Positions 1-64,000 of a stretch of 64,000 bases of DNA are shown here, one piece after another. The notes beneath the pieces were generated by a model. It worked only from the letters and a program-made list of their open reading frames with translations. It ran no database searches and was not told where the DNA came from. Within the stretch, counting starts at the first letter, position 1, and every line of letters begins with the position of its first letter. A program made the position numbers and the translations under genes. Source of the stretch: Bacteroidales bacterium (GTDB taxonomy: Bacteria; Bacteroidota; Bacteroidia; Bacteroidales; ML635J-15); NCBI GenBank assembly GCA_003249955.1, contig QKHS01000094.1, positions 1 through 64,000 of the forward strand. Reading direction: 5' to 3'.

Positions 1-797
1 GCCTGATTTATAATTTCCACAATTCCGGCTCTTGAATAATCCGGTTTCATTTCCGGTTGCTCCAGTCTTTCCACATCGAGGACGTTTTCGAGCTGTTTTT
101 TAATGCTTTGGGCATAGAAAACTGTTTTCACGGCAGAATCGCTTTTATTGTCTTTATTTAGGTCTATTATTGAACTTACCGGCACTTTTAAATCATGGAA
201 AATATGTCTCACAACATTGTTTTTAAACCGGCTAAGGTTTTCTATTTCGACTCTTGCATAATAATTCATTTTTACTGTTTTCTCAACAACACCGGCCAAA
301 AGGCTGTAGATAAACAAAGCCGCACATGTAAATATAACCAGAAAGATCAAAAAATCTTTAAAAAGAGATATTTTAAAAACATAAGCCATAATAAAATATG
401 ATGCTATTAAAAATACGGTTAAAAAAATGGTATGTCTCTGACTTGTCATAAATGCGGTAACCAGAACCAGAATGTTTATTGTTGTTAAATCTCTTACCAC
501 ATTAATGTCACCATGTTCTCCGTAACCGGAAAGAATACCTGTAATAAAAATATTAAGAATCAGGGTGTACACAAGAATCAGTGTAGCCGGTTTTATTTTT
601 TTGTAGTTATTGCCCAAATAAAATAAGTTGAAAATAATTATGAGCAAGGAAATGGTATCGACAAAAAAGACATCGTTAATACCGTTTTTTAAATTTAAGA
701 AGAAAACAACAACAAACCGTATAGCATAAATTGCAATAGTCCCGTAAAACATCTTAACTCTAAGCTTGTTATAAGTATCCGAAAAATCCTGTGCCAT
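1..797 (-). CDS. Membrane sensor histidine kinase, N-terminal part (cut by window edge)
   Basis: An uninterrupted minus-strand reading frame runs from an ATG at 797 to the left edge, about 265 codons, so the stop lies outside the window. The N-terminal 175 residues form about five to six hydrophobic segments (around residues 15-35, 45-60, 70-90, 105-118, 123-140 and 148-170). A short linker then leads to a typical H-box, FHDLKVPVSS, with the predicted phospho-accepting His near residue 201. The following NVLDVERLE stretch resembles the second helix of a HisKA dimerisation domain. The ATPase domain would lie to the left and is not visible. The signal and partner regulator are unknown. It follows mfd on the same strand after 83 bp; no functional link is implied. 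Confidence 0.8.
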   Translation of the reverse strand, partial: MAQDFSDTYNKLRVKMFYGTIAIYAIRFVVVFFLNLKNGINDVFFVDTISLLIIIFNLFYLGNNYKKIKPATLILVYTLILNIFITGILSGYGEHGDINVVRDLTTINILVLVTAFMTSQRHTIFLTVFLIASYFIMAYVFKISLFKDFLIFLVIFTCAALFIYSLLAGVVEKTVKMNYYARVEIENLSRFKNNVVRHIFHDLKVPVSSIIDLNKDNKSDSAVKTVFYAQSIKKQLENVLDVERLEQPEMKPDYSRAGIVEIINQ

Positions 798-880
798 AGT
801 TAAGACAATTAATACCCCCTTATTAAACAAAAAGCTTTCTTAAAAACATTGCAAATCCTCAGGTTCAAAAGTAAACAAAA

Positions 881-3800
881 TTACATTATATCTGATTTAA
901 CGAAATCAATAATTTTGGCCATATTTTCCGTAATTTTTTCAAGAGACCCGGCTTTATTAATTCTTAATGTAAGTTTCTCGTTCTGCTCTTTTAACTGCAT
1001 GTTTCCCGGATGGCTATTAATATATGCCAGAACTCTGGAAAAAGTTTTTGATGAATAGTATGAAGATTGCTGATTAAGCGGAAAGTATCCTATGAAAACA
1101 TTGCTTTTAATAACAATTTTCTGGAATCCGAGTTCTATAGCTATCCACCTAAGATGAACAATTTCGAAAAGTTTTTCTGTTTCTGAAGGAATTTCACCAA
1201 ATCTGTCAATAAGATTATTTCTGAAAAGTGTTAATTCGGCAGGAGTCTTAAGGTCATCAAGTTCTCGATATAATTTTATACGTTCCGAAGTACTGGAAAT
1301 AAAATAATCGGGAATCAAAATGTCAAGATCGGTCTCTATCTGACAATCAGATGCTGATGCTTTTCCCGTAAGCTTATCATTTTCTGCTTCGTTTTCTTTA
1401 AACAGTTCGCGGAATTCTCCGTCTTTGAGTTCGTCCAGAGCTTCGTTAAGAATTTTATTGTAGGTTTCAAACCCGATATCTGCAATAAAACCTGACTGTT
1501 CACTGCCGAGAATATTCCCGGCACCCCTGATATCCAGATCCTGTAAAGCTATATTTATCCCGCTGCCAAGTTCACTGAATTCCTCAATTGCTTTCAGCCT
1601 TCGTCTTGCTTCCGGCGTGAGAACATTTAACGGAGGAGACAGAAGATAGCAGAATGCTTTTTTATTGCTCCGGCCAACACGTCCGCGCAACTGATGCAGA
1701 TCACTGAGTCCGAAGTTATTGGCATTATTAATTATAATGGTATTTGCATTGGGGATGTCAACCCCGTTTTCGATTATTGATGTACTTATTAGCACATCAT
1801 AATCCCCTCGCATAAATTCAAGAATAAGTTTTTCCAAATGAGCTCCGTCCATCTGGCCGTGAGCAACCATAGTTTTTACTTCAGGACACAATTTATTAAT
1901 AAGATGTTCTATTTCGTGAATATTCTGAATGCGGTTATTTACAAAGAACACCTGCCCGTTACGACCGACTTCGTAATAAATAGCTTCTTTTATAATTTCA
2001 TTATTAAAAGAATGCAGTTCTGTAATTATCGGCTGCCGGTTTGGCGGCGGAGTGTTTATCACAGACAAATCTCTGGCTCCCATAAGTGAAAACTGAAGTG
2101 TACGTGGTATAGGAGTCGCAGTAAGTGTTAATGTGTCCACATTCACTTTCATTTCTTTAAGCTTTTCTTTCATCGCAACTCCGAATTTTTGCTCTTCATC
2201 AATAATAAGAAGTCCGAGATCTTTAAACTCCACATCTTTATTTATAAGACGGTGGGTTCCTATTATTATATCCACTTTGCCGGCTTTTAACTTAGCCAGA
2301 GTTTCTTTTATTTCTTTGGTAGTTTTTAAGCGGCTTACATACGAAATATTTACAGGCATTCCGGCAAGCCTTTCTTTAAATGTCTGGTAATGCTGAAGTG
2401 CAAGAATTGTTGTAGGTACCAGAACAGCAACCTGTTTACTGTCGTTAACGGCTTTAAAGGCTGCCCGTATCGCGAGTTCGGTTTTACCAAATCCCACATC
2501 GCCGCAAACCAGTCTGTCCATCGGCATGTCCGATTCCATATCTGCTTTAATACTCTCACTGGTTTTTCCCTGGTCCGGAGTATCTTCGTACATAAAAGAA
2601 GATTCCAGTTCGTTCTGAAGATATGAATCGGGAGAAAATGCGAAGCCTTTTTGTTCCCGGCGTTTTGCATACAAAACAATGAGATCACGGGCAATGTCCT
2701 GAATATTCTTTTTGGTCTTTTCTTTCAGACGCTTCCAATGTCCTGAACCAAGCCTGTGAATTTTCGGGGGCTCTCCTTCTTTATCCCGATATTTGGAAAT
2801 ACGATGTAGTGAATGAATGTTTACAAACAGGATGTCGTTATTATCATAAATTATGCTCACTACTTCCTGAACCCTGCCGTTGTTGTTTATTTTCTGCAAG
2901 CCACCAAATTTCCCGATTCCGTTATCTACATGCACAACATAATCTCCGGGACGCAGAGCTGTAAGATCCTGAATTGTAATAGACTCTTTACGAGCCACAT
3001 TTTTTGTTGTAAACCGGTGGTATCTTTCAAAAATTTCGTGATCGGTATAAACACAGGTACGGCTTTCGTGATCAACAAAACCGTGATTTATTGTCTGCAA
3101 AACTGAATAAAATGAGACTTCTTCGCCTTTATCTGCAAAAATATCTCGAAGTCTCTGAAGTTGCTTCTCATTATTGCTCAGAATATAAGTCTGATAATAA
3201 TTCTCCTCATTTTTCCGCAGGGTCTCGGCAATAAGATCGAATTGTTTGTTAAATGCCGGCTGTGGTTCGGTATTGAATTTATAGCTTTTTTCTGATTCAA
3301 ACACCGAACGTGGAGCAAACTCCATTATCTGAAAAGGTTTTATTTCTTCAACAAAAGCTTCTGCTGACAACAAATTTGTCTTTGGATTTATAACGCAGAT
3401 TTCATCATCATCAACTTTGGTTAAATCTACTTCGGCGTATCTGATTTCTGCCGCTTTAAATGTTTTGTCAATTTTATCAATAATCATCTCCGGCTGGTCG
3501 AGCCAAAATCTGCAATTTTTATTAATAAAATCAAAAAATGAAACTTTTTCTTCCTGAATAAGGTGCTCGTGAATATTAGGAATTATCTGGACTTTTCTTT
3601 GCTTGTCTGTTGATAGCTGCGACTCGGGATCAAAACTGCGGATACTTTCAACCTCATCACCGAAAAAATCGATACGGTATGGCTGCTCGTTGCTGAACGA
3701 GAAAACATCAATTATACTTCCTCTTATGGAATATGTACCCGGTTCATAAACAAAATCTTCGTGATGAAACCCGTATTCATTTAAAACTTCAATAACAAAA

Positions 3801-4264
3801 TCCATCGAAAGTTTATCTCCGGCATTAATTTCCAGTGTATTTTTTGTCAGTTCCCTAGTTTTAACAACTTTCTCCATAATTGCTCCCGGATAGCTGACAA
3901 TAAAATATGGTTTTTTACCGGAGCTTAATTTGCTCAGCACTTCGGTTTTAAGGACGATATTGGTTCTGTCGGTTTTAAGGTATTCGACCGAACGCTTATA
4001 TGCACTGGGAAAAAACAACACGTACTCATCCCCGATAAGGTTTGTAATATCATCATAAAAGTATGAAGCAGATTCCTTGTCGGGCAGGACAACACACGTA
4101 AGCATCTTTTCCCTGTTGAAAAGGGATGCAAGTAAAAATGCCCCGGACGAACCGGCCAACCCCTGAATAATAATATTCTGATGGTGATCTTTGGATTTTA
4201 TTTGCTCAAACAAGCCCGAGACTTGCTTGTTTTGCCCGTATATTCTGTCTATCAGTTTTTTCAC
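881..4264 (-). CDS. mfd: Transcription-repair coupling factor Mfd
   Basis: Mfd removes RNA polymerase stalled at DNA lesions and recruits UvrA to the damaged strand. The 1127-residue length is normal for the family. Visible parts in order are a UvrB-like N-terminal region (about 1-330), an RNA-polymerase-interacting Tudor-like segment (about 430-500, beginning LRPGDYVVHVDNGIGKF), a superfamily 2 translocase core with Walker A GDVGFGKT near residue 588 and DEEQKFG near 686, the TATPIPRTL motif, an arginine-finger motif QLRGRVGRS near 863, and a C-terminal TRCF domain. The start is a GTG at 4264; the ATG two bases upstream is out of frame and stops at once. A TAATTTTG box ends about four bases before the GTG, so the message may have almost no leader (inference). 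Confidence 0.97.
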   Translation of the reverse strand: MKKLIDRIYGQNKQVSGLFEQIKSKDHHQNIIIQGLAGSSGAFLLASLFNREKMLTCVVLPDKESASYFYDDITNLIGDEYVLFFPSAYKRSVEYLKTDRTNIVLKTEVLSKLSSGKKPYFIVSYPGAIMEKVVKTRELTKNTLEINAGDKLSMDFVIEVLNEYGFHHEDFVYEPGTYSIRGSIIDVFSFSNEQPYRIDFFGDEVESIRSFDPESQLSTDKQRKVQIIPNIHEHLIQEEKVSFFDFINKNCRFWLDQPEMIIDKIDKTFKAAEIRYAEVDLTKVDDDEICVINPKTNLLSAEAFVEEIKPFQIMEFAPRSVFESEKSYKFNTEPQPAFNKQFDLIAETLRKNEENYYQTYILSNNEKQLQRLRDIFADKGEEVSFYSVLQTINHGFVDHESRTCVYTDHEIFERYHRFTTKNVARKESITIQDLTALRPGDYVVHVDNGIGKFGGLQKINNNGRVQEVVSIIYDNNDILFVNIHSLHRISKYRDKEGEPPKIHRLGSGHWKRLKEKTKKNIQDIARDLIVLYAKRREQKGFAFSPDSYLQNELESSFMYEDTPDQGKTSESIKADMESDMPMDRLVCGDVGFGKTELAIRAAFKAVNDSKQVAVLVPTTILALQHYQTFKERLAGMPVNISYVSRLKTTKEIKETLAKLKAGKVDIIIGTHRLINKDVEFKDLGLLIIDEEQKFGVAMKEKLKEMKVNVDTLTLTATPIPRTLQFSLMGARDLSVINTPPPNRQPIITELHSFNNEIIKEAIYYEVGRNGQVFFVNNRIQNIHEIEHLINKLCPEVKTMVAHGQMDGAHLEKLILEFMRGDYDVLISTSIIENGVDIPNANTIIINNANNFGLSDLHQLRGRVGRSNKKAFCYLLSPPLNVLTPEARRRLKAIEEFSELGSGINIALQDLDIRGAGNILGSEQSGFIADIGFETYNKILNEALDELKDGEFRELFKENEAENDKLTGKASASDCQIETDLDILIPDYFISSTSERIKLYRELDDLKTPAELTLFRNNLIDRFGEIPSETEKLFEIVHLRWIAIELGFQKIVIKSNVFIGYFPLNQQSSYYSSKTFSRVLAYINSHPGNMQLKEQNEKLTLRINKAGSLEKITENMAKIIDFVKSDIM

Positions 4265-4724
4265 ATTGCAAAATTATAAAAAACAGGATAAAATGAAACT
4301 GATAAAAACTCAAAACTCTATTAAAGATATTGTAATCTTCAATTAGCGAAATCTTAATTTATAAACTGATTATTTCAGGGATAAAACACTTATGATCTCG
4401 AGGGTGCAGACTCAAAGCTGCATTAACAATCATTCGTATATTTTACATCCGTCATAAATACCTGTCTTATTGCTAAATCAAAAGTACAAGTTCATTAATT
4501 AAAGTTAAAATCTTTAAAATATATAAAAATGAAGCAGAATTTTTAATAATAAAAATGCTTATTCTCACTATTACAGGCGATAAAAAAAACTATTGTTAAT
4601 TTATCTCTGCATTAAGTATAAAAATGAATATTTTGCACAATATGACTATTTGAAAAACTTAAATGAATTAGTAAATTGCCCCGTAAGATCGGACATATTT
4701 TTAAAACAAATAAAATCATTGATT
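4265..4724. other. Intergenic region, divergent starts, no gene seen
   Basis: This AT-rich gap of about 460 bases separates the divergent mfd and S37 peptidase genes and must hold both promoters. An open frame covers 4593-4724 in phase with the peptidase, but its translation looks unlike protein and precedes a good signal peptide, so I treat it as untranslated. I found no tRNA, riboswitch or clear hairpin here. Confidence 0.5.
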
Positions 4725-6014
4725 ATGAACATATTACGTAAGACCGGCCTCGTAGCTCTTTTTGGATTTTTCACGATTGTTGCATTCTCAAGTGAGATAT
4801 ACGAAAAACTTAAAAGTTTACCAGGAGTATCTTCTGTGGAAGAACTGAAAACAAGTGGATTTTTTACGGAGAAATATCTGGTAATTTTCGAGCAGCCTCT
4901 TGATGTTTCTGCTCCTGAAGCAGGGACATTCAAACAGCGGGTTTTTGTAAGTCATAAAAACTATAATGCCCCGGTTGTTTTTATTACCGAAGGTTACAAT
5001 GCTGATTATGCGTCAGCAGAAGGTTATGTAAATGAGCTAAGCGATATTTTACAAGCTAATCAGATTTGTGTCGAACACAGATATTTTGCAGAGTCAGCAC
5101 CGTCTAAACCTATAGACTGGTCTTTTCTTACCACAAAAGCGGCTGCAGACGATCAGCATGCTATAAGAACGGCATTTAAAGATCTTTATAAAGGGAAATG
5201 GGTTAGCACCGGCATAAGTAAAGGCGGCGAGACCTGCCTGCTTTATGAAATGTACTACCCTAAGGATGTAAATGCTACGGTTGCTTATGTCGCTCCGGTT
5301 GCAAAAGCTCTGGAAGATGGCAGACACGAACCGTTTATAAATAATAATGCAACAAAAAAAGACAGAAAAAAGATTGTAGATTTTCAAAAAGAAATTCTGA
5401 AACGTAAAGCTACGATTTTACCGATGTTCGAGAATTTTGTAAAAGCATCAAAATTGACTTTCCGCATTCCGGTTGAAGAAGTTTACGAATACTGCGTACT
5501 GGAATACTCTTTTGCTTTCTGGCAATGGATAGGAAATACTGACCGCATTCCTTCAAAAAAGGAGTCGGATGCAAAATTATTTCAACATCTGATTACCGTC
5601 TCAGGTCCTGATTATTTCTCTATTGAAGGATCGGAAAGTACCTTGCCGTTTTTCTACCAGGCAGCACGCGAGCTGGGATACTATGGTTATGAAACTGAAA
5701 CACTTGCAAAATATCTGACTATTTCCACAGCTAAGGGCTATTTTAATAAGATTTTCCTGCCTAAAGAAATGCAGGTCGATTTTTACCCGCACACATCACA
5801 GGATCTGGAGAAATTCCTTCAGACCAAAGCCAAAAACACTTTCATTATTTACGGGGAATATGATCCGTGGACAGCTGCAAAACCTGATATAGGAACAAAT
5901 CAGGGAGTTATTGTTGTTATAAATCCTAAGGGAACTCATGCAAGCAGAATAAAATCATTGCCTCAGACTCAGCACGAGCTGGTTATAAATACTTTGACAG
6001 AGTGGCTTAAATAG
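4725..6014 (+). CDS. Secreted S37 (PS-10) family serine peptidase
   Basis: This is probably an exported tripeptidyl-aminopeptidase-like serine hydrolase of the S37/PS-10 type, related to S28. The ATG at 4725 is preferred because it starts a signal peptide (MNILRKTGLVALFGFFTIVAFS); the open frame reaches 4593 but its extra 44 residues look untranslated. Family marks are EHRYF near residue 117-121, STGISKGG with the nucleophile Ser near 165, YDPWTA (likely catalytic Asp) near 383 and GTHASR (likely catalytic His) near 400. The 429-residue length fits the family. It stands alone, convergent with the acyltransferase. It probably acts in the periplasm or outside the cell on peptides; the substrate cannot be read from the sequence. 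Confidence 0.85.
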   Translation: MNILRKTGLVALFGFFTIVAFSSEIYEKLKSLPGVSSVEELKTSGFFTEKYLVIFEQPLDVSAPEAGTFKQRVFVSHKNYNAPVVFITEGYNADYASAEGYVNELSDILQANQICVEHRYFAESAPSKPIDWSFLTTKAAADDQHAIRTAFKDLYKGKWVSTGISKGGETCLLYEMYYPKDVNATVAYVAPVAKALEDGRHEPFINNNATKKDRKKIVDFQKEILKRKATILPMFENFVKASKLTFRIPVEEVYEYCVLEYSFAFWQWIGNTDRIPSKKESDAKLFQHLITVSGPDYFSIEGSESTLPFFYQAARELGYYGYETETLAKYLTISTAKGYFNKIFLPKEMQVDFYPHTSQDLEKFLQTKAKNTFIIYGEYDPWTAAKPDIGTNQGVIVVINPKGTHASRIKSLPQTQHELVINTLTEWLK

Positions 6015-6082
6015 TAAAATTTGCTGACTGCAGTTTGACTTAAAATAAAACGGGAACAAACAGCAAATAAAGGAATTTTCTG

Positions 6083-7237
6083 TTAATCTTTCTTTACTTT
6101 TTTCTTGTACCATTTTATTAACTTTAAGCTTTGAGCTTCGACAAGCCAATAAAACGGGTACGACACCAGTACTGCGATTGCTGCCGGAATCCAGTAAATA
6201 CGGGAATAAAATACTTCCTGTCCTGTTAGCTTAACAAGAATTGCATACATTAAAATAAACAGCGGGACATGTATAAGGTACATCGAATATGAGATCTTTC
6301 CCATTGAAATAAAAAACTTATTAAAAATGCTCATCTTTACAGGGTAAACAATCATACGGTAGATCATTATTGATGTAAAAACGCCGCCAATAATGTAGGT
6401 AACCTCATGACTTGCAAAAAAGCCACCATACATTGCAACAATAAGCAGTAACGCCGCCAGACAATTAAAAACCCAAACATTTATTTTTGGTAATCTGTCT
6501 TGTATCCTGTACTTAAATATTAACCAAAAGATAAAATACCCAAGTGCAAAATACACAGCATAAGTTGTTAAGAAACTAAATAATGGCCCGAATCCTATAA
6601 ATGGATAAATCCTGTCCCTAAAAACAAACCCTGAAATTAACATAATTGTTGTAACGCCCAAAAATAGTTTCGGACGTTTAATAAAAAACGGGGCAACTAC
6701 ATAAAACATTGCTTCGGTGAGTAAAGACCAATACGGATAATTATACCCGATATATTCAGGATTTGAAACAAAAATCAAAGACCAAAGAAAACTTTTCAGG
6801 TTAAAATTTTGTGATGCGACAACCAGATCCTGATTGTATTCTCTGGGATTTAAACTTAAAAACAATTCCGGATTAATCAGTGTTGCAACCTTAAATAAAA
6901 TTATAGTAAAAATTATTGAGCCTAAATAGGGAGTATAAATTCTGATTGCCCTGTTTACATAAAAATGCTTTAGTTTCCATGTATTTGTTTCAAAACTATA
7001 TGCAATAAAAAAGCCGCTCAAAACGAAGAAAATAATAACCATCACCGTTGCATTGGAGGTAAACATATCGATTGCAAAAACAATGTAATCGAAAAGATTC
7101 CAGCTACCTCGCGGAAATGCCTGAACAAACTCCTTCCCTCCACTCCAGAACGGGAACTTTGAATGAGCTATTACAACAATTAAAGCCGCAAAACCACGGA
7201 TTGAGTGCAACAATACAAGCTTCTCTTTATTAATCAT
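6083..7237 (-). CDS. Membrane O-acyltransferase (acyltransferase 3 / OafA type)
   Basis: This multi-pass integral membrane protein has about ten hydrophobic segments and probably transfers acetyl or another acyl group onto a surface polysaccharide. Near the N-terminus is the family pattern of an Arg followed ten residues later by a His (IRGFAALIVVIAHS), with the His near residue 25. FFVLSGFFIAYSF is the usual second-helix signature. The ATG at 7237 is chosen; the longer frame starts with a TTG at 7258, seven codons upstream. It lies at the 3' end of the polysaccharide region and is divergent from the AT-rich membrane gene, so it may have its own promoter. The target sugar is unknown; polysaccharide O-acylation is inferred from family and context. 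Confidence 0.88.
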   Translation of the reverse strand: MINKEKLVLLHSIRGFAALIVVIAHSKFPFWSGGKEFVQAFPRGSWNLFDYIVFAIDMFTSNATVMVIIFFVLSGFFIAYSFETNTWKLKHFYVNRAIRIYTPYLGSIIFTIILFKVATLINPELFLSLNPREYNQDLVVASQNFNLKSFLWSLIFVSNPEYIGYNYPYWSLLTEAMFYVVAPFFIKRPKLFLGVTTIMLISGFVFRDRIYPFIGFGPLFSFLTTYAVYFALGYFIFWLIFKYRIQDRLPKINVWVFNCLAALLLIVAMYGGFFASHEVTYIIGGVFTSIMIYRMIVYPVKMSIFNKFFISMGKISYSMYLIHVPLFILMYAILVKLTGQEVFYSRIYWIPAAIAVLVSYPFYWLVEAQSLKLIKWYKKKVKKD

Positions 7238-7250
7238 CGCAAATGCTTTA

Positions 7251-7283
7251 TTGGACAAAACTAATTATTTTTTTTTACTTTTG
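7251..7283 (+). promoter_or_regulatory. Candidate Bacteroidota-type promoter for the 7301 membrane gene
   Basis: A TACTTTTG box at 7276-7283 matches the Bacteroidota -7 pattern TAnnTTTG. A weak TTGG lies 21 bases upstream. Transcription would start about 10 bases before the ATG at 7301. This is a pattern match only. Confidence 0.35.
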
Positions 7284-7300
7284 CTTAATTTCAATTTTAC

Positions 7301-8668
7301 ATGGTATTATTTCAACATCCATATCACCCAAATCTTAACATAACAATTTATGATCTGATATTTGTGCCTGTAATAATCTTACTGGTTTATCTTTTTGCAA
7401 AAAACAGACAGGACAAAAAACTTAAAACAGAATCACATTACAAATATTTTGCAAATGCAATTACTCTTAGGGTTTTTGTAAGCGTTTTATTTGCACTTAC
7501 AGTTTTATTCTTTTACCCCGGAGATAGTATGGCTTATTTCCGCAACGTAAACAGTTTTAACAATCTTTTTTTTATTGATCCTTCTAAATATTTTGATATT
7601 TTACTGCACGGAAACAGACCAGAATATTGGTCATATTTTAATCAGGAAACAGGTTATCCGGCATATTATATGTGGAGAGATCCTAATGCAATTTTTGTAG
7701 CAAGACTATATTCTCCTTTATTAATATTAACATATAAAAATTACATTATAAGCTCTGTTATTACCGGATTAATAGGATTCTCCGGATTATGGAAACTATA
7801 TGAATTGTTCTGCAAATTATATTCAGGAATGGAAGGTAAATTTGCAATTGCAATTTTGTTCTTTCCATCTGTTTTGTTCTGGAGTTCCGGTTTAATGAAA
7901 GATACAATAACAATATCAGCAATGGGATGGATAGTTTATTCATTCTATAATTTTGCAATTATTAAAAAATTTAAAATAAAATATCTGATTTCATTAATAA
8001 CTGCATCAGTTTTAATTATCAATATTAAAGCATATATCTTTGTAGCCTTGCTTCCGGGATTATTTATCTGGTTCTTTTTCGATCAGATAAAAAGAATAAA
8101 ATCGAATGCTTTTAAATTCATAGTGGCCCCACTTTTAATCGCCCTTATTGGTTTCCTGTTTTTGTTTTTTACAAGTAGCTTATCCACTTCTTTGGGGGTG
8201 TATGGCGACATCAACAGGTCAATTGAACAAGCACAAACAATACAGCAGGATTTGACAAGAGCTGAACAATACGGAGAAAATTATTACGATATTGGAGAGA
8301 TAACAGCCACTCCCATGGGAATAATATCTTTAGCTCCTATCGCAATTGTGTCCGGGATATTCAGGCCATTCATATGGGAAGCAAGTAATCCTTTTATTTT
8401 ATTGGCCGGGTTAGAAAATACTTTTTTAATTGTTTTTCTGGTTTACTTAATTTTCAAGACCGGGTTATTGGGGTTTTTCAGGAAAATCATGCAAGATCCG
8501 ATACTTATTTTCTCATTTTGTTTTGTGATATTATTTGGTTTTGGTATAGGACTGGCATCTGCTAACTTTGGAGCTTTGGTAAGATATAAAATTCCTCTGT
8601 TACCATTATTTATTTCAATTCTTTTTATTATCAACAACGGGATTAAGAAAGCAAAAGTGAAAACATAA
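7301..8668 (+). CDS. Multi-pass membrane protein, possible polysaccharide polymerase
   Basis: This 455-residue protein has about ten hydrophobic helices and two longer loops (about 70-130 and 300-340). Motifs such as FFPSVLFWSSGLMKDT and, near the end, ASANFGALVRYKIPLLPLF resemble Bacteroidota membrane proteins annotated as EpsG-, Wzy- or GT39-like, but no catalytic signature lets me choose among them. It is the only plus-strand gene within the polysaccharide region. It is clearly richer in A and T than the flanking housekeeping genes, which suggests it moved in with the glycan cluster. It meets the big minus-strand operon tail to tail across a bidirectional terminator. A role in chain polymerisation or sugar transfer is an inference. 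Confidence 0.7.
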   Translation: MVLFQHPYHPNLNITIYDLIFVPVIILLVYLFAKNRQDKKLKTESHYKYFANAITLRVFVSVLFALTVLFFYPGDSMAYFRNVNSFNNLFFIDPSKYFDILLHGNRPEYWSYFNQETGYPAYYMWRDPNAIFVARLYSPLLILTYKNYIISSVITGLIGFSGLWKLYELFCKLYSGMEGKFAIAILFFPSVLFWSSGLMKDTITISAMGWIVYSFYNFAIIKKFKIKYLISLITASVLIINIKAYIFVALLPGLFIWFFFDQIKRIKSNAFKFIVAPLLIALIGFLFLFFTSSLSTSLGVYGDINRSIEQAQTIQQDLTRAEQYGENYYDIGEITATPMGIISLAPIAIVSGIFRPFIWEASNPFILLAGLENTFLIVFLVYLIFKTGLLGFFRKIMQDPILIFSFCFVILFGFGIGLASANFGALVRYKIPLLPLFISILFIINNGIKKAKVKT

Positions 8669-8693
8669 ATGTAAATTTACATTTTTATGTTTT
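8661..8693. terminator. Bidirectional intrinsic terminator between convergent genes
   Basis: An AT-rich hairpin pairs AAACATAAATGTAAA with TTTACATTT-TT-ATGTTT (a two-base bulge) and is flanked by A-rich and T-rich tracts on its two sides. It overlaps the stop codons of the plus-strand membrane gene and the last gene of the minus-strand operon, so it can end transcription from both directions. Confidence 0.6.
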
Positions 8694-10005
8694 TAATTAT
8701 ATCAGAGAATATCTTAACTTGTTCTTTTCTTGAAAACATCTCAACATTAACAGAATTACAATTAATTGTACCATTAGTTTTAAGTTCGTTACAAAGTGTC
8801 GTTAATATTTCCAGCAAATGTGACGAATCTCTAACTATGTATCCGGAATTTGTCTCAATAATAAGATCCTCCTGAGCGTGACTACTAACTCCGTTTAGAT
8901 TGTTACTAAAAAACGGTAACTTAGAAGTATCCTTTATTTTTTCCTCACTATAACACAATAAGATTATTCTTTTCAATGCCAGATAATCATAAATCTTAGT
9001 CCCTATAATTGAGTAATAATTAAAGAGCAACATTGCATTATTTTTTGCCAATTCATGTAACAGTATATCATTGGATAGCTTGGGATATATTTCCACAAAT
9101 CGGAGTAACTTAGGATATTTCGTGGTAATCAGATAGCGTAACCGGTCTTCAATGTTTATTCCATAAAATGTAACCAGTAATTTTTTCTCTGAATTTTTTT
9201 CGATAAAAGTATTTACGGTTTCCAGAAAACTCTCTATAGGATGCCATTCATAAATAGTTCCGACGAATCCTATTCTTAAAAGACTATGGTTCTGTTCAAT
9301 TCCCTTTACCTTCTCAATTGCTTCAGGGTCATACCCATTAGACACAACATAAAATTTTTTATTTATTACAAGTGTTGAAATAACCTGTCTGAATAAATCT
9401 GAAACAGTAGTAATTGCAATGCTATTCTTCAATGCCCTTTTTTCAAAGAATGCATTAAAAGTTTTCAATATAAAATTGCTGCTTCTGGAAGCATTTTGTG
9501 ACCATGGGTCTCTATAATCTGCTATCCACGGAACATTAAACTTACTACTTAGCACAGACGCATATTTAAAAAGAACAAATGGTTCTCCTGTTGCAATTAT
9601 AAAGTCAACATCATTATTTTTCAGATATTTTTTTGCTTCAAAATATATTTTTCGTTTTGGACCTACAAAAAAAATATATTGTGCAAATTCATAATATGCC
9701 GTCATTATTCTACGAAAAATACGAAATCCCGAGTCTCCATATTTAAGCATTATTTTGTTTGCTATATTAGGCTTATATGGCGTACGTATAATTGTTCCTT
9801 TTTCAGACTCTTCAATTATTGCATTTTCACTGTGCCCCTGATCAATGTAATCTAAATGGTTACCATATTTATTTCCCCATTGTCTTGTTACCACTACCGG
9901 ATAAATGTCGAATTCGTTAAAATACTTATACCAGCTATATGGCCGCAATCCCCCTACAGAAACATATGGAGGAAAATCGTATGCTAATATCAGGACTTTC
10001 TTCAT
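8677..10005 (-). CDS. Glycosyltransferase, GT4-like (GT-B fold)
   Basis: This 442-residue protein is probably a cytoplasmic glycosyltransferase that adds one sugar to a lipid-linked glycan. The N-terminus [19 protein letters not shown] is the typical start of GT4 enzymes, with a Gly-rich acceptor loop. [11 protein letters not shown] near residue 165 is a frequent GT4 feature, and the C-terminal half ([12 protein letters not shown] and onward) has the nucleotide-sugar domain layout. The usual EX7E pair is not obvious, so donor and linkage remain unknown. It is the last gene of the long operon, and its start overlaps the end of the acyltransferase gene by four bases. Confidence 0.82.
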
Positions 10006-10532
10006 AGCTTCTGTTTATACCTTTCTGAATACTGTTTATAAACGGAATCTTTCAACTCCTGAATTTCATCCGCCGTTGCCCGAACGCCAGTTCCATGCTT
10101 CTTAAGAATTGCCGGTGTAATATCAAATAATACATTTCTATCTTCACACTTTTTTAGATAGTCTTTAACTGTTGTAATTACTCTGGCGGGATTTCCTCCA
10201 ACAACTACACCTGCAGGAACATCTTTTGTAACAACGGCACCCGCACCGATTATTGCACCATCGCCTACTTTTACGCCTGGCAATACTACAGCATTTGCCC
10301 CGAGAAATACTTTGTTCCCGATTATGGTTTTTTCAACTCTGGACTTTCCACAATGTGTAATTGTGCTGGCATCATGAGCCAATATTACTGAGCCTGGAGC
10401 AGAAATAAAGCCTTCGCCTATAACAACTAATTCGTCCAGAGTATCAATATTTGTATTCATACCTTTTGGATAATCGGGAGAAGGGCCTTTAGCCATTCTT
10501 ACCAAAATTTTGAAAATTCTGAGTATTCTCAT
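10002..10532 (-). CDS. Hexapeptide-repeat (LbH) acyltransferase
   Basis: This 176-residue left-handed beta-helix protein has imperfect hexapeptide repeats from about residue 30 ([16 protein letters not shown]) to 120 ([20 protein letters not shown]), ending with the usual NPARVI motif of serine- or sugar-acetyltransferases. It probably acetylates a sugar hydroxyl or amine in the cytoplasm. Both ends overlap its neighbours by four bases, so it is translationally coupled to the C5-epimerase-like gene upstream and the glycosyltransferase downstream. The acceptor is unknown. It is distinct from the NeuD-like enzyme in the same operon, which carries an extra N-terminal domain. Confidence 0.88.
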
Positions 10533-11467
10533 TTTTTTATTTTACTTTTAATTTTCACTAATCTGGGCTGAATTCTATACATTATTTTGGTTAGGAACCT
10601 ATGGAAAGGGTTATTTAAATTCTTTTCCCACTTAATTGCATACCTGTTAAAAATTTCTTTGCCGGTTAATCTGTACATTATTTGCATCAATGGGATATGC
10701 ACATTCTTTTGATAATAGTAACTTACCAATTGCTTCTTGCCCTGATCATAAACAGACCAATACCAGACATCATATCTTTGTAAATTATTCTCAAGTGTTT
10801 TAACACAATTATCCCAAACTTCTTTAACGTCCTGCCGATTGCTTATCCGGTAATAATCCATTAATCCAAACATAGAATAAATAAATCCGTTTAAAACATA
10901 AGACGGTTTTTCCGTAGGATATTCTTCAAACCAGATATTTCCTTCTTTATCAATTCTTTTAAACCCACCTTCTTCATAATCAATATTAAAAGAATTAAAT
11001 ATTTTGCCGACAGTGTCAAAATATTTCTGATCTCCTGTTAATAAATATGCCCTAAGATACAAAGAAATCGCTTGCCCCTGATACATACCGGATATCCATC
11101 CATCCGGAAGATTATACTGATTATTTCGAAAACTACGAAATACATAACTATCATTAAATAGTTCTTTTTTATTATCCAACCAGTTTATGCATCTCAAAAA
11201 TTTCTGTGTATATGATTCTACTTCAATATCTTTTACGATAAATTCATAGCAAATCATTGCATACTGAATAATAGTCACAATATAATAATAACGTTTATTT
11301 TCTCCTTCGACACAAAATGGGATTCCGTTTTCGTCGAGCCTGGCAAAAACTCCATTTTCTATATGCACTAATGAAGGTGCAATGTCCTGATAATAACCCC
11401 TCAGCTTATTATCAAATGCTATTTCCCCAACCCCTAAAACAATATCATTATCAACGCCAGCCATCAT
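10529..11467 (-). CDS. D-glucuronyl C5-epimerase-like protein
   Basis: The 312 residues match the C-terminal catalytic domain of D-glucuronyl C5-epimerases, which convert glucuronate to iduronate within a polysaccharide. Recognisable blocks are [20 protein letters not shown] near 118-137, a Gly- and Phe-rich segment, and [28 protein letters not shown] near 180-207, which holds the Tyr-rich active-site strip of the family. No signal peptide is visible, so it would act on lipid-linked intermediates in the cytoplasm, unlike the Golgi-type enzymes. It sits between two transfer genes with four-base overlaps at both ends. If the function holds, the glycan contains a uronic acid. The alternative is another alpha/alpha-toroid sugar-binding enzyme. 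Confidence 0.75.
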
Positions 11468-12591
11468 CTGATACTATTATAAACATTTATAAATTCCGGA
11501 ATTATACTTTTCCATGATGCAAATTTATTCAAACTGTCACTGCCTCCGGATATTTTTAATTTATGTAACTCAAGATTATCAACAATGCTTACAAACTTCT
11601 CCGGAAAAGAATCTAAACTGCTGCTAAAGAACAAAACATCAAAATCTGAATAAAATCCGTAGGGTAACCAATCTCCTGCCAAAACTACATTTCTGGCAGC
11701 AAACGCTTCCTTTATCGAACTTGCCTGAGTGTCTGTAGATTGCAAATTGACCATAATATCTGAGATAATCCTGCTTTCGCACAACTCAATATCCGACAAC
11801 CTGTTCTCAAACAGAATATAATCAAAATCAGAGCTTACAATTCTGTTTTTAAGAGTTTGATAGTAATCTGATTTTTTATCAATTCCGTAAGTTAACGGAA
11901 AAAGTAAAACAAGTTTATGCCGGATGTCTGAGTCAACACCTTCCAATATATCCAGAAACAAAATATGTTGCTGAACCGGATTTGCACTATAACCAACTGT
12001 AACGACAATTTTATCCTCAGGGATATTATATTTTTCTCTTAAACTTTGCTTTGTATCCTCCGACCACATTCCCATAATAAAATCGTATCGGGCCGACCCA
12101 AACTGGTTATTATGTATTTTATCCTCATTACCCGGGAAATAGCTTAAAAACTCTGATGTCCAGTTTTTACCCAAAACTATGGCCTTTGAATTATCAAATA
12201 TCTCTTTCTGGATTAATTTCTCGGATGTATTTGCCCGTAAAACATCTGATCCAAATGGAGTTGCAATAATTTTATCATTATGCCTGCTTAGAAACTTCAT
12301 ATATCTGGCATAATAAAACCCGCACCATTGGATATCTATCACATCGTCTTTCCCTATATATTTTCTTATTATTCGTTTTCTGAATAATCTACGATATACT
12401 TTTTTTGCAAAACCTTTAAAAATGTACGGAACGAGATTATGAATTTCACCATTCTCATCGTAATATAAGAACTCCCAGATGTCAAGAGCAACCACTTCCA
12501 GTCCTTCATTCCGCAACCCGGTAATTAATTCGGCTGTACCCGGATGCCAGAACGGTATAGGCGTTAAAATATTTATCTTTAATCTATTCAT
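11464..12591 (-). CDS. Glycosyltransferase, GT-B type
   Basis: This 375-residue protein appears to be a GT-B glycosyltransferase. The N-terminal half begins INILTPIPFWHPGTAELI and contains ATPFGSDVLR near 116-125, a motif often seen in GT4-like enzymes. The C-terminal half carries VTVGYSANPVQQH followed by a region rich in acidic residues typical of the donor domain, including SSIKEAFAAR near 303, which resembles the position of the EX7E motif. It overlaps the C5-epimerase-like gene by four bases and the CBS/nucleotidyltransferase gene by eight. Donor and acceptor cannot be assigned. Confidence 0.75.
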   Translation of the reverse strand: MNRLKINILTPIPFWHPGTAELITGLRNEGLEVVALDIWEFLYYDENGEIHNLVPYIFKGFAKKVYRRLFRKRIIRKYIGKDDVIDIQWCGFYYARYMKFLSRHNDKIIATPFGSDVLRANTSEKLIQKEIFDNSKAIVLGKNWTSEFLSYFPGNEDKIHNNQFGSARYDFIMGMWSEDTKQSLREKYNIPEDKIVVTVGYSANPVQQHILFLDILEGVDSDIRHKLVLLFPLTYGIDKKSDYYQTLKNRIVSSDFDYILFENRLSDIELCESRIISDIMVNLQSTDTQASSIKEAFAARNVVLAGDWLPYGFYSDFDVLFFSSSLDSFPEKFVSIVDNLELHKLKISGGSDSLNKFASWKSIIPEFINVYNSIR

Positions 12592-13633
12592 TTATCAGTT
12601 TAAGGTACTCTTTCCATTCGCCAATGTCTGTCCATGAATTCTCGCTGACAGGAAAAACCCCGACGCGTCTGTTTTCAACTTGTAGTTTTTCAATCAGACT
12701 GGTAATATGATAGAAAGTATCTTTAGGGATTTCGTTAATTAAATGTGGCTCAAGAATATATAGCCCGGTATTAATGTAGAATGTTATCTCGGGTTTTTCA
12801 GTTATTGAATCAAGAATTCCGTCTGCTTTTGTTTCGATAGTACCATATGGAATTTTATAAGATTTAAGAGCTGCTACAACTGTTAATTCGTTATTATTCT
12901 CACGGTGATATTTTAATATTTCCGAGTAATCTTCATCAATCATAATATCACAATTGGTAACAAAAAACGTCTCTGTAATAGCTCCGTCAAGCAAGTGTAA
13001 ACTTCCGGCTGTCCCCAGAGGTTTAGCCTCTTCAAAAAATACTGAATTGTATTTTATCCCGGCCTGATTGTTCAAATAATACTTAATCATCTCTGCACGA
13101 TAATTTACAGAAATGTAAAATCTTGAACAATCATATTCGCAGAAACTGTCCATTATGTCCTCCAGAATTGTTTTATCTCCTATCGGGATTAATGGTTTGG
13201 GAATAACATTTGTCAATGGCTTAAGTCTTGTTCCTTTGCCCCCAGCCATAATAACAACCGGCAATCCTAAAGATTCTTTCAGTTTAGCTTTTTGCCCTGT
13301 GATAATATCTTCCCAATATATAATCTTTTCAAGAAATCCGTCTTTATCGATAACCGGCATCGCTTCTGTACGTAACTCAATCATCCGTTTCTTAATCTCT
13401 TCATAAGAATCGGTTGAGTTTGCAACTGTTATTATTTCCCTCATAATATCCGCAACCGGAGAATCTAGAGATTTTTTGTTTATAATTGCCCGTTGAATAT
13501 CTCCAAGACTTAAAACCCCGATAAATTTTCTATCTTCTGTTACAACAAAAAGAAGTTTACGCCGGATTTCGTCCATTAGCTTTAATGCCGCTATTACGGT
13601 TATTCTGGAAGAAATAATATCCTTTTTATCCAT
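12584..13633 (-). CDS. CBS-domain sugar-1-phosphate nucleotidyltransferase (PtmE-like)
   Basis: Residues 1-115 form a CBS pair (GVLSLGDIQRAI and MPVIDKDGFLEKIIYWEDI). Residues 125-349 form a nucleotidyltransferase with AGGKGTRL at 130-137 and the lysine motif PKPLIPIG near 146-153. This fusion is the layout of Campylobacter PtmE, which activates glucosamine-1-phosphate as GDP-glucosamine for legionaminic acid, and of related enzymes in sialic-acid-like clusters. Here it sits five genes downstream of a LegB-like dehydratase in the same operon, supporting production of a nucleotide-activated amino sugar. The nucleotide cannot be read from the sequence. The CBS pair may sense an adenine nucleotide (family knowledge). 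Confidence 0.85.
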   Translation of the reverse strand: MDKKDIISSRITVIAALKLMDEIRRKLLFVVTEDRKFIGVLSLGDIQRAIINKKSLDSPVADIMREIITVANSTDSYEEIKKRMIELRTEAMPVIDKDGFLEKIIYWEDIITGQKAKLKESLGLPVVIMAGGKGTRLKPLTNVIPKPLIPIGDKTILEDIMDSFCEYDCSRFYISVNYRAEMIKYYLNNQAGIKYNSVFFEEAKPLGTAGSLHLLDGAITETFFVTNCDIMIDEDYSEILKYHRENNNELTVVAALKSYKIPYGTIETKADGILDSITEKPEITFYINTGLYILEPHLINEIPKDTFYHITSLIEKLQVENRRVGVFPVSENSWTDIGEWKEYLKLINE

Positions 13634-13639
13634 CGCTTT

Positions 13640-14275
13640 TTATTTTTTAATTCTACGAGCCGGGACTCCTACATAAGTTCCTGGTTCCGAAATATCTTTT
13701 GTGACGACAGCACCGCTTCCGGTACGCACAAAGTCACAAATTTTAACATCATCATTAACAGTAGTCGATATCCCGATGTTACAACATTCTCCGATTTCGG
13801 AACGGCCTGCAATTGAAACTGTACCGGATATCATAGTGTGCTTCTTTACCCGTGAGTCGGTAACATAACTCCTGATCTGAATAAAGACATCGTCTTCAAT
13901 CACAGAATCAAGATATAGTATGCAAAACGGAAAAACCACGACTCCTTTTCCTATTTTTGCAGTTGAGTCAACCAAACATGTTGAATGAATAAATGTTGCA
14001 AACGGAATTGTATTTTCGAATCTTTCAAAAACAGCTTTTCTATATTCCATTCTCGTAAACCCAACAGCATTTATCAATTCATCAAAAATCTTATTTTTAA
14101 AGCATTCCTCAATATCATCAAGTCTGCCAAGTACCGGATAATGATTTAATATAACACCAGTGTCAGTAAAATCATCAAAATAACCTGCAATTTCAAACTG
14201 ACCGTCTTCAACCATATAATGGGCAATATGCCTTGCCATCTCACCCGATCCGATAAATGCAATCCGTTTTTTCAT
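13640..14275 (-). CDS. NeuD/PglD-like sugar O- or N-acetyltransferase
   Basis: This 211-residue protein has an N-terminal Rossmann-like domain (RIAFIGSGEMARHIA, about 1-80) followed by left-handed beta-helix repeats (about 85-195) ending GSGAVVTKDISEPGTYVGVPAR. This is the arrangement of PglD, which N-acetylates UDP-4-amino sugars, and of NeuD. The position next to a LegB-like dehydratase and a DegT aminotransferase makes acetylation of the resulting 4-amino group the likeliest job. A catalytic His of the PglD type probably lies near residue 117-140 (IHSTCLVD and following), but I cannot fix it without alignment. It is six bases upstream of the CBS-nucleotidyltransferase gene. Confidence 0.82.
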   Translation of the reverse strand: MKKRIAFIGSGEMARHIAHYMVEDGQFEIAGYFDDFTDTGVILNHYPVLGRLDDIEECFKNKIFDELINAVGFTRMEYRKAVFERFENTIPFATFIHSTCLVDSTAKIGKGVVVFPFCILYLDSVIEDDVFIQIRSYVTDSRVKKHTMISGTVSIAGRSEIGECCNIGISTTVNDDVKICDFVRTGSGAVVTKDISEPGTYVGVPARRIKK

Positions 14276-14277
14276 TT

Positions 14278-15456
14278 TTATTCTATAATTAGCTTCATGA
14301 AAGAAAAGATATAATCTTTCAGTTTAAACAACTCTTCTCTGTTTTCTTTTTGTAAAATCACATATCCATACCTGTCCGGTCCGAATTTTATTTTAGGAAC
14401 ACGACTGCCTTTTTCCAGAAAGAACTTAAATTCTATAACACCGGGAAGAGATTTCAAATGTTCATAATCAGAAATTTCCTTTACTGTTCCCTCCGGGAAT
14501 TCAAAATAATATATTCCAGAGGCCATTTTTCCGGATGAGCTTAAGTTCGGTTCTTTTCCTAAAGTAATATCCAAAGCAGCTTGCTCCATATTGATCCCTG
14601 TAGATAACGGAACCAGATGCGAGCAAATATAATCACCAGCCATTCTGCCACTCGCTTCCAGAACCTTTATTTCATCGCCGTTAACTAATATTTCGCAATG
14701 CGAAGCACAATTTTCAAAACCAAATGCTACTGACATTTTATGAACAAGTCTCTCAATTTCCTTAAATTTTTCCTCGCTAAAAAGTGATGGATGTGTTAAT
14801 TCCATTTCACAACGATAAGGCAGTTCTGTCATAACTTTATCTGTTATCTGTAACAGTTTTGTTTTGCCATTATAGTGCAATGACTCCAGACTATATTCTT
14901 TGCCATAAATAACCTCTTCGCATAATATAGTATCTCCTTTGGTAAATCTTTTCGCATCAACGAATGCGATTTCTGCATCCTGTCTGTTGTAGCAAATAGT
15001 AACACCTCTACTGCCTGAATTATCTCTGGGCTTTAATACCAAAGGGTAATTCATATCATCAGATAATTCGCTGATTAACTTATATTTTGCACATGGAATT
15101 CCGTTTTTGACAAAAACCTCTTTCATCTTTAACTTGTCCGTGCAGTTTCTGGCAGAGTCTTCGCTAATACAACCTATGCCATATTTAGCCGCAACCCTTG
15201 CCATCATTACCAATGGTTTGTCGGTAGCAACAGTAATGATATGTGTAATTCCGTGTTTCTCAATTACATTACAGGTTCCTTCATAATCCTGTCCATCTAC
15301 CACCTCAAATGCATCACAATAATTTTGCCCTGTTGCCGCCGGGTTAGGATCAATTACAACTGTGAACAACCCTGCTGACTTACAAAGCTTTATCAAAGTC
15401 AACTGATCGTTTCCTCCCCCAAAAATCAATATTTTCACACTTGAATTTTCCATCAT
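14278..15456 (-). CDS. ATP-grasp ligase of unknown substrate
   Basis: This 392-residue ATP-grasp enzyme has an N-terminal preATP-grasp fold starting VKILIFGGGNDQLTLIKLCKSAG, a nucleotide-binding core with LVLKPRDNSGSRGV near 145-158, and the acidic metal-binding segment ending IKVLEASGRMAGDY near 265-280. Such enzymes join a carboxylate to an amine through an acyl phosphate. In a sugar cluster the natural guess is attachment of an amino acid or other acid to a sugar amino group, but no substrate is visible. It overlaps the DegT gene by four bases and is two bases from the acetyltransferase, so all three are co-expressed. Related ATP-grasp proteins also occur in Campylobacter and Leptospira glycan loci (general knowledge). 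Confidence 0.82.
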   Translation of the reverse strand: MMENSSVKILIFGGGNDQLTLIKLCKSAGLFTVVIDPNPAATGQNYCDAFEVVDGQDYEGTCNVIEKHGITHIITVATDKPLVMMARVAAKYGIGCISEDSARNCTDKLKMKEVFVKNGIPCAKYKLISELSDDMNYPLVLKPRDNSGSRGVTICYNRQDAEIAFVDAKRFTKGDTILCEEVIYGKEYSLESLHYNGKTKLLQITDKVMTELPYRCEMELTHPSLFSEEKFKEIERLVHKMSVAFGFENCASHCEILVNGDEIKVLEASGRMAGDYICSHLVPLSTGINMEQAALDITLGKEPNLSSSGKMASGIYYFEFPEGTVKEISDYEHLKSLPGVIEFKFFLEKGSRVPKIKFGPDRYGYVILQKENREELFKLKDYIFSFMKLIIE

Positions 15457-16595
15457 TTTCTCAAATTACTAATAATACTTTTTAATGTTTCGCATATGTA
15501 CCTTACTTCTTCTTCTGTAAGTGATGAGTACATAGGAAGAGTAATTTCATTATCCGCAACATATTCTGAAAGCGGAAGATTTGAAGTAAATTCTTTGTAA
15601 ATCGAAAACTTATGTATTGCCGGATAATGAACAGATGTCTGAATACCATTTTCGTGCATTTGATTTCTTACTCTATCCCGAAATTCAGAATCTGAATTTT
15701 TTAAAACAACCGGCATAACATAGTTTGATACAAATTCATTGTTCTCTGCAAAAGGCAATATTACAGGATCATAATCACTCAGATATTTCTGATACATTGC
15801 TCTTACAATCTGTCTTTTATGCAAATCCGGCAACAATTTATCAAGCTGAACAATGCCAATTGAAGCCCGGATATCATCCAATCTGAAATTATATCCTAGT
15901 TCCACGACATCATATACTGTTGCATGCCCTGATGCCCGTTGATAAGACATAGTTGTCATTCCATGCGAACGTAACAGCCTTGCCCTTGCACCAAGTGTCT
16001 CAGAATCAGTAACCAACATGCCGCCCTCTCCGGTACTTATGTTTTTATTTGAAAAAAAACTAAAACACCCGACATCTCCTATTGTTCCAAGTTTCTTCCC
16101 TTTATACTCAGATAATGGACCGTGACAGGCATCTTCAATAATTTTTAAATTATATTTTTTTGCAAGCAGAAGTATTTCATCCATTTCTGCCGAAAAGCCG
16201 GCCATATGAACAACAAGTATTGCTTTGGTTTTTCCGGTAATTAACGGCTCTATATTTTCGGCACAAATATTTATATGGCTCAAACTCTTTATATCACAGA
16301 ATACCGGAGTTGCGCCCACATATCTTATACTATTTACAGAAGCTACAAATGTTAAAGACGGGCAAATAACCTCATCACCTTCTTTAATGTCGAGCACTTT
16401 CAATGCCAAATGTAAGGAGTCTGTACAGTTTGACAAACTAACGGCATATCTAACGTCAAGCATTTCTGAAAATTTTCTTTCAAAAATTTCACATTTAGGC
16501 CCCGTGGAAATCCATTTTGAACGCAAGGTTTCTAACACAGCTTCTTCCTCTGTGTTATCAAAATTTAACTTAAATAACGGTATTTGATAATTCAT
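15453..16595 (-). CDS. DegT/DnrJ/EryC1 PLP-dependent sugar aminotransferase
   Basis: This 380-residue aminotransferase transfers an amino group, usually from glutamate, to a keto sugar nucleotide. The PLP lysine is expected at residue 184 in SFFSNKNISTGEGG, and EDACHGP near 154-160 holds the cofactor-binding Asp. The C-terminal part with LGYNFRLDDIRASIG is standard for the family. The LegB-like 4,6-dehydratase lies immediately upstream with one base between, so the expected product is a 4-amino-4,6-dideoxy sugar nucleotide (LegC- or PglE-like role). It differs in sequence from the second DegT enzyme of the operon (22165-23298), implying two separate amino sugars. Confidence 0.9.
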   Translation of the reverse strand: MNYQIPLFKLNFDNTEEEAVLETLRSKWISTGPKCEIFERKFSEMLDVRYAVSLSNCTDSLHLALKVLDIKEGDEVICPSLTFVASVNSIRYVGATPVFCDIKSLSHINICAENIEPLITGKTKAILVVHMAGFSAEMDEILLLAKKYNLKIIEDACHGPLSEYKGKKLGTIGDVGCFSFFSNKNISTGEGGMLVTDSETLGARARLLRSHGMTTMSYQRASGHATVYDVVELGYNFRLDDIRASIGIVQLDKLLPDLHKRQIVRAMYQKYLSDYDPVILPFAENNEFVSNYVMPVVLKNSDSEFRDRVRNQMHENGIQTSVHYPAIHKFSIYKEFTSNLPLSEYVADNEITLPMYSSLTEEEVRYICETLKSIISNLRK

Positions 16596-16596
16596 T

Positions 16597-17571
16597 TTAA
16601 ATATTATAAATATTTGCTTTATATCTTTTTAAATTTTCTTTGTCTAAAAACCAATTTATTGTTTCCGTCAAGCCATTTTCAATTGAATACCCTGTTTTAA
16701 AACCGGTTAAGGCTCTGATCTTTGAATTATCACCCCAAAGTCTAAATACTTCAGAGTTTTTTGGTCTTATGCGATTTGTATCTTCAACAAATTTTACATC
16801 AGATTTCATTATTTTTGCAATCAGTTCCAGAGTATCCCTCATTGAAATTTCGTAATTGCTGGCAATATTGATTTCTTCTCCAATAGCATTTTTACAATCA
16901 GCAATTTCTATAAAGCCTTTACATGTGTCTTTTACAAAGGTAAAATCTCTGGTTGGTGTTAAATCGCCCAGTTTTATTTCTTTTATTCCGGATGCTATCT
17001 GACTGATAATTGTGGGAATTATAGCTCTTGCAGATTGTCTTGGGCCATAAGTATTAAACGGACGAACAATTGTTACGGGCAACTCAAAAGCATTGTAAAA
17101 ACTCATTGCCATTGCATCAGCCCCGATTTTTGATGCAGAATATGGCGATTGCGGTTGTTTAGGGTGTTTCTCGTTAATAGGGACGTACTGAGCTGTTCCA
17201 TAAACTTCACTGGTAGATGTTGCCAATATTCTTTTAACATTGCTGTCTTTCGCCGCCTGACAGATATTAAGTGTTCCCCTTATATTTGTGTCAACATAAG
17301 AGTCAGGGGCAACGTAAGAATACGGTATTGCAATTAATGCTGCCAGGTGATAAATTACATCAATATCCTTAACAATCTGCCTGCAAAAGTTAGCATCCCG
17401 GATATCTCCGCTTACAACCTCAAGATTTTCATGTTTAATACCTTCGAGCCAACCCCAGTTGTTGAACGAATTATAATATGATAACGCTCTGACTTCATGG
17501 TTATGATCAAGTAACATTTCTGTTAAATGAGAACCTATAAAACCATCCGCTCCTGTTACAAGTATTTTCAT
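16597..17571 (-). CDS. LegB-like NAD-dependent 4,6-dehydratase (extended SDR)
   Basis: This 324-residue extended short-chain dehydrogenase has the NAD loop GADGFIGSH at 7-15 and the active-site pair Tyr144/Lys148 in SPYSASK. The TSTSEVYG motif near 118-125 is characteristic of 4,6-dehydratases. Stretches such as YYNSFNNWGWL, HLAALIAIPYSY, PFNTYGPRQSARA and LGDLTPTRDF match LegB, the GDP-N-acetylglucosamine 4,6-dehydratase of Campylobacter legionaminic acid synthesis, as I recall it. It would make the 4-keto-6-deoxy sugar used by the adjacent aminotransferase. No NeuB-type condensing enzyme follows, so the end product is probably the amino sugar itself rather than a nonulosonic acid. Confidence 0.85.
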   Translation of the reverse strand: MKILVTGADGFIGSHLTEMLLDHNHEVRALSYYNSFNNWGWLEGIKHENLEVVSGDIRDANFCRQIVKDIDVIYHLAALIAIPYSYVAPDSYVDTNIRGTLNICQAAKDSNVKRILATSTSEVYGTAQYVPINEKHPKQPQSPYSASKIGADAMAMSFYNAFELPVTIVRPFNTYGPRQSARAIIPTIISQIASGIKEIKLGDLTPTRDFTFVKDTCKGFIEIADCKNAIGEEINIASNYEISMRDTLELIAKIMKSDVKFVEDTNRIRPKNSEVFRLWGDNSKIRALTGFKTGYSIENGLTETINWFLDKENLKRYKANIYNI

Positions 17572-18486
17572 TTATTTCTTAATTTTATATTTTAATTCTT
17601 TATTTAGTAAAGAAAAGAATTTATACGGAGATTTTAAAAAAGATTTAAAAAAGAATCCCACTGCTTTATTTCTAAGTCCTCTTTCTTTGCAAACATATGC
17701 ATAACGGAATGCTTTAAACGAATAATACCTTTTGCTTATCTTTCTGTACTTCCCGTTATAAACGTTGCTAATAAGTGCAATATAGTTGAGCATTTTTTGC
17801 ATACGTTCTGTTTTAGGAGAGCTCCCGTCAGCGGTAACGGAGCCTTCGTGTTTCCTATATACTGACATAGTATCATCTAACCCGAAAATTTTTCCTTTTT
17901 CAAATGCCGTTGCAATTATAAAAACGTCTTGTTGCAACATATGTTTATGTGTTGCATACTTAAGATAATACGGATCTTCAACCAATGATCTGTAAAACAT
18001 TACGGTGGAAGTTGCTATAACCCAATCCTCCCAAACATTTGAAGGTGTATAGTCCCCGGATCTGTACGTTTCTAAATAGCTCTTTTCGGTATTCTCGCCT
18101 TCAAAAACCTGCTCAATATTATGAAAGCATAGTGAATACTGTGGATTGTTTTCCAAAAAATCGACTTGCTTTTGTAATTTATGAGTATCTGTCCAATAAT
18201 CATCGCCATCACATTGTGCTATATATTTACCGGTACATTTTGCAAAAGTTGCCGCATAATTCTTTATTAAGCCAAGATTTTTCTCATGTTTTAAAACTAT
18301 TATTTTACCGGGATACTGTTTTTCATATTGTTCGCAGATTGACATTGTAGAGTCCGTACTACAATCTTCTCCAATTATAATATTATAGTCAAAATTACAT
18401 TCCTGCATCAAAATACTATCTAAAGTTTTTGGCAAGTGCTTTTCCTGATTGTATGTTATTACTGCTACGGATACCAGAGTTGTCAT
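17572..18486 (-). CDS. GT2 family glycosyltransferase
   Basis: This 304-residue GT-A glycosyltransferase starts LVSVAVITYNQEKHLPKTL, with GEDCSTDSTM near 39-48 for nucleotide binding and QCDGDDYW near 91-98 as the DXD metal site. The C-terminus is short and basic, without a clear membrane helix, so it acts at the inner face of the membrane. It follows the LegB-like gene's upstream neighbour with no spacing problems (start overlaps the SDR stop by four bases). The donor could be one of the amino sugars made by the neighbouring enzymes; this is only an inference from position. Confidence 0.9.
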   Translation of the reverse strand: MTTLVSVAVITYNQEKHLPKTLDSILMQECNFDYNIIIGEDCSTDSTMSICEQYEKQYPGKIIVLKHEKNLGLIKNYAATFAKCTGKYIAQCDGDDYWTDTHKLQKQVDFLENNPQYSLCFHNIEQVFEGENTEKSYLETYRSGDYTPSNVWEDWVIATSTVMFYRSLVEDPYYLKYATHKHMLQQDVFIIATAFEKGKIFGLDDTMSVYRKHEGSVTADGSSPKTERMQKMLNYIALISNVYNGKYRKISKRYYSFKAFRYAYVCKERGLRNKAVGFFFKSFLKSPYKFFSLLNKELKYKIKK

Positions 18487-19163
18487 AATTTTAAATATTT
18501 TCTCAACAAATTTTCCAGATAAAATTCTTTACTTATTGCAAGATCGTCAAACAGATCTCCTGACAATTTAGTATCATAATAAAATTTTGCTCCTTTACTA
18601 ATAAGTTCAACGTTTGCAATTTTGCCAATCACTTTTTCGCAACAACGAATAATTTCCCGAATGCTAAATTCCTGCGGGTTAACCAAAAATATTGTATCAT
18701 TTATAATATTCTCATTCAAAACCTTATTATACATTAACATAAAATGGTCAATATCCAGTATGTTTCGGAATGCATTAGCCCATACTTCAATTTTATCTCC
18801 TCTTATTATTGAATTACAAAGATATGGTAAAATTGATTTTTCCGGAGCTAATGCTCCAAATAAATTACTTTTTCTTATTATTAAGTAGTTATGCGAAATG
18901 TTTTTAACAATCTTTTCCATCGCAGTCTTATGCTGCACATAAATCTGGTCAGACAATGAAGAATCATTAATGCTATAGGTGCTTAAATAAACTATCTTTT
19001 TATCTGCATTTAACTTAATCAGATTCCTTAAGATTTTCTCTTCAAACTGAAAATCCTTAAAATCCGTAGCCTTTGAATCCAGGACCTCCTCTGCAAAAAC
19101 AATTACGTTATTCCTGTCGTACGTCTTAATATGCTCAGCAATAAAGCCATCTCCAACAACCAT
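18483..19163 (-). CDS. Short NAD(P)-dependent sugar reductase/epimerase (SDR)
   Basis: The 226-residue protein opens directly with a dinucleotide loop, VVGDGFIAEH, and has a YVQHK segment near residue 90-94 that would supply the Tyr and Lys of the SDR active site. RKSNLFG and a C-terminal domain follow. It is about 80 residues shorter than usual extended SDRs, mainly through a compressed N-terminal half. No alternative in-frame start is visible upstream. It is wedged between two GT2 genes with tiny spacers. A role as a C3/C4 ketoreductase or epimerase for a deoxysugar nucleotide is likely but unspecific. Confidence 0.7.
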   Translation of the reverse strand: MVVGDGFIAEHIKTYDRNNVIVFAEEVLDSKATDFKDFQFEEKILRNLIKLNADKKIVYLSTYSINDSSLSDQIYVQHKTAMEKIVKNISHNYLIIRKSNLFGALAPEKSILPYLCNSIIRGDKIEVWANAFRNILDIDHFMLMYNKVLNENIINDTIFLVNPQEFSIREIIRCCEKVIGKIANVELISKGAKFYYDTKLSGDLFDDLAISKEFYLENLLRKYLKL

Positions 19164-19165
19164 AT

Positions 19166-20251
19166 TTACATAATTAAGCCTGATGCCTTTATCACCAGTT
19201 CATGATCAAGATCTGTTTTCCTAAAATCCGATTCTGTATGAAATAAAAACCCAGGTAAGCATTTTCTTATGATTCGATAATTGATTGAACGCAGGACAAA
19301 AACATTCTCAAGATGCTTTAAATTCCAGAGATATATTTTTATAAAAATTAATAAAATTTTATTATGCCTGTAAATATCCCTCATTTTCTTAATAAGAATA
19401 CTATGGTCAAACTTAATCTTTTTCTTTACAATTCTCTCTGCAAATAAAAAACAGTAAGATGATAGATGTTTATTGCAGTCATTTTTCCCGGTGATACTTA
19501 AATCTGAGTTGTTGATTAAAGCATGCCACTTATCAAAAAGTCTCATTTTACTTAAAATTCTATCCTCTTTTAAATCAGATGCACTTATTCTTTCATTTTC
19601 ATTCTCATATATATGGCGAATAAAATAATCCGGCAAACAATCTGCTTCATAAAACTGCAATCCCTTAATCAGAGCACACAAGTGAATGTCTGCATCCTGC
19701 CAATCAGCTAAACTTTCGTCCCATTTAATATTGAACTTTTTTAATGACTCTGCATTCCATAATGGGCCTGTAGTTGACCATGGGATATCAGAAGTCAAGA
19801 ATCTTTTAATCTGGCTAACATCTTTTTTAGTTATGTTCCACAACAGTCTCGAATCGCCGGGTTTTCTGGCAAAGTGTAACCCAGGAAATACCCATGCATC
19901 ATATTCAGGTTTATCTCTAGCTACTTTGAGCCTTTCCTCAAGACAAGCAGAAGTAATCAAATCGTCTGAGTCCAAAAACATAATATATTCCCCGCATGAA
20001 TTTTCGACACCTATATTTCTGCAGGAACATGCACCTTTAGGCTCTCTGTCTCTTTCGTATATTTTAAACCGTCTATCTTTTGCTGAAAACTCCTTAATTA
20101 TTGCCTTTGTATCATCTGTAGAACCATCATCTATAATAATACATTCAAAGTTTTCGTATGATTGATTAATGACACTTGTCAGTGTCTCCCTTATTAAGGA
20201 AGCACGGTTATAGGCGGGGATTAATATTGAAACCAAAAAATCAGTCATCAA
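19166..20251 (-). CDS. GT2 family glycosyltransferase
   Basis: This 361-residue GT-A enzyme shows the standard start FLVSILIPAYNRASLIRETL, the nucleotide-binding IIDDGSTDDT near 39-48 and MFLDSDDLIT near 91-100 as metal-binding DXD. The central part contains WDESLADWQDADIH near 193-206, resembling the catalytic-base region of GT2 enzymes. The C-terminal 120 residues are basic and hydrophobic and may sit on the membrane. It lies four bases downstream of the GT56-like gene within the operon. Donor and linkage are unknown. Confidence 0.9.
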   Translation of the reverse strand: MMTDFLVSILIPAYNRASLIRETLTSVINQSYENFECIIIDDGSTDDTKAIIKEFSAKDRRFKIYERDREPKGACSCRNIGVENSCGEYIMFLDSDDLITSACLEERLKVARDKPEYDAWVFPGLHFARKPGDSRLLWNITKKDVSQIKRFLTSDIPWSTTGPLWNAESLKKFNIKWDESLADWQDADIHLCALIKGLQFYEADCLPDYFIRHIYENENERISASDLKEDRILSKMRLFDKWHALINNSDLSITGKNDCNKHLSSYCFLFAERIVKKKIKFDHSILIKKMRDIYRHNKILLIFIKIYLWNLKHLENVFVLRSINYRIIRKCLPGFLFHTESDFRKTDLDHELVIKASGLIM

Positions 20252-20255
20252 TTAT

Positions 20256-21413
20256 TTATATCGTAAGGAGATTCCTGTATTTTTTTGCCATTTCAATTTC
20301 TCCGAATAATTTTTCAAGATTTTCCATATTTAATTGCTTATGTTCAGCACTGTTTTCAACAATTTTAAATGTTTCATCCATATCAGCCATACTGTAAACT
20401 TTAACATTATTTGATGTTAAGAATTTATATAGATTACTTTCAGGAAGCATAAATACTGGAATATCATTCTTTAAAAACCAGATAATATTTCCTGCTGCCT
20501 GAGACCTGATATTAAAAAATAAAGCGGCCTCGCACTCCGCCAGAAGATTAAAGTAATCATCCTTGCTCAGAAATCCTTCCAAACAAACAATATCCTTCCC
20601 AAATAATCTACCACCCAGAGTTTTAACTTCTGATACGTACTTATCAGAGCCACCATAAGATAATGGCATTATTAAAGTTTTATGACCGGCATCCTTTTCA
20701 GACCGAGAATATAAAAACTTTAAAGCATCAAGATGATTATTAAATAAAGATGCTGAATTCCCGCACAATATTTTATTCCCGGCTTGTTTACGAACTTCTG
20801 TACTTGTCAGATTCATCTGATCCAGTCCGATATAGTTCCAGTCTGTAAATTTCATTTTAGGGAACAACGGCATTATAAAATCTTCATAGTCTTGCTCAAT
20901 ATAATGAGCAAAGTAATCTATTTTGCCCATTGCCTCAATGATTCTGGTCTCCTCCCTATTCTTTTTATCAGAGTAGAATCTATAATTTATTAAGTTCCTT
21001 CTTAATTTAACCGGATTTAATGTAAAGTGAAACTTAAAATCGGTATTATTAATATAAAAACGGTATGATTCTTTCAGCAAAAATTTTTCAATATAAAAAC
21101 TCAATGTAAATACTTCTGCTCCAAAGAAAATCCATATTAATTTTGATTTTTCATAAAGTTTATTTTCAACTATCAGATTTGCAAATAAAAACGACATTGA
21201 ATGAAAGAAAACCCGCTCCGCTCCGCTCAGTATTTTTTTAGCTTCAGTGAGCCCGTCTTCTTTAGTATTTAAAACAATTACATTGTCGCTTCTGGTAAAT
21301 CTGATTTCAGCATCACTGAAAACAATGTATTTATTTACAGTCTCAGTATATTTCCTTTCATTAGCAATAAAATAATCAAGGAATTTATCATCATATGACA
21401 AATGTACATTCAT
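20256..21413 (-). CDS. GT56-like 4-amino-4,6-dideoxysugar transferase (WecF-like)
   Basis: The 385-residue protein resembles WecF, the TDP-Fuc4NAc:lipid II transferase (CAZy GT56). Matching features are KLIWIFFGAEVF near 117-128, the donor-domain motif LIMPLSYGGSDKYVSEV near 233-249, LEGFLSKDDYFNLLAECEAALF near 264-285 and RSQAAGNIIWFL near 289-300. In enterobacteria WecF uses a dTDP-4-acetamido-4,6-dideoxyhexose. Here the gene directly follows VioA- and VioF-type genes that would make dTDP-4-formamido-4,6-dideoxyglucose, so that sugar is the likely donor (inference). The N-terminal third is poorly conserved with what I remember, so a related but distinct specificity is expected. Confidence 0.8.
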   Translation of the reverse strand: MNVHLSYDDKFLDYFIANERKYTETVNKYIVFSDAEIRFTRSDNVIVLNTKEDGLTEAKKILSGAERVFFHSMSFLFANLIVENKLYEKSKLIWIFFGAEVFTLSFYIEKFLLKESYRFYINNTDFKFHFTLNPVKLRRNLINYRFYSDKKNREETRIIEAMGKIDYFAHYIEQDYEDFIMPLFPKMKFTDWNYIGLDQMNLTSTEVRKQAGNKILCGNSASLFNNHLDALKFLYSRSEKDAGHKTLIMPLSYGGSDKYVSEVKTLGGRLFGKDIVCLEGFLSKDDYFNLLAECEAALFFNIRSQAAGNIIWFLKNDIPVFMLPESNLYKFLTSNNVKVYSMADMDETFKIVENSAEHKQLNMENLEKLFGEIEMAKKYRNLLTI

Positions 21414-21439
21414 TGGTATATCCTATATTTTTCTAAAAT

Positions 21440-22168
21440 TTATTCATAAGACACCTCTAATTTCAACTTCACTTTCACTCCTGTTTTCTCATCGATAAAG
21501 AAAAGATTTTGATATGTTCCATGGCTCATGGCTCTTAAATAATCATAAAATTCAGAAAAAGTCCCTGTTCTGGTTAAATCAACTTCACATAAATTATTAA
21601 AGTCCTTTTTGCTAAAAAAATTACCGTTTTTTTCAGGGGGAAATGTTGAATATGAGTTATTTATTATGTCGGAGAAATGCTTCTCAAACAATTCAATTTC
21701 CTTTTCCAATACTCTGTCATATAAACTTAGTGATGTGTCAAAACTATATTTTTCAACTTTTTCACGCGCTATTATCGGACCATTATCCAATTTTGCATCC
21801 ATTTCATGAATAGTAGCTCCGATATCTAAATTATAAAGTATTGCAAAAACCTGAGGATACCAACCTCTGTTAACGGGGTTATATCCGGGATGAATATTTA
21901 CGCATCTCACGTTTTCGACCAAAGCTTCGGGGAAAAACTGAAAACAATGCAATGAGATTATTAAATCATAGGATTTGATTAACATCCCGACTTCTTTGTT
22001 AACATCAACAGTGGCTGGCCTGCCAATAAAATCTTCGTGATTTGCCAAAGGGCTGGAATCAGGGCTATGCTTAAAATCAAAACATACTCCCTGCGGATTT
22101 ATTCTGTTAATAATACCCTTAACTTTATTATACTGTATAACGTTATCACTTATGACTAAAACTCTCAT
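21440..22168 (-). CDS. vioF: dTDP-4-amino-4,6-dideoxyglucose formyltransferase (VioF-like)
   Basis: The 242-residue protein belongs to the formyltransferases that use N10-formyltetrahydrofolate. The catalytic triad is visible: Asn91 and His93 in VNIHPGYNP and Asp128 in KLDNGPII. The motif NRGWYPQVFAI is typical of sugar N-formyltransferases such as VioF and the Campylobacter and Mycobacterium homologues. A C-terminal segment (about 190-242) forms a small beta domain similar to the dimerisation part of that family. It overlaps the VioA-like gene by four bases, so the two steps (amination, formylation at C4) are coupled. The predicted product is dTDP-Qui4NFo; the dTDP-glucose starting enzymes RmlA and RmlB are not in this window. 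Confidence 0.88.
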   Translation of the reverse strand: MRVLVISDNVIQYNKVKGIINRINPQGVCFDFKHSPDSSPLANHEDFIGRPATVDVNKEVGMLIKSYDLIISLHCFQFFPEALVENVRCVNIHPGYNPVNRGWYPQVFAILYNLDIGATIHEMDAKLDNGPIIAREKVEKYSFDTSLSLYDRVLEKEIELFEKHFSDIINNSYSTFPPEKNGNFFSKKDFNNLCEVDLTRTGTFSEFYDYLRAMSHGTYQNLFFIDEKTGVKVKLKLEVSYE

Positions 22169-23298
22169 TGCTTAAATGTTTTTATTATTTTCAGAACATC
22201 TTCATTTGCCAAATCCGGATATATTGGTAAGCATATTACTTCATTTGATGCTTTTACAGCACATGGTAATAATTCGGGAGCTGCACTTGACAGTTTATTA
22301 TATGGAGAAAACATGCTTATCAAAGGATAAAAATATCTTCTCCCAAAAATATTATTTCTCTTTAATTCTTCATATAATTCATCTCTGCTTCTACCATAAC
22401 TGTTTTCATCAATAAAAACCGGGAAATATGAATAATTGTGTTTAACACCCTCAATTTCATCAAGAAAGCTTATTCCCGGAATGTCTCCCAACCCAGACCG
22501 GTATTTATCTGCAATAGCTTTTCTTTTTATAATATTACCATCAACATATTTTAATTGCAATAAACCCATAGCTGCCTGAAGTTCATTCATTTTTGCATTT
22601 ATTCCCGGTTCAACAACAGTAGTTTCATCCCTAAATCCGAAATTTTTAAGGTCATCAATATGTTGTTTCATTTGCTTATCTTTACAAACAATAGCACCAC
22701 CTTCAAACGTATTAAACACCTTTGTTGCATGAAAACTCAAAATGGACAAATCTCCCTGATTTAGAACAGGTATTCCGTTTTTAGTTACTCCAAAAGCATG
22801 AGCGGCATCATAAATAACTTTGAGATTATATTTGTCCGATATTCTCTTAATCTTATCTGTATCGCATGGAGTTCCATAGACATGTACAGGCATAATTGCT
22901 GTAGTTGCAGGAGTAATTGCCTTTTCAATCTTATCAGGATCTAAATTTAATGTAACAGGGTCAATATCAATAAATATCGGTTTTATGTTGTTCCACCATA
23001 ATGAATGAGTGGTTGCAACAAATGAAAATGGTGTTGTAATAACCTCACCTGAAATTTTTAATGCCTGTAACGCCGTAATTAAAGCTAAAGTACCATTGGA
23101 AAACAAGGAAATATATTCTATTCCCAGATGTTCACAAAGCTCTTTTTCTAACTTTTGGTGAAACGGACCATTGTTTGTAAGCTGTCCATTTGCCCAAATC
23201 TGCTCAAGATATTGATTAAACTCTTCCAAAGGTGGTAAAAATGGTTTGGTAACATAAATATTTTTATTCTCCATGTAATTTTGATTTGAGGTTATCAT
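22165..23298 (-). CDS. vioA: dTDP-4-keto-6-deoxyglucose transaminase (VioA-like)
   Basis: This 377-residue DegT-family PLP aminotransferase has the PLP lysine at 193 (SFHATKVFNTFEGG) and the cofactor Asp at 164 in YDAAHAFG. Its opening, with VTKPFLPPLEEF and TNNGPFHQKLE, and the segment GEVITTPFSFVATTHS are like VioA of E. coli O7, which makes dTDP-viosamine. The VioF-like gene follows directly. The longest frame starts at 23298; an ATG eight codons further in (23274) is an equally good start. The gene overlaps the end of the methyltransferase gene by 35 bases from the first start, or 11 from the second. Confidence 0.88.
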   Translation of the reverse strand: MITSNQNYMENKNIYVTKPFLPPLEEFNQYLEQIWANGQLTNNGPFHQKLEKELCEHLGIEYISLFSNGTLALITALQALKISGEVITTPFSFVATTHSLWWNNIKPIFIDIDPVTLNLDPDKIEKAITPATTAIMPVHVYGTPCDTDKIKRISDKYNLKVIYDAAHAFGVTKNGIPVLNQGDLSILSFHATKVFNTFEGGAIVCKDKQMKQHIDDLKNFGFRDETTVVEPGINAKMNELQAAMGLLQLKYVDGNIIKRKAIADKYRSGLGDIPGISFLDEIEGVKHNYSYFPVFIDENSYGRSRDELYEELKRNNIFGRRYFYPLISMFSPYNKLSSAAPELLPCAVKASNEVICLPIYPDLANEDVLKIIKTFKQ

Positions 23299-23989
23299 CT
23301 TTTCCTGCTACACAGTGTAATCCCGTTATCATATCTCCATGTCTATATTCAATTCTAATATCTTTTAAATCCTTTTTATAAAAAAACTTTACTAATGGAA
23401 AAACACATATTGAAAATACTTTTCCTTTTCTGCCACAAAGATATCTCCTTCCATATTGGGCAAGCATTGAAGCAAGACAGGCATTCCATCTTCCTGCCGG
23501 TTTCATTTCAACAATCTTAAATTGTCTTTCATTTAAAATCCTTTCAAGAGCAAAAGGAGTATAACGGTATTCATCAAAAGGAATGTCGTGCAATCCCCAA
23601 AAAAACGGGACTGTGATAAATAACAACCCTTCTGACTTTAAAACACGTCTGATTTCCTTTAATATATTTGATGGATCCGGAATATGTTCTAAAACTTCTG
23701 TTAATAAAACAATATCAAATTCGGCATCTTGAAAAGGCAGAATGTTTCCATCCCAAAAATAGTCTGGTTTAATCTCGGTTTGATATGATTCACTTTTAAT
23801 GTCTATACCTGTGTATCCTATAACTTTATCGTTTTCAAGTATCATTTTCTTATATGGCATATGCCCGCAACCAACATCCAATACTTTTCCATAAAAAAAC
23901 AATTGATTCCAACGGAGCATCACTCTTTCCCTAACTTCCCGAGGGAAAAAGGTGTCCATATTTCGATAATTTGGCTTTTTGTCTTCCAT
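23264..23989 (-). CDS. Class I SAM-dependent methyltransferase
   Basis: This 241-residue Rossmann methyltransferase has the SAM-binding motif KVLDVGCGHMPYKK near 34-47, an acidic residue after the second strand (GIDIKSES), and FDIVLLTEVLEHIPDPSNILKE near 92-113 with the motif for the post-binding loop. The remainder (LKSEGLLFITVPFFWGLHDIPFDEYRYTP) is typical of methyltransferases in O-antigen clusters. It may methylate a sugar or a terminal residue on the growing glycan; O-methyl caps often define chain end in ABC-exported polysaccharides. The substrate is unknown. It lies between the asparagine-synthetase-like and VioA-like genes. Confidence 0.88.
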   Translation of the reverse strand: MEDKKPNYRNMDTFFPREVRERVMLRWNQLFFYGKVLDVGCGHMPYKKMILENDKVIGYTGIDIKSESYQTEIKPDYFWDGNILPFQDAEFDIVLLTEVLEHIPDPSNILKEIRRVLKSEGLLFITVPFFWGLHDIPFDEYRYTPFALERILNERQFKIVEMKPAGRWNACLASMLAQYGRRYLCGRKGKVFSICVFPLVKFFYKKDLKDIRIEYRHGDMITGLHCVAGKDDNLKSKLHGE

Positions 23990-24022
23990 TAATATAACTT
24001 ATTAAAAGGCTGGCAAAACATA

Positions 24023-25717
24023 TTAATTTGCAATCACCTTTACTAACGTAAATAAATTCATCATTTTTGATGATGATTTTTCTTTTATAACAGATAATAA
24101 AGTTAAGTATAATTCATTTGGTAATATATTTATGCTATCTTTAATAAAATTTTCCATCATTTCTCTGTTAATGTTAGCCCAACTTTCATTTGGCAACATT
24201 ATTTTATTGTATAGACTTCTGCATCTGACATAATATTGATACTTTATGATGCGTTGTAGTTTTTGATGTATTGAATTTTCCCAAATTGTCTGGCGTTCAG
24301 TTTTTTGATAAAAATAATTTTTTGTTTTTGGATAGTATCTTTTTATCCAATCAAAATACAGCTTGTGATCTTTTTTAACTTGAGGATTGACCCTGTTTAA
24401 AAATCCTAAAAAATCAGAATTTAAAAATGGAGAATAATATTCCGTCAAAGAACCTGCAATATAATCTCCACTCATTGTATTATTAAAAACCCAATTGTAA
24501 TAATTGTATATTTCGGAATTGATATAGTTACCTGCTAATTCATCCACAAATGGTTTAATTTTATCAAACAACTTGTTATCTCGAAGCTTATACTGCATTT
24601 CAATTGTATCTGAATTGTACTTACTATGATTTGAAAAATAATTTAATGTATCTCCAACTATTGCGTCCCCAACTTGTCCGGTCATTACCAAACCTGAATT
24701 TTTCAGATCCAACTCTTTTAACGCATAAAGAGAATGTGCAGCTGCCTGAAAACCGACGGTACCGCCGGATTGATAGATTAATTCATTATAATCATCCAAA
24801 TACTCTCCTTTACCCAGATCAATGAAAGTATTTTTCTTTGATATTTTTTTTGATATTTCTTGTGCAATTATCTTATCCCAACTATTATCAATTGAGAAAG
24901 TGTAAGTTTCAAAATCATATCCTTGTTTATTTGCAGATAAGGCAACCATTCTTGAGTCCAACCCACCACTTAATGTCACATATGTGCTTTTCTTATTTCT
25001 TATGTTTTTTTCAAATCCGGATTTTACAGCATTATCAAAACGGGCATTTAACTCGTAAAGTAACTCGTCATATTTTAAATCAACATATGGCTCTGAAGTC
25101 AAATTCCAATAAGATTTTACAGTCACGGTATTCCTCTTAAAAGTAAGGAACTCTCCGCCACAAAGTTTAAAAATATTTTCAAAACATGTATATTTAGATG
25201 GGTAATAACCGAATATGAGAAAATAATAAATGGCATTATGGTTTAACTCCCCCGTTTCTAATTTTTCTAGTTTTATCAGGTTTTTAAGGTCTATAAAATT
25301 TGTTGCAAAATAAATAGTATTGTTTTTAAAAAAATAAAATACCGGTTTTGAAGTTGTAATATTTGTATAAAGTTCTAATTTGTAGTCGGCTTTATCTAAA
25401 AAAAACAATGAAAAATTACCTTCAAGCTCTGTAACCCAGTCATTAGGCCTCTGAAACCTGATTGTAGTTATTATTTCGCACCAATCTTTAGTATTATACT
25501 TTTCAAATAAATTATGGTCGTTTAAAATATAACCATTAATGAACAGGCAATATTCTTTATTGTTTATGGAAACAACATTTTCATCTTTTCCTGACACTAA
25601 ATGGTTATCCCGAATATCATGCTCATTAAGTCTAAAACTTAATTCTTTGTCTGAATCAAAATTAAGAAACAATTCATTCCCGGTTAATTCGCCATATTTC
25701 CCAATAATGTGATTCAT
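24023..25717 (-). CDS. Asparagine-synthetase-like protein without N-terminal Cys
   Basis: This 564-residue protein has the two-domain asparagine synthetase B plan: an N-terminal Ntn-like domain (about 1-190) and an ATP-pyrophosphatase domain with the loop TLSGGLDSRMVALSA near 248-262. The start MNHIIGKYG lacks the Cys2 nucleophile needed for glutaminase activity, so free ammonia, another amine or a different reaction is implied. Homologues in polysaccharide clusters, such as WbpS, amidate uronic acids; that use would fit the C5-epimerase-like gene downstream. It overlaps the wzt gene by four bases, so it is coupled to the exporter. The gene is markedly AT-rich. A second member with the same missing Cys is at 44046-45650. 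Confidence 0.85.
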   Translation of the reverse strand: MNHIIGKYGELTGNELFLNFDSDKELSFRLNEHDIRDNHLVSGKDENVVSINNKEYCLFINGYILNDHNLFEKYNTKDWCEIITTIRFQRPNDWVTELEGNFSLFFLDKADYKLELYTNITTSKPVFYFFKNNTIYFATNFIDLKNLIKLEKLETGELNHNAIYYFLIFGYYPSKYTCFENIFKLCGGEFLTFKRNTVTVKSYWNLTSEPYVDLKYDELLYELNARFDNAVKSGFEKNIRNKKSTYVTLSGGLDSRMVALSANKQGYDFETYTFSIDNSWDKIIAQEISKKISKKNTFIDLGKGEYLDDYNELIYQSGGTVGFQAAAHSLYALKELDLKNSGLVMTGQVGDAIVGDTLNYFSNHSKYNSDTIEMQYKLRDNKLFDKIKPFVDELAGNYINSEIYNYYNWVFNNTMSGDYIAGSLTEYYSPFLNSDFLGFLNRVNPQVKKDHKLYFDWIKRYYPKTKNYFYQKTERQTIWENSIHQKLQRIIKYQYYVRCRSLYNKIMLPNESWANINREMMENFIKDSINILPNELYLTLLSVIKEKSSSKMMNLFTLVKVIAN

Positions 25718-27006
25718 TTTGAATAAATATTAAATTCAACAATAGCTTCGTTAGCCGCCCTGTTAATAACTCCTGTATTCCAATAATCACCCTGGAGAAC
25801 GTCAAACGTGAATGCATTATCGATAACATCTTCAAAATTTTCAGGGGTACTGTCTTTGTAACTGGCAAAAAGTCTGACATAATATTTCCCCCCACGTAAA
25901 AGCATTTTTGGAATCTCAATGATTATTTGGCCCTCATCTGAGATCTGCAACAACTTCAATCCGGTATCAATTGAAGAATACCCGATAATGACATGCTCAT
26001 AAAAATCTTTAATTAATATGCCCCAGATGAACTTTGCCGGATCAATATCTTCTATTTTATTCCTGTAATCAATAACAAATTTAACATATTCACCTGAAAT
26101 AATCTCAACAATTGATTTGTCATATTTATCATACATAAATATTGAGGTGTACCTGAAATTACCAGCCCCGGTTCTGTCAGATCTGTCATTTAGATTACTG
26201 CTTATTGCTTTACTTTTACCGTAATACAAGCTTATTATGTTTTCAACATTATCAATTTTGTCAACAGATCCGTTTGCCAAAAGAATTCCTGTTTTACACA
26301 AACTCTTTACGGCAGCCATATTATGACTCACAAATAAAACTGTACGTCCTCCTCCTTTACTAACATCCTGCATTTTGCCAATAGCCTTTTTCTGAAACTC
26401 CGCATCTCCAACAGCCAGAACTTCATCAACCACTAAAATGTCCGGCTCCAAATGAGCTGCTATTGAAAATCCAAGCCTAACGGTCATACCACTTGAATAA
26501 CGTTTAACCGGGGTATCAATATATCTTTCAATGCCTGCAAAATCAATTATCATATCAAGCTTGTCGGATATTTCAGCTCTGCTCATTCCCATAATTGCTC
26601 CATTCATGAATATGTTCTCCCTTCCGGTCATTTCCGGGTGAAAACCAGTACCAACCTCTAATAGAGAAGCTATTCTTCCATTGTATTTTATGCTACCGGT
26701 AGTTGGTTTGGTAACTCTGGAAAGAAGCTTTAATAATGTGGACTTTCCGGCACCATTCTTTCCGATAATTCCAACAATATCTCCTTTTTCAATTTCTAAA
26801 TTTATATCTTTCAATGCCCAAACATATTCTGAAGTACCTTTAGTAGCCCTGTCATTTGCTTCTCCTATCTTAAGATAAGGATCTTCTTTTCCCATAACAC
26901 TCGTAGCCCACCATCTTTTTAAATCGTGAGACAAAGTTCCAGTACTAACTACCCCTAGTCTGTATTGTTTACTTACATTTTCTATTTTTATTGCAACATT
27001 GGTCAT
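25714..27006 (-). CDS. wzt: ABC exporter ATPase with C-terminal glycan-binding domain (Wzt)
   Basis: This is the ATPase of a polysaccharide ABC exporter of the Wzm/Wzt type. Residues 1-245 hold the nucleotide-binding domain: Walker A GIIGKNGAGKST near 76-87, signature YSSGMTVRLGFS near 163-174, Walker B ILVVDEVLAVGD near 186-197 and the switch His in FVSHNMA. Residues about 250-430 form a beta-rich extension like the Wzt C-terminal domain, which in known O-antigen systems recognises the modified end of the chain before export. Its presence suggests that this glycan also has a terminal mark, possibly added by the methyltransferase downstream. It follows wzm after 28 bases. Confidence 0.92.
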   Translation of the reverse strand: MTNVAIKIENVSKQYRLGVVSTGTLSHDLKRWWATSVMGKEDPYLKIGEANDRATKGTSEYVWALKDINLEIEKGDIVGIIGKNGAGKSTLLKLLSRVTKPTTGSIKYNGRIASLLEVGTGFHPEMTGRENIFMNGAIMGMSRAEISDKLDMIIDFAGIERYIDTPVKRYSSGMTVRLGFSIAAHLEPDILVVDEVLAVGDAEFQKKAIGKMQDVSKGGGRTVLFVSHNMAAVKSLCKTGILLANGSVDKIDNVENIISLYYGKSKAISSNLNDRSDRTGAGNFRYTSIFMYDKYDKSIVEIISGEYVKFVIDYRNKIEDIDPAKFIWGILIKDFYEHVIIGYSSIDTGLKLLQISDEGQIIIEIPKMLLRGGKYYVRLFASYKDSTPENFEDVIDNAFTFDVLQGDYWNTGVINRAANEAIVEFNIYSK

Positions 27007-27034
27007 TCTATTTTTTTTATGTTAAAACTTCTGA

Positions 27035-27877
27035 TTAGACTGTATCCATAAACCCTTTTTCAACTTTATTAAAAATAACAATTCCGGTTAACAATAATAT
27101 AATCATAAATACGAAACTATATAACAAATAAATCCATGAGAAAACTCCCTGCCCGATTACAGCATATTTAAACGTTTCTACTACTGAAGTCATCGGGTTA
27201 AGAGCAATCATCCATTGTTTATTTGCAGGAATCGAGTTTAACGGGTATATAATCGGAGTAACATACATCCAAAGTTGTATCCCAAATTGTAGTAAAAAAT
27301 TAAGATCCCGGTATTTTGTTGTCAATGAGGAAAATATAATCCCGAAGCCCAAACTGAGACCCGCAGTTAATATGACTAGCAAAGGCAGAAGTGTTGCATA
27401 AATATTAGGACAAATAAGACTACCTGAAGAAAAAAAATAATAAAAGTAGACAATTGTAAAAATTATAAATTGTATTAAAAACCTAACTAAATTTGAGATG
27501 GTTATTGAAATTGGAACAACCAGCCTCGGAAAATAAACTTTGCCAAAAACAGCCTGATTTTCAATAAATATTTTTGAGTTTCGGGTTAAACAGTCAGAAA
27601 AATAATTCCATAATATTATTCCAGAGAAATAAAACAACGGCTGTGGAATTCCATCTGTTGAAAGACCTGCGAGATTTCCAAATACAAACATGAACATTAT
27701 TGTCGTTAGTATTGGTTGTATAACAAACCATAATGGTCCTAAAATAGTCTGTTTATAAAAAGTAACAAAGTCTCGTTTTACATACATGTAAATCAAATCC
27801 CGGTACTCCCACAACTCAGTTAGGTTTAGTTCAAACAATCCACTTTTGGGCTTTATATGTTTTTCAAAAATTTCCAT
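27035..27877 (-). CDS. wzm: ABC exporter permease (Wzm)
   Basis: The 280-residue protein is the inner-membrane permease of the polysaccharide exporter. It has about six hydrophobic helices, a charged N-terminus ending LWEYRDLIYMYVKRDFVTFYKQT, which is the classical Wzm/ABC-2 start, and GPLWFVIQPILTTIMFMFVF for the first helix. The conserved loop LTTKYRDLNFLLQFGIQLWMYVTPIIYP is also present. It is the first gene of the roughly 19-kb operon, so the main promoter should lie upstream in 27878-28331. It pairs with the adjacent Wzt; together they would move the undecaprenyl-linked glycan across the membrane. Confidence 0.92.
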   Translation of the reverse strand: MEIFEKHIKPKSGLFELNLTELWEYRDLIYMYVKRDFVTFYKQTILGPLWFVIQPILTTIMFMFVFGNLAGLSTDGIPQPLFYFSGIILWNYFSDCLTRNSKIFIENQAVFGKVYFPRLVVPISITISNLVRFLIQFIIFTIVYFYYFFSSGSLICPNIYATLLPLLVILTAGLSLGFGIIFSSLTTKYRDLNFLLQFGIQLWMYVTPIIYPLNSIPANKQWMIALNPMTSVVETFKYAVIGQGVFSWIYLLYSFVFMIILLLTGIVIFNKVEKGFMDTV

Positions 27878-28331
27878 TTCAAAATTATCGGCTATTATTA
27901 CTTTTTAAACTCTGTAAAAGAAAAGACCGTCACTTCTTCCATATTATATTCTATTACCCAGAATTGAGCATCATTACTTAGAATAAGTCAAAGCAGAACC
28001 TTTCTAAAATACAAATTTAGCATTTTTTTTTTACCTTCAACTCTCTATTTTACTACCGTATTGACCCTAAACTTTAGATTCTTAAATAATCATTACTTTT
28101 ATTTTCTTGGGTTACTGTTTTTAATCCTGTTTTTACAACTTTAAAAACCACGTATTTACGGGGCTATTGCCTATAAATTAGTTGTGCAAATTATTAACCC
28201 CAGCTCTAAAGAAAAATAGTTTCTTTTGTTTTCATGAATTTCCGTTTTTCATTCCCGTTAAAAATTCTCTATTGTCAAAAAACATTTCATACTTGACTAA
28301 AAATCAAGTATATTTGCTAAAACAATTAATG
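27878..28331. other. Divergent promoter region between exporter operon and giant cargo gene
   Basis: About 450 AT-rich bases separate the start of wzm from the signal peptide of the T9SS cargo gene. For the operon, TAAATTTG (minus strand, 28014-28021) is a possible -7 box, with a three-of-four TTTG-like box 18 bases further upstream. An open frame from 28182 joins the cargo gene but reads unlike protein. No JUMPstart-like or other conserved leader element was recognised. Confidence 0.4.
28285..28316 (+). promoter_or_regulatory. Candidate promoter of the giant cargo gene
   Basis: TATATTTG at 28309-28316 matches TAnnTTTG exactly. A TTTC box 20 bases upstream is one mismatch from the -33 TTTG. 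The leader to the ATG at 28332 would be only about ten bases. Confidence 0.35.
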
Positions 28332-31300
28332 ATGAAAAGGATACTCTGCACATATTTTATCTTATTGTTATTTAACTTTTTTGCATATTCCCAGATTCCT
28401 GTTGAACATCTTCAACTCTGGTTAAGTGCGGATAGTGTTGAAATTGTTAGTGGCAAAGTTGCCAGATGGTACGATTTAAGTCCCAATTCGTATGTAATTT
28501 CACAAGGCACAGATGTTAACAGACCATCCAAAATCGACAATTCTCTTAATAACGAGCCTGTTATTTCATTTAACGGAACTACAACATATCTGGACGGTGG
28601 AGATATTTTAAATCTTTCAACAAATAGCAATATGATATTTTTTATTGCAAAAGGTTCACGAGCAGTTCTGTCAAAATCAAAAGCTGCAGATGCTGCAAAC
28701 AGGTATTCTTTCATTTTAGGCACTAATAATTTTCAGACTATTTATCAAGACAACATCCTGCGAAATTTCTCATATACAAATGCATCTTTTAACAATCAGA
28801 AATACAACCTGTTTACAATTGCAAATAACAGAGCTTTAAACAGAAACAAGTATTATATTAATTCAGATTCAATAGGACAAAGCACAATATTAGGTTCACA
28901 AAACTTTACTTCATCATACAATTTTTTAATCGGGGCTTACAATAATTCCACAGGTGGAGTTCCTCCTCTGACAAATGCTACTTATGGCTATTTAAATGGC
29001 AGCATTGCTGAAATAATTATTATAGACACTGTAAGCAGTCAACTTAAGACTGAGATAGAAAACTATTTATTTGATAAATATTCTCCATGTTTTTCATTAC
29101 AGGAAAATCTTCAGATTGATTATGGATTTTGCGACACAACACTATCCGTTGAAGGCGGTTTTTACGATTATTTATGGTCAACCGGCGAAACAACAAATAG
29201 TATTCAGGTCAACCAAACAGGTGTTTACACTGTAATGGCAAAAGATAATCTGTTCGGGAGATTTTGTTATGATACAGTAAATGTTCAATTTCCGGAACTT
29301 TCCGTTGCTGACTCATTTGTTTGTTTATTTGATTCTTTATTATGCGAATCAAATTTAGGAAACGATTATAATTATCTCTGGTCGGATTTATCAACAGAAA
29401 GTTCGGTATGGGTAAAAGACCCGGGGTCCTATTGGCTGGAAGCAACAGATAGTGTTGGATGTTCATATAAAAAACACTTCGATATTACTATAGATAGCTT
29501 TCCCTCCAAAATATGGCTCGGCAATGACACTTCTCTCTGCTCCGGGAATAGTATACGCCTAATAGAAGGAGAACAATTATGCACAACTTTTTATTGGACT
29601 CCGGGAGGAAATACCGGACCAAATCAAATTGTAACCGAAAATGGATGGCAAAAACTGGAAACCACCAACAATAATAATTGCAATGCGATTGATTCTATAT
29701 ATGTTACTGTTGTTGGGTCTGCTCCAACACCGGATTACACAGTTGAAAATATTTGCTTTGGAGACACTACTTTATTTATTGACAATTCAACTCCTTCAGC
29801 AGATATTTCTTCGTGGAAATGGATTATTAATATAAATGATACAATATATACTCAAAATGCAGGTTGGCAATTTTTATCACCAGGCACTCAGGAAATTAAG
29901 TTGTTTGTTGAATCTATGTCTGGTTGCAGCAGCAGTATAGATTTTCAAACTGAAATATTTGACGTGCCGGACGTTTCCTTTTCTTATTCTTCTGTTTGTG
30001 TTGGGACTCCAATGCATTTCCAATCAGAAATTCTTATTCCGGAAGAAAATACGGTTGTTTCAAGTAATTGGATTTTAAACGGATCTGTTGTTGGGAATAT
30101 GGAGAATCTGGATTACTCTTTCGGCAACACGGGATTGTTCGGTTTAGAGTTTGAAGTCTATATATCCAATGGATGTGCTGATAGTTACTCAGACAGTATA
30201 TCAGTTTTAGATTCATATCCTCTTGCCGGAGACTTTACTCTTATATCTCCCCTGGACAATTATTATTATGGCCAGGAAGAGTTAAAATTCCAATGGAATA
30301 ATTCAGCAGATGCAACATCATACATATTTATATTTTCTACAGATCAGGATTTTAATGAAAACATTTTTTTACAGGAACAAGATTTAAATGAAGCGGAAAT
30401 CACACTTCCACTTCATTATTCATATGACACAATTTATTGGAAAGTTCAAGCTATTAATCCATGTGGAACAGTAACATCATCTGATATCAGAAAAATACTA
30501 TCATTTGATTACTCAAAAGTTGCAAATGTTGCACTCTGGTTATCGGCAGATTCTGTTGAGGCTGTTGATAATAAAGTATCCCAATGGTACGACCTAAGTC
30601 CCAATACGTACCCATTGCTTCAGACATCTGATAATTTCAAGCCTCTCCAAACAGAAAATGTAATAAACAATAAACCTGTAATAAGTTTTGATGGCATAGA
30701 TGATTATCTGGACGGCGGCAATATTCTGAATTTAGGTACAAAAAGTCATACTATACTGTTTATTGCTAACGGGCAAAAAACTATTTTTGCCAAATCAAGA
30801 GCCTCCGGAGATCCTAACAGATATGCTTTATTGTTGAACTTAAACAGAATGGAAAATCTTTATCATGACAATCTATTAAGATCTTATGTGTACAACGATA
30901 TCTCTTTTAGCAATGCAAGCTACAACTTCTACAAAATTGTTAACCAAAGAACCGATAACAAAAATTTATATTTTCTGAATAACTCCCTTCTAGGGGCAGC
31001 TACCATAAATGGAGCATATAATATGTCAAGTGAATATAATTTTTTAATCGGAGCATATAACAACTCTTCAGGAGGGGTTCCTCCTCTTTCAGGTTCTACT
31101 TATGGCTATTTAAATGGCTCTATTGCAGAATTAATATTTATTGATTCGTTGGTAACAGATTCTGATTACAATTTAATTTGTAATTATTTAAGGGACAAAT
31201 ATTCTCAAAGCGTTAACCTCAGCTACGACATCCGCGTGCCTTACGGCTTCTGCGACACGGCAATTACCACGGCATATAAACCATGGTTTACAGAATATGA

Positions 31301-33662
31301 GTGGAGTACCGGAGAGACAGATTCTGTAATTCATGTTAACCGCCCGGGAATTTACACTGTTACTGTTACAGATATTTTTGGATTTACCAGTAGTGACGAT
31401 ATAAGAGTATTTTATCCCGAAGTAAACGATTTTTCCGACACAATTGTCTGCTACGGAGCATCTGTGGTATGGGATACAGAGCTTGAAGGAGATTACGGTT
31501 ATGAATGGTATGGCAGTAGCGAATTGACGCGAGCAATTACAATTACAGATGAAGGACATTATGCTGCAATTTTAACAGATACTCTGGGCTGCAAATATTA
31601 TAGCGACACAATAAGTTTCAGCTTTGACAATTATGAATTTACTGCTTCTGTCGGACCAGCAGATACTGCTCTTTGCTCCGGCAACAGGCTTATGCTCATT
31701 ACAAACGCCGGAGAAACTGTTTCATACAATTGGAGTATCGGTAGCACAAATCCCGAAATTGTATTAACTGAAAGCGGGACTTATTATGTTACTGTAAATA
31801 ACTGGCGTGGTTGCGAAGCTACCGATAATATCAATGTTACAATAACAGGCCAGGTTCCTTTCCCTGCTTTCAGCAGTCTGGGACATTGTGCCCGGAATGC
31901 TGTTTCATTTACAGACGAATCTACCACCCCGGACGGAATTATTAACAACTGGACATGGCGGATAAACGGAAATATTGTTTCTACCCAGCAAAATCCGGAA
32001 TATACTTTTACCGAACCGGGAACATACAATGTAAATCTTTCGATAGTTACAGATAATGACTGCGGTGATTTTGTTACTATTCCTGTAATTATTTATCCCT
32101 TACCGATCGTTTCTTTTGAACCTGAATATTTCTGTCAAAATGCTGAGACAGAGTTCATTTCGACTTCGACTGTTAGCGAAAGCTCTGTTATTTACAACCT
32201 ATGGAATTTTGATTCTTATGCCATTTCAGGAACTCCTGTAAATTATAGCTTTACAAATGAAGGATATCACAACATAAAACTTATTTCTTCCAGCGAAATG
32301 TCGTGTACCGATTCATTAACAAGAGAAGTTTTTGTCAGACCCGCTGAACAACCTGTTTATACCGCCGGCAATACTTGTCTCGGGGAAGACGTTTATTTTA
32401 TTAATACTACTCCGTATAATCCGGTAAATCCGGGTGAAAGCTGGAGCTGGGATTTTGGTGACGGAGGCTCTTCCTCTCTGTCAAATCCGCAACACGCTTA
32501 CTCTGGTGCAGGAACCTTCAATACCGTGCTTAACATTCAGTATTCCAACAAATGCATTGTAAGCACAAGCCTGCCAGTAGAAGTTTATTTCAATCCCGAA
32601 GCAACACTTTACCAGGTTGATGCATGCGAAGGTGTTGTTTTCAGTCCGGAATCGGATGTTTCCACTTTATCCGGCAATATAATTTCTTATTCATGGAATA
32701 TAGAAACCGAAACACCTCTGACATCTGTTCTGCAAAACCCCGGATTTATTATTGCCGATACAGGTTCTTACAATATGAGTTTAAGCGTGTTAACCGATTT
32801 TGGTTGCCGAACAACTCAAACCAATACCGTAAATATACATGAAAGTCCGCTTGCAGAATTTTCTGCTTCCAGAACATGGGGCTCGGTACCATTATGGATA
32901 GACTTTACAAATACGGGTGAAAATGCCGAAACCTATTTCTGGGACTTTGGGGATGACGAAATAAGTACAGAAGAAAATCCATATCATATTTTTGCCGATT
33001 CCGGAACTTACAACGTCAGATTAATAAGCACTTCTGCTTTTGGTTGCCGTGACAGTGCCGAAATGAAAATAAAATCAATTATTCCTGTTATGGATGTAAT
33101 TCTTTATAATCTGCGTACGGTTATGAACGGTAATTATTTACAGACACAGGTTTACGTAATAAATAACGGAACTTTACCGGTTAACAATCTGGAAATGGTT
33201 CTAAATCTCGGCAACGAAAAAATTTACCGTGAAGTTATAGAATATCTGGCTCCATCTCAGGTAATAGATTACCGGTTTACATTAGAAGCATATATCCCGG
33301 GAGGAAACCTGCCCGACGTTGTTTGTGTTGAGGCTGTTGCTCCGGCTTATGAGGGAAATACAGACTCTGACCTCAGCAACAACATAGTATGCAACACAGA
33401 TGTGGAAAACTTAAAAGTTATGCAGCCTTATCCTAATCCGGCAACAGAACAACTAACATGTGAATTTATCGTTGCTCAGAATCAGGATATTACTATAACA
33501 TTGGTAAACAACATCGGAGAAGTAGTTTATAAAAATATCCTAAGCGACAAAGAAGGTTACACAAAACTAACAATAAACGTAAAGGATTTTGTTCAGGGTG
33601 TTTACTTTATGCAAGTAACAGACGGAACCGAAAAACAGAGCTATAAAATAGAAATACAGTAA
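28332..33662 (+). CDS. Giant PKD-repeat T9SS-secreted surface protein with duplicated LamG-like modules
   Basis: This is a 1776-residue exported protein. The start at 28332 (an ATG also lies at 28329) begins the signal peptide MKRILCTYFILLLFNFFAYS; the longer frame from 28182 adds an unlikely leader. Domain order: LamG-like module 1 (about 22-253), immunoglobulin-like segments with WSTGET and LCSG motifs, an FN3-like segment (about 630-726), LamG-like module 2 (about 730-956), the same immunoglobulin-like series again, PKD domains with WDFGDG near 1375 and WDFGDD near 1536, a CARDB-like segment, and a C-terminal T9SS sorting domain from about 1697 (PYPNPATEQL, ending GVYFMQVTDGTEKQSYKIEIQ). 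It should be carried across the outer membrane and anchored or released there. A role in adhesion or glycan binding is a guess from the domains. Confidence 0.9.
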   Translation: MKRILCTYFILLLFNFFAYSQIPVEHLQLWLSADSVEIVSGKVARWYDLSPNSYVISQGTDVNRPSKIDNSLNNEPVISFNGTTTYLDGGDILNLSTNSNMIFFIAKGSRAVLSKSKAADAANRYSFILGTNNFQTIYQDNILRNFSYTNASFNNQKYNLFTIANNRALNRNKYYINSDSIGQSTILGSQNFTSSYNFLIGAYNNSTGGVPPLTNATYGYLNGSIAEIIIIDTVSSQLKTEIENYLFDKYSPCFSLQENLQIDYGFCDTTLSVEGGFYDYLWSTGETTNSIQVNQTGVYTVMAKDNLFGRFCYDTVNVQFPELSVADSFVCLFDSLLCESNLGNDYNYLWSDLSTESSVWVKDPGSYWLEATDSVGCSYKKHFDITIDSFPSKIWLGNDTSLCSGNSIRLIEGEQLCTTFYWTPGGNTGPNQIVTENGWQKLETTNNNNCNAIDSIYVTVVGSAPTPDYTVENICFGDTTLFIDNSTPSADISSWKWIININDTIYTQNAGWQFLSPGTQEIKLFVESMSGCSSSIDFQTEIFDVPDVSFSYSSVCVGTPMHFQSEILIPEENTVVSSNWILNGSVVGNMENLDYSFGNTGLFGLEFEVYISNGCADSYSDSISVLDSYPLAGDFTLISPLDNYYYGQEELKFQWNNSADATSYIFIFSTDQDFNENIFLQEQDLNEAEITLPLHYSYDTIYWKVQAINPCGTVTSSDIRKILSFDYSKVANVALWLSADSVEAVDNKVSQWYDLSPNTYPLLQTSDNFKPLQTENVINNKPVISFDGIDDYLDGGNILNLGTKSHTILFIANGQKTIFAKSRASGDPNRYALLLNLNRMENLYHDNLLRSYVYNDISFSNASYNFYKIVNQRTDNKNLYFLNNSLLGAATINGAYNMSSEYNFLIGAYNNSSGGVPPLSGSTYGYLNGSIAELIFIDSLVTDSDYNLICNYLRDKYSQSVNLSYDIRVPYGFCDTAITTAYKPWFTEYEWSTGETDSVIHVNRPGIYTVTVTDIFGFTSSDDIRVFYPEVNDFSDTIVCYGASVVWDTELEGDYGYEWYGSSELTRAITITDEGHYAAILTDTLGCKYYSDTISFSFDNYEFTASVGPADTALCSGNRLMLITNAGETVSYNWSIGSTNPEIVLTESGTYYVTVNNWRGCEATDNINVTITGQVPFPAFSSLGHCARNAVSFTDESTTPDGIINNWTWRINGNIVSTQQNPEYTFTEPGTYNVNLSIVTDNDCGDFVTIPVIIYPLPIVSFEPEYFCQNAETEFISTSTVSESSVIYNLWNFDSYAISGTPVNYSFTNEGYHNIKLISSSEMSCTDSLTREVFVRPAEQPVYTAGNTCLGEDVYFINTTPYNPVNPGESWSWDFGDGGSSSLSNPQHAYSGAGTFNTVLNIQYSNKCIVSTSLPVEVYFNPEATLYQVDACEGVVFSPESDVSTLSGNIISYSWNIETETPLTSVLQNPGFIIADTGSYNMSLSVLTDFGCRTTQTNTVNIHESPLAEFSASRTWGSVPLWIDFTNTGENAETYFWDFGDDEISTEENPYHIFADSGTYNVRLISTSAFGCRDSAEMKIKSIIPVMDVILYNLRTVMNGNYLQTQVYVINNGTLPVNNLEMVLNLGNEKIYREVIEYLAPSQVIDYRFTLEAYIPGGNLPDVVCVEAVAPAYEGNTDSDLSNNIVCNTDVENLKVMQPYPNPATEQLTCEFIVAQNQDITITLVNNIGEVVYKNILSDKEGYTKLTINVKDFVQGVYFMQVTDGTEKQSYKIEIQ
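28395..29090 (+). repeat. Internal duplication, copy 1 (LamG-like module)
   Basis: This is the first copy of an about 230-residue module beginning VEHLQLWLSADSVE. Copy 2 is at 30522-31200. Parts are very similar even in DNA, for example the stretch coding for YNFLIGAYNNS and TYGYLNGSIAE (about 28918-29016). Confidence 0.85.
30522..31200 (+). repeat. Internal duplication, copy 2 (LamG-like module)
   Basis: This is the second copy, beginning VANVALWLSADSVE, with the same order of motifs (WYDLSPN, NNKPVISFDG, YLDGGNILNLGT, YNFLIGAYNNS). From about 31200 onward the coding sequence becomes visibly less AT-rich than the preceding part. Confidence 0.85.
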
Positions 33663-33671
33663 ACTGCGGGG

Positions 33672-33695
33672 TTCCGGTTATTTTTCCCGGAAACG
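33672..33695. terminator. Weak hairpin between convergent genes
   Basis: GTTCCGG pairs with CCGGAAAC around a nine-base loop, with one bulged A. It lies between the stops of the convergent cargo gene and ispG, where a terminator is expected, but no clear T-run follows. Confidence 0.3.
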
Positions 33696-33740
33696 GTATA
33701 ACAGTATCTCTCAATTGCTAAAGACTTCCGGATTATCAGG

Positions 33741-35567
33741 TCAGACAAGCCCTTCAATTACCCTTTTCAATTCTTTAACAGCATTTTTTTCGTCAACATT
33801 TTTAACAACGGCGACTTTACCTTTATAGATATGGACTTTACCTTTGGCAGCACCTACACATCCGTAATCAGCATCAGCCATTTCGCCGGGACCATTAACA
33901 ATGCATCCCATAACAGCAATTTTCAAACCTTTTAAATGAGAGAAAGCAGCTTTAACTTCACGGGTAAGTTTTTCCAGATTATAATCAGTTCTTCCGCAAC
34001 CCGGGCATGACACAAATTCAGCCTTTGAATATCTTATTCCGATAGCCTGCAATAAATCAAGCTGAACGTCAACATCATTATGCTCTTTGTTTGGCAATGC
34101 TAACCATAGTCCGGATGCCAGGTTATCAACAAGCCCGCTTCCCGGGAAGACACCCAGTTCAGCAGTAAGTTCGTCAAAATCAACAGATTGTGCAACATAT
34201 CTTACAATAAGAGGCATATCAGGATTTATCTTCTTCAATTCTTTGTAAATAAACCTCAATTCTCCAAGCGGATTTTCTGTACAAAAATTCAACACCGCGC
34301 AAAAATTAGGTTTTTCGAGCAAACTCACAGCCTGTTTCTTATGAATATCAAAAGTGCTTATGCCCATAAAATAATAATACTCCGGGTCTATACGCGGGAT
34401 ATCGTTTGCATTAAACTCAAAATACGGGTAAACATTTTCAGGTTTTGACAAGCTTTTCCACTTTTTGTAATCGGTTAAAAATGGTTTCCCGGCATTAAGC
34501 CCCTCAACATCCTTAAGGTCCGGACTAAAAATAATATCCGCCTCATCATTAAGCTTTTCCGAGATAACAGCAAACTTGTTTTTTACAAACGGAATATGAT
34601 TGTATTTCTCACTGCTGTGATAAGGATCGTAAGTATTTTTAGCCTGACTCACAACCTGAAACTTAAAGATTCTGTCGCTAAAGTTTCTTACAATTTTTTT
34701 TGCAAAGTAAATTTCATTTTCGGGGCTTTCGGTAAGCGAAACTCTTATAGTGTCTCCGATTCCATCACTTAGTAATGCCCCTATTCCTACTGCCGATTTT
34801 AGTCTGCCGTCAACGTCCGCACCAGCTTCTGTTACCCCCAGATGTTGCGGGAAAAGCATGGCATTATCAAGCATTCTGGCATTTAGCAATCTGCAGGCCT
34901 GGGTCATTACTTTTGCATCACTGGCTTTCATCGAAATTACCAGATTATAAAAACTTTCTGCTGTGAAAATATCGATAAATTCCATTGCAGCTTCGACCAT
35001 ACCTTCAACAGTATTGCCGTATCTGGTTAGAATTCTGTCTGATAAAGAACCGTGGTTTGATCCTACCCTTATGGCAGTACCATATTCTTTGCATATTTTA
35101 ATAAGCGGAAGAATTCTTTCATGTATCTTCTCGATCTCAAGCTGATATTCCGCATCTGATAATTCTACTTTTTGAAAAGTAGCACGTTTATCTATATAGT
35201 TACCCGGATTTATCCTTACCTTTTCCACTACCCTTGCCGCTTCTTCGGCGATAACCGGATTAAAGTGGACATCGGCAATTAAAGGTTTTTTGTACCCCTG
35301 AAGATGTAGTTGTTTTTTTATATCCTTCAGACTTTCAACATCCATGATTCTGGGAGTAGCAATCCGCACAAAATCAGCACCTGCATCAAAAATTGCTTTA
35401 CACTGAATAACAGATTTTTCTGTATCCATTGCCGGGACATTGGTCATACTCTGTAGTCTGACAGGATTCAAAGCTCCAAGTGAAATATCCCCGATTTTAA
35501 CCTCTCTGGTTGGAATTCTCTCACAATTATGAATGTCAATGCAGTATTTATCAGGATACATTTTCAT
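33741..35567 (-). CDS. ispG: 4-hydroxy-3-methylbut-2-enyl diphosphate synthase IspG
   Basis: IspG (GcpE) performs the penultimate step of the MEP isoprenoid pathway, reducing MEcPP to HMBPP with a [4Fe-4S] cluster. The 608-residue length is that of the long form found in Bacteroidota, chlamydiae and plants, with an extra domain between the TIM barrel (about 20-290) and the cluster domain. The cluster cysteines are visible in SCPGCGRTDYNLE near 519-522 and MGCIVNGPGEMADADYG near 553, with the conserved Glu. A CAAAGATA string just upstream (35593-35600) is a TATCTTTG box on the coding strand, a possible -7 element. It is convergent with the giant cargo gene. Confidence 0.97.
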   Translation of the reverse strand: MKMYPDKYCIDIHNCERIPTREVKIGDISLGALNPVRLQSMTNVPAMDTEKSVIQCKAIFDAGADFVRIATPRIMDVESLKDIKKQLHLQGYKKPLIADVHFNPVIAEEAARVVEKVRINPGNYIDKRATFQKVELSDAEYQLEIEKIHERILPLIKICKEYGTAIRVGSNHGSLSDRILTRYGNTVEGMVEAAMEFIDIFTAESFYNLVISMKASDAKVMTQACRLLNARMLDNAMLFPQHLGVTEAGADVDGRLKSAVGIGALLSDGIGDTIRVSLTESPENEIYFAKKIVRNFSDRIFKFQVVSQAKNTYDPYHSSEKYNHIPFVKNKFAVISEKLNDEADIIFSPDLKDVEGLNAGKPFLTDYKKWKSLSKPENVYPYFEFNANDIPRIDPEYYYFMGISTFDIHKKQAVSLLEKPNFCAVLNFCTENPLGELRFIYKELKKINPDMPLIVRYVAQSVDFDELTAELGVFPGSGLVDNLASGLWLALPNKEHNDVDVQLDLLQAIGIRYSKAEFVSCPGCGRTDYNLEKLTREVKAAFSHLKGLKIAVMGCIVNGPGEMADADYGCVGAAKGKVHIYKGKVAVVKNVDEKNAVKELKRVIEGLV

Positions 35568-35673
35568 TTTTATGTGTTATTGTTTTGTTATGCAAAGATA
35601 AAAAAAGATAATGCTATTAAGACACAAAAAACACCATTAGTCCTCTGACCGTTTTAACAGCAATAAAATTAAG

Positions 35674-35730
35674 TAGCCACAAGGGCCCCAAGACACGAAG
35701 AAAAAGAAAAAACAAATAATGGATTACAGT
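35674..35730 (+). repeat. Partial copy (left arm) of the GCCACGAAA hairpin repeat
   Basis: The left flank AAATTAAGTAGCCACAAG and a degenerate left arm followed by ACACGAAG resemble the complete copies, but the matching right arm is absent. A different palindrome follows directly, as if it replaced or interrupted the element. Confidence 0.5.
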
Positions 35731-35785
35731 GCCTTCAACTACGCTCGGTCACCTGACTATCCGTTGACCGAGCGTAGCCGAAGGC
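35731..35785. repeat. 55-bp palindrome (GCCTTC..CTACGCTCGGTCA type)
   Basis: Two arms pair as GCCTTC/GAAGGC and CTACGCTCGGTCA/TGACCGAGCGTAG, interrupted by one AA/CC mismatch, around a 13-base loop. Palindromes of this CTACGCTCGGTCA type recur between genes in many Bacteroidota (general knowledge). Only one copy is in this window. Confidence 0.75.
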
Positions 35786-35803
35786 AACAATTAAAATTAA
35801 TTA

Positions 35804-35857
35804 GCCACGAAAACACGAAATCACAAAAAAAGAAAACCCCTTTAGTGTTTTGGTGGC
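35804..35857 (+). repeat. GCCACGAAA hairpin repeat, complete copy
   Basis: The left arm GCCACGAAAACACGAAA pairs with the right arm TTTAGTGTTTTGGTGGC with only two mismatches over 17 positions, around about 20 bases. The flanks AATTAATTAGCCAC and GGTGGCATAAAAA are shared with copies near 60.1 kb. Confidence 0.75.
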
Positions 35858-36031
35858 ATAAAAAAACTTTAGTTTTAGAGGCAAAAAATAAATAAACCCG
35901 GGACCTTGATTTCCTCGCAGCATAACAAAAAAATGGCCGTATAGCAAGTGCAATAGCAACATCTCAATTTTATGTGTTTTTATTTCAAAATCCGATTGAA
36001 CATATTAGCTTTACAATATTATTTTCTGCAA

Positions 36032-36505
36032 ATGAAAGGACTGACTATATTATCAATAATATTTCTGCCGTTATTTATCAATGCACAAATAACAGATACG
36101 GTTATTATTGATTTCTCAGGACCGGTTGTTTTTGAAAAAATCCATACTCCGGGACATAAATTAATAATAAAAGATGAAATTGCAGAAGAGGTAACAGACT
36201 ATAAAGCAACAGGAATCTGGAAATTTAACAAAGTTATTGTTGCCGGGATAAAAGATTGTACTTACGGATTTGAACTTAAAGATTCAATCATTGAAAATGT
36301 ATTTATCCTGGCCAATACGGAATCTGAAACAGAAGAGCTAAAGAAACTTACGAAAACAAACTGTCCTGATTTCAATTTAAAAGAAGCTAACAAAAACATT
36401 TATAGTTTCTGTGGAACAAAAATATTTAATGGGGTCCTTTGCATGATTTGCTATAGCGAAAACAGAAAAAAAGGGACTGCAATTCTGGAAATAAATTATG
36501 CCTGA
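36032..36505 (+). CDS. Small secreted protein of unknown function
   Basis: I do not recognise this 157-residue protein. The ATG at 36032 starts a clear signal peptide (MKGLTILSIIFLPLFINAQ); the frame extends to 35972 with a less plausible start. The mature part is mostly polar with beta-like alternation, contains four Cys (in DCTYG, TNCPD, SFCGT and LCMICYS, some as a closer pair) and ends ILEINYA. It should be periplasmic or surface-exposed. It is 17 bases upstream of the VanW-like gene on the same strand, so the pair is probably co-transcribed. Confidence 0.7.
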   Translation: MKGLTILSIIFLPLFINAQITDTVIIDFSGPVVFEKIHTPGHKLIIKDEIAEEVTDYKATGIWKFNKVIVAGIKDCTYGFELKDSIIENVFILANTESETEELKKLTKTNCPDFNLKEANKNIYSFCGTKIFNGVLCMICYSENRKKGTAILEINYA

Positions 36506-36522
36506 GATTATTCATTTATAAA

Positions 36523-37341
36523 ATGAGAAAGAATATCGAAAAACCGTTAACCTACAATCGCTTCCGCCGTCTGGCCGGAAAAGAATTCTATATCATGAAG
36601 CGAAAACTTAAATGGTATTTCGGAGCCACTTCCTGGGCCGGAACAAATACAGCAAATCCAACAAAATTTCCGGTATTTTCCCATAAATCTGTTATTCTTC
36701 GTCCTTTGAAAGATGTAGAAATGTATCTGCAGGAGAACAAAAGAACAAATCTGAGTATGGCTGTAAAAAAGCTTAATTCTGTTCTTATTAAACCCGGCGA
36801 GACCTTTTCTTTCTGGAGACTAACAGGCAGACCAACCAAAAGGAAAGGCTATCTTGAAGGATTGATTCTTAATCAGGGTAAAATAGAAAAAGGCACAGGC
36901 GGAGGATTATGTCAGTTGGGGAATTTGCTTTTCTGGATTTTTGCCCACAGCCCTCTCACAATTACCGAAAGACACAGGCATAGTTTTGATGTTTTTCCTG
37001 ATGTTAACAGATCTGTACCTTTCGGTGCCGGAGCAACTCTTTCTTACAACTATATCGACCTGCAGGTTAAAAATAATACTACAAACAGTTTCCGTATAAA
37101 TTTGTGGATGGACGATATTTTTCTTAACGGGGAATTGTTGTCTGAGTTTGAAATCAAAGAAAAGTTCAGAATAGAAGAAAGAAATCACTTGTTTTCGCAG
37201 CAAGATTGGGGCGGTTACAGCAGACACAACCGGATATTTAAAATTACTACCGACGAAAACAATAACGAAACTGAAGAACTGCTTGTAGAAAATCACGCGA
37301 TATTGATGTATAGTCCTTACCTTAACTGTTCAACGGAATAA
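36523..37341 (+). CDS. VanW family protein
   Basis: The 272-residue protein carries a VanW domain (about 95-220) with IKPGETFSFWRLTGRPTKRKGY near 89-110 and the hallmark GTGGGLCQLGNLLFWIFAHS near 123-142, followed by ITERHRHS. VanW-type proteins accompany some glycopeptide-resistance clusters, but most members, like this one, occur alone in envelope contexts, and the biochemical role is unknown. No signal peptide is apparent. This gene has no vanH/A/X companions, so resistance should not be inferred. Confidence 0.85.
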   Translation: MRKNIEKPLTYNRFRRLAGKEFYIMKRKLKWYFGATSWAGTNTANPTKFPVFSHKSVILRPLKDVEMYLQENKRTNLSMAVKKLNSVLIKPGETFSFWRLTGRPTKRKGYLEGLILNQGKIEKGTGGGLCQLGNLLFWIFAHSPLTITERHRHSFDVFPDVNRSVPFGAGATLSYNYIDLQVKNNTTNSFRINLWMDDIFLNGELLSEFEIKEKFRIEERNHLFSQQDWGGYSRHNRIFKITTDENNNETEELLVENHAILMYSPYLNCSTE

Positions 37342-37401
37342 ATAATTTATTGAAAATGACTTCCGAATAATAAATTTACCTAATCTTATAAGCAGGTAAT
37401 G

Positions 37402-39285
37402 TTATTCCTTATTATCAAGAACTTCGAAAACAGAGTTTTTACTTATAAATTCAGGCACAATTTCTTTCATTTTTCTTACAATATCAAACTTATCACCTTC
37501 TTTGCCTGTAGCAATTAAATTCTCTACTTCTCTTTTTACAACAGCAGCTTCATACTGTCTTACCTGAGCAATCATAATCTGCGAGTGATAAGTAGGAACT
37601 GTATTTTCTTTGTTCGCCAGCAGTTCTTCGTAAAGTTTTTCGCCGGGTCTTAAGCCTGTAACTTTAATCTGAATGTCTTTACCTGGTTTTAATCCTGAAA
37701 GAGAAATCATTTTTTGAGCAAGGTGAATAATTTTTACAGACTCGCCCATATCAAAAATAAATATTTCGCCTCCGTTGCCCATATTTCCGGCCTCAAGAAC
37801 CAACTGACAAGCTTCGGGGATAGTCATGAAGAATCTGGTAACATCGGGATGCGTTACAGTTACCGGCCCGCCAGCTTCTATTTGCTTTCTGAAACGCGGT
37901 ATTACAGAACCGTTAGATCCTAATACATTCCCAAATCTTGTAGTAATAAATTTCGTGTGCGAATTGTTACACAAAGACTGAATATATATTTCAGCTATAC
38001 GCTTGCTTGCACCCATAACATTTGTCGGGTTAACGGCCTTGTCTGTACTTACCATTACAAACTTTTTGACTTCATGCCTGAGCGAAGCGTCGGCCATAAT
38101 CTTGGTACCCTTAACGTTGGTGCTTATCGCCTCTGCCGGATGGTTTTCCATCATAGGGACATGCTTATATGCTGCGGCATGATAAACATAATCCGGTTTA
38201 TATTCCGAAAATACTCTTTCTACCAATTCCTCGTTTCTGATGTCGCCGATTATTATTTCGATATCGTTGAAATTACATTTCTCGTGAATTTCGAGTTCAA
38301 TATCATAAAGCGGAGATTCAGCAATATCGAACAAAATAATCTTTTTAGGCATAAAATAAGTAAGCTGTCTTACAATTTCGCTCCCGATTGAACCGGCAGC
38401 TCCTGTAACCAGAATTGTCTTGCTTATCAGAGTTTTGCGTATGCCTTCTTTATCCATTTTAATTTCGGCACGCTCAAGCAAGTCCTCTATTCTCACATTT
38501 TTAAGCTGATTAAGATTAAATTCCCCGTTTATCCATGCCGAAACATTTGGAATGGTTTTAATCTCTACATCTCTGCTAAGACAGGTTTCGATAACATAAT
38601 TCTTTCTGGTAACAGAAACTCCTTTATCGGATATAATCATAACCGAAATTTTCTTCTCTTCCAGAATTTTCTTAAGACTGTTAAGGTGATATACCTTAAC
38701 TCCGTCTATTTTACTTCCTTTTAATTTTACGTGATGGTCAATGAACCCTACAACGCGGAATTTTGTTTTACTGCTTCTGTCAAATGCTTTTTTTGTAATT
38801 ACTGCAAGCTCTCCCGATCCGTAAATAAGAACATTATCACTTTCACGTTTAGGATTATTAAACTCCATGAAAATATTCTTAAGCAGAAGACGTGAAAATG
38901 ACAAAACAAATGTTGTAATAAAAAAGTCTATTATTAAAACAGAAATAGGTATCAGATATTTATTGTTAATTTTAAGATTCAGGAAGTTCATCAGCAATAA
39001 AACCACACTCCCTGCAAACAATACGCTTAAAATTCTGATAATGTCTTTTGTCCCGGTAAAACGAACCATTCCGGCATAAGTCTTACCGATAAAAAACGAA
39101 ATGGCTCTTATTGACAGAACGACCAGAATTACAAACGGAAGAGCATCGGTTTCTTTAGCCGGTATAGAAAAATTAAATCTAAGATAATATGCCAGAACCA
39201 AAGACAAAAAGCTTATGCAGATGTCTATGCTGAAAACAACCCAGCGCGGAGTAATTCTTCTTAATATGTTTATGTTAAGATTCAC
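37402..39285 (-). CDS. Membrane-anchored nucleotide-sugar 4,6-dehydratase (CapD/WbpM family)
   Basis: This protein would start a sugar-nucleotide pathway for surface glycan by dehydrating UDP-N-acetylhexosamine. The N-terminal 150 residues contain four transmembrane helices, then a CoA-binding-like Rossmann domain (about 155-275, NVLIYGSGELAVITKK). The catalytic SDR domain follows (about 300-560) with VTGAAGSIGSEI and STDKAVNPTNVMGASKRIAE; as in WbpM, Met stands where Tyr is usual (MGASK). The GTG at 39285 gives MNLNINILRRITPRW, the typical N-terminus of the family, and is preferred to the TTG at 39357. It is convergent with the VanW-like gene. Confidence 0.9.
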   Translation of the reverse strand: MNLNINILRRITPRWVVFSIDICISFLSLVLAYYLRFNFSIPAKETDALPFVILVVLSIRAISFFIGKTYAGMVRFTGTKDIIRILSVLFAGSVVLLLMNFLNLKINNKYLIPISVLIIDFFITTFVLSFSRLLLKNIFMEFNNPKRESDNVLIYGSGELAVITKKAFDRSSKTKFRVVGFIDHHVKLKGSKIDGVKVYHLNSLKKILEEKKISVMIISDKGVSVTRKNYVIETCLSRDVEIKTIPNVSAWINGEFNLNQLKNVRIEDLLERAEIKMDKEGIRKTLISKTILVTGAAGSIGSEIVRQLTYFMPKKIILFDIAESPLYDIELEIHEKCNFNDIEIIIGDIRNEELVERVFSEYKPDYVYHAAAYKHVPMMENHPAEAISTNVKGTKIMADASLRHEVKKFVMVSTDKAVNPTNVMGASKRIAEIYIQSLCNNSHTKFITTRFGNVLGSNGSVIPRFRKQIEAGGPVTVTHPDVTRFFMTIPEACQLVLEAGNMGNGGEIFIFDMGESVKIIHLAQKMISLSGLKPGKDIQIKVTGLRPGEKLYEELLANKENTVPTYHSQIMIAQVRQYEAAVVKREVENLIATGKEGDKFDIVRKMKEIVPEFISKNSVFEVLDNKE

Positions 39286-39450
39286 ACAACAAAAATATGA
39301 AATACTTAGCACAATACTACAGATTTGAATCAGAAAATGTATTATTTTGCAATTCAAAATGATATGCTGATTAAAAACGGGATTTCTTTTATATAGAGTT
39401 TAACATTTTTAGGCATAATTTATGATGCAAAACAGCAAAATATAAGACTT

Positions 39451-40821
39451 ATGAAAAGTTTCTACCCTACTGTAAACCAACATAAAATACTAATTTTCCT
39501 GATCCTGCCTTTGCTCGTTTTCAGTTGCAAATTACCAAGAGTTATAGAAAAATCGGAAAAAACCCGACCTGAATGGGTTTACGGGATAAGCAAGGATTAT
39601 ATTATTGCCGAAGGTGTAGGAGTTACATGGGATCAGGCTCAGGATAATGCTCTCAAAAAAATAAAAGAAAGAATTGTTTCTTCGGTTGCCGTGAATATAA
39701 GTTCTGAGACAAACATGGTTGTAAATGAAAGTATTATCGATAATATGTCGAGATACAGCGAAAGTACAGAGCTGATTACAAATATATCAACCGATTTTTT
39801 CAATACTCTCAAGGGAATAAGCTTAAACAAAGCTCAGGCTTTTTATTGGGAAAAACAGCTATATCCCGGTAAACAAAAAATGGTTCACTATCACATTAAA
39901 TATCCTTTTTCTCAGCGCGAACTCGATGAATTAATAATCGAATGGGAAAAAACCGATAAAGGATTTACAGCCGAACTTGATGCCCTGGAAGAGAAGATTG
40001 ACAAATCATCAGGGGTTTCAGAACTTATTATGCTTCAAAAAAAGACACAGGAGCTTAAAAATATTTTTACCGGTACCCGAAAAACAAGAATCTCGATTCT
40101 GGAAGCAGAGATTAATCAATTACTTGGCAACCTTAAATTCGAAGTACAGAAACACGAAAGAGGACAACTTGTAATAAAACTCTTGTCGTCAGACAGGTAT
40201 TTTAAAATGTCCAACGACCTGACTTTTAACTCCGACTGTGCTGTTTTACAGGATTACAAGCTTACCGACGACGGGTTCTCAATGGAAATAAACTACGATG
40301 CCGACTTTTGTTATTCGGAAGAAAGCCCGCTTTTTACAGTAAAACAAAGTTATGAAAACGGCGACATCTCCGGGAAATGGGAAATACCTGCAGGGAAAAA
40401 TCAGGTAAGGTTAACTGTTAACGAACCTGTAAGATTCAAAAGCTCTGCATTAAACAACAACAGTACCAAGTGGTATATACCGATAAGAGTATTTACAGAC
40501 AAGCCTTTCAGAGTTACAAAAACAGAACTTGTTGTTTCACATAACAGTAAAATCAACATACGGAAATTCATTGGCGGAGACGAAAAAGAAATTTACGTTA
40601 TTAAAGACATAAATCAAAAGTTTGACGGTAAAGGAGATTTCTCCCTGCAATTTGAGGTTCTTAAAACGGCAAGCTCTTCAATGCTGGAACTTATTTTAAA
40701 TATCATAATATCAGAATCTTCAACCTTTTTTGCCTCCGGGAAAATATTTATTGTACCCGAGTCCGAAGATACAGAGTATGTATTTGAATTTGAAAATAAA
40801 AACATCATAAGAATAGAATAG
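39451..40821 (+). CDS. LPP20-like outer-envelope lipoprotein
   Basis: This 456-residue lipoprotein has a signal peptide and lipobox LLVFSC with the lipidated Cys at 26. Residues about 38-150 resemble an LPP20-like domain (RPEWVYGISKDYIIAEGVG and then WDQAQDNALKKIKERI), which occurs in many Bacteroidota lipoproteins. A charged, probably coiled-coil region (about 155-235) and a beta-rich C-terminal half follow, with no recognised catalytic motif. It stands alone and meets queG tail to tail with three bases between the stops. The function is unknown. Confidence 0.8.
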   Translation: MKSFYPTVNQHKILIFLILPLLVFSCKLPRVIEKSEKTRPEWVYGISKDYIIAEGVGVTWDQAQDNALKKIKERIVSSVAVNISSETNMVVNESIIDNMSRYSESTELITNISTDFFNTLKGISLNKAQAFYWEKQLYPGKQKMVHYHIKYPFSQRELDELIIEWEKTDKGFTAELDALEEKIDKSSGVSELIMLQKKTQELKNIFTGTRKTRISILEAEINQLLGNLKFEVQKHERGQLVIKLLSSDRYFKMSNDLTFNSDCAVLQDYKLTDDGFSMEINYDADFCYSEESPLFTVKQSYENGDISGKWEIPAGKNQVRLTVNEPVRFKSSALNNNSTKWYIPIRVFTDKPFRVTKTELVVSHNSKINIRKFIGGDEKEIYVIKDINQKFDGKGDFSLQFEVLKTASSSMLELILNIIISESSTFFASGKIFIVPESEDTEYVFEFENKNIIRIE

Positions 40822-40824
40822 GTT

Positions 40825-41745
40825 TTACCTGTTCTCCGTCTTAAGATTCTGAAAATTCTCAATAATCTTTTTTCGGCCTGCTCTCAAAAGAGATGTCCCT
40901 TTAAAACGACGGTTAAATTCCCTGTTGCTGATTTCGGTAAGGTCTTCGGGGACAATGTTTTGAACAGCATTGTGTAATTGCAATTCGTCGCACGTCGAAT
41001 ATTTTGTATTTTTATTATGTGGGCATACATCCTGACAAATGTCACAACCAAAAAGTTGATTTGTAACTTTCTCTGCAATCCCGGATGGTGTTTTTTCTTT
41101 GCTTTCAATTGTGTGGTACGAAATACATTTATTTGCATTCAAACCTTTTTCAGACAATGCTCCGACAGGACAGGCATCTACACAGCGTGTGCAGTTTCCG
41201 CAATTTATCAAAACAGGGGAATCATAATCTGATTCTGCATCACATATAATTTCGCCTATAAATACCCATGAGCCTGAATGTGGAGTTATAAGACAAGTGT
41301 TTTTGCCGATATATCCGAGTCCTGAAGACATTGCAAAATATCTTTCCAGAACAGGTGCCGTATCTGTAAAAACACGCGCACGAATTTCCGGATATTTTTT
41401 AATAATTTCATCCAGCATATTTTGTAACTTAGACTTCATCAGATCATGGTAATCTTGTCCAAGGGCATATTTGGAAATTACAAAATTTTTATCCGTTGGC
41501 TGCTCTGCCGGAAAATAATTTAATACTACAGAAATAACAGATTTTGCATTTTCCAACAGTAAAGCAGGGTTTTCACGCAAAGAAACATTCTCCTGCATAT
41601 ACCTCATGCCGGCGTTAAATCCTGATTTCAACCAATTATTGAGGAATTCTACATGTGAACTGCTTACTCCGGCTTTACTTATTCCGCATGAGCTGAATCC
41701 GGCAACGGCAGCCAGGTGTTTTACATAAGCGGCATCAAGCCTCAC
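40825..41745 (-). CDS. queG: Epoxyqueuosine reductase QueG
   Basis: QueG reduces epoxyqueuosine in tRNA to queuosine using cobalamin and two [4Fe-4S] clusters. The cluster ligands are visible as CGNCTRCVDACP at 182-193 and CDICQDVCPHN at 234-244, with a further Cys near 207. Asp128 in FTDTAPVLER is the expected catalytic acid. The length (306 residues) is normal for forms lacking the C-terminal HEAT domain. It lies two bases after the split repeat-protein gene on the same strand, which is likely chance operon membership. The cobalamin need is shared with mutAB further along. Confidence 0.96.
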   Translation of the reverse strand: MRLDAAYVKHLAAVAGFSSCGISKAGVSSSHVEFLNNWLKSGFNAGMRYMQENVSLRENPALLLENAKSVISVVLNYFPAEQPTDKNFVISKYALGQDYHDLMKSKLQNMLDEIIKKYPEIRARVFTDTAPVLERYFAMSSGLGYIGKNTCLITPHSGSWVFIGEIICDAESDYDSPVLINCGNCTRCVDACPVGALSEKGLNANKCISYHTIESKEKTPSGIAEKVTNQLFGCDICQDVCPHNKNTKYSTCDELQLHNAVQNIVPEDLTEISNREFNRRFKGTSLLRAGRKKIIENFQNLKTENR

Positions 41746-41747
41746 TT

Positions 41748-41978
41748 TTAATCGTTTTTATATGTTTTACCTTTTGAATAAATATGTTCTGAGTTTACTC
41801 CAAAAGTATATTTTACAATGCTTCCGTGAACTTCAAATCCTGTAACTTTTTCGTAAGAAATTGTTTCTGTCTTTTCTCCGTCAAAAAATTTGAGATTTCC
41901 CAACTGGTCGATCCATGCAACAACATTATTGTTCATTTTATAATCATCCGGTATATAACTTTCAAGAGTATATTTCAA
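41748..41978 (-). CDS. C-terminal piece of a frameshifted repeat protein
   Basis: This 76-codon frame encodes MKYTLESYIPDDYK and onward, including NNNVVAWIDQLGNLKFF, which is one more unit of the repeat in the upstream frame (41962-42867). It has no signal peptide and overlaps the upstream frame. The upstream frame ends VYTLEIYS while this one contains YTLESYIP, because a 13-bp unit is duplicated at the junction. Removing one unit joins the frames as VYTLESYIPDDYK. I therefore read it as the severed end of the upstream gene and not an independent gene. Confidence 0.75.
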   Translation of the reverse strand: MKYTLESYIPDDYKMNNNVVAWIDQLGNLKFFDGEKTETISYEKVTGFEVHGSIVKYTFGVNSEHIYSKGKTYKND

Positions 41979-41985
41979 GAGTATA
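41960..41985 (-). repeat. 13-bp tandem duplication causing a frameshift
   Basis: On the minus strand the unit TATACTCTTGAAA occurs twice in direct succession. Thirteen is not a multiple of three, so the second copy shifts the frame and brings a TGA into phase. With one copy the two flanking frames become a single open frame. Confidence 0.9.
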
Positions 41986-42867
41986 GACCTGTCCGTTTAC
42001 CCATACTTTGAAATAATTCTGAACTCCGAAGACCATCAATTCATCAGTGGTTTCATAAAAATCTGGCTCATCAAACGACACTGTTTCTTTTTTGAAATTG
42101 TAAAACACTTTTAAGTAATTATTTGCATCGACATAAGCTACAAAACAGTCTCCGGTTTTGTATGATACCGGCTCAAAGTTTTCGAGTTCAGACAAGTCGC
42201 CGAAATAATAAATCTGAAAATTATTTACCGGTTCTTCCACAAAAGCAACAATGTCTCTTCCTGCCGACAAAGACTTCACTCTCTCTCCGAAACAAAGACT
42301 TTCGGTTTCGCCGTTATAAAAAACATTCATATATCCCTGACTGTCAACAAAAGCAACTATATTTTCACCTACAGTAACAGCTCCCATAGTATCAGAAGCC
42401 AATGCATCATCAAGGTCATATACTTCCTTGTTGTAATATGCCTTTAACATTTTATCGTAATCGTCATACCATACAACAACATCATCTCCCAGATAATAGT
42501 CGGAAAGATTAATTGTAAGATTCTTAACAGTGCCGTCATCAAAAACTTTCAGTTGTGTATTCATGCTTAATGCGGCAAGATTATCGCTGACTTTATATGA
42601 ACTTGCAAAACTACTTACCTGATGCAGATAGTGATTATAAAAAATCTTAAAGTTTCCCGCATTATCTTCATATGCAAGCATATTGTTGCTGACTATATAA
42701 GATTTTAAAGGCAAATGCTCGGTTTGTTTTAATTTCCCGTCACTGAAAACCTGAACATTATTGAGGTAATCGCTTAAAAATGAGATATACTGAGCCCCGG
42801 CATTATTCGCCGTAAAAATAGCTACAATGCTTATTACGCATAGCTTTAGTAAATATTTTAATTTCAT
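41962..42867 (-). CDS. Secreted beta-propeller-like repeat protein (truncated by frameshift)
   Basis: I do not recognise a named family. The ATG at 42867 gives a signal peptide (MKLKYLLKLCVISIVAIFTANNAGA); an ATG three codons upstream (42876) is possible. The mature part is built of about eight repeats of roughly 38-42 residues with the pattern of an acidic turn, VAxVD, then K/Q-VFYNG, for example ENIVAFVDSQGYMNVFYNGE and CFVAYVDANNYLKVFYNF. This resembles beta-propeller or PQQ-like blades. The frame stops at a TGA created by the 13-bp duplication; the last unit continues in 41748-41978. The protein is probably periplasmic or outer-surface. The ligand is unknown. Confidence 0.75.
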   Translation of the reverse strand: MKLKYLLKLCVISIVAIFTANNAGAQYISFLSDYLNNVQVFSDGKLKQTEHLPLKSYIVSNNMLAYEDNAGNFKIFYNHYLHQVSSFASSYKVSDNLAALSMNTQLKVFDDGTVKNLTINLSDYYLGDDVVVWYDDYDKMLKAYYNKEVYDLDDALASDTMGAVTVGENIVAFVDSQGYMNVFYNGETESLCFGERVKSLSAGRDIVAFVEEPVNNFQIYYFGDLSELENFEPVSYKTGDCFVAYVDANNYLKVFYNFKKETVSFDEPDFYETTDELMVFGVQNYFKVWVNGQVYTLEIYS

Positions 42868-42902
42868 ATCGGGCATATTAATTATAACAAATATAACGAA
42901 AA

Positions 42903-42932
42903 CAAATATAGTTTTAATACTTTTGCAACAAA
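42903..42932 (-). promoter_or_regulatory. Candidate promoter for the repeat-protein gene
   Basis: On the minus strand TTTG (42929-42932) is followed after 18 bases by TATATTTG (42903-42910), an exact fit to the Bacteroidota -33/-7 pattern. The ATGs at 42876 and 42867 lie about 30-40 bases downstream. Confidence 0.5.
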
Positions 42933-42969
42933 AATAAACAAATATTTTGCCAATTAAAAATTAACACTA

Positions 42970-44010
42970 ATGAGTAAAACAGAGAAGGCGCTTACAATTT
43001 CGGACCTTGGAGAGTTCGGGCTTATTGACCATTTAACCAAAGATTTTACCATAACAGATAAAAAACTTATTAAAGGAATAGGCGATGATGCTGCAGTTTT
43101 CGAAACCGGGGATATATGCACACTTGTTACTACTGATTTATTGGTTGAAGGAATTCATTTTAATCTTATATATACTCCGCTTAAGCATCTCGGATACAAA
43201 GCTGTGGTTGTCAATCTCAGTGACCTGTACGCAATGAATGCTACTCCAAAATACATTACAGTTTCAATTGCCGTAAGCAGGAAATTCTCTGTACCGGCAT
43301 TGGAACAGCTTTATGAAGGAATAAAAATTGCCTGCGACCGTTTCGGGGTTGAACTCGCCGGAGGAGATACAACAAGCTCGTTATCAGGACTTTTTATAAA
43401 CATAACTGCAATTGGAGAAGCAAAAAAAGAAGATATTGTTTTCCGTAGCGGGGCAAAAAAGAACGATCTTGTTTGCGTTAGCGGTGACCTTGGCGGATCT
43501 TATTGCGGGCTGCAGTTACTGGAAAGAGAAAAAGAAGTATTTATCGGCGACCCGGCAATTCAGCCTAAACTCGACGGGTTTGAGTACATTGTGGAAAGAC
43601 AGTTAAAACCTGAACCACGCCGGGATATAATTCAAAAGCTAAAAGAAGCCGGAATTAAACCAACTTCAATGATTGATATTTCGGACGGATTATCATCAGA
43701 GATGTTGCATTTATGTAAAAACTCGGGTTGTGGCTGCATGATATTTGAAGATAAAATCCCTGTACACCCACAAACAGAAGCTGCTTCCGTAATGTTCGGG
43801 ATTGATCCGTCGATAGCTGCCATGAATGGTGGAGAGGATTACGAATTACTGTTTACCGTTCCGCTGGACAAAAAAGATATTATAGAAAAGCTCAACGACA
43901 TAAGCATTATAGGATATATACACGAGGACAAAAACACAAAACTATTTGTCCCGAGAAACGGAGCAGAACTGGAATTAAAAGCACAGGGATGGAATCCGAT
44001 GAAAGGCTGA
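42970..44010 (+). CDS. thiL: Thiamine-monophosphate kinase ThiL
   Basis: ThiL phosphorylates thiamine monophosphate to thiamine pyrophosphate. The 346-residue protein shows the AIRS/PurM-like fold signatures: FGLIDHLTKDF near 17, GIGDDAAVF near 38-46, TTDLLVEGIHFNL near 54-66, LAGGDTTSS near 131-139 and the C-terminal-domain motif MIDISDGLSSEM near 236-247 and GGEDYELLFTVP near 292-303. No TPP riboswitch was found upstream. It lies alone between the divergent repeat-protein gene and the convergent asparagine-synthetase-like gene. Confidence 0.96.
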   Translation: MSKTEKALTISDLGEFGLIDHLTKDFTITDKKLIKGIGDDAAVFETGDICTLVTTDLLVEGIHFNLIYTPLKHLGYKAVVVNLSDLYAMNATPKYITVSIAVSRKFSVPALEQLYEGIKIACDRFGVELAGGDTTSSLSGLFINITAIGEAKKEDIVFRSGAKKNDLVCVSGDLGGSYCGLQLLEREKEVFIGDPAIQPKLDGFEYIVERQLKPEPRRDIIQKLKEAGIKPTSMIDISDGLSSEMLHLCKNSGCGCMIFEDKIPVHPQTEAASVMFGIDPSIAAMNGGEDYELLFTVPLDKKDIIEKLNDISIIGYIHEDKNTKLFVPRNGAELELKAQGWNPMKG

Positions 44011-44045
44011 TTGTCTGAAGTAAATATTTTCAGGTAGCGGGGGTT

Positions 44046-45650
44046 TTATTCATGCGGAACTCCTATAAAGTCAAGATACCAGCGACAAATAATTGCGGTA
44101 AACATCTTATACTTTTTAAGCGGTTTATAGTTTTTCAACTGCAGGCCTGATTCCATTTCGCGCGTAAACCCGTAGTAGTTTAGCCAGTCGTTTTTTATCA
44201 TTCTTTGTAAAACCAGACTCCACGGAAACATATTTCTTGTTTTGTCCTTTATTTTCTGGTAAAAGATAAAAAAGCGGCTGTAGATAACTTCATTTGTACT
44301 AAAATAAACGTTAAGCGGTTTAAAAAACTTTTCTATTGCCACCTGATTGTAAAACTGTTTGCCTGATCTTAACTCAAAAGGAAGTGAACGGAAAAAATTG
44401 ATCAGTTTACGATCCCACAGCGGATATATATGTTCGAATCCGAAATGGGTAAAAACATATGATGAGCGGAAAATAAATTTGGATAGTTTTTCTTTTATAT
44501 CCCAATCTTCAACATAGGGATTGTATTTTTCGGAAAACTTGTTTTCTGCCGGATAGTCTTTTAATGTACCGGAAATCTGCTGACGAAGGATTTCTTTTGA
44601 CTTTCCGACCGGTTTTTTAAATATAAAATATTTGTTAAGTAAATGTCCTGCCAGATTGTGGTTGGAAATTCCGGTAGCTGCTGTCTTTTCCACATAACTA
44701 CCCCCCAGATAATCGCCGGAGTGTCCTGGTAGAAAAACCGAATCGTCAGGAATAAGATTATTCTTAAGCAACTCTTTCATGGCAAAATATTCCTGCAGAT
44801 AGAACATTGTATATCCTTCAGAATATTTTAAAACATATTCTACGAAATCAGCATCTTTAGTGTATCCCTTAAATTCAATTTCGGAATAATTAACATAGTG
44901 CCATTTATAACCAAGGGTTTCGGCAACCTGACGGCTCATCCCGACTTCGGCGGTTCTTTTACCGTAAGTAAAACATATTACGTTATCATAACCAAGCCTT
45001 TTAAGAGTGCAGGCAATTAACCGGGAATCGAATCCCCCGCTCAGAGGCAGAACGGCTGTCCTGCCGTTTAAAAAAGAAATCATTCTTTTTCCGGCTTCCA
45101 GAAAACAATCTTCAGCCTCATCAACAAGGTCATTATAACTGTGCCCGGTAAAATTTACAGGCAAAAAATTAAAGTCTGTTTCTGCCCCGGTAGTTCCGTT
45201 ATCATAAAGAGTTAAAATACTTCCGGCCCGGGTTTTTGAAATATCACTATCAAGAGTCTTATTCCCGCATACAAATCCTGCAGATAAAAATCCGGGAACA
45301 GCATCAAAATCGGGATTTAATCCGTTTTTATACCTGACCAGTTCGTTCCAGTCATCACTTATAATCCACTTTGAACCGGATTTTAAATAAAACAGAGGCA
45401 AAAAATTTACTATATCGGTTGAAATAATTACACGATCCTTATAAATGCGGATAAAACTATATATGCCATTAAGCGCGGATGTTGCTTCTTCAGAATTTTC
45501 ATTATGTGTTAAAAGATCATTTAAGAACCCGGCAGCTTCAGCGCCTCTCAGTGTTTGTCCGTCATCTGCATAAATAAACCCGATGAAACAAAAGCTATCT
45601 TCTTTTGTCCATGAATATGCCGGGTTTCCTTTAAGGATAAATTCAAACAT
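44046..45650 (-). CDS. Asparagine-synthetase-like protein, second copy, without N-terminal Cys
   Basis: This 534-residue protein has a degenerate Ntn-like N-terminal domain (about 1-180, starting MFEFILKGN with no Cys2) and an ATP-pyrophosphatase domain with LPLSGGFDSRLIACTLKR near 200-217. The loss of the glutaminase Cys means it is unlikely to use glutamine in the usual way. It is 11 bases downstream of a flippase gene, and such pairs occur in envelope glycan loci, so amidation or another ATP-driven modification of a sugar or lipid-linked intermediate is the best guess. It is a distant paralogue of 24023-25717. It is convergent with thiL. Confidence 0.85.
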   Translation of the reverse strand: MFEFILKGNPAYSWTKEDSFCFIGFIYADDGQTLRGAEAAGFLNDLLTHNENSEEATSALNGIYSFIRIYKDRVIISTDIVNFLPLFYLKSGSKWIISDDWNELVRYKNGLNPDFDAVPGFLSAGFVCGNKTLDSDISKTRAGSILTLYDNGTTGAETDFNFLPVNFTGHSYNDLVDEAEDCFLEAGKRMISFLNGRTAVLPLSGGFDSRLIACTLKRLGYDNVICFTYGKRTAEVGMSRQVAETLGYKWHYVNYSEIEFKGYTKDADFVEYVLKYSEGYTMFYLQEYFAMKELLKNNLIPDDSVFLPGHSGDYLGGSYVEKTAATGISNHNLAGHLLNKYFIFKKPVGKSKEILRQQISGTLKDYPAENKFSEKYNPYVEDWDIKEKLSKFIFRSSYVFTHFGFEHIYPLWDRKLINFFRSLPFELRSGKQFYNQVAIEKFFKPLNVYFSTNEVIYSRFFIFYQKIKDKTRNMFPWSLVLQRMIKNDWLNYYGFTREMESGLQLKNYKPLKKYKMFTAIICRWYLDFIGVPHE

Positions 45651-45661
45651 TGTTTAGCAAA

Positions 45662-46981
45662 TTAAAATAACAAACTTAGTAAAAATGCAGAAATCAAAGC
45701 GACAGAGTATAAAGAGAATACCCTGATATTTAAATAATCTTTAGGCAAAATACTATGCCGCTTCCTCAGATGTATTACCAGATACAGCTTTTCAATAACA
45801 TATGAAATAACAGTGGCAACTGCAACTCCAGGAATACCCCATGCAATAATAAGAATTATGCTAAGAGCCACATTGATAATTATTTCGATAAGCGATGAGA
45901 AAAAAATAGGTTTCGTATCTTTCATCCCGATAAGTATTATCCTGGTAAAAAGGAATCTGGTTATCATTATCAGAACATAGATATTGAAAATAATAGCGCT
46001 CTCTTCGAAATAGCTGTTAAAAACTATCGGAAATAAGAACTTACTTGCAAATACAATCACAATCGCTGCCGGAAACATCCAGTGCATAAGTCTTGCCGTT
46101 CCGCGTTTAAGTTCTCCCAAAGCATTTTGTCTGTTGTCAGGATTGGCAAACATAGGAGTCACAGCATTCCCGAAAGCATCGAGCAGCAAAACAAAAAAAG
46201 GCAGTTCCCTGGCTCCATAACGAAAAACTGCAAGAGTAGCCTCATCAAATTTGTATGAAACTAAAAATCCGTCAATGTATTGAGCAGAGCCACTAAGAAG
46301 CAGGCTCAATATCAACGGGAAAGAAAGCCTTAAGAATTCCCTGATAAAAGTAAAAGAGATTTTTATCTCGGAGTATTTAAGAACCAGAACAGCCAGCCAT
46401 AAAAACCTGAGTGAATTTATAAATACAAGTCCGTACAGCCCGTAACCCAAGTCGTAGCCAAGCACAACAGGTAATGTCACGCATAAAAGCTGAAGAGTGA
46501 AAGTAATTAAACCATATACTATCAGATGCAGAGGTTTGTTTTTGAGCAAATACAGATACTCTACGAGATTAACAGGACCCGAAACCACAATGTACATAAA
46601 CAAAATTTTCATGTATGGAATCTGATTCCCGCTTATACTGAATAAAGAAGAAATAAAACCCTGTGAGAAATATACCAGTAAAGCTGAAAGAAGGCTTAGA
46701 AGAGTAAAAAGCAGAAAAATATTAAATAATATCGGGTTTTTCTCTTTTGTCCCATATGATTCACTGTTACGGAATACCGCCAAAAGGGATTGCAGCATCG
46801 CTCCTATCCAAAAGAAACTTACACTTCCTGCTATCAGCAGAAAAGTCTCATATACACCTATTTCGCCAATCCCAAGCTTGCTTTTTGTAAAAACAATACT
46901 TATCAAAAGCAGAATTCCAAAACGTACAATCTGAAAAAACTGTAAAGCTCTGACGTTGGTTATATGTTTTCTTAAGTTCAA
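45662..46981 (-). CDS. Polysaccharide flippase (Wzx/MATE-like, MOP superfamily)
   Basis: The 439-residue integral membrane protein has about 12 hydrophobic helices and very few charged residues between them. The N-terminal QFFQIVRFGILLLISIVFTKSKLG, with Gly-rich following helix, and AVFRYGARELPFFVLL near 247-262 are typical of lipid-linked oligosaccharide flippases in Bacteroidota. It would turn an undecaprenyl-linked unit across the inner membrane, independently of the ABC exporter at 27 kb. It is upstream of the asparagine-synthetase-like gene in a two-gene operon and downstream of an array of hairpin repeats. Confidence 0.85.
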   Translation of the reverse strand: MNLRKHITNVRALQFFQIVRFGILLLISIVFTKSKLGIGEIGVYETFLLIAGSVSFFWIGAMLQSLLAVFRNSESYGTKEKNPILFNIFLLFTLLSLLSALLVYFSQGFISSLFSISGNQIPYMKILFMYIVVSGPVNLVEYLYLLKNKPLHLIVYGLITFTLQLLCVTLPVVLGYDLGYGLYGLVFINSLRFLWLAVLVLKYSEIKISFTFIREFLRLSFPLILSLLLSGSAQYIDGFLVSYKFDEATLAVFRYGARELPFFVLLLDAFGNAVTPMFANPDNRQNALGELKRGTARLMHWMFPAAIVIVFASKFLFPIVFNSYFEESAIIFNIYVLIMITRFLFTRIILIGMKDTKPIFFSSLIEIIINVALSIILIIAWGIPGVAVATVISYVIEKLYLVIHLRKRHSILPKDYLNIRVFSLYSVALISAFLLSLLF

Positions 46982-47010
46982 TTAATAGTTTTAATTTATT
47001 ATTTTTTATT

Positions 47011-47072
47011 GCCACTAAAACACCAAAACACTAAAGGATTTTTCTTTTTTTGTGCTTTCGTGCTTTCGTGGC
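47011..47072 (-). repeat. GCCACGAAA hairpin repeat copy (reverse orientation)
   Basis: On the minus strand the element reads GCCACGAAAGCACGAAAGCA at one end and TTTAGTGTTTTGGTGTTTTA near the other, ending GTGGC. The arms are imperfect inverted repeats, each made of two or three 8-9-base sub-units. Confidence 0.75.
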
Positions 47073-47099
47073 AATTATTTTTTTTCTAAATTCTTTATC

Positions 47100-47163
47100 G
47101 CCACTAAGACACTAAAACACTAAAGGCTCATTACCTCTTTTTGTGATTTCGTGCTTTTGTGAC
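47100..47163 (-). repeat. GCCACGAAA hairpin repeat copy (reverse orientation), degenerate
   Basis: The second copy begins GTCACAAAAGCACGAAATCAC on the minus strand and ends TTTTAGTGTCTTAGTGGC. It is spaced about 28 bases from the first copy. Short right-arm remnants lie at 47184-47201 and 47212-47233. Confidence 0.65.
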
Positions 47164-47211
47164 TAGTTAGTTTTATCTCTCCTGCCACTAAGTTTACACA
47201 CTATTTTATTG

Positions 47212-47233
47212 GCCACCAAAACACTAAAGAGGT
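47212..47233 (-). repeat. Right-arm remnant of the hairpin repeat
   Basis: On the plus strand GCCACCAAAACACTAAAGAG is the complement of the common right arm; the left arm is missing. It indicates decay or partial duplication of the array. Confidence 0.5.
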
Positions 47234-47268
47234 TCTCTTTTGCAATCCGATATGATTATCTTAATTGT

Positions 47269-47877
47269 TTATGCTTTGTTTTCAAGATAACCGGCCATTA
47301 TTTTCTGAATGTACTTGCCGATTATGTCAAATTCAAGATTAACAACAGTTCCTACTTCAAAAGTATGAAAATTTGTAACTTCGTAAGTAAACGGGATTAT
47401 TGCAACAGAAAATTTATCGTCTCTTGAATTTACGACTGTCAGGCTTACTCCGTTAACAGACACCGAACCTTTTTCTACCGTAATATTTCCTTTGGACTTG
47501 TCATATTGGAAAGTAAAATACCAGCTACCGTCCGATTCTTTTACTTCTGTACAAACAGCAGTCTGATCAACATGACCCTGAACCATATGGCCATCGAGAA
47601 GTTTGTCCATAGTCATGCTACGTTCTACATTTACCTTGTCCCCGGCTTTAAGGTGACCCATATTTGACTTATCAAGTGTTTCCTGAACAGCAGTAACCTT
47701 ATAGATTTTCTCTGTCGGATTTATGTCAACAACAGTTAAACAAACTCCGTTATGCGCAACACTCTGATCAATTTTCAACTGATCAGCAAAAGAACAATGC
47801 AGGAAAAAATGGAAATTGGTTCTGTCTTGTTCAATTTTTACGATCTTAGCGGTTTCTTCTACAATACCTGAAAACAT
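47269..47877 (-). CDS. ribE: Riboflavin synthase alpha chain RibE
   Basis: RibE converts two lumazine molecules to riboflavin and a pyrimidine. The 202-residue length and the two lumazine-binding repeats (about 1-96, starting MFSGIVEETAKIV, and 97-190, starting HMVQGHVDQTAVC) are standard. Conserved ligand motifs are NGVCLTV near 43-49 and NGVSLTVV near 142-149. No FMN riboswitch was found in the short upstream region, which instead carries a good -33/-7 promoter candidate. It appears to be a single-gene unit upstream of the repeat array. Confidence 0.96.
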   Translation of the reverse strand: MFSGIVEETAKIVKIEQDRTNFHFFLHCSFADQLKIDQSVAHNGVCLTVVDINPTEKIYKVTAVQETLDKSNMGHLKAGDKVNVERSMTMDKLLDGHMVQGHVDQTAVCTEVKESDGSWYFTFQYDKSKGNITVEKGSVSVNGVSLTVVNSRDDKFSVAIIPFTYEVTNFHTFEVGTVVNLEFDIIGKYIQKIMAGYLENKA

Positions 47878-47904
47878 AATTTTATTTTTTTAAGTTACAC
47901 GATA

Positions 47905-47937
47905 CAAACTTACATAAAAAGAAATAAAAACAGCAAA
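47905..47937 (-). promoter_or_regulatory. Candidate promoter of ribE
   Basis: On the minus strand TTTG (47934-47937) is followed after 21 bases by TAAGTTTG (47905-47912), matching TTTG/TAnnTTTG. The ATG at 47877 is about 28 bases downstream. Confidence 0.5.
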
Positions 47938-47951
47938 ACAATTATCAGTGC

Positions 47952-48968
47952 TTAATTATTGTTTTCGGGCAGGAAGTCATCAGGTCCTATATATCCAAAA
48001 CGTGATTCGATATAATCGAGAATAGCCTGAATTTCCTCAACTGTCTGGGCAGTAAGCAATTTAAGCCTTGTTTCCTTAAAATCGGGAATGGCTTTAAAAT
48101 ATAAAGCAAAATGTCTTCGCATTTCGTAAATACCGCGTTTATCTTCTTTATATTCAACGGATTTTTGCAGATGTTCTCTTGCAAAACTTACCCTCTCGAT
48201 AACTCCCGGGCGCGGCATTTCGGTTCCTGTTGCCAGATAATGTTTTATCTCTTTAAAAATCCATGGTTTCCCTACTGCAGCTCTGCCTACCATTATTGCA
48301 TCGACTCCGTATCTGTCAAAATTTTCTGCTGCTGTTTTGCCGTTGGTAATATCCCCGTTACCAATAACCGGTATTTTTATTGCCGGATTATTTTTCACTT
48401 TTCCTATCAGAGTCCAGTCGGCTGAGCCTTTATACATTTGAGCCCTTGTCCTGCCGTGAATTGTAAGTGCCTGTATTCCGCAGTCCTGCAATAAAAATGC
48501 AACTTCTTCCACGTTTAATGATTCGCTGTCCCAGCCAAGGCGTGTTTTTGCCGTAACAGGAAATCTGGATGCTTTAACAACTCTTTCTGTGATTTCCTTC
48601 ATAAGCGGAAGATTTCTCATCATACCTGAACCGGCTCCGCGTGTTGCAATTTTTTTTACCGGACAACCATAATTTATATCAAGTAAGTCGGGATTGGCTT
48701 CGTTAACAAGTATTGCAGCCTGTTCCATAGCATCCGGAATATGACCGTAAATCTGAATACCCACCGGGCGTTCATAGTCATATATATCTAATTTTTGAAC
48801 AGATTTGCGTGCATCACGTATTAATCCATCGGAAGATATAAATTCGGTAAACATAAGGTCTGCACCGAATTTTTTACACATGTACCGGAACGAAGGATCG
48901 GTAATATCCTCCATCGGAGCAAGAAAAACGGGTTTATCACAAAATTCAGTCTTCCCGATCTTTAACAT
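47952..48968 (-). CDS. dusB: tRNA dihydrouridine synthase DusB
   Basis: DusB reduces uridine in tRNA D-loops using FMN and NADPH. The 338-residue protein starts with the flavin-binding VFLAPMEDITDPSFR near 14-28, has the catalytic Cys102 in NYGCPVKK, ARTRL-like AKTRLGWD, TIHGRTRAQMYKG and VIGNGDI, and the FMN phosphate loop VDAIMVGRAAVGKPWIF near 218-234. The order of motifs and the length fit the DusB subgroup. It lies 14 bases downstream of infB and may be the last gene of the rimP-nusA-infB transcript. Confidence 0.95.
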   Translation of the reverse strand: MLKIGKTEFCDKPVFLAPMEDITDPSFRYMCKKFGADLMFTEFISSDGLIRDARKSVQKLDIYDYERPVGIQIYGHIPDAMEQAAILVNEANPDLLDINYGCPVKKIATRGAGSGMMRNLPLMKEITERVVKASRFPVTAKTRLGWDSESLNVEEVAFLLQDCGIQALTIHGRTRAQMYKGSADWTLIGKVKNNPAIKIPVIGNGDITNGKTAAENFDRYGVDAIMVGRAAVGKPWIFKEIKHYLATGTEMPRPGVIERVSFAREHLQKSVEYKEDKRGIYEMRRHFALYFKAIPDFKETRLKLLTAQTVEEIQAILDYIESRFGYIGPDDFLPENNN

Positions 48969-48982
48969 CAGTCAGAAATAAA

Positions 48983-51934
48983 TTACAGTGTTTGTTTAAC
49001 TTCTGTTTCGTCAAATGCTTCTACAATGTCGCCTACTTTAATATCATTAAATTTATCGATATTAAGACCACATTCAAGACCTGAGCCAACTTCTTTGACT
49101 TCATCTTTAAAGCGTTTCAGGCTGCCCAATTCGCCGGTATAAATAACGATACCGTCACGAATAACCCTGACTTTGGATTTCTTGTATATCTTTCCGTCAG
49201 TGACCAGACATCCTGCAATAGTACCAACCTTGGTAATTTTGAAGACTTCACGTATTTCGCATGATCCGGTAATTGTTTCTTTAAGTGTCGGAGAAAGCAT
49301 ACCTTCCATAGCATCTTTTATTTCGTTAATAGCGTCATAAATGATAGAATAGAGTCTGATTTCGATTTCTTCTTTTTCTGCCAGTTTACGGGCATAGCTG
49401 GAAGGTCTTACCTGGAATCCGACGATAATAGCATTTGATGCAGCAGCGAGCATTACATCAGATTCTGAAATTTGTCCGACTGCTTTATGGATAATATTAA
49501 CAGCGAAGTTTTCAGTTGACAATTTTATTAACGAATCAGAAAGAGCTTCAATTGAACCGTCAACGTCACCCTTAACAATAATATTGATTTCGTTAAAGTT
49601 ACCCAATGCCAGACGACGTCCGATTTCATCAAGTGTAATATGTTTCTGGGTTCTGAGTCCCTGTTCACGTTGTAATTGCAATCTTTTTCCGGCAAGGTTA
49701 CGGGCTTCGTGGTCAGTGTCCATTACATTAAATTTATCACCTGCCTGTGGAGCTCCGTTAAGACCGAGAACCACAACAGGAGTAGATGGACCGGCAGCCG
49801 TAAGTTTCTGACCTCTTTCGTTGTACATTGCTTTTACCCTACCGGTTTGACAACCTGCGAGTAATATATCCCCGACTCTTAGAGTACCGCTCTGAACTAT
49901 AAGTGTTGCAACATAACCACGACCTTTATCAAGTGTAGATTCTATTACTGTCCCAACGGCATTTTTATTTGGATTTGCTTTAAGCTCAAGTATTTCTGCC
50001 TCGAGAAGTACTTTTTCGAGTAATTCTTCTATGTTGATATTTGCTTTTGCTGATATTTCCTGAGACTGATATTTCCCGCCCCAATCTTCTACAAGATAAT
50101 TCATTCCGGCAAGGGATTCTTTTATCTTTTCGGGATTGGCAGTAGGTTTATCAATTTTATTGATTGCAAAAACCATAGGAACGCCTGCCGCACTCGCATG
50201 ATTAATTGCTTCTATTGTCTGAGGCATAATATTATCATCAGCAGCAATAATTATAATTGCAACGTCGGTAACCTGAGCTCCTCTGGCACGCATAGCGGTA
50301 AAAGCTTCGTGACCCGGAGTATCCAGAAATGTAATCTGTCGTCCGTCGTCAAGAGTAACCGAGTATGCCCCGATATGCTGGGTAATACCTCCTGCTTCTC
50401 CGTCCACAACATTAGTGTTTCTGATCTGGTCAAGAAGTTTTGTTTTCCCGTGGTCAACGTGTCCCATTACTGTTACAATAGGAGGACGTGGAACCAAATC
50501 TTCAGGAGCATCTTCATACTCTTCTATTTCATTTAAAACTTCCGCACTTACAAATTCAACTTTATACCCGTATTCGTCCGCGACAAGTGCCATTGTTTCT
50601 GCATCAAGACGCTGGTTTATGGAAACGAACAAACCTAAGCTCATACAAGTGGCAATCAGAGTAGTTACAGGAACGTCCATCATTGCAGACAATTCACTTA
50701 CAGATACAAATTCTGTAACCTTAATAATGTTTCTTTCTGATTCCAGTTTTTCAAATTCTTCCTGGCGTTTGAGGGAACTAAGTTCACGTTTATCACGCCT
50801 GTGTTTTGAAGTTTTTGATTTTTGTTTAGGAGTTGTAAGCCTTGCTAATGTTTCCTTTATTTGTTTTTGTACATCTTCTTCCGCAACTTCAGTCTTTTTA
50901 ACCTTTAATGGCTTCTTGGTAAGCTTTTTCTTTTTGGTATCCGGAACTTTAGCAGGATTTTCAATGTTTACTTTTACTTTATGTATTCTTTTACGTTTGG
51001 ATTTGCGTTCTTCTTTTTCTTTTTCTCTTATTTTCTGACGCTCTTCTTTCGCAATAATTTTCTTTTTCTCAGACTCTTCCTGTTTTTTAAGGTAATTGTC
51101 AATATCAATTTTACCTACTACGTTAGGACCTGAAAGTTTTACAACTTTAGTTTCTATAAATTCGGACACCCTTTCAGTGTCTGTATTATCAATAGCCTCA
51201 AAAACCTTTGGGTCTGAAGCCTGAACCGGCTCTGTTTTTTCAACTTTTTTAAGCTCTTTTGGTGCAGATACCTCTTCTTCGGATTTTTGCACAGGCTTAA
51301 TATTTTTTGCTGCTTTTTCGGTCTCACGCATTTTGCGTTGCTCCTCTTTAGCAGACTTTATCTCTTCGTCTTTAATTTTGCGTTCTGCCTCTTTTTCCGC
51401 TTTTGACTTGCGTTTTGGTCTGGTTTTCTGGTTTATCTGATCCAGATTTATCGTTCCCAAAACTTTTGGCCCGTCTTCGCTTTCGTTATCACCTTCTTCT
51501 TTTACAATAGGGATAATCTCGTGTTTTGCTTTTACCGGCTCTGCCTTTACTTCCGGTTGTTCAACAACAACCTCAGGTTCTGCTTCCGGTTCCTCTGCAG
51601 CAACAACAATTTCCGGTTCAGCCGGAATAACAGGCTCCTCAACTACAGGAATGACCGGAGCAACATCAACAGCTTTTGCATGTTTTTCTATGGAAATATT
51701 AATTTCCTTGTTTTCTCTGGCCTTTTCCGTGTTCTTAATGGCTTTTTCTTTTAAAGACTTTGATTCTTTAAATTCTTCATCGAGAATATCCATACACTCA
51801 AACGGAACTTTTGCGTTCGGATTGTTCTCAACCGTGTAACCTTTTTTGGCCAGAAACTCAATTATGGTGGCAGTTCCAACATTCAGTTCTCTGGCTACAG
51901 TACTTAGTCTTATTGGTTTACTCTCTGAAGTCAT
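48983..51934 (-). CDS. infB: Translation initiation factor IF-2
   Basis: IF-2 is the GTPase that positions initiator tRNA on the ribosome. The 983-residue protein has an N-terminal IF2-N-like helix bundle (about 8-55), a long charged linker rich in Lys, Glu, Ala and Pro (about 60-400), the second IF2-N domain, and the G domain near 490-650 with GHVDHGKT (G1), GGITQH (G2), DTPGHEAF (G3) and NKID (G4). Domains II to IV follow. The linker is low in complexity and gives many spurious frames on the opposite strand. It is 31 bases downstream of nusA in the conserved operon. Confidence 0.98.
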
Positions 51935-51965
51935 AAATTATATAAATTATTCAATAAAATTCTTC

Positions 51966-53204
51966 TTACTCAAATTCTGATTTTAAGATACTTAAAACAT
52001 CAAGAATTGTTTCTTCTTCAAGATCGGTTCTCTTTACAAGTTCTTCAGCACTTAATTCAAGTACGCTGCGGGCTGTATCACAACCAATAGCTTTTAATTC
52101 TTCAATTACCCAGGATTCTATTTCATCGGTAAATTCGTCAAGAGCAACATCGTCTTCTCCTTCGTCCATTTCGCGATATACATCAATTGTCATTCCTACA
52201 AGCTGACTTGCAAGTTTTATGTTTAAACCGCCTTTACCGATAGCTAAAGAAACCTGATCCGGATTAAGGTAAACATCAGCACGTTTTTCGTCAGCTTTTA
52301 TTTTTATAGATGTAATTTTTGCAGGACTCAATGCACGTTGAATAAAGAGTTGCAAATTGTTTGTGAAATTAATGATATCGATGTTTTCGTTATGCAATTC
52401 ACGAACAATACCGTGAATACGGCTACCTTTCATACCGACACAAGCACCTACCGGATCAACTCTTTCGTCGTAAGATTCAACGGCAACTTTTGCTCTTTCG
52501 CCCGGAACCCTTACAATTTTCTTAATAGTAATCAAACCATCAAGAATTTCAGGAATTTCGAGTTCGAATAATCTTTCGAGGAACAATGGAGATGTTCTTG
52601 ACAATTTAATGGCAGGAGTTCCGTTTCTGAGTTCCACACTTAAAACTACCGCTCTGAGTGTATCCCCTTTTCTGTAACGGTCATTGGGAATTTGTTCGCT
52701 TTTGGGCAAAATAAGCTCAGTTCCTTCGTCATCCAGAACCAAAAGTTCACGTTTCCATATCTGATAAATCTCACCGGTAATAATTTCGCCGACTCTGTCT
52801 TTATATTTAAGATAAATATTGTCTTTTTCTCTCTCAAGAATTTTTGCCTGAAGGTTTTGTTTTAATGCCAGAATTGCACGTCTGCCAAAGTCTTCAAGTC
52901 TGATCTCGTCAGAATATTCTTCTCCCGGCTCAAAATCTTCGTCTATTTTTCGTGCTTCCGAAAGAGGGATCTGTGTGTATTGATCTGTAAATTCGCTATC
53001 TTCAACAACTACTCTGGAACGCCAGATTTCGACATCACCCTTTGTATCATTAACAATTACGTCAAATTTACTGTCTTCCCCGAAAAGTTTGGTAAGAGTT
53101 GAAGTAAACACATCTTTCAGCACGCCGATCATTGTCGGACGGTCTATACTTTTCAGTTCTTTAAATTCCGCAAAGGTGTCTATCAGGTTATTATGCAGCT
53201 CCAT
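51966..53204 (-). CDS. nusA: Transcription termination/antitermination factor NusA
   Basis: NusA binds RNA polymerase and modulates pausing, termination and antitermination. The 412-residue protein has the N-terminal polymerase-binding domain (about 1-130), an S1 domain with GEIITGEIYQIWKRELLVLDD near 132-152, and two KH domains with GVCVG-like VGACVGMKGSRIHGIVREL near 232-250 and QVSLAIGKGGLNIKLAS near 315-331. A short acidic C-terminal repeat follows. It sits 20 bases downstream of rimP and upstream of infB. Confidence 0.97.
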   Translation of the reverse strand: MELHNNLIDTFAEFKELKSIDRPTMIGVLKDVFTSTLTKLFGEDSKFDVIVNDTKGDVEIWRSRVVVEDSEFTDQYTQIPLSEARKIDEDFEPGEEYSDEIRLEDFGRRAILALKQNLQAKILEREKDNIYLKYKDRVGEIITGEIYQIWKRELLVLDDEGTELILPKSEQIPNDRYRKGDTLRAVVLSVELRNGTPAIKLSRTSPLFLERLFELEIPEILDGLITIKKIVRVPGERAKVAVESYDERVDPVGACVGMKGSRIHGIVRELHNENIDIINFTNNLQLFIQRALSPAKITSIKIKADEKRADVYLNPDQVSLAIGKGGLNIKLASQLVGMTIDVYREMDEGEDDVALDEFTDEIESWVIEELKAIGCDTARSVLELSAEELVKRTDLEEETILDVLSILKSEFE

Positions 53205-53224
53205 AATCTCGTTAATTAAAAATT

Positions 53225-53683
53225 CTACTTAAAAGAAATAACACTTCTTGTTGATTTGATATCACTAAAATTAATTTTTGTTTCTTCGTTTACTGTTTGC
53301 CTTCTGTTTTCAATCTTTTTTGTAAAAGTACGGCCAACTACAATGTATTCATCTTCAACAGACAATAATGTCCCGCTTGCTTTTTCCCCGTCAATTGTAA
53401 CACATTCTACTTCTTTACCGAGGTTTTTGACATATTGTTGTCTTACCTTAAAAGGGTTTGCCAAACCGGGAGAACCTAATTCAAGAGAGTAATCTTCCAC
53501 ATCTCTGTCAAAATGAGATTCCACAAAACGACTTATTCTTTTACATTCTTCAATAGATAATCCATCAAAATCGTCTATGCTTACAATAATATCATTGTTG
53601 CGGCTTACTTTAACCTCAACAATAAACTGACTGTCTTTCAACGCGGTTTTGCAGATGTTCTCTATGTCTTCTTTGTTTATCAT
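53225..53683 (-). CDS. rimP: Ribosome maturation factor RimP
   Basis: RimP helps assemble the small ribosomal subunit. The 152-residue protein has the N-terminal alpha/beta domain with IEECKRISRFVE near 43-54, the conserved LELGSPGLANPF near 66-77, and a C-terminal SH3-like domain. The order rimP-nusA-infB is the classical one. It is the first gene of the operon, with a strong promoter candidate and a leader hairpin upstream. Confidence 0.95.
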   Translation of the reverse strand: MINKEDIENICKTALKDSQFIVEVKVSRNNDIIVSIDDFDGLSIEECKRISRFVESHFDRDVEDYSLELGSPGLANPFKVRQQYVKNLGKEVECVTIDGEKASGTLLSVEDEYIVVGRTFTKKIENRRQTVNEETKINFSDIKSTRSVISFK

Positions 53684-53698
53684 TATATTCTAATAAAA

Positions 53699-53721
53699 CA
53701 GGGGACTTTTGCGATCCCCTG
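53699..53721 (-). promoter_or_regulatory. Hairpin in the leader of the rimP-nusA-infB operon
   Basis: CAGGGGA pairs with TCCCCTG (seven base pairs, nine-base loop). In the direction of transcription (minus) the hairpin is followed at once by TTTTATTAG. It lies between the promoter candidate and the rimP start and looks like a short intrinsic terminator or attenuator. Confidence 0.5.
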
Positions 53722-53745
53722 CCAGTATTAACCCAAAAAGCGATG

Positions 53746-53776
53746 CAAAAGTAGTATTTTTTTTATTATTAACAAA
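53746..53776 (-). promoter_or_regulatory. Promoter of the rimP-nusA-infB operon
   Basis: On the minus strand TTTG (53773-53776) and TACTTTTG (53746-53753) are separated by 19 bases, a full match to the Bacteroidota consensus. Transcription would start near 53740, giving a leader of about 57 bases. Confidence 0.6.
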
Positions 53777-53862
53777 ATAATTTTAAAAATTTCAGGTCTG
53801 CATCTTATCTCAACCGTTTTTTTAATGCAACAATTAAAGGATTTGTTGATAAAAACATCTTT

Positions 53863-53893
53863 TTTGTGATAAAACCTTATTATGTTAATTTTT
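53863..53893 (+). promoter_or_regulatory. Candidate promoter of mutAB
   Basis: TTTG at 53863-53866 is followed after 19 bases by TAATTTTT (53886-53893), one base from TAnnTTTG. The mutA ATG is 40 bases downstream. No cobalamin riboswitch was recognised. Confidence 0.4.
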
Positions 53894-53933
53894 CATATTA
53901 ATTTCGCGGCATAATTTAAACTAATCTTAAGAG

Positions 53934-55766
53934 ATGGACGAAAAATTATTTCAGGAATTTCCCCCGATACCCACACAATCCTGGGAGGAAATTATTCAAA
54001 AAGACTTAAAAGGCGGCGATTATGACAAAAAGTTGATTTGGAAGACTCTTGAAGGCTTTCCTGTCAGACCGTATTATCGTGGAGAGGATCTTCAAAAACT
54101 GGATTATCTAAAAACAAATCCCGGCGAATTTCCTTATGTAAGAGGAGTAGATGTTACAGTTAACAAGGTTATCAGACAAGACATCTTTGTAAACGATGCT
54201 GCAGAAGCCAATATTCTGGCTCATAAACTTATGAATGCCGGCGTTACTTCGCTTGGGTTTATAATGAAAAAAGACCTTGACAAGTCTGAGTTCGGAAAGT
54301 TGATGAAAGACATTGACCCTTGTGCAGTTGAAATAAATTTCGTTTCCGGCGGATTTACCGGTAGATATGTTGAAATGCTTGCCGGTTTTGCAACTGAGAA
54401 TTCTTATGATCCGGCCAAAATACACGGATCTAATGAATATGACTCATTAAGCTACATGATTCTGGAAGGAAAGTCTTTCTGCGGGAATGATTCATGTCAT
54501 TGTGCCGAGGACATGGTTAAAGAATATGGTAACAAATTGCCAAATTTCAGGCTTATCAGTGTAAACGCAAAGAATTTTCACAATGCCGGTGGCTCTGCTG
54601 TTCATGAATTAGGTTTTGGGCTTGCAATCGGTGCCGGATATTTGAGAAAATTTGCTGAACAGAATATTTCAGTTGATGAAATTGCACCAAAAATCAGATT
54701 TAACTTTGCTGTTGGGTCCAATTATTTTATGGAAATTGCAAAACTCAGAGCAGCAAAATTACTTTGGGCAAAAATTATAGAAGCAAACGAAGCAAAAAAT
54801 GCAGGATCGGCAAAAATTAATATTCATTGTGAAACTTCTCAATGGAACAAAACTGTGTATGATCCTTACGTAAACATGTTACGTGTTACCACAGAATCAA
54901 TGTCGGCAGTTCTGGGCGGAGCAGATTCTCTGAGTGTTCTTCCTTTTGATGCTCCTTTTGCTGAGCCATCAGAATTTTCTATGCGTATTGCCAGAAACGT
55001 ACAATTAATTATTAAAGAAGAGGCTCATTTTGATAAAGTAATTGATCCTGCAGCAGGTTCATATTACATCGAAAATCTTACTGATGCTATTATTGAAAAA
55101 GCATGGGCTTTATTCCTCGAAGTTGAAGAAAAAGGAGGATATGAAGCTGCCGTTAAAGCAGGGTTTATCCAGAATGTTATTTCTGAAACTGCAAAAACAA
55201 GAAATTCAAACATTGCAAGCCGTCGTGAGATAATTCTGGGAACTAACCAATATCCGAATTTTAACGAAATTAAGGCTGAAATAAATCTTGCCGGAACAGA
55301 AGATGCAAAAGCAACAGATTACCCGGTTATGAAGTTGTATCGCGGATCTGAAGAGTTTGAAAAACTCCGTCTGGCCACAGATAAGAGCGGAAAACGTCCG
55401 GTTGTATTTATGCTTACTATAGGTAATCTCAACTTCAGAAAGGCAAGAGCACAGTTTAGTTCAAACTTTTTTGCCTGTGCCGGTTTTGAAGTAATTGACA
55501 ATAATGGTTTTGACAGCATTGATGCCGGTCTTGCAGAAGCAAAAAGCAAAAATGCAGATATTATAGTTCTTTGCAGCTCTGATGAAGAATACGAAACTCT
55601 GGCTCCTGAAGCATCTGAAAAAATTGCCGGAAAAATTCTGGTTATTGCCGGTAGTCCTGCCTGCAAATCAGAACTTGAAGCCAAAGGAATTAAAAACTTC
55701 ATTCATGTAAGATCTAACGTGCTTACAGATCTGAAGAATTATCAGCAAGTTTTGGGTATTAATTAA
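53934..55766 (+). CDS. mutA: Methylmalonyl-CoA mutase small subunit
   Basis: MutA is the non-catalytic partner of MutB in the enzyme that interconverts succinyl-CoA and methylmalonyl-CoA, used for propionate formation or use. The 610-residue protein has the TIM-barrel part (about 40-440, opening [33 protein letters not shown] as two adjoining motifs) and a flavodoxin-like C-terminal domain. The cobalamin motif DXHXXG is missing: GNLNFRKAR replaces [10 protein letters not shown], as expected for the small subunit. The mutB gene follows after 13 bases. Confidence 0.95.
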
Positions 55767-55779
55767 AAATGCATCTGTA

Positions 55780-57912
55780 ATGAAACCGAATTATAAAAAT
55801 ATAGATATTAAATCAAAATCTGTAACCGGAAGCCTGTCTAAGGAGTTACAGGAGAAAAACTGGATTACTGCCGAGCAGATTCCTGTTAAAAAAGTATATA
55901 GCGAAGAAGATTTGCAAAATATGGAACATCTTAATTTTGCAGCAGGCTTGCCGCCATATCTTCGCGGGCCATATTCCACAATGTATGTGATGCAACCATG
56001 GACAATCCGTCAATATGCAGGGTTTTCAACTGCAGAAGAGTCAAATGCTTTTTACCGTCGTAATCTTGCTGCCGGACAAAAAGGGTTATCTGTAGCTTTC
56101 GACCTTGCTACTCACCGCGGATACGATTCGGATCACCCGAGGGTTGTTGGCGATGTAGGTAAAGCCGGTGTTGCTATAGACTCTGTTCTGGATATGAAAA
56201 TTCTTTTCGACCAGATACCGCTTAACAAAATGTCTGTTTCGATGACCATGAACGGAGCTGTTTTACCGGTTATGGCCTTTTATATTGTTACAGCACTGGA
56301 ACAGGGAGCAAAACTCGAAGAATTGGCAGGAACAATTCAGAATGATATTCTGAAAGAGTTCATGGTAAGAAACACTTACATTTATCCTCCGGAGTTTTCA
56401 ATGAAGATTATCGGCGACATATTCGAATACACTTCGCAGAAAATGCCGAAATTCAATTCTATTTCTATTTCCGGGTATCACATGCAGGAAGCCGGGGCAA
56501 CCAATGATATTGAGCTGGCTTACACATTAGCCGACGGCCTTGAATATTTGAGAACAGGTATTAAAGCCGGTCTGGATATTGACGCATTTGCGCCTCGTTT
56601 ATCGTTCTTCTGGGCATTGGGAATGAACCACTTTATGGAAATTGCAAAAATGCGTGCTGCAAGATTATTATGGGCAAAAATGGTAAAACAATTTAACCCT
56701 AAAAATCCTAAATCGCTTGCATTAAGAACACATACGCAAACTTCGGGCTGGTCACTTACCGAGCAGGATCCTTTCAACAATGTTGCCAGAACATGTATCG
56801 AAGCTATGGGAGCAGCATTGGGACACACCCAGTCTTTGCACACAAACGCTCTTGATGAAGCAATTGCATTACCTACGGATTTTTCTGCACGTATTGCCCG
56901 TAACACCCAGATTTATATACAGGAAGAAACCAATATCTGCAAACAGGTTGACCCGTGGGCAGGTTCATATTATGTAGAAGCTCTTACCCACGAAATTGCC
57001 CATAAAGCATGGAAACTTATTGAAGAGGTTGAAGCATTGGGCGGAATGGCAAAGGCTGTTGAATCAGGAATTCCGAAGATGAGAATTGAAGAAGCTGCTG
57101 CCCGCACACAGGCAAGAATAGACAGCGGTCAGCAGATTATTGTAGGGACAAACAAATACCGTCTCGACAAACAGGATCCTATCGACATTCTGGATGTTGA
57201 TAACACCGCAGTAAGAGAATCTCAAATAATAAGATTACAAAAACTCAGAGCAGAAAGAAACGAAGCCGAATGTCAGGCAGCTTTGGCAGCAATTACAAAA
57301 TGCGCCGAAACCGGACAGGGCAACTTGCTTGAGCTTGCAGTTGATGCAGCTATGAAAAGAGCAAGTCTGGGCGAAATTTCAGACGCTTGCGAAAAAGTAG
57401 CAGGAAGGTACAAAGCCGTGATAAGAACAATATCAGGAGTTTACTCCTCTGAATCGAAAAATGATCCCGACTTCGAACAGGCCAGGGAACTATGCAGCAA
57501 ATTTGCAGAAAAAGAGGGGCGTCAACCCCGTATTATGATCGCCAAAATGGGTCAGGACGGACACGACCGTGGTGCCAAAGTAGTATCGACAGGTTATGCC
57601 GATGTTGGTTTCGATGTTGACATGGGACCGCTGTTCCAGACTCCTGAAGAAGCAGCAAAACAGGCAGTAGAAAACGATGTTCATGTTCTTGGCGTTTCGT
57701 CTCTGGCAGCAGGGCATAAAACTTTGGTTCCTGCAGTAATCTCCGAGCTGAAAAAACTGGGCAGAGAAGACATTCTGGTTATTGCCGGCGGTGTTATTCC
57801 TTCACAGGATTATCAGTTCCTTTATGATGCCGGCGTTGCAGCCATATTTGGCCCGGGAACTTCGGTTTCAAGAGCAGCAGTACAAATATTGGAGTTATTA
57901 CTGGAAGATTAA
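55780..57912 (+). CDS. mutB: Methylmalonyl-CoA mutase large (catalytic) subunit
   Basis: MutB is the adenosylcobalamin-dependent catalytic subunit. The 710-residue length is typical. The substrate barrel (about 1-400) contains YPTMY-like [18 protein letters not shown] near 66-83, with the active-site Tyr and the Arg of RQYAG, and TRAHTQTSG-like [17 protein letters not shown] near 311-327. The C-terminal cobalamin domain (about 575-710) has [10 protein letters not shown] near 590-599, where the His coordinates cobalt. It is co-transcribed with mutA and ends at a strong terminator. No MeaB-type chaperone gene follows here. Confidence 0.97.
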
Positions 57913-57932
57913 CACAGAATTACCGATAAATA

Positions 57933-57971
57933 AAAGGAGCTGTCTGAGCATACTCAAACAGCTCCTTTTTT
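57933..57971. terminator. Strong intrinsic terminator, probably bidirectional
   Basis: AAAGGAGCTGT pairs with ACAGCTCCTTT, with a further TGAG/CTCA pairing inside the loop, followed by a run of T. It lies between convergent mutB and the acidic repeat-protein gene; the A-run on the other side would serve the minus-strand gene. Confidence 0.9.
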
Positions 57972-57986
57972 ATTTAATATCTCATA

Positions 57987-58814
57987 TTAAAAATACTCAT
58001 ACACAAACCTGCTGACTCTCCCGGCAGATTCTTCGCTTATAATATTGTTTTCGTCATCACGGGTAGTTATAACTTTAGATGTCATTTCGCCTCCGCCGTC
58101 ATAATGTATCTCAGTTGAAGTCTTTGATTCTTCGTTATATTCAACACTGATTCTACTTCCTGACATTGTAAGTTGTTCCACAGGCTTTCCTTTTTCATCA
58201 TAAGCAATCTTAACCCAATCCAGTTGTCGTCCGCTTGAATTTAATGTCTGTACAGCATTTATTCTTCCGATCTCATTATAATAGTAATGATGCAGCTTAT
58301 CCGGCTTTTTAGAAGTTGTATATTCTTCTTTAAGAATAAGCAGACCATCTTCACGGTATGTGTTTACAATCATACTTTTTATTTTCTCAAATTCGTCATA
58401 TTCTTTAAAACACAGAATATCTCCTTTGTCATTATATTCGGTTTCGGTATATTCTTCTACTTCATCATCTTCGTCACAGCAAACTGTTTTAACCAGTTTT
58501 TTTTCAGAATCTCTTTCATACTTTTTAACCGAAAACCAGCCTCCATCGTAAATTATTTTCTCCGACACAAGTTTTCCGTTATCATCATAAGTATAGAATT
58601 TTTTTTCTCCGTCTAAAATTTCTTCTGATAAAATTCTGCTTTCACTGTCAAATTCTGCTTTGCTTTCAAAAACAGTTTCATTTTCTTCGTCATATTCTTT
58701 GGTAAAAATGTGATTACCATTAATATCAAACTCCCGTATCATAGACAGGTACTCATTGTCTGATTCATTTGAATCTTTTACAAAAGTTTTTATTATCCTG
58801 ATTTTCTTTTCCAT
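57987..58814 (-). CDS. Acidic YD/MORN-like repeat protein of unknown function
   Basis: I do not recognise a specific family. The 275 residues contain about nine repeats of 22-26 residues of the type YDExGKLVSEKxxxDGG, for example FYTYDDNGKLVSEKIIYDGG and KIAYDEKGKPVEQLTMSG, which resemble the YD repeats of Rhs proteins or MORN-like beta repeats. It is strongly acidic and has no signal peptide or membrane segment, so it should be cytoplasmic unless exported by another route. No Rhs core or toxin domain is present. It stands alone between convergent mutB and the divergent kinase gene. Confidence 0.7.
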   Translation of the reverse strand: MEKKIRIIKTFVKDSNESDNEYLSMIREFDINGNHIFTKEYDEENETVFESKAEFDSESRILSEEILDGEKKFYTYDDNGKLVSEKIIYDGGWFSVKKYERDSEKKLVKTVCCDEDDEVEEYTETEYNDKGDILCFKEYDEFEKIKSMIVNTYREDGLLILKEEYTTSKKPDKLHHYYYNEIGRINAVQTLNSSGRQLDWVKIAYDEKGKPVEQLTMSGSRISVEYNEESKTSTEIHYDGGGEMTSKVITTRDDENNIISEESAGRVSRFVYEYF

Positions 58815-58893
58815 TTTATAATTATTATAATTTTATTCAATATGTTTCACAATACGGTTAAAAAATTGTAAAATTGTAAAAAATTTAAGGAAT

Positions 58894-59826
58894 TTGAATC
58901 ATAACTACGAAAATAAATTCTTCTTTCTTATAAATCCCAATGCCGGAAACGAAGGAGGAGAACGGGAATGGCCTATAATTTCAGATCTTCTGAAGAAGCA
59001 TGAATTGCAATATGACTTTGCTTTTACCGAAGCTGTTAGTCATGCCGAAGAAATTATAACAGAGAAAATCTTGGAAGGGTATCGTAAAATTGTAGTAGTT
59101 GGCGGTGACGGGACTCTCAATGAAACTATAAACGGAGTTTTTAAACAATCTGCCGTACCCTCTACTGAAATTTATATAGGTTTAATGCAAATGGGAACCG
59201 GTAATGATTGGGCAAGGTATTACGGGTTTAATTCTGATTATGAAAGTGCTATCCAAAGACTAAAAACAGGTAACAGCATAAGGCAGGATGTGGGTAAAAT
59301 TGATTATCTGGCTGCTGAACATAAAAAATCTGCATATTTTATAAATATTGCCGGACTGTGCTTTGACTCTGTGGTGGTAAAAGCGACAAACCTTATGAAA
59401 GAAAGAGGCCGCAGAACAAAGTCGGCATACATTGTAAGTTTGTTACGCAGCCTGATAAAATATAAACCATGGACTTTAAAAATCTCTATTAATGACGAGG
59501 TTCTGGAAGGGAAGTTTCTGTCAATAAGTATCGGAAACGGAAAATTTTCCGGTAGTGGAATGATGCAAACTCCCGAAGCCATAATAAATGACGGTTTTCT
59601 GGATGTTACAATTTACGAGAATATGCCAAAGCATAAAATCGTTACAAATATTAAAAAATTATATAATGGGAAGATTCTTAGCATAAAAGGGGTGAAATCA
59701 TTTCGTACCAGGAGTTTCAGAATAGAATCGCAACAAACAATATTTGCAGAAACCGATGGAGAGATTATAGGCAGTACTCCTTATGAAATAAGTTTAATTC
59801 CGGATTCTATAAATGTTTTCATTTAG
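58894..59826 (+). CDS. Diacylglycerol kinase family lipid kinase
   Basis: The 310-residue protein belongs to the DagK/YegS/LCB5 lipid kinases, which phosphorylate diacylglycerol or a long-chain base. The N-terminal domain has INPNAGNEGGEREW near 13-26 and the nucleotide-binding GGDGTLNETING near 70-81; MQMGTGNDWARYYGF near 99-113 and the C-terminal LDVTIYENM and AETDGEIIGSTP motifs complete the pattern. The frame opens with a TTG at 58894, preceded by AAGGA at a suitable distance, and no in-frame ATG lies upstream. In Bacteroidota such enzymes may act on sphingoid bases as well, so the exact substrate is open. Confidence 0.88.
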   Translation: MNHNYENKFFFLINPNAGNEGGEREWPIISDLLKKHELQYDFAFTEAVSHAEEIITEKILEGYRKIVVVGGDGTLNETINGVFKQSAVPSTEIYIGLMQMGTGNDWARYYGFNSDYESAIQRLKTGNSIRQDVGKIDYLAAEHKKSAYFINIAGLCFDSVVVKATNLMKERGRRTKSAYIVSLLRSLIKYKPWTLKISINDEVLEGKFLSISIGNGKFSGSGMMQTPEAIINDGFLDVTIYENMPKHKIVTNIKKLYNGKILSIKGVKSFRTRSFRIESQQTIFAETDGEIIGSTPYEISLIPDSINVFI

Positions 59827-59873
59827 TACGCTGTTCCCGGAGTCGTCATTTTCCTGATTTATTGGTTGTAATA

Positions 59874-59976
59874 GAAATAAAATTAATTAGCCACGAAAGC
59901 ACGAAAAAAGGGATTAGACTTTAGTGTTTTAGTGTTTTGGTGGCAAGCAAAGAGAAAGAAAAAACTTAGTGGCGTA
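59874..59976 (+). repeat. Tandem unit 1 with hairpin 59890-59944
   Basis: The unit opens GAAATAAAATTAATTAGCC. Its hairpin pairs GCCACGAAAGCACGAAA with TTTAGTGTTTTGGTGGC (two mismatches and one G-T pair) and is followed by an AAAGAAAAAACTTAGTGGC tail. Confidence 0.8.
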
Positions 59977-60079
59977 GAAATAAAATTAAGTGGCCACGAA
60001 AGCACAAAAAATGGAAAGCCCTTTTAGTGTCTTGGTGTCTTAGTGGCAGGCAAAAAGAAAGAAAAAACTTAGTAGCATA
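59977..60079 (+). repeat. Tandem unit 2 with hairpin 59993-60047
   Basis: This unit has the same length (103 bases) and layout as unit 1. The right arm reads GTGTCTTAGTGGC, so several arm positions differ from unit 1 while most pairing is kept. Confidence 0.8.
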
Positions 60080-60170
60080 GAAATAAAATTAATTAGCCAC
60101 AAAAGCACGAAAACACAAAAAATGGAATTAACCTTTAGTGTCTTGGTGTCTTAGTGGCATAGTGGCATAA
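60080..60170 (+). repeat. Tandem unit 3 with hairpin 60096-60158
   Basis: The opening GAAATAAAATTAATTAGCC is the same as unit 1. The left arm is extended by one more sub-unit (AAAACACAAAAAA), and the tail is replaced by a second AGTGGCATA. It ends 16 bases before the next start codon. Confidence 0.75.
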
Positions 60171-60186
60171 AAACAAAAATGAAAAA

Positions 60187-61041
60187 ATGACAGATTCTCA
60201 CATAAATAATCCAAAGTCTCCGAAATATTATGTTAAACGATGGCTCGATGGCTGTGCCTCTGATCTTGCCAGAAAGAGAGTAATTGACATGCCGGCCGGG
60301 AATGGGGTAACTTCTAAGATACTTCATAATTACGGGGCCTCGGTATTTGCATTTGATTTATTCCCGGAATATTTTAAACTTGAAGAAATTAAATGTCACA
60401 GAGCCGATATAATGTCCGGCATTCCGCTCGAAAACGAATTTGCCGATATTGCAATATGCCAGGAAGGAATAGAACATTTCAGCGATCAGCTTAAGGCTTT
60501 TAAGGAATTCAACAGGGTTTTAAAATCCGGTGGTAAACTGCTTATAACAACTCCGTCATATTCAAACCTGTCGTCACGCTTTAGTTATATGCTTTTCGAA
60601 AGTGAAACCACTAAACGAATGCCGCCAAATGAAATTGACGATATCTGGATGGAGGACAAATCGGTCTCCGAAGAAATCTATCACGGTCATATATTCCTTA
60701 TCGGACTTCAAAAACTAAGAATACTGGCAAAACTTGCCGGCTTTAAAATTCAGGAAATAAAATATGTTCGCTTAAGCAAAGGCTCATTATTCCTGTTCCT
60801 GTTATTTTATCCTCTGATACTTATAAGTTCATATCTGCGTTATCACCGAAACCTAAAAAAGAATCCCGGAATCTCTGCAGAATATAAAAAATCTGTTTAT
60901 CGTGAACAACTTAAAATAAACACATCTGTCAGGAATCTGATAAACCACCATACGTTCATCGTTTTTGAAAAAGAGATAAACCACGAAAATGCCGGCTTCG
61001 GACACAAAGGTAAAACTGTCGGGTTTAACTCACAGACCTGA
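60187..61041 (+). CDS. Class I SAM-dependent methyltransferase
   Basis: This 284-residue protein is a methyltransferase of the Methyltransf_11 type. The SAM loop reads VIDMPAGNGVTSKIL near 37-51, then FAFDLFP as the acidic strand end, and ADIAICQEGIEHFSDQLKAF near 91-110. A hydrophobic stretch near residue 194-214 (LFLFLLFYPLILISSYL) is unusual for a soluble methyltransferase and may tether it to the membrane, as in some lipid or glycan modifiers. The substrate is unknown. It stands directly after the tandem hairpin units and has a methyltransferase of another family as convergent neighbour. Confidence 0.83.
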   Translation: MTDSHINNPKSPKYYVKRWLDGCASDLARKRVIDMPAGNGVTSKILHNYGASVFAFDLFPEYFKLEEIKCHRADIMSGIPLENEFADIAICQEGIEHFSDQLKAFKEFNRVLKSGGKLLITTPSYSNLSSRFSYMLFESETTKRMPPNEIDDIWMEDKSVSEEIYHGHIFLIGLQKLRILAKLAGFKIQEIKYVRLSKGSLFLFLLFYPLILISSYLRYHRNLKKNPGISAEYKKSVYREQLKINTSVRNLINHHTFIVFEKEINHENAGFGHKGKTVGFNSQT

Positions 61042-61091
61042 TATCTGCATTTTACAACGGTATTACTGCCGTGATCATTGAAAGTGTTTTA

Positions 61092-61961
61092 TTACTGCCC
61101 TTTAACCAATCTCACAAAATAACCGTGATCAATAAAATTTCCGGATGTGGATTGTCCATAAACTTTTTCGCAAAATTCAAATTTATGTTGCGGGAAATAG
61201 GTAAGCAGTAGCCTATGTATGAATTTTTCATTCATCGAATGTGAGTACAGGTTCATAATAACAAAAGATTTCCCGTTCATAATCTGAGCGATATCAGCAA
61301 GAAGTTCGTCAATCATTTCTTCGAGAACCCACTTTTCGTTATTTGTTCCGACTCCGATTGCAGGCGGGTCGAGAATAATTCCATCGTATTTACTTCCCCG
61401 TTTAATTTCCCGCGAAACAAACTTAGGGGCATCTTCAGCAATGCATCTTATGTTTTGCAAACCGGAGTTCTGTGCGTTTCTTTTAGTCCAGTCAACAACT
61501 TTCTTAATAGAATCAATATGAGTAACCCGCTCAGAAAATGCTGCTGCTGCAAGACTTGACAATCCGGTATATCCAAATAAATTCAGGAATTGCATTTTTT
61601 CAAATTCCGGACTTATTTTTTCAATAAATTTCCAGTTAAGCACCTGTTCCGGGAATACTCCTATATGTTTTGACCTTGTAAGTGAAAGCTCCGCTTTTAT
61701 TTTAAATTCCCCCGAAGAAAAGTTTATTGTCCACATTTCGGGAACAGGTTTGTAAATATTCCAGACTCCGGCATTTTTTGAAGTTTCAACAAATTCTGCA
61801 TGTGCAATGCTTCGCCATTCTTCGTAAGGCAGAACCGGCTCAAACCCGGCAGTGACTTCAGGTCTTATAAGAACAATACTGCCAAACCTTTCGAGTTTAC
61901 AGGAATTTCCACAATCAATAAGTTCGTATTCCGGCCAGAATTCGTTAAGATTTACTTTCAT
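61092..61961 (-). CDS. RlmI/K-like SAM-dependent methyltransferase (probable RNA target)
   Basis: The 289-residue protein is of the Methyltrans_SAM type related to the 23S rRNA m5C methyltransferase RlmI and the RlmK domain. The SAM site is FLNLFGYTGLSSLAAAA near 125-141; an acidic HIDSIKKVVDWTKRNAQNSGL stretch follows, split over 147-168, and ILDPPAIGVG near 195-204 corresponds to the DPP motif of nucleic-acid methyltransferases. It lacks an N-terminal PUA domain that full RlmI has; the first 80 residues form a short beta domain. The rRNA target is an inference from the family. It lies four bases after the YhbP-like gene. Confidence 0.83.
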   Translation of the reverse strand: MKVNLNEFWPEYELIDCGNSCKLERFGSIVLIRPEVTAGFEPVLPYEEWRSIAHAEFVETSKNAGVWNIYKPVPEMWTINFSSGEFKIKAELSLTRSKHIGVFPEQVLNWKFIEKISPEFEKMQFLNLFGYTGLSSLAAAAFSERVTHIDSIKKVVDWTKRNAQNSGLQNIRCIAEDAPKFVSREIKRGSKYDGIILDPPAIGVGTNNEKWVLEEMIDELLADIAQIMNGKSFVIMNLYSHSMNEKFIHRLLLTYFPQHKFEFCEKVYGQSTSGNFIDHGYFVRLVKGQ

Positions 61962-61965
61962 ACTT

Positions 61966-62391
61966 TTATTTATTCCAATATAATTTTTTCCCGAATCCCA
62001 ACCGGTTATCGGTCATTTTGATATGATTGAGTTTTACTATCCACAAATCAGTATTTATAACAACTGCAAACGGGAATTTTTTAAGATATTTAAGTCTGTA
62101 TTTCGAGTGTTCTGTATTCTCAACTTTTATAAGTTCTCCGGTAAACTGAACGCCTCTGATTTTACCGATAATTTTTGTTTCAAGAACAACAGAACCAGAA
62201 ACCAGAGGATTTTGCATTCCGGTTAAAATATGCTTTGTATCGCTGTCGGATGTAAACAACAGTGCTGCTTCATCTTCCAAATAAACATAAAAACAATTTG
62301 CACACCATGACTCTGAATTATTACTTGTTGCCAATGTAAGAACATGATGTTCCTTAAAAAATTCTGTTATGCGGGATTCGGGTAAAGCCAT
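61966..62391 (-). CDS. YhbP/UPF0306-like flavin-binding split-barrel protein
   Basis: The ATG at 62391 starts a 141-residue protein (MALPESRITEFFKEHHVLTL); the longer frame from 62421 adds ten hydrophobic residues with weaker support. The sequence matches the YhbP (UPF0306) group of the pyridoxamine-phosphate-oxidase-like split barrel: LATSNNSESWCANCFYVYLED near 20-40, FTSDSDTKH near 46-54, and GVQFTGELIKVE near 82-93. The cofactor is likely FMN or heme by family analogy, with unknown function. It appears co-transcribed with the methyltransferase downstream. Confidence 0.8.
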   Translation of the reverse strand: MALPESRITEFFKEHHVLTLATSNNSESWCANCFYVYLEDEAALLFTSDSDTKHILTGMQNPLVSGSVVLETKIIGKIRGVQFTGELIKVENTEHSKYRLKYLKKFPFAVVINTDLWIVKLNHIKMTDNRLGFGKKLYWNK

Positions 62392-62483
62392 GCTTACTAA
62401 AAAAATAAAGTTATTTTGCAAAAATAGCCCTTATTAACGAAATGCAATACAAAATAATTTATGATCCTGAGCTATTCTTCTTA

Positions 62484-63764
62484 TTATTGAAAATTCTGTT
62501 TTCTTTTCCTTTTCTTAAACTCTTCGGTATCCATTAACTTATAAAGTTTGTCCCCGCGGCGAACGAGGCTTTCTGTCGGAATTGAAAACAAGTCGCCCTG
62601 TTCTACTTTTTCAGTTGGAACCAGGTCTTTTCGTATTTCTTTAACAAATTGCTGCAATACTCCTGTTGTCGGGCCCAAGAATAATATCTCGTCACCTACA
62701 GCCAGATCTTCTCCTGTTTCTATTTTGACTTCGGCAACTTCAACGTTAGAGTAGTAGTTAAGAACTTTCCCCAGATAAATTTTTGTTTGGGTAGCCCGCG
62801 AGCCATAAACCTCTGACCATTCTCCCATACGCTTTCCAAGATAGTACCCACCCCAGAAACCACGGTTAAAGACGGTAGTGAGACGTTTTATCCAGTTGTC
62901 AATCTTTTCTTGCGAATATGATCCGTCCAGACATGAATTAATAGCTTCGTTATAGCACTCAACCACAGTTTTTACGTATTCTCCCGAGCGTGCACGGCCT
63001 TCGATTTTAAGGACACTTACACCGGCTTCAATAATTTTATCAATAAAACTTATGGTTGCCAGATCTTTGGGAGACATAAGATACTCGTTATCAACTTCTA
63101 TCTCAGCTCCGGTTTCCTTGTCTGTCAGCAAATAAGGCCTGCGACAGTTTTGCAAACATGAACCACGGTTCGCAGAGTGATAATATTCGTGCAGGCTCAG
63201 GTGGCATTTACCTGAAACAGCCATGCATAATGCCCCGTGGCAAAAGATTTCAATCTGCACCGGATTTCCCGAAGGCCCTTTTATATTTCTTGTTTTTATC
63301 TGATATGTGATGTCGGCAACCTGATCCAAAGTAAGTTCCCTTGCAGTTACCATAACATCACAAAAATTTGAATAAAATTCAACGGCCTCAATATTTGAGA
63401 TATTCAATTGTGTTGAAGCGTGTACTTCCACATTTTTTTTGCGGGCGTACTGCATTACAGAAATATCTGATGCAATCACTGCGGTAACATTCGATTCTGC
63501 AGCAGCATCAATAACCTGATGCATTTTTGATATTTCATCGTCGTAAATGATTGTGTTTACGGTAAGGTATGTTTTAACCCCTGCTTCATCACAAATTTTA
63601 ACGATGTTCTTTAAATCCTCAAAAGTAAAATTATTTGATGAGCGGGCCCGCATATTAAGCTTTTCGATTCCGAAGTAAACAGAATTTGCCCCGGCCTGTA
63701 TAGCTGCCATAAGAGATTCGTATGAACCTACAGGCGCCATTAAGTCTATGTTTTTTCTTTGCAT
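62484..63764 (-). CDS. Peptidase U32 family protein (TrhP/YegQ-like)
   Basis: This 426-residue U32 protein starts KNIDLMAPVGSYESLMAAIQAGA, with the barrel motif VYFGIEKLNMRARS near 29-42. Family signatures are IEIFCHGALCMAVSGKCHLS near 173-192, then RGSCLQNCRRPY near 200-211, where the Cys residues may bind an Fe-S cluster as proposed for U32 members. The short length and motifs fit TrhP (YegQ), which takes part in prephenate-dependent 5-hydroxylation of tRNA uridine 34; older annotations call these collagenase-like peptidases. A C-terminal small beta domain (about 330-410) is present. Its substrate is not proven by sequence. Confidence 0.85.
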   Translation of the reverse strand: MQRKNIDLMAPVGSYESLMAAIQAGANSVYFGIEKLNMRARSSNNFTFEDLKNIVKICDEAGVKTYLTVNTIIYDDEISKMHQVIDAAAESNVTAVIASDISVMQYARKKNVEVHASTQLNISNIEAVEFYSNFCDVMVTARELTLDQVADITYQIKTRNIKGPSGNPVQIEIFCHGALCMAVSGKCHLSLHEYYHSANRGSCLQNCRRPYLLTDKETGAEIEVDNEYLMSPKDLATISFIDKIIEAGVSVLKIEGRARSGEYVKTVVECYNEAINSCLDGSYSQEKIDNWIKRLTTVFNRGFWGGYYLGKRMGEWSEVYGSRATQTKIYLGKVLNYYSNVEVAEVKIETGEDLAVGDEILFLGPTTGVLQQFVKEIRKDLVPTEKVEQGDLFSIPTESLVRRGDKLYKLMDTEEFKKRKRKQNFQ

Positions 63765-63827
63765 AATGCCTGATAATTATTTTGCAAAACTAATATTTTC
63801 AGGTGGTTTTCCAACTAAGCATTATGC

Positions 63828-64000
63828 TCAATCCAGAACTCTGGCGTTTTTAACCTTTTTGTCAAGCAAAGCAATCTCTAACACATCCAGAATTGTAGAA
63901 ACATAATGGAATTTTACGCCTTTGATATAAATCTCTTTTATCTCGGATATGTCTTTTTGATTTTCTTTTGACAATATTATTTCTTTAATTCCTGCACGTT
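63828..64000 (-). CDS. lon: Lon protease, C-terminal end (cut by window edge)
   Basis: The minus-strand frame entering from the right edge encodes RAGIKEIILSKENQKDISEI, then KGVKFHYVSTILDVLEIALLD, and ends NARVLD at the TGA of 63828-63830. RAGIKEIILSKEN and the spacing to the end are characteristic of the last 55 or so residues of the Lon proteolytic domain, just after the catalytic Lys region. About 57 codons are in the window. It lies 63 bases upstream of the U32 gene on the same strand. Confidence 0.85.
   Translation of the reverse strand, partial: RAGIKEIILSKENQKDISEIKEIYIKGVKFHYVSTILDVLEIALLDKKVKNARVLD

Follow-up and report, generated by a model that had tools for sequence, protein, structure and literature searches.

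Pneumococcal capsule genes are known to undergo tandem duplications that are reversible. Another such gene is ssp1 of a fungus, fission yeast. In fungal ssp1, tandem duplications mediated by microhomology, which are reversible as well, are described in a review (PMC13207564). At a different type of junction, a close contact between the stop codon of the first and the start codon of the second gene is a feature of touching gene pairs that are translationally coupled; in Escherichia coli, separating the genes by 38 bases cost two pairs 80-90% of re-initiation and a third pair all of it, and a gap of 2 bases led to a loss of 5, 20 and 70% in three pairs (PMC10666635). As for the protein affected here, literature on 'ten-bladed' propellers frequently concerns sortilin or SorCS2 among the matches listed, and a literature search for 10-bladed propellers in Bacteroid- organisms found none.

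The locus described here, on the minus strand of the window (by which we mean the whole 64-kb stretch of DNA analysed), shares with the fungal and the pneumococcal cases a frame-breaking short exact tandem duplication. It differs in that the organism is of another kind, in that the flanking microhomology present in the fungal cases is lacking, and in that the duplication is known from one assembly. Probably, a recent, lineage-private and spontaneous 13-bp tandem duplication broke a single-copy gene for a presumably exported 10-bladed beta-propeller, which is a gene-breaking mutation of an ordinary kind.

A 13-bp tandem duplication interrupts a beta-propeller gene

The 13-base unit TATACTCTTGAAA is present in two exact head-to-tail copies at 41960-41985 (minus strand). 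Copy 1 in the reading direction lies at 41973..41985, as recovered from the sequence, with Tandem Repeats Finder and in a genome-wide 13-mer search, and copy 2, likewise recovered from the sequence and with Tandem Repeats Finder (100% match, 2.0 copies, the period ending with copy 2), at 41960..41972. As 13 is indivisible by three, the copy number of the unit determines the frame; the duplication shifts it, and the upstream frame terminates at the TGA 41962-41964 carried by copy 2. The exact doubling of the unit and the frame shift at a TGA had both been noticed in a preliminary description of this DNA and are borne out.

Among the 12 exact tandem arrays of the window (units of 8-40 bases), this unit is the only one of 12-40 bases, the second-longest having 11 bases, and 60 simulated versions of the window, drawn from an order-3 Markov model, yielded no exact tandem unit of 12-16 bases. 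Throughout the genome of 4,701,889 bases, the 13-mer occurs just in the two copies at 41960-41985, which rules out a dispersed element. In 20 other stretches of this genome, 315,000 bases in all, seven rows of exact tandem repeats are present (unit length 9-60 bases, two of the rows overlapping): the four arrays with units divisible by three have both flanks open, of equal length and on the same strand, and the 10-base and two 14-base rows are situated inside frames of at most 70 codons. As no array in these 315,000 bases splits a long frame, they give no sign of a genome prone to frame-breaking duplications.

Both frames flanking the break match PF21734, a family of 10-bladed beta-propellers. 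The upstream piece (41962..42876, minus strand), with 304 residues from ATG 42876 and a signal-peptide-like N-terminus, covers profile positions 3-280 (E 5.8e-65, 220.3 bits), and the downstream piece (41748..41978, minus strand), with 76 residues from TTG 41976-41978 and corresponding to about the last two blades, covers positions 274-345 (E 5.5e-15, 56 bits; curated cut-off 27), so that together they span positions 3-345 of 345. The window's copy of the family is interrupted. The upstream frame had previously been given as 41962-42867, which is the correct frame, with 42867 as the second possible ATG and a longer start at 42876. Judged from its N-terminus, the protein is probably exported.

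Because the two pieces match PF21734 consecutively and 27 of 28 other homologues are unbroken at the site, the reading of 41962-42876 and 41748-41978 as a single gene interrupted by the duplication, as had been proposed, is well supported. Separate genes with independent starts were rejected, as relatives show one frame, and in annotation the two predicted genes are better treated as one interrupted PF21734 gene. A whole-genome search returned the two pieces (221.6 and 52.1 bits) and no further PF21734 member; none of 14 control genomes was positive. Neither piece matches an NCBIfam model at E up to 1. Among solved structures searched by sequence, the upstream piece had no match at E up to 1, and 10 weak matches of the downstream piece (E 0.015 to 1.4) were dismissed as chance.

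The intact state and the age of the break

The upstream piece found homologues in 34 of 100 genomes; with the intact protein of genome G001 as query, 29 of 31 genomes in the genome family matched, the window's own genome being included in both counts; the two genomes lacking a match, G012 and G018, are 74% and 88% complete. Among the 28 other genomes with a homologue (of 30), the gene runs uninterrupted across the site in 27. The remaining homologue (L027, in G030, a genome 83% complete) is interrupted by an in-frame TAA, followed by another 205 codons and unrelated to the duplication in the window; this may point to a dispensable propeller gene or to an error in the sequence. Intact proteins comprise 361-373 residues in 25 of 28 cases and 381-391 in three, with the start chosen by script.

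In each of 28 open homologues (27 within the genome family and L030 outside it), the unit is present once at the homologous place. The preliminary description had suggested comparing the locus in related strains; in these 28 homologues, the second copy is absent, and the homologous place is free of exact tandem repeats with units of 7-60 bases in every one. By this comparison, the duplication is a derived state, seen in the window's genome and in no other of those compared. Elsewhere in the homologues, three short repeats with units of 8-9 bases are found in two genes (L017 and L029). With orthologues intact (27 of 28 open across the site) and a derived disruption, the gene in the window has the hallmarks of a predicted pseudogene.

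When genomic and viral contigs were scanned with the upstream piece, no named relative emerged. With 28 aligned intact proteins as query, 39 loci were obtained, mostly labelled Bacteroidales or other Bacteroidota with one labelled Chlorobiota, of which 37 are labelled MAG and the remaining two 'uncultured ... mag'. The protein of the closest relative, L035, is 100% identical to that of G001.

Relaxed constraint on the downstream piece is not evident in identity or dN when compared with intact relatives. Between the window and G001, the downstream piece is 84.9% identical (dN 0.099) and the upstream piece 72.4% (dN 0.179); the intact pair L002-L003 shows the same order, its downstream and upstream parts being 75.3% and 66.3% identical (dN 0.182 and 0.224). 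Compared with L003, L004, L005 and L008, the downstream piece of the window is 75.3-76.7% identical and that of L002 74.0-76.7%. A downstream piece without drift implies that the break is recent on that scale, or not real; as dS is near or beyond saturation, the break cannot be dated.

That the break might not be real leads to an artefact of assembly or of strain mixing, in which the gene would be intact in the organism and the second copy an error of a probably metagenome-type assembly. In the assembled sequence, such an error could not be told from a true duplication. The 27 of 28 intact homologues and the full constraint on the downstream piece are compatible with this reading, as is the assembly of the genome, which comprises 101 contigs and is probably a MAG, since 37 of the 39 relatives are labelled as such and the other two 'uncultured ... 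mag'. Against it stand the lack of a second such event in the 315,000 further bases and the coincidence of the unit with the arm of a hairpin, which fits a biological origin; moreover, an exact 13-base tandem gain is not known as a usual short-read error. An artefact thus appears rather unlikely, and we prefer the recent duplication as the explanation.

Origin of the duplication

The exact 13-bp tandem duplication would have arisen spontaneously, possibly through replication slippage at a putative hairpin just upstream. This possibility is raised because copy 1 plus one base (41973-41986) makes up the 3' arm of an imperfect inverted repeat, the 5' arm of which lies at 42001..42013 (minus strand); the repeat was found by folding and ranks within roughly the best 2% of positions. 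When the unit is paired with the bases 4-40 upstream, the energy is -8.1, a value reached at 21 of 1075 gene positions, itself and overlapping neighbours counted, and at 355 of 21,280 sampled window positions. At the same place in the 28 open homologues, pairing is weaker than in the window (-2.3 to -6.9). The hairpin was spotted after folding and stands out at the 2% level only, and the regional fold is not unusual (z -1.38; 19 of 200 shuffled sequences fold as well), so that a promotion of the duplication by the hairpin is no more than suggestive. Of two further origins, flanking microhomology is ruled out by exactly 2.0 copies, and a transposon target duplication finds no support, in that the genome encodes no DDE_Tnp_1 (PF01609) protein, the sole transposase family searched, for which 9 of 14 control genomes were positive.

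As the copy number sets the frame, loss and gain of a 13-bp copy could in principle toggle the propeller, and perhaps queG, within a population, the on/off switch by slippage that had been among the initial suggestions. Reversion of short tandem duplications is known for the pneumococcal capsule. It is also described for fungal ssp1, with flanking microhomology (PMC13207564), which is absent here. Only two copies are present, however, and a repeat array kept in relatives, as expected of a phase-variable locus, was found in none of the 28 open homologues, so that no positive evidence speaks for a switch and we regard it as quite improbable. If reversible, the duplication would represent a minimal two-copy switch, for which support is lacking here.

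Consequences for the propeller protein

A model of the intact protein of L035, for which 33 homologues were aligned (mean pLDDT 91.4, pTM 0.84), contains one N-terminal helix followed by strands throughout, and the 39 strands predicted are consistent with ten four-stranded blades. Comparison of the model with known structures yields beta-propellers, none of them closely related. Among the 50 matches listed by Foldseek, TM-scores normalised by query length lie between 0.22 and 0.36, and the best VIA-align match (Z 12.9, with an rmsd of 6.0 over 304 residues) is 9bln_U, a chain (eIF3b) of a human 40S-eIF3 complex, followed by eIF2A (Z 12.5).

The break maps to strand 293-298 of the model, with 8 of the 39 strands, about two blades, beyond it. 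With the duplication, the upstream frame ends at TGA 41962-41964 to give a predicted protein of 304 residues without approximately the last two blades, the remaining end of the gene being left as a 76-codon remnant. On the model of the intact relative, the product presumably lacks ring closure; it might still be able to fold, although we infer that the truncated propeller loses its function. The 'recent disabling mutation' considered earlier is the interpretation that fits best: the frame break stands, relatives having one open frame, and the disablement is a likely consequence.

Alternatively, the two pieces could be made separately and assemble into one propeller. The frames overlap by 17 bases, with the TTG at 41976-41978 located 14 bases ahead of the upstream stop, an arrangement in which ribosomes could re-initiate where the TGA overlaps, and constraint on the downstream piece fits such a split. 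Recency of the break explains this constraint equally well, however, and a split is absent from 27 of the 28 other homologues. The downstream piece is also without a signal-peptide-like start and would stay behind in the cell, with no co-export to be expected. A functional split is hence highly improbable. Ribosomal frameshifting, programmed or tolerated, to join both frames can hardly be credited at all: the point of the shift carries a TGA, and moving by +1 there leads into the downstream frame, but the codon ahead of the TGA is TCT and not the CTT that precedes the TGA at the known prfB frameshift site, and relatives need no shift.

The junction with queG

The propeller gene is followed by queG, encoding tRNA epoxyqueuosine reductase (40825..41745, minus strand; TIGR00276, 295.5 bits, cut-off 200), the GTG start of which lies two bases past the propeller stop. 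Upstream and divergent is thiL, encoding thiamine-phosphate kinase (42970..44010, plus strand; TIGR01379, 306.9 bits, cut-off 184.15). Between thiL and the propeller gene, a promoter-like motif, TTTG-N18-TATATTTG (42903..42932, minus strand), resembles the Bacteroidota promoter consensus; in a looser form, the motif is found at 15 places in the window (3 on the plus and 12 on the minus strand). A sigma-70 scan around the locus gave nine matches against 9.6 expected, that is chance level, one of which spans the duplication (minus strand, 41995 to 41967), and no terminator-like site was found in the scan around the locus.

In 28 of 30 loci, the window's own included, the match to queG begins no further than about 40 bases from where the propeller gene stops. 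Counted from the final base of that stop, a possible start codon in frame with queG (ATG, GTG or TTG) begins at -25 to +9 in all 28 loci (own included) and at -7 to +9 in 24 of them. In L003, L004 and L006, queG homology starts at an ATT beside the propeller stop, where the others have ATG or GTG, and the nearest ordinary in-frame start is an ATG 25 bases ahead of the end of the stop; use of the ATT as a start codon is possible in these three.

The junction in the window (41743-41750) and those of L002-L028 suggest translational coupling of propeller and queG, with no functional link evident between the two genes. A start at or near the upstream stop (28 of 28 loci here) is common to this locus and the coupled pairs (PMC10666635), which overlap, whereas the native gap in the window is +2 bases. 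As the queG start adjoins the propeller stop and the new stop lies 216 bases ahead of the queG start, against the 38 bases that cost the E. coli pairs 80-90% or more, the break may lower QueG translation; queG may have a ribosome binding site of its own. The propeller stop at the queG start across the genome family provides a small, testable hint of joint translation. Should a hairpin-promoted, reversible 13-bp duplication toggle the exported propeller and, via the stop-start contact, QueG as well, the state of a surface protein would be tied to queuosine modification, a combination that we find exceedingly doubtful.

Other features of the window

The window contains neither Rfam families nor tRNAs. 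An array with a unit of 103 bases in 2.4-2.7 copies is located between open frames at 59871-60148, with TTAGTGTCTTAGTGGC within the unit. On the minus strand, 8677-27006 holds 18 tightly packed same-strand open frames, possibly one large operon.
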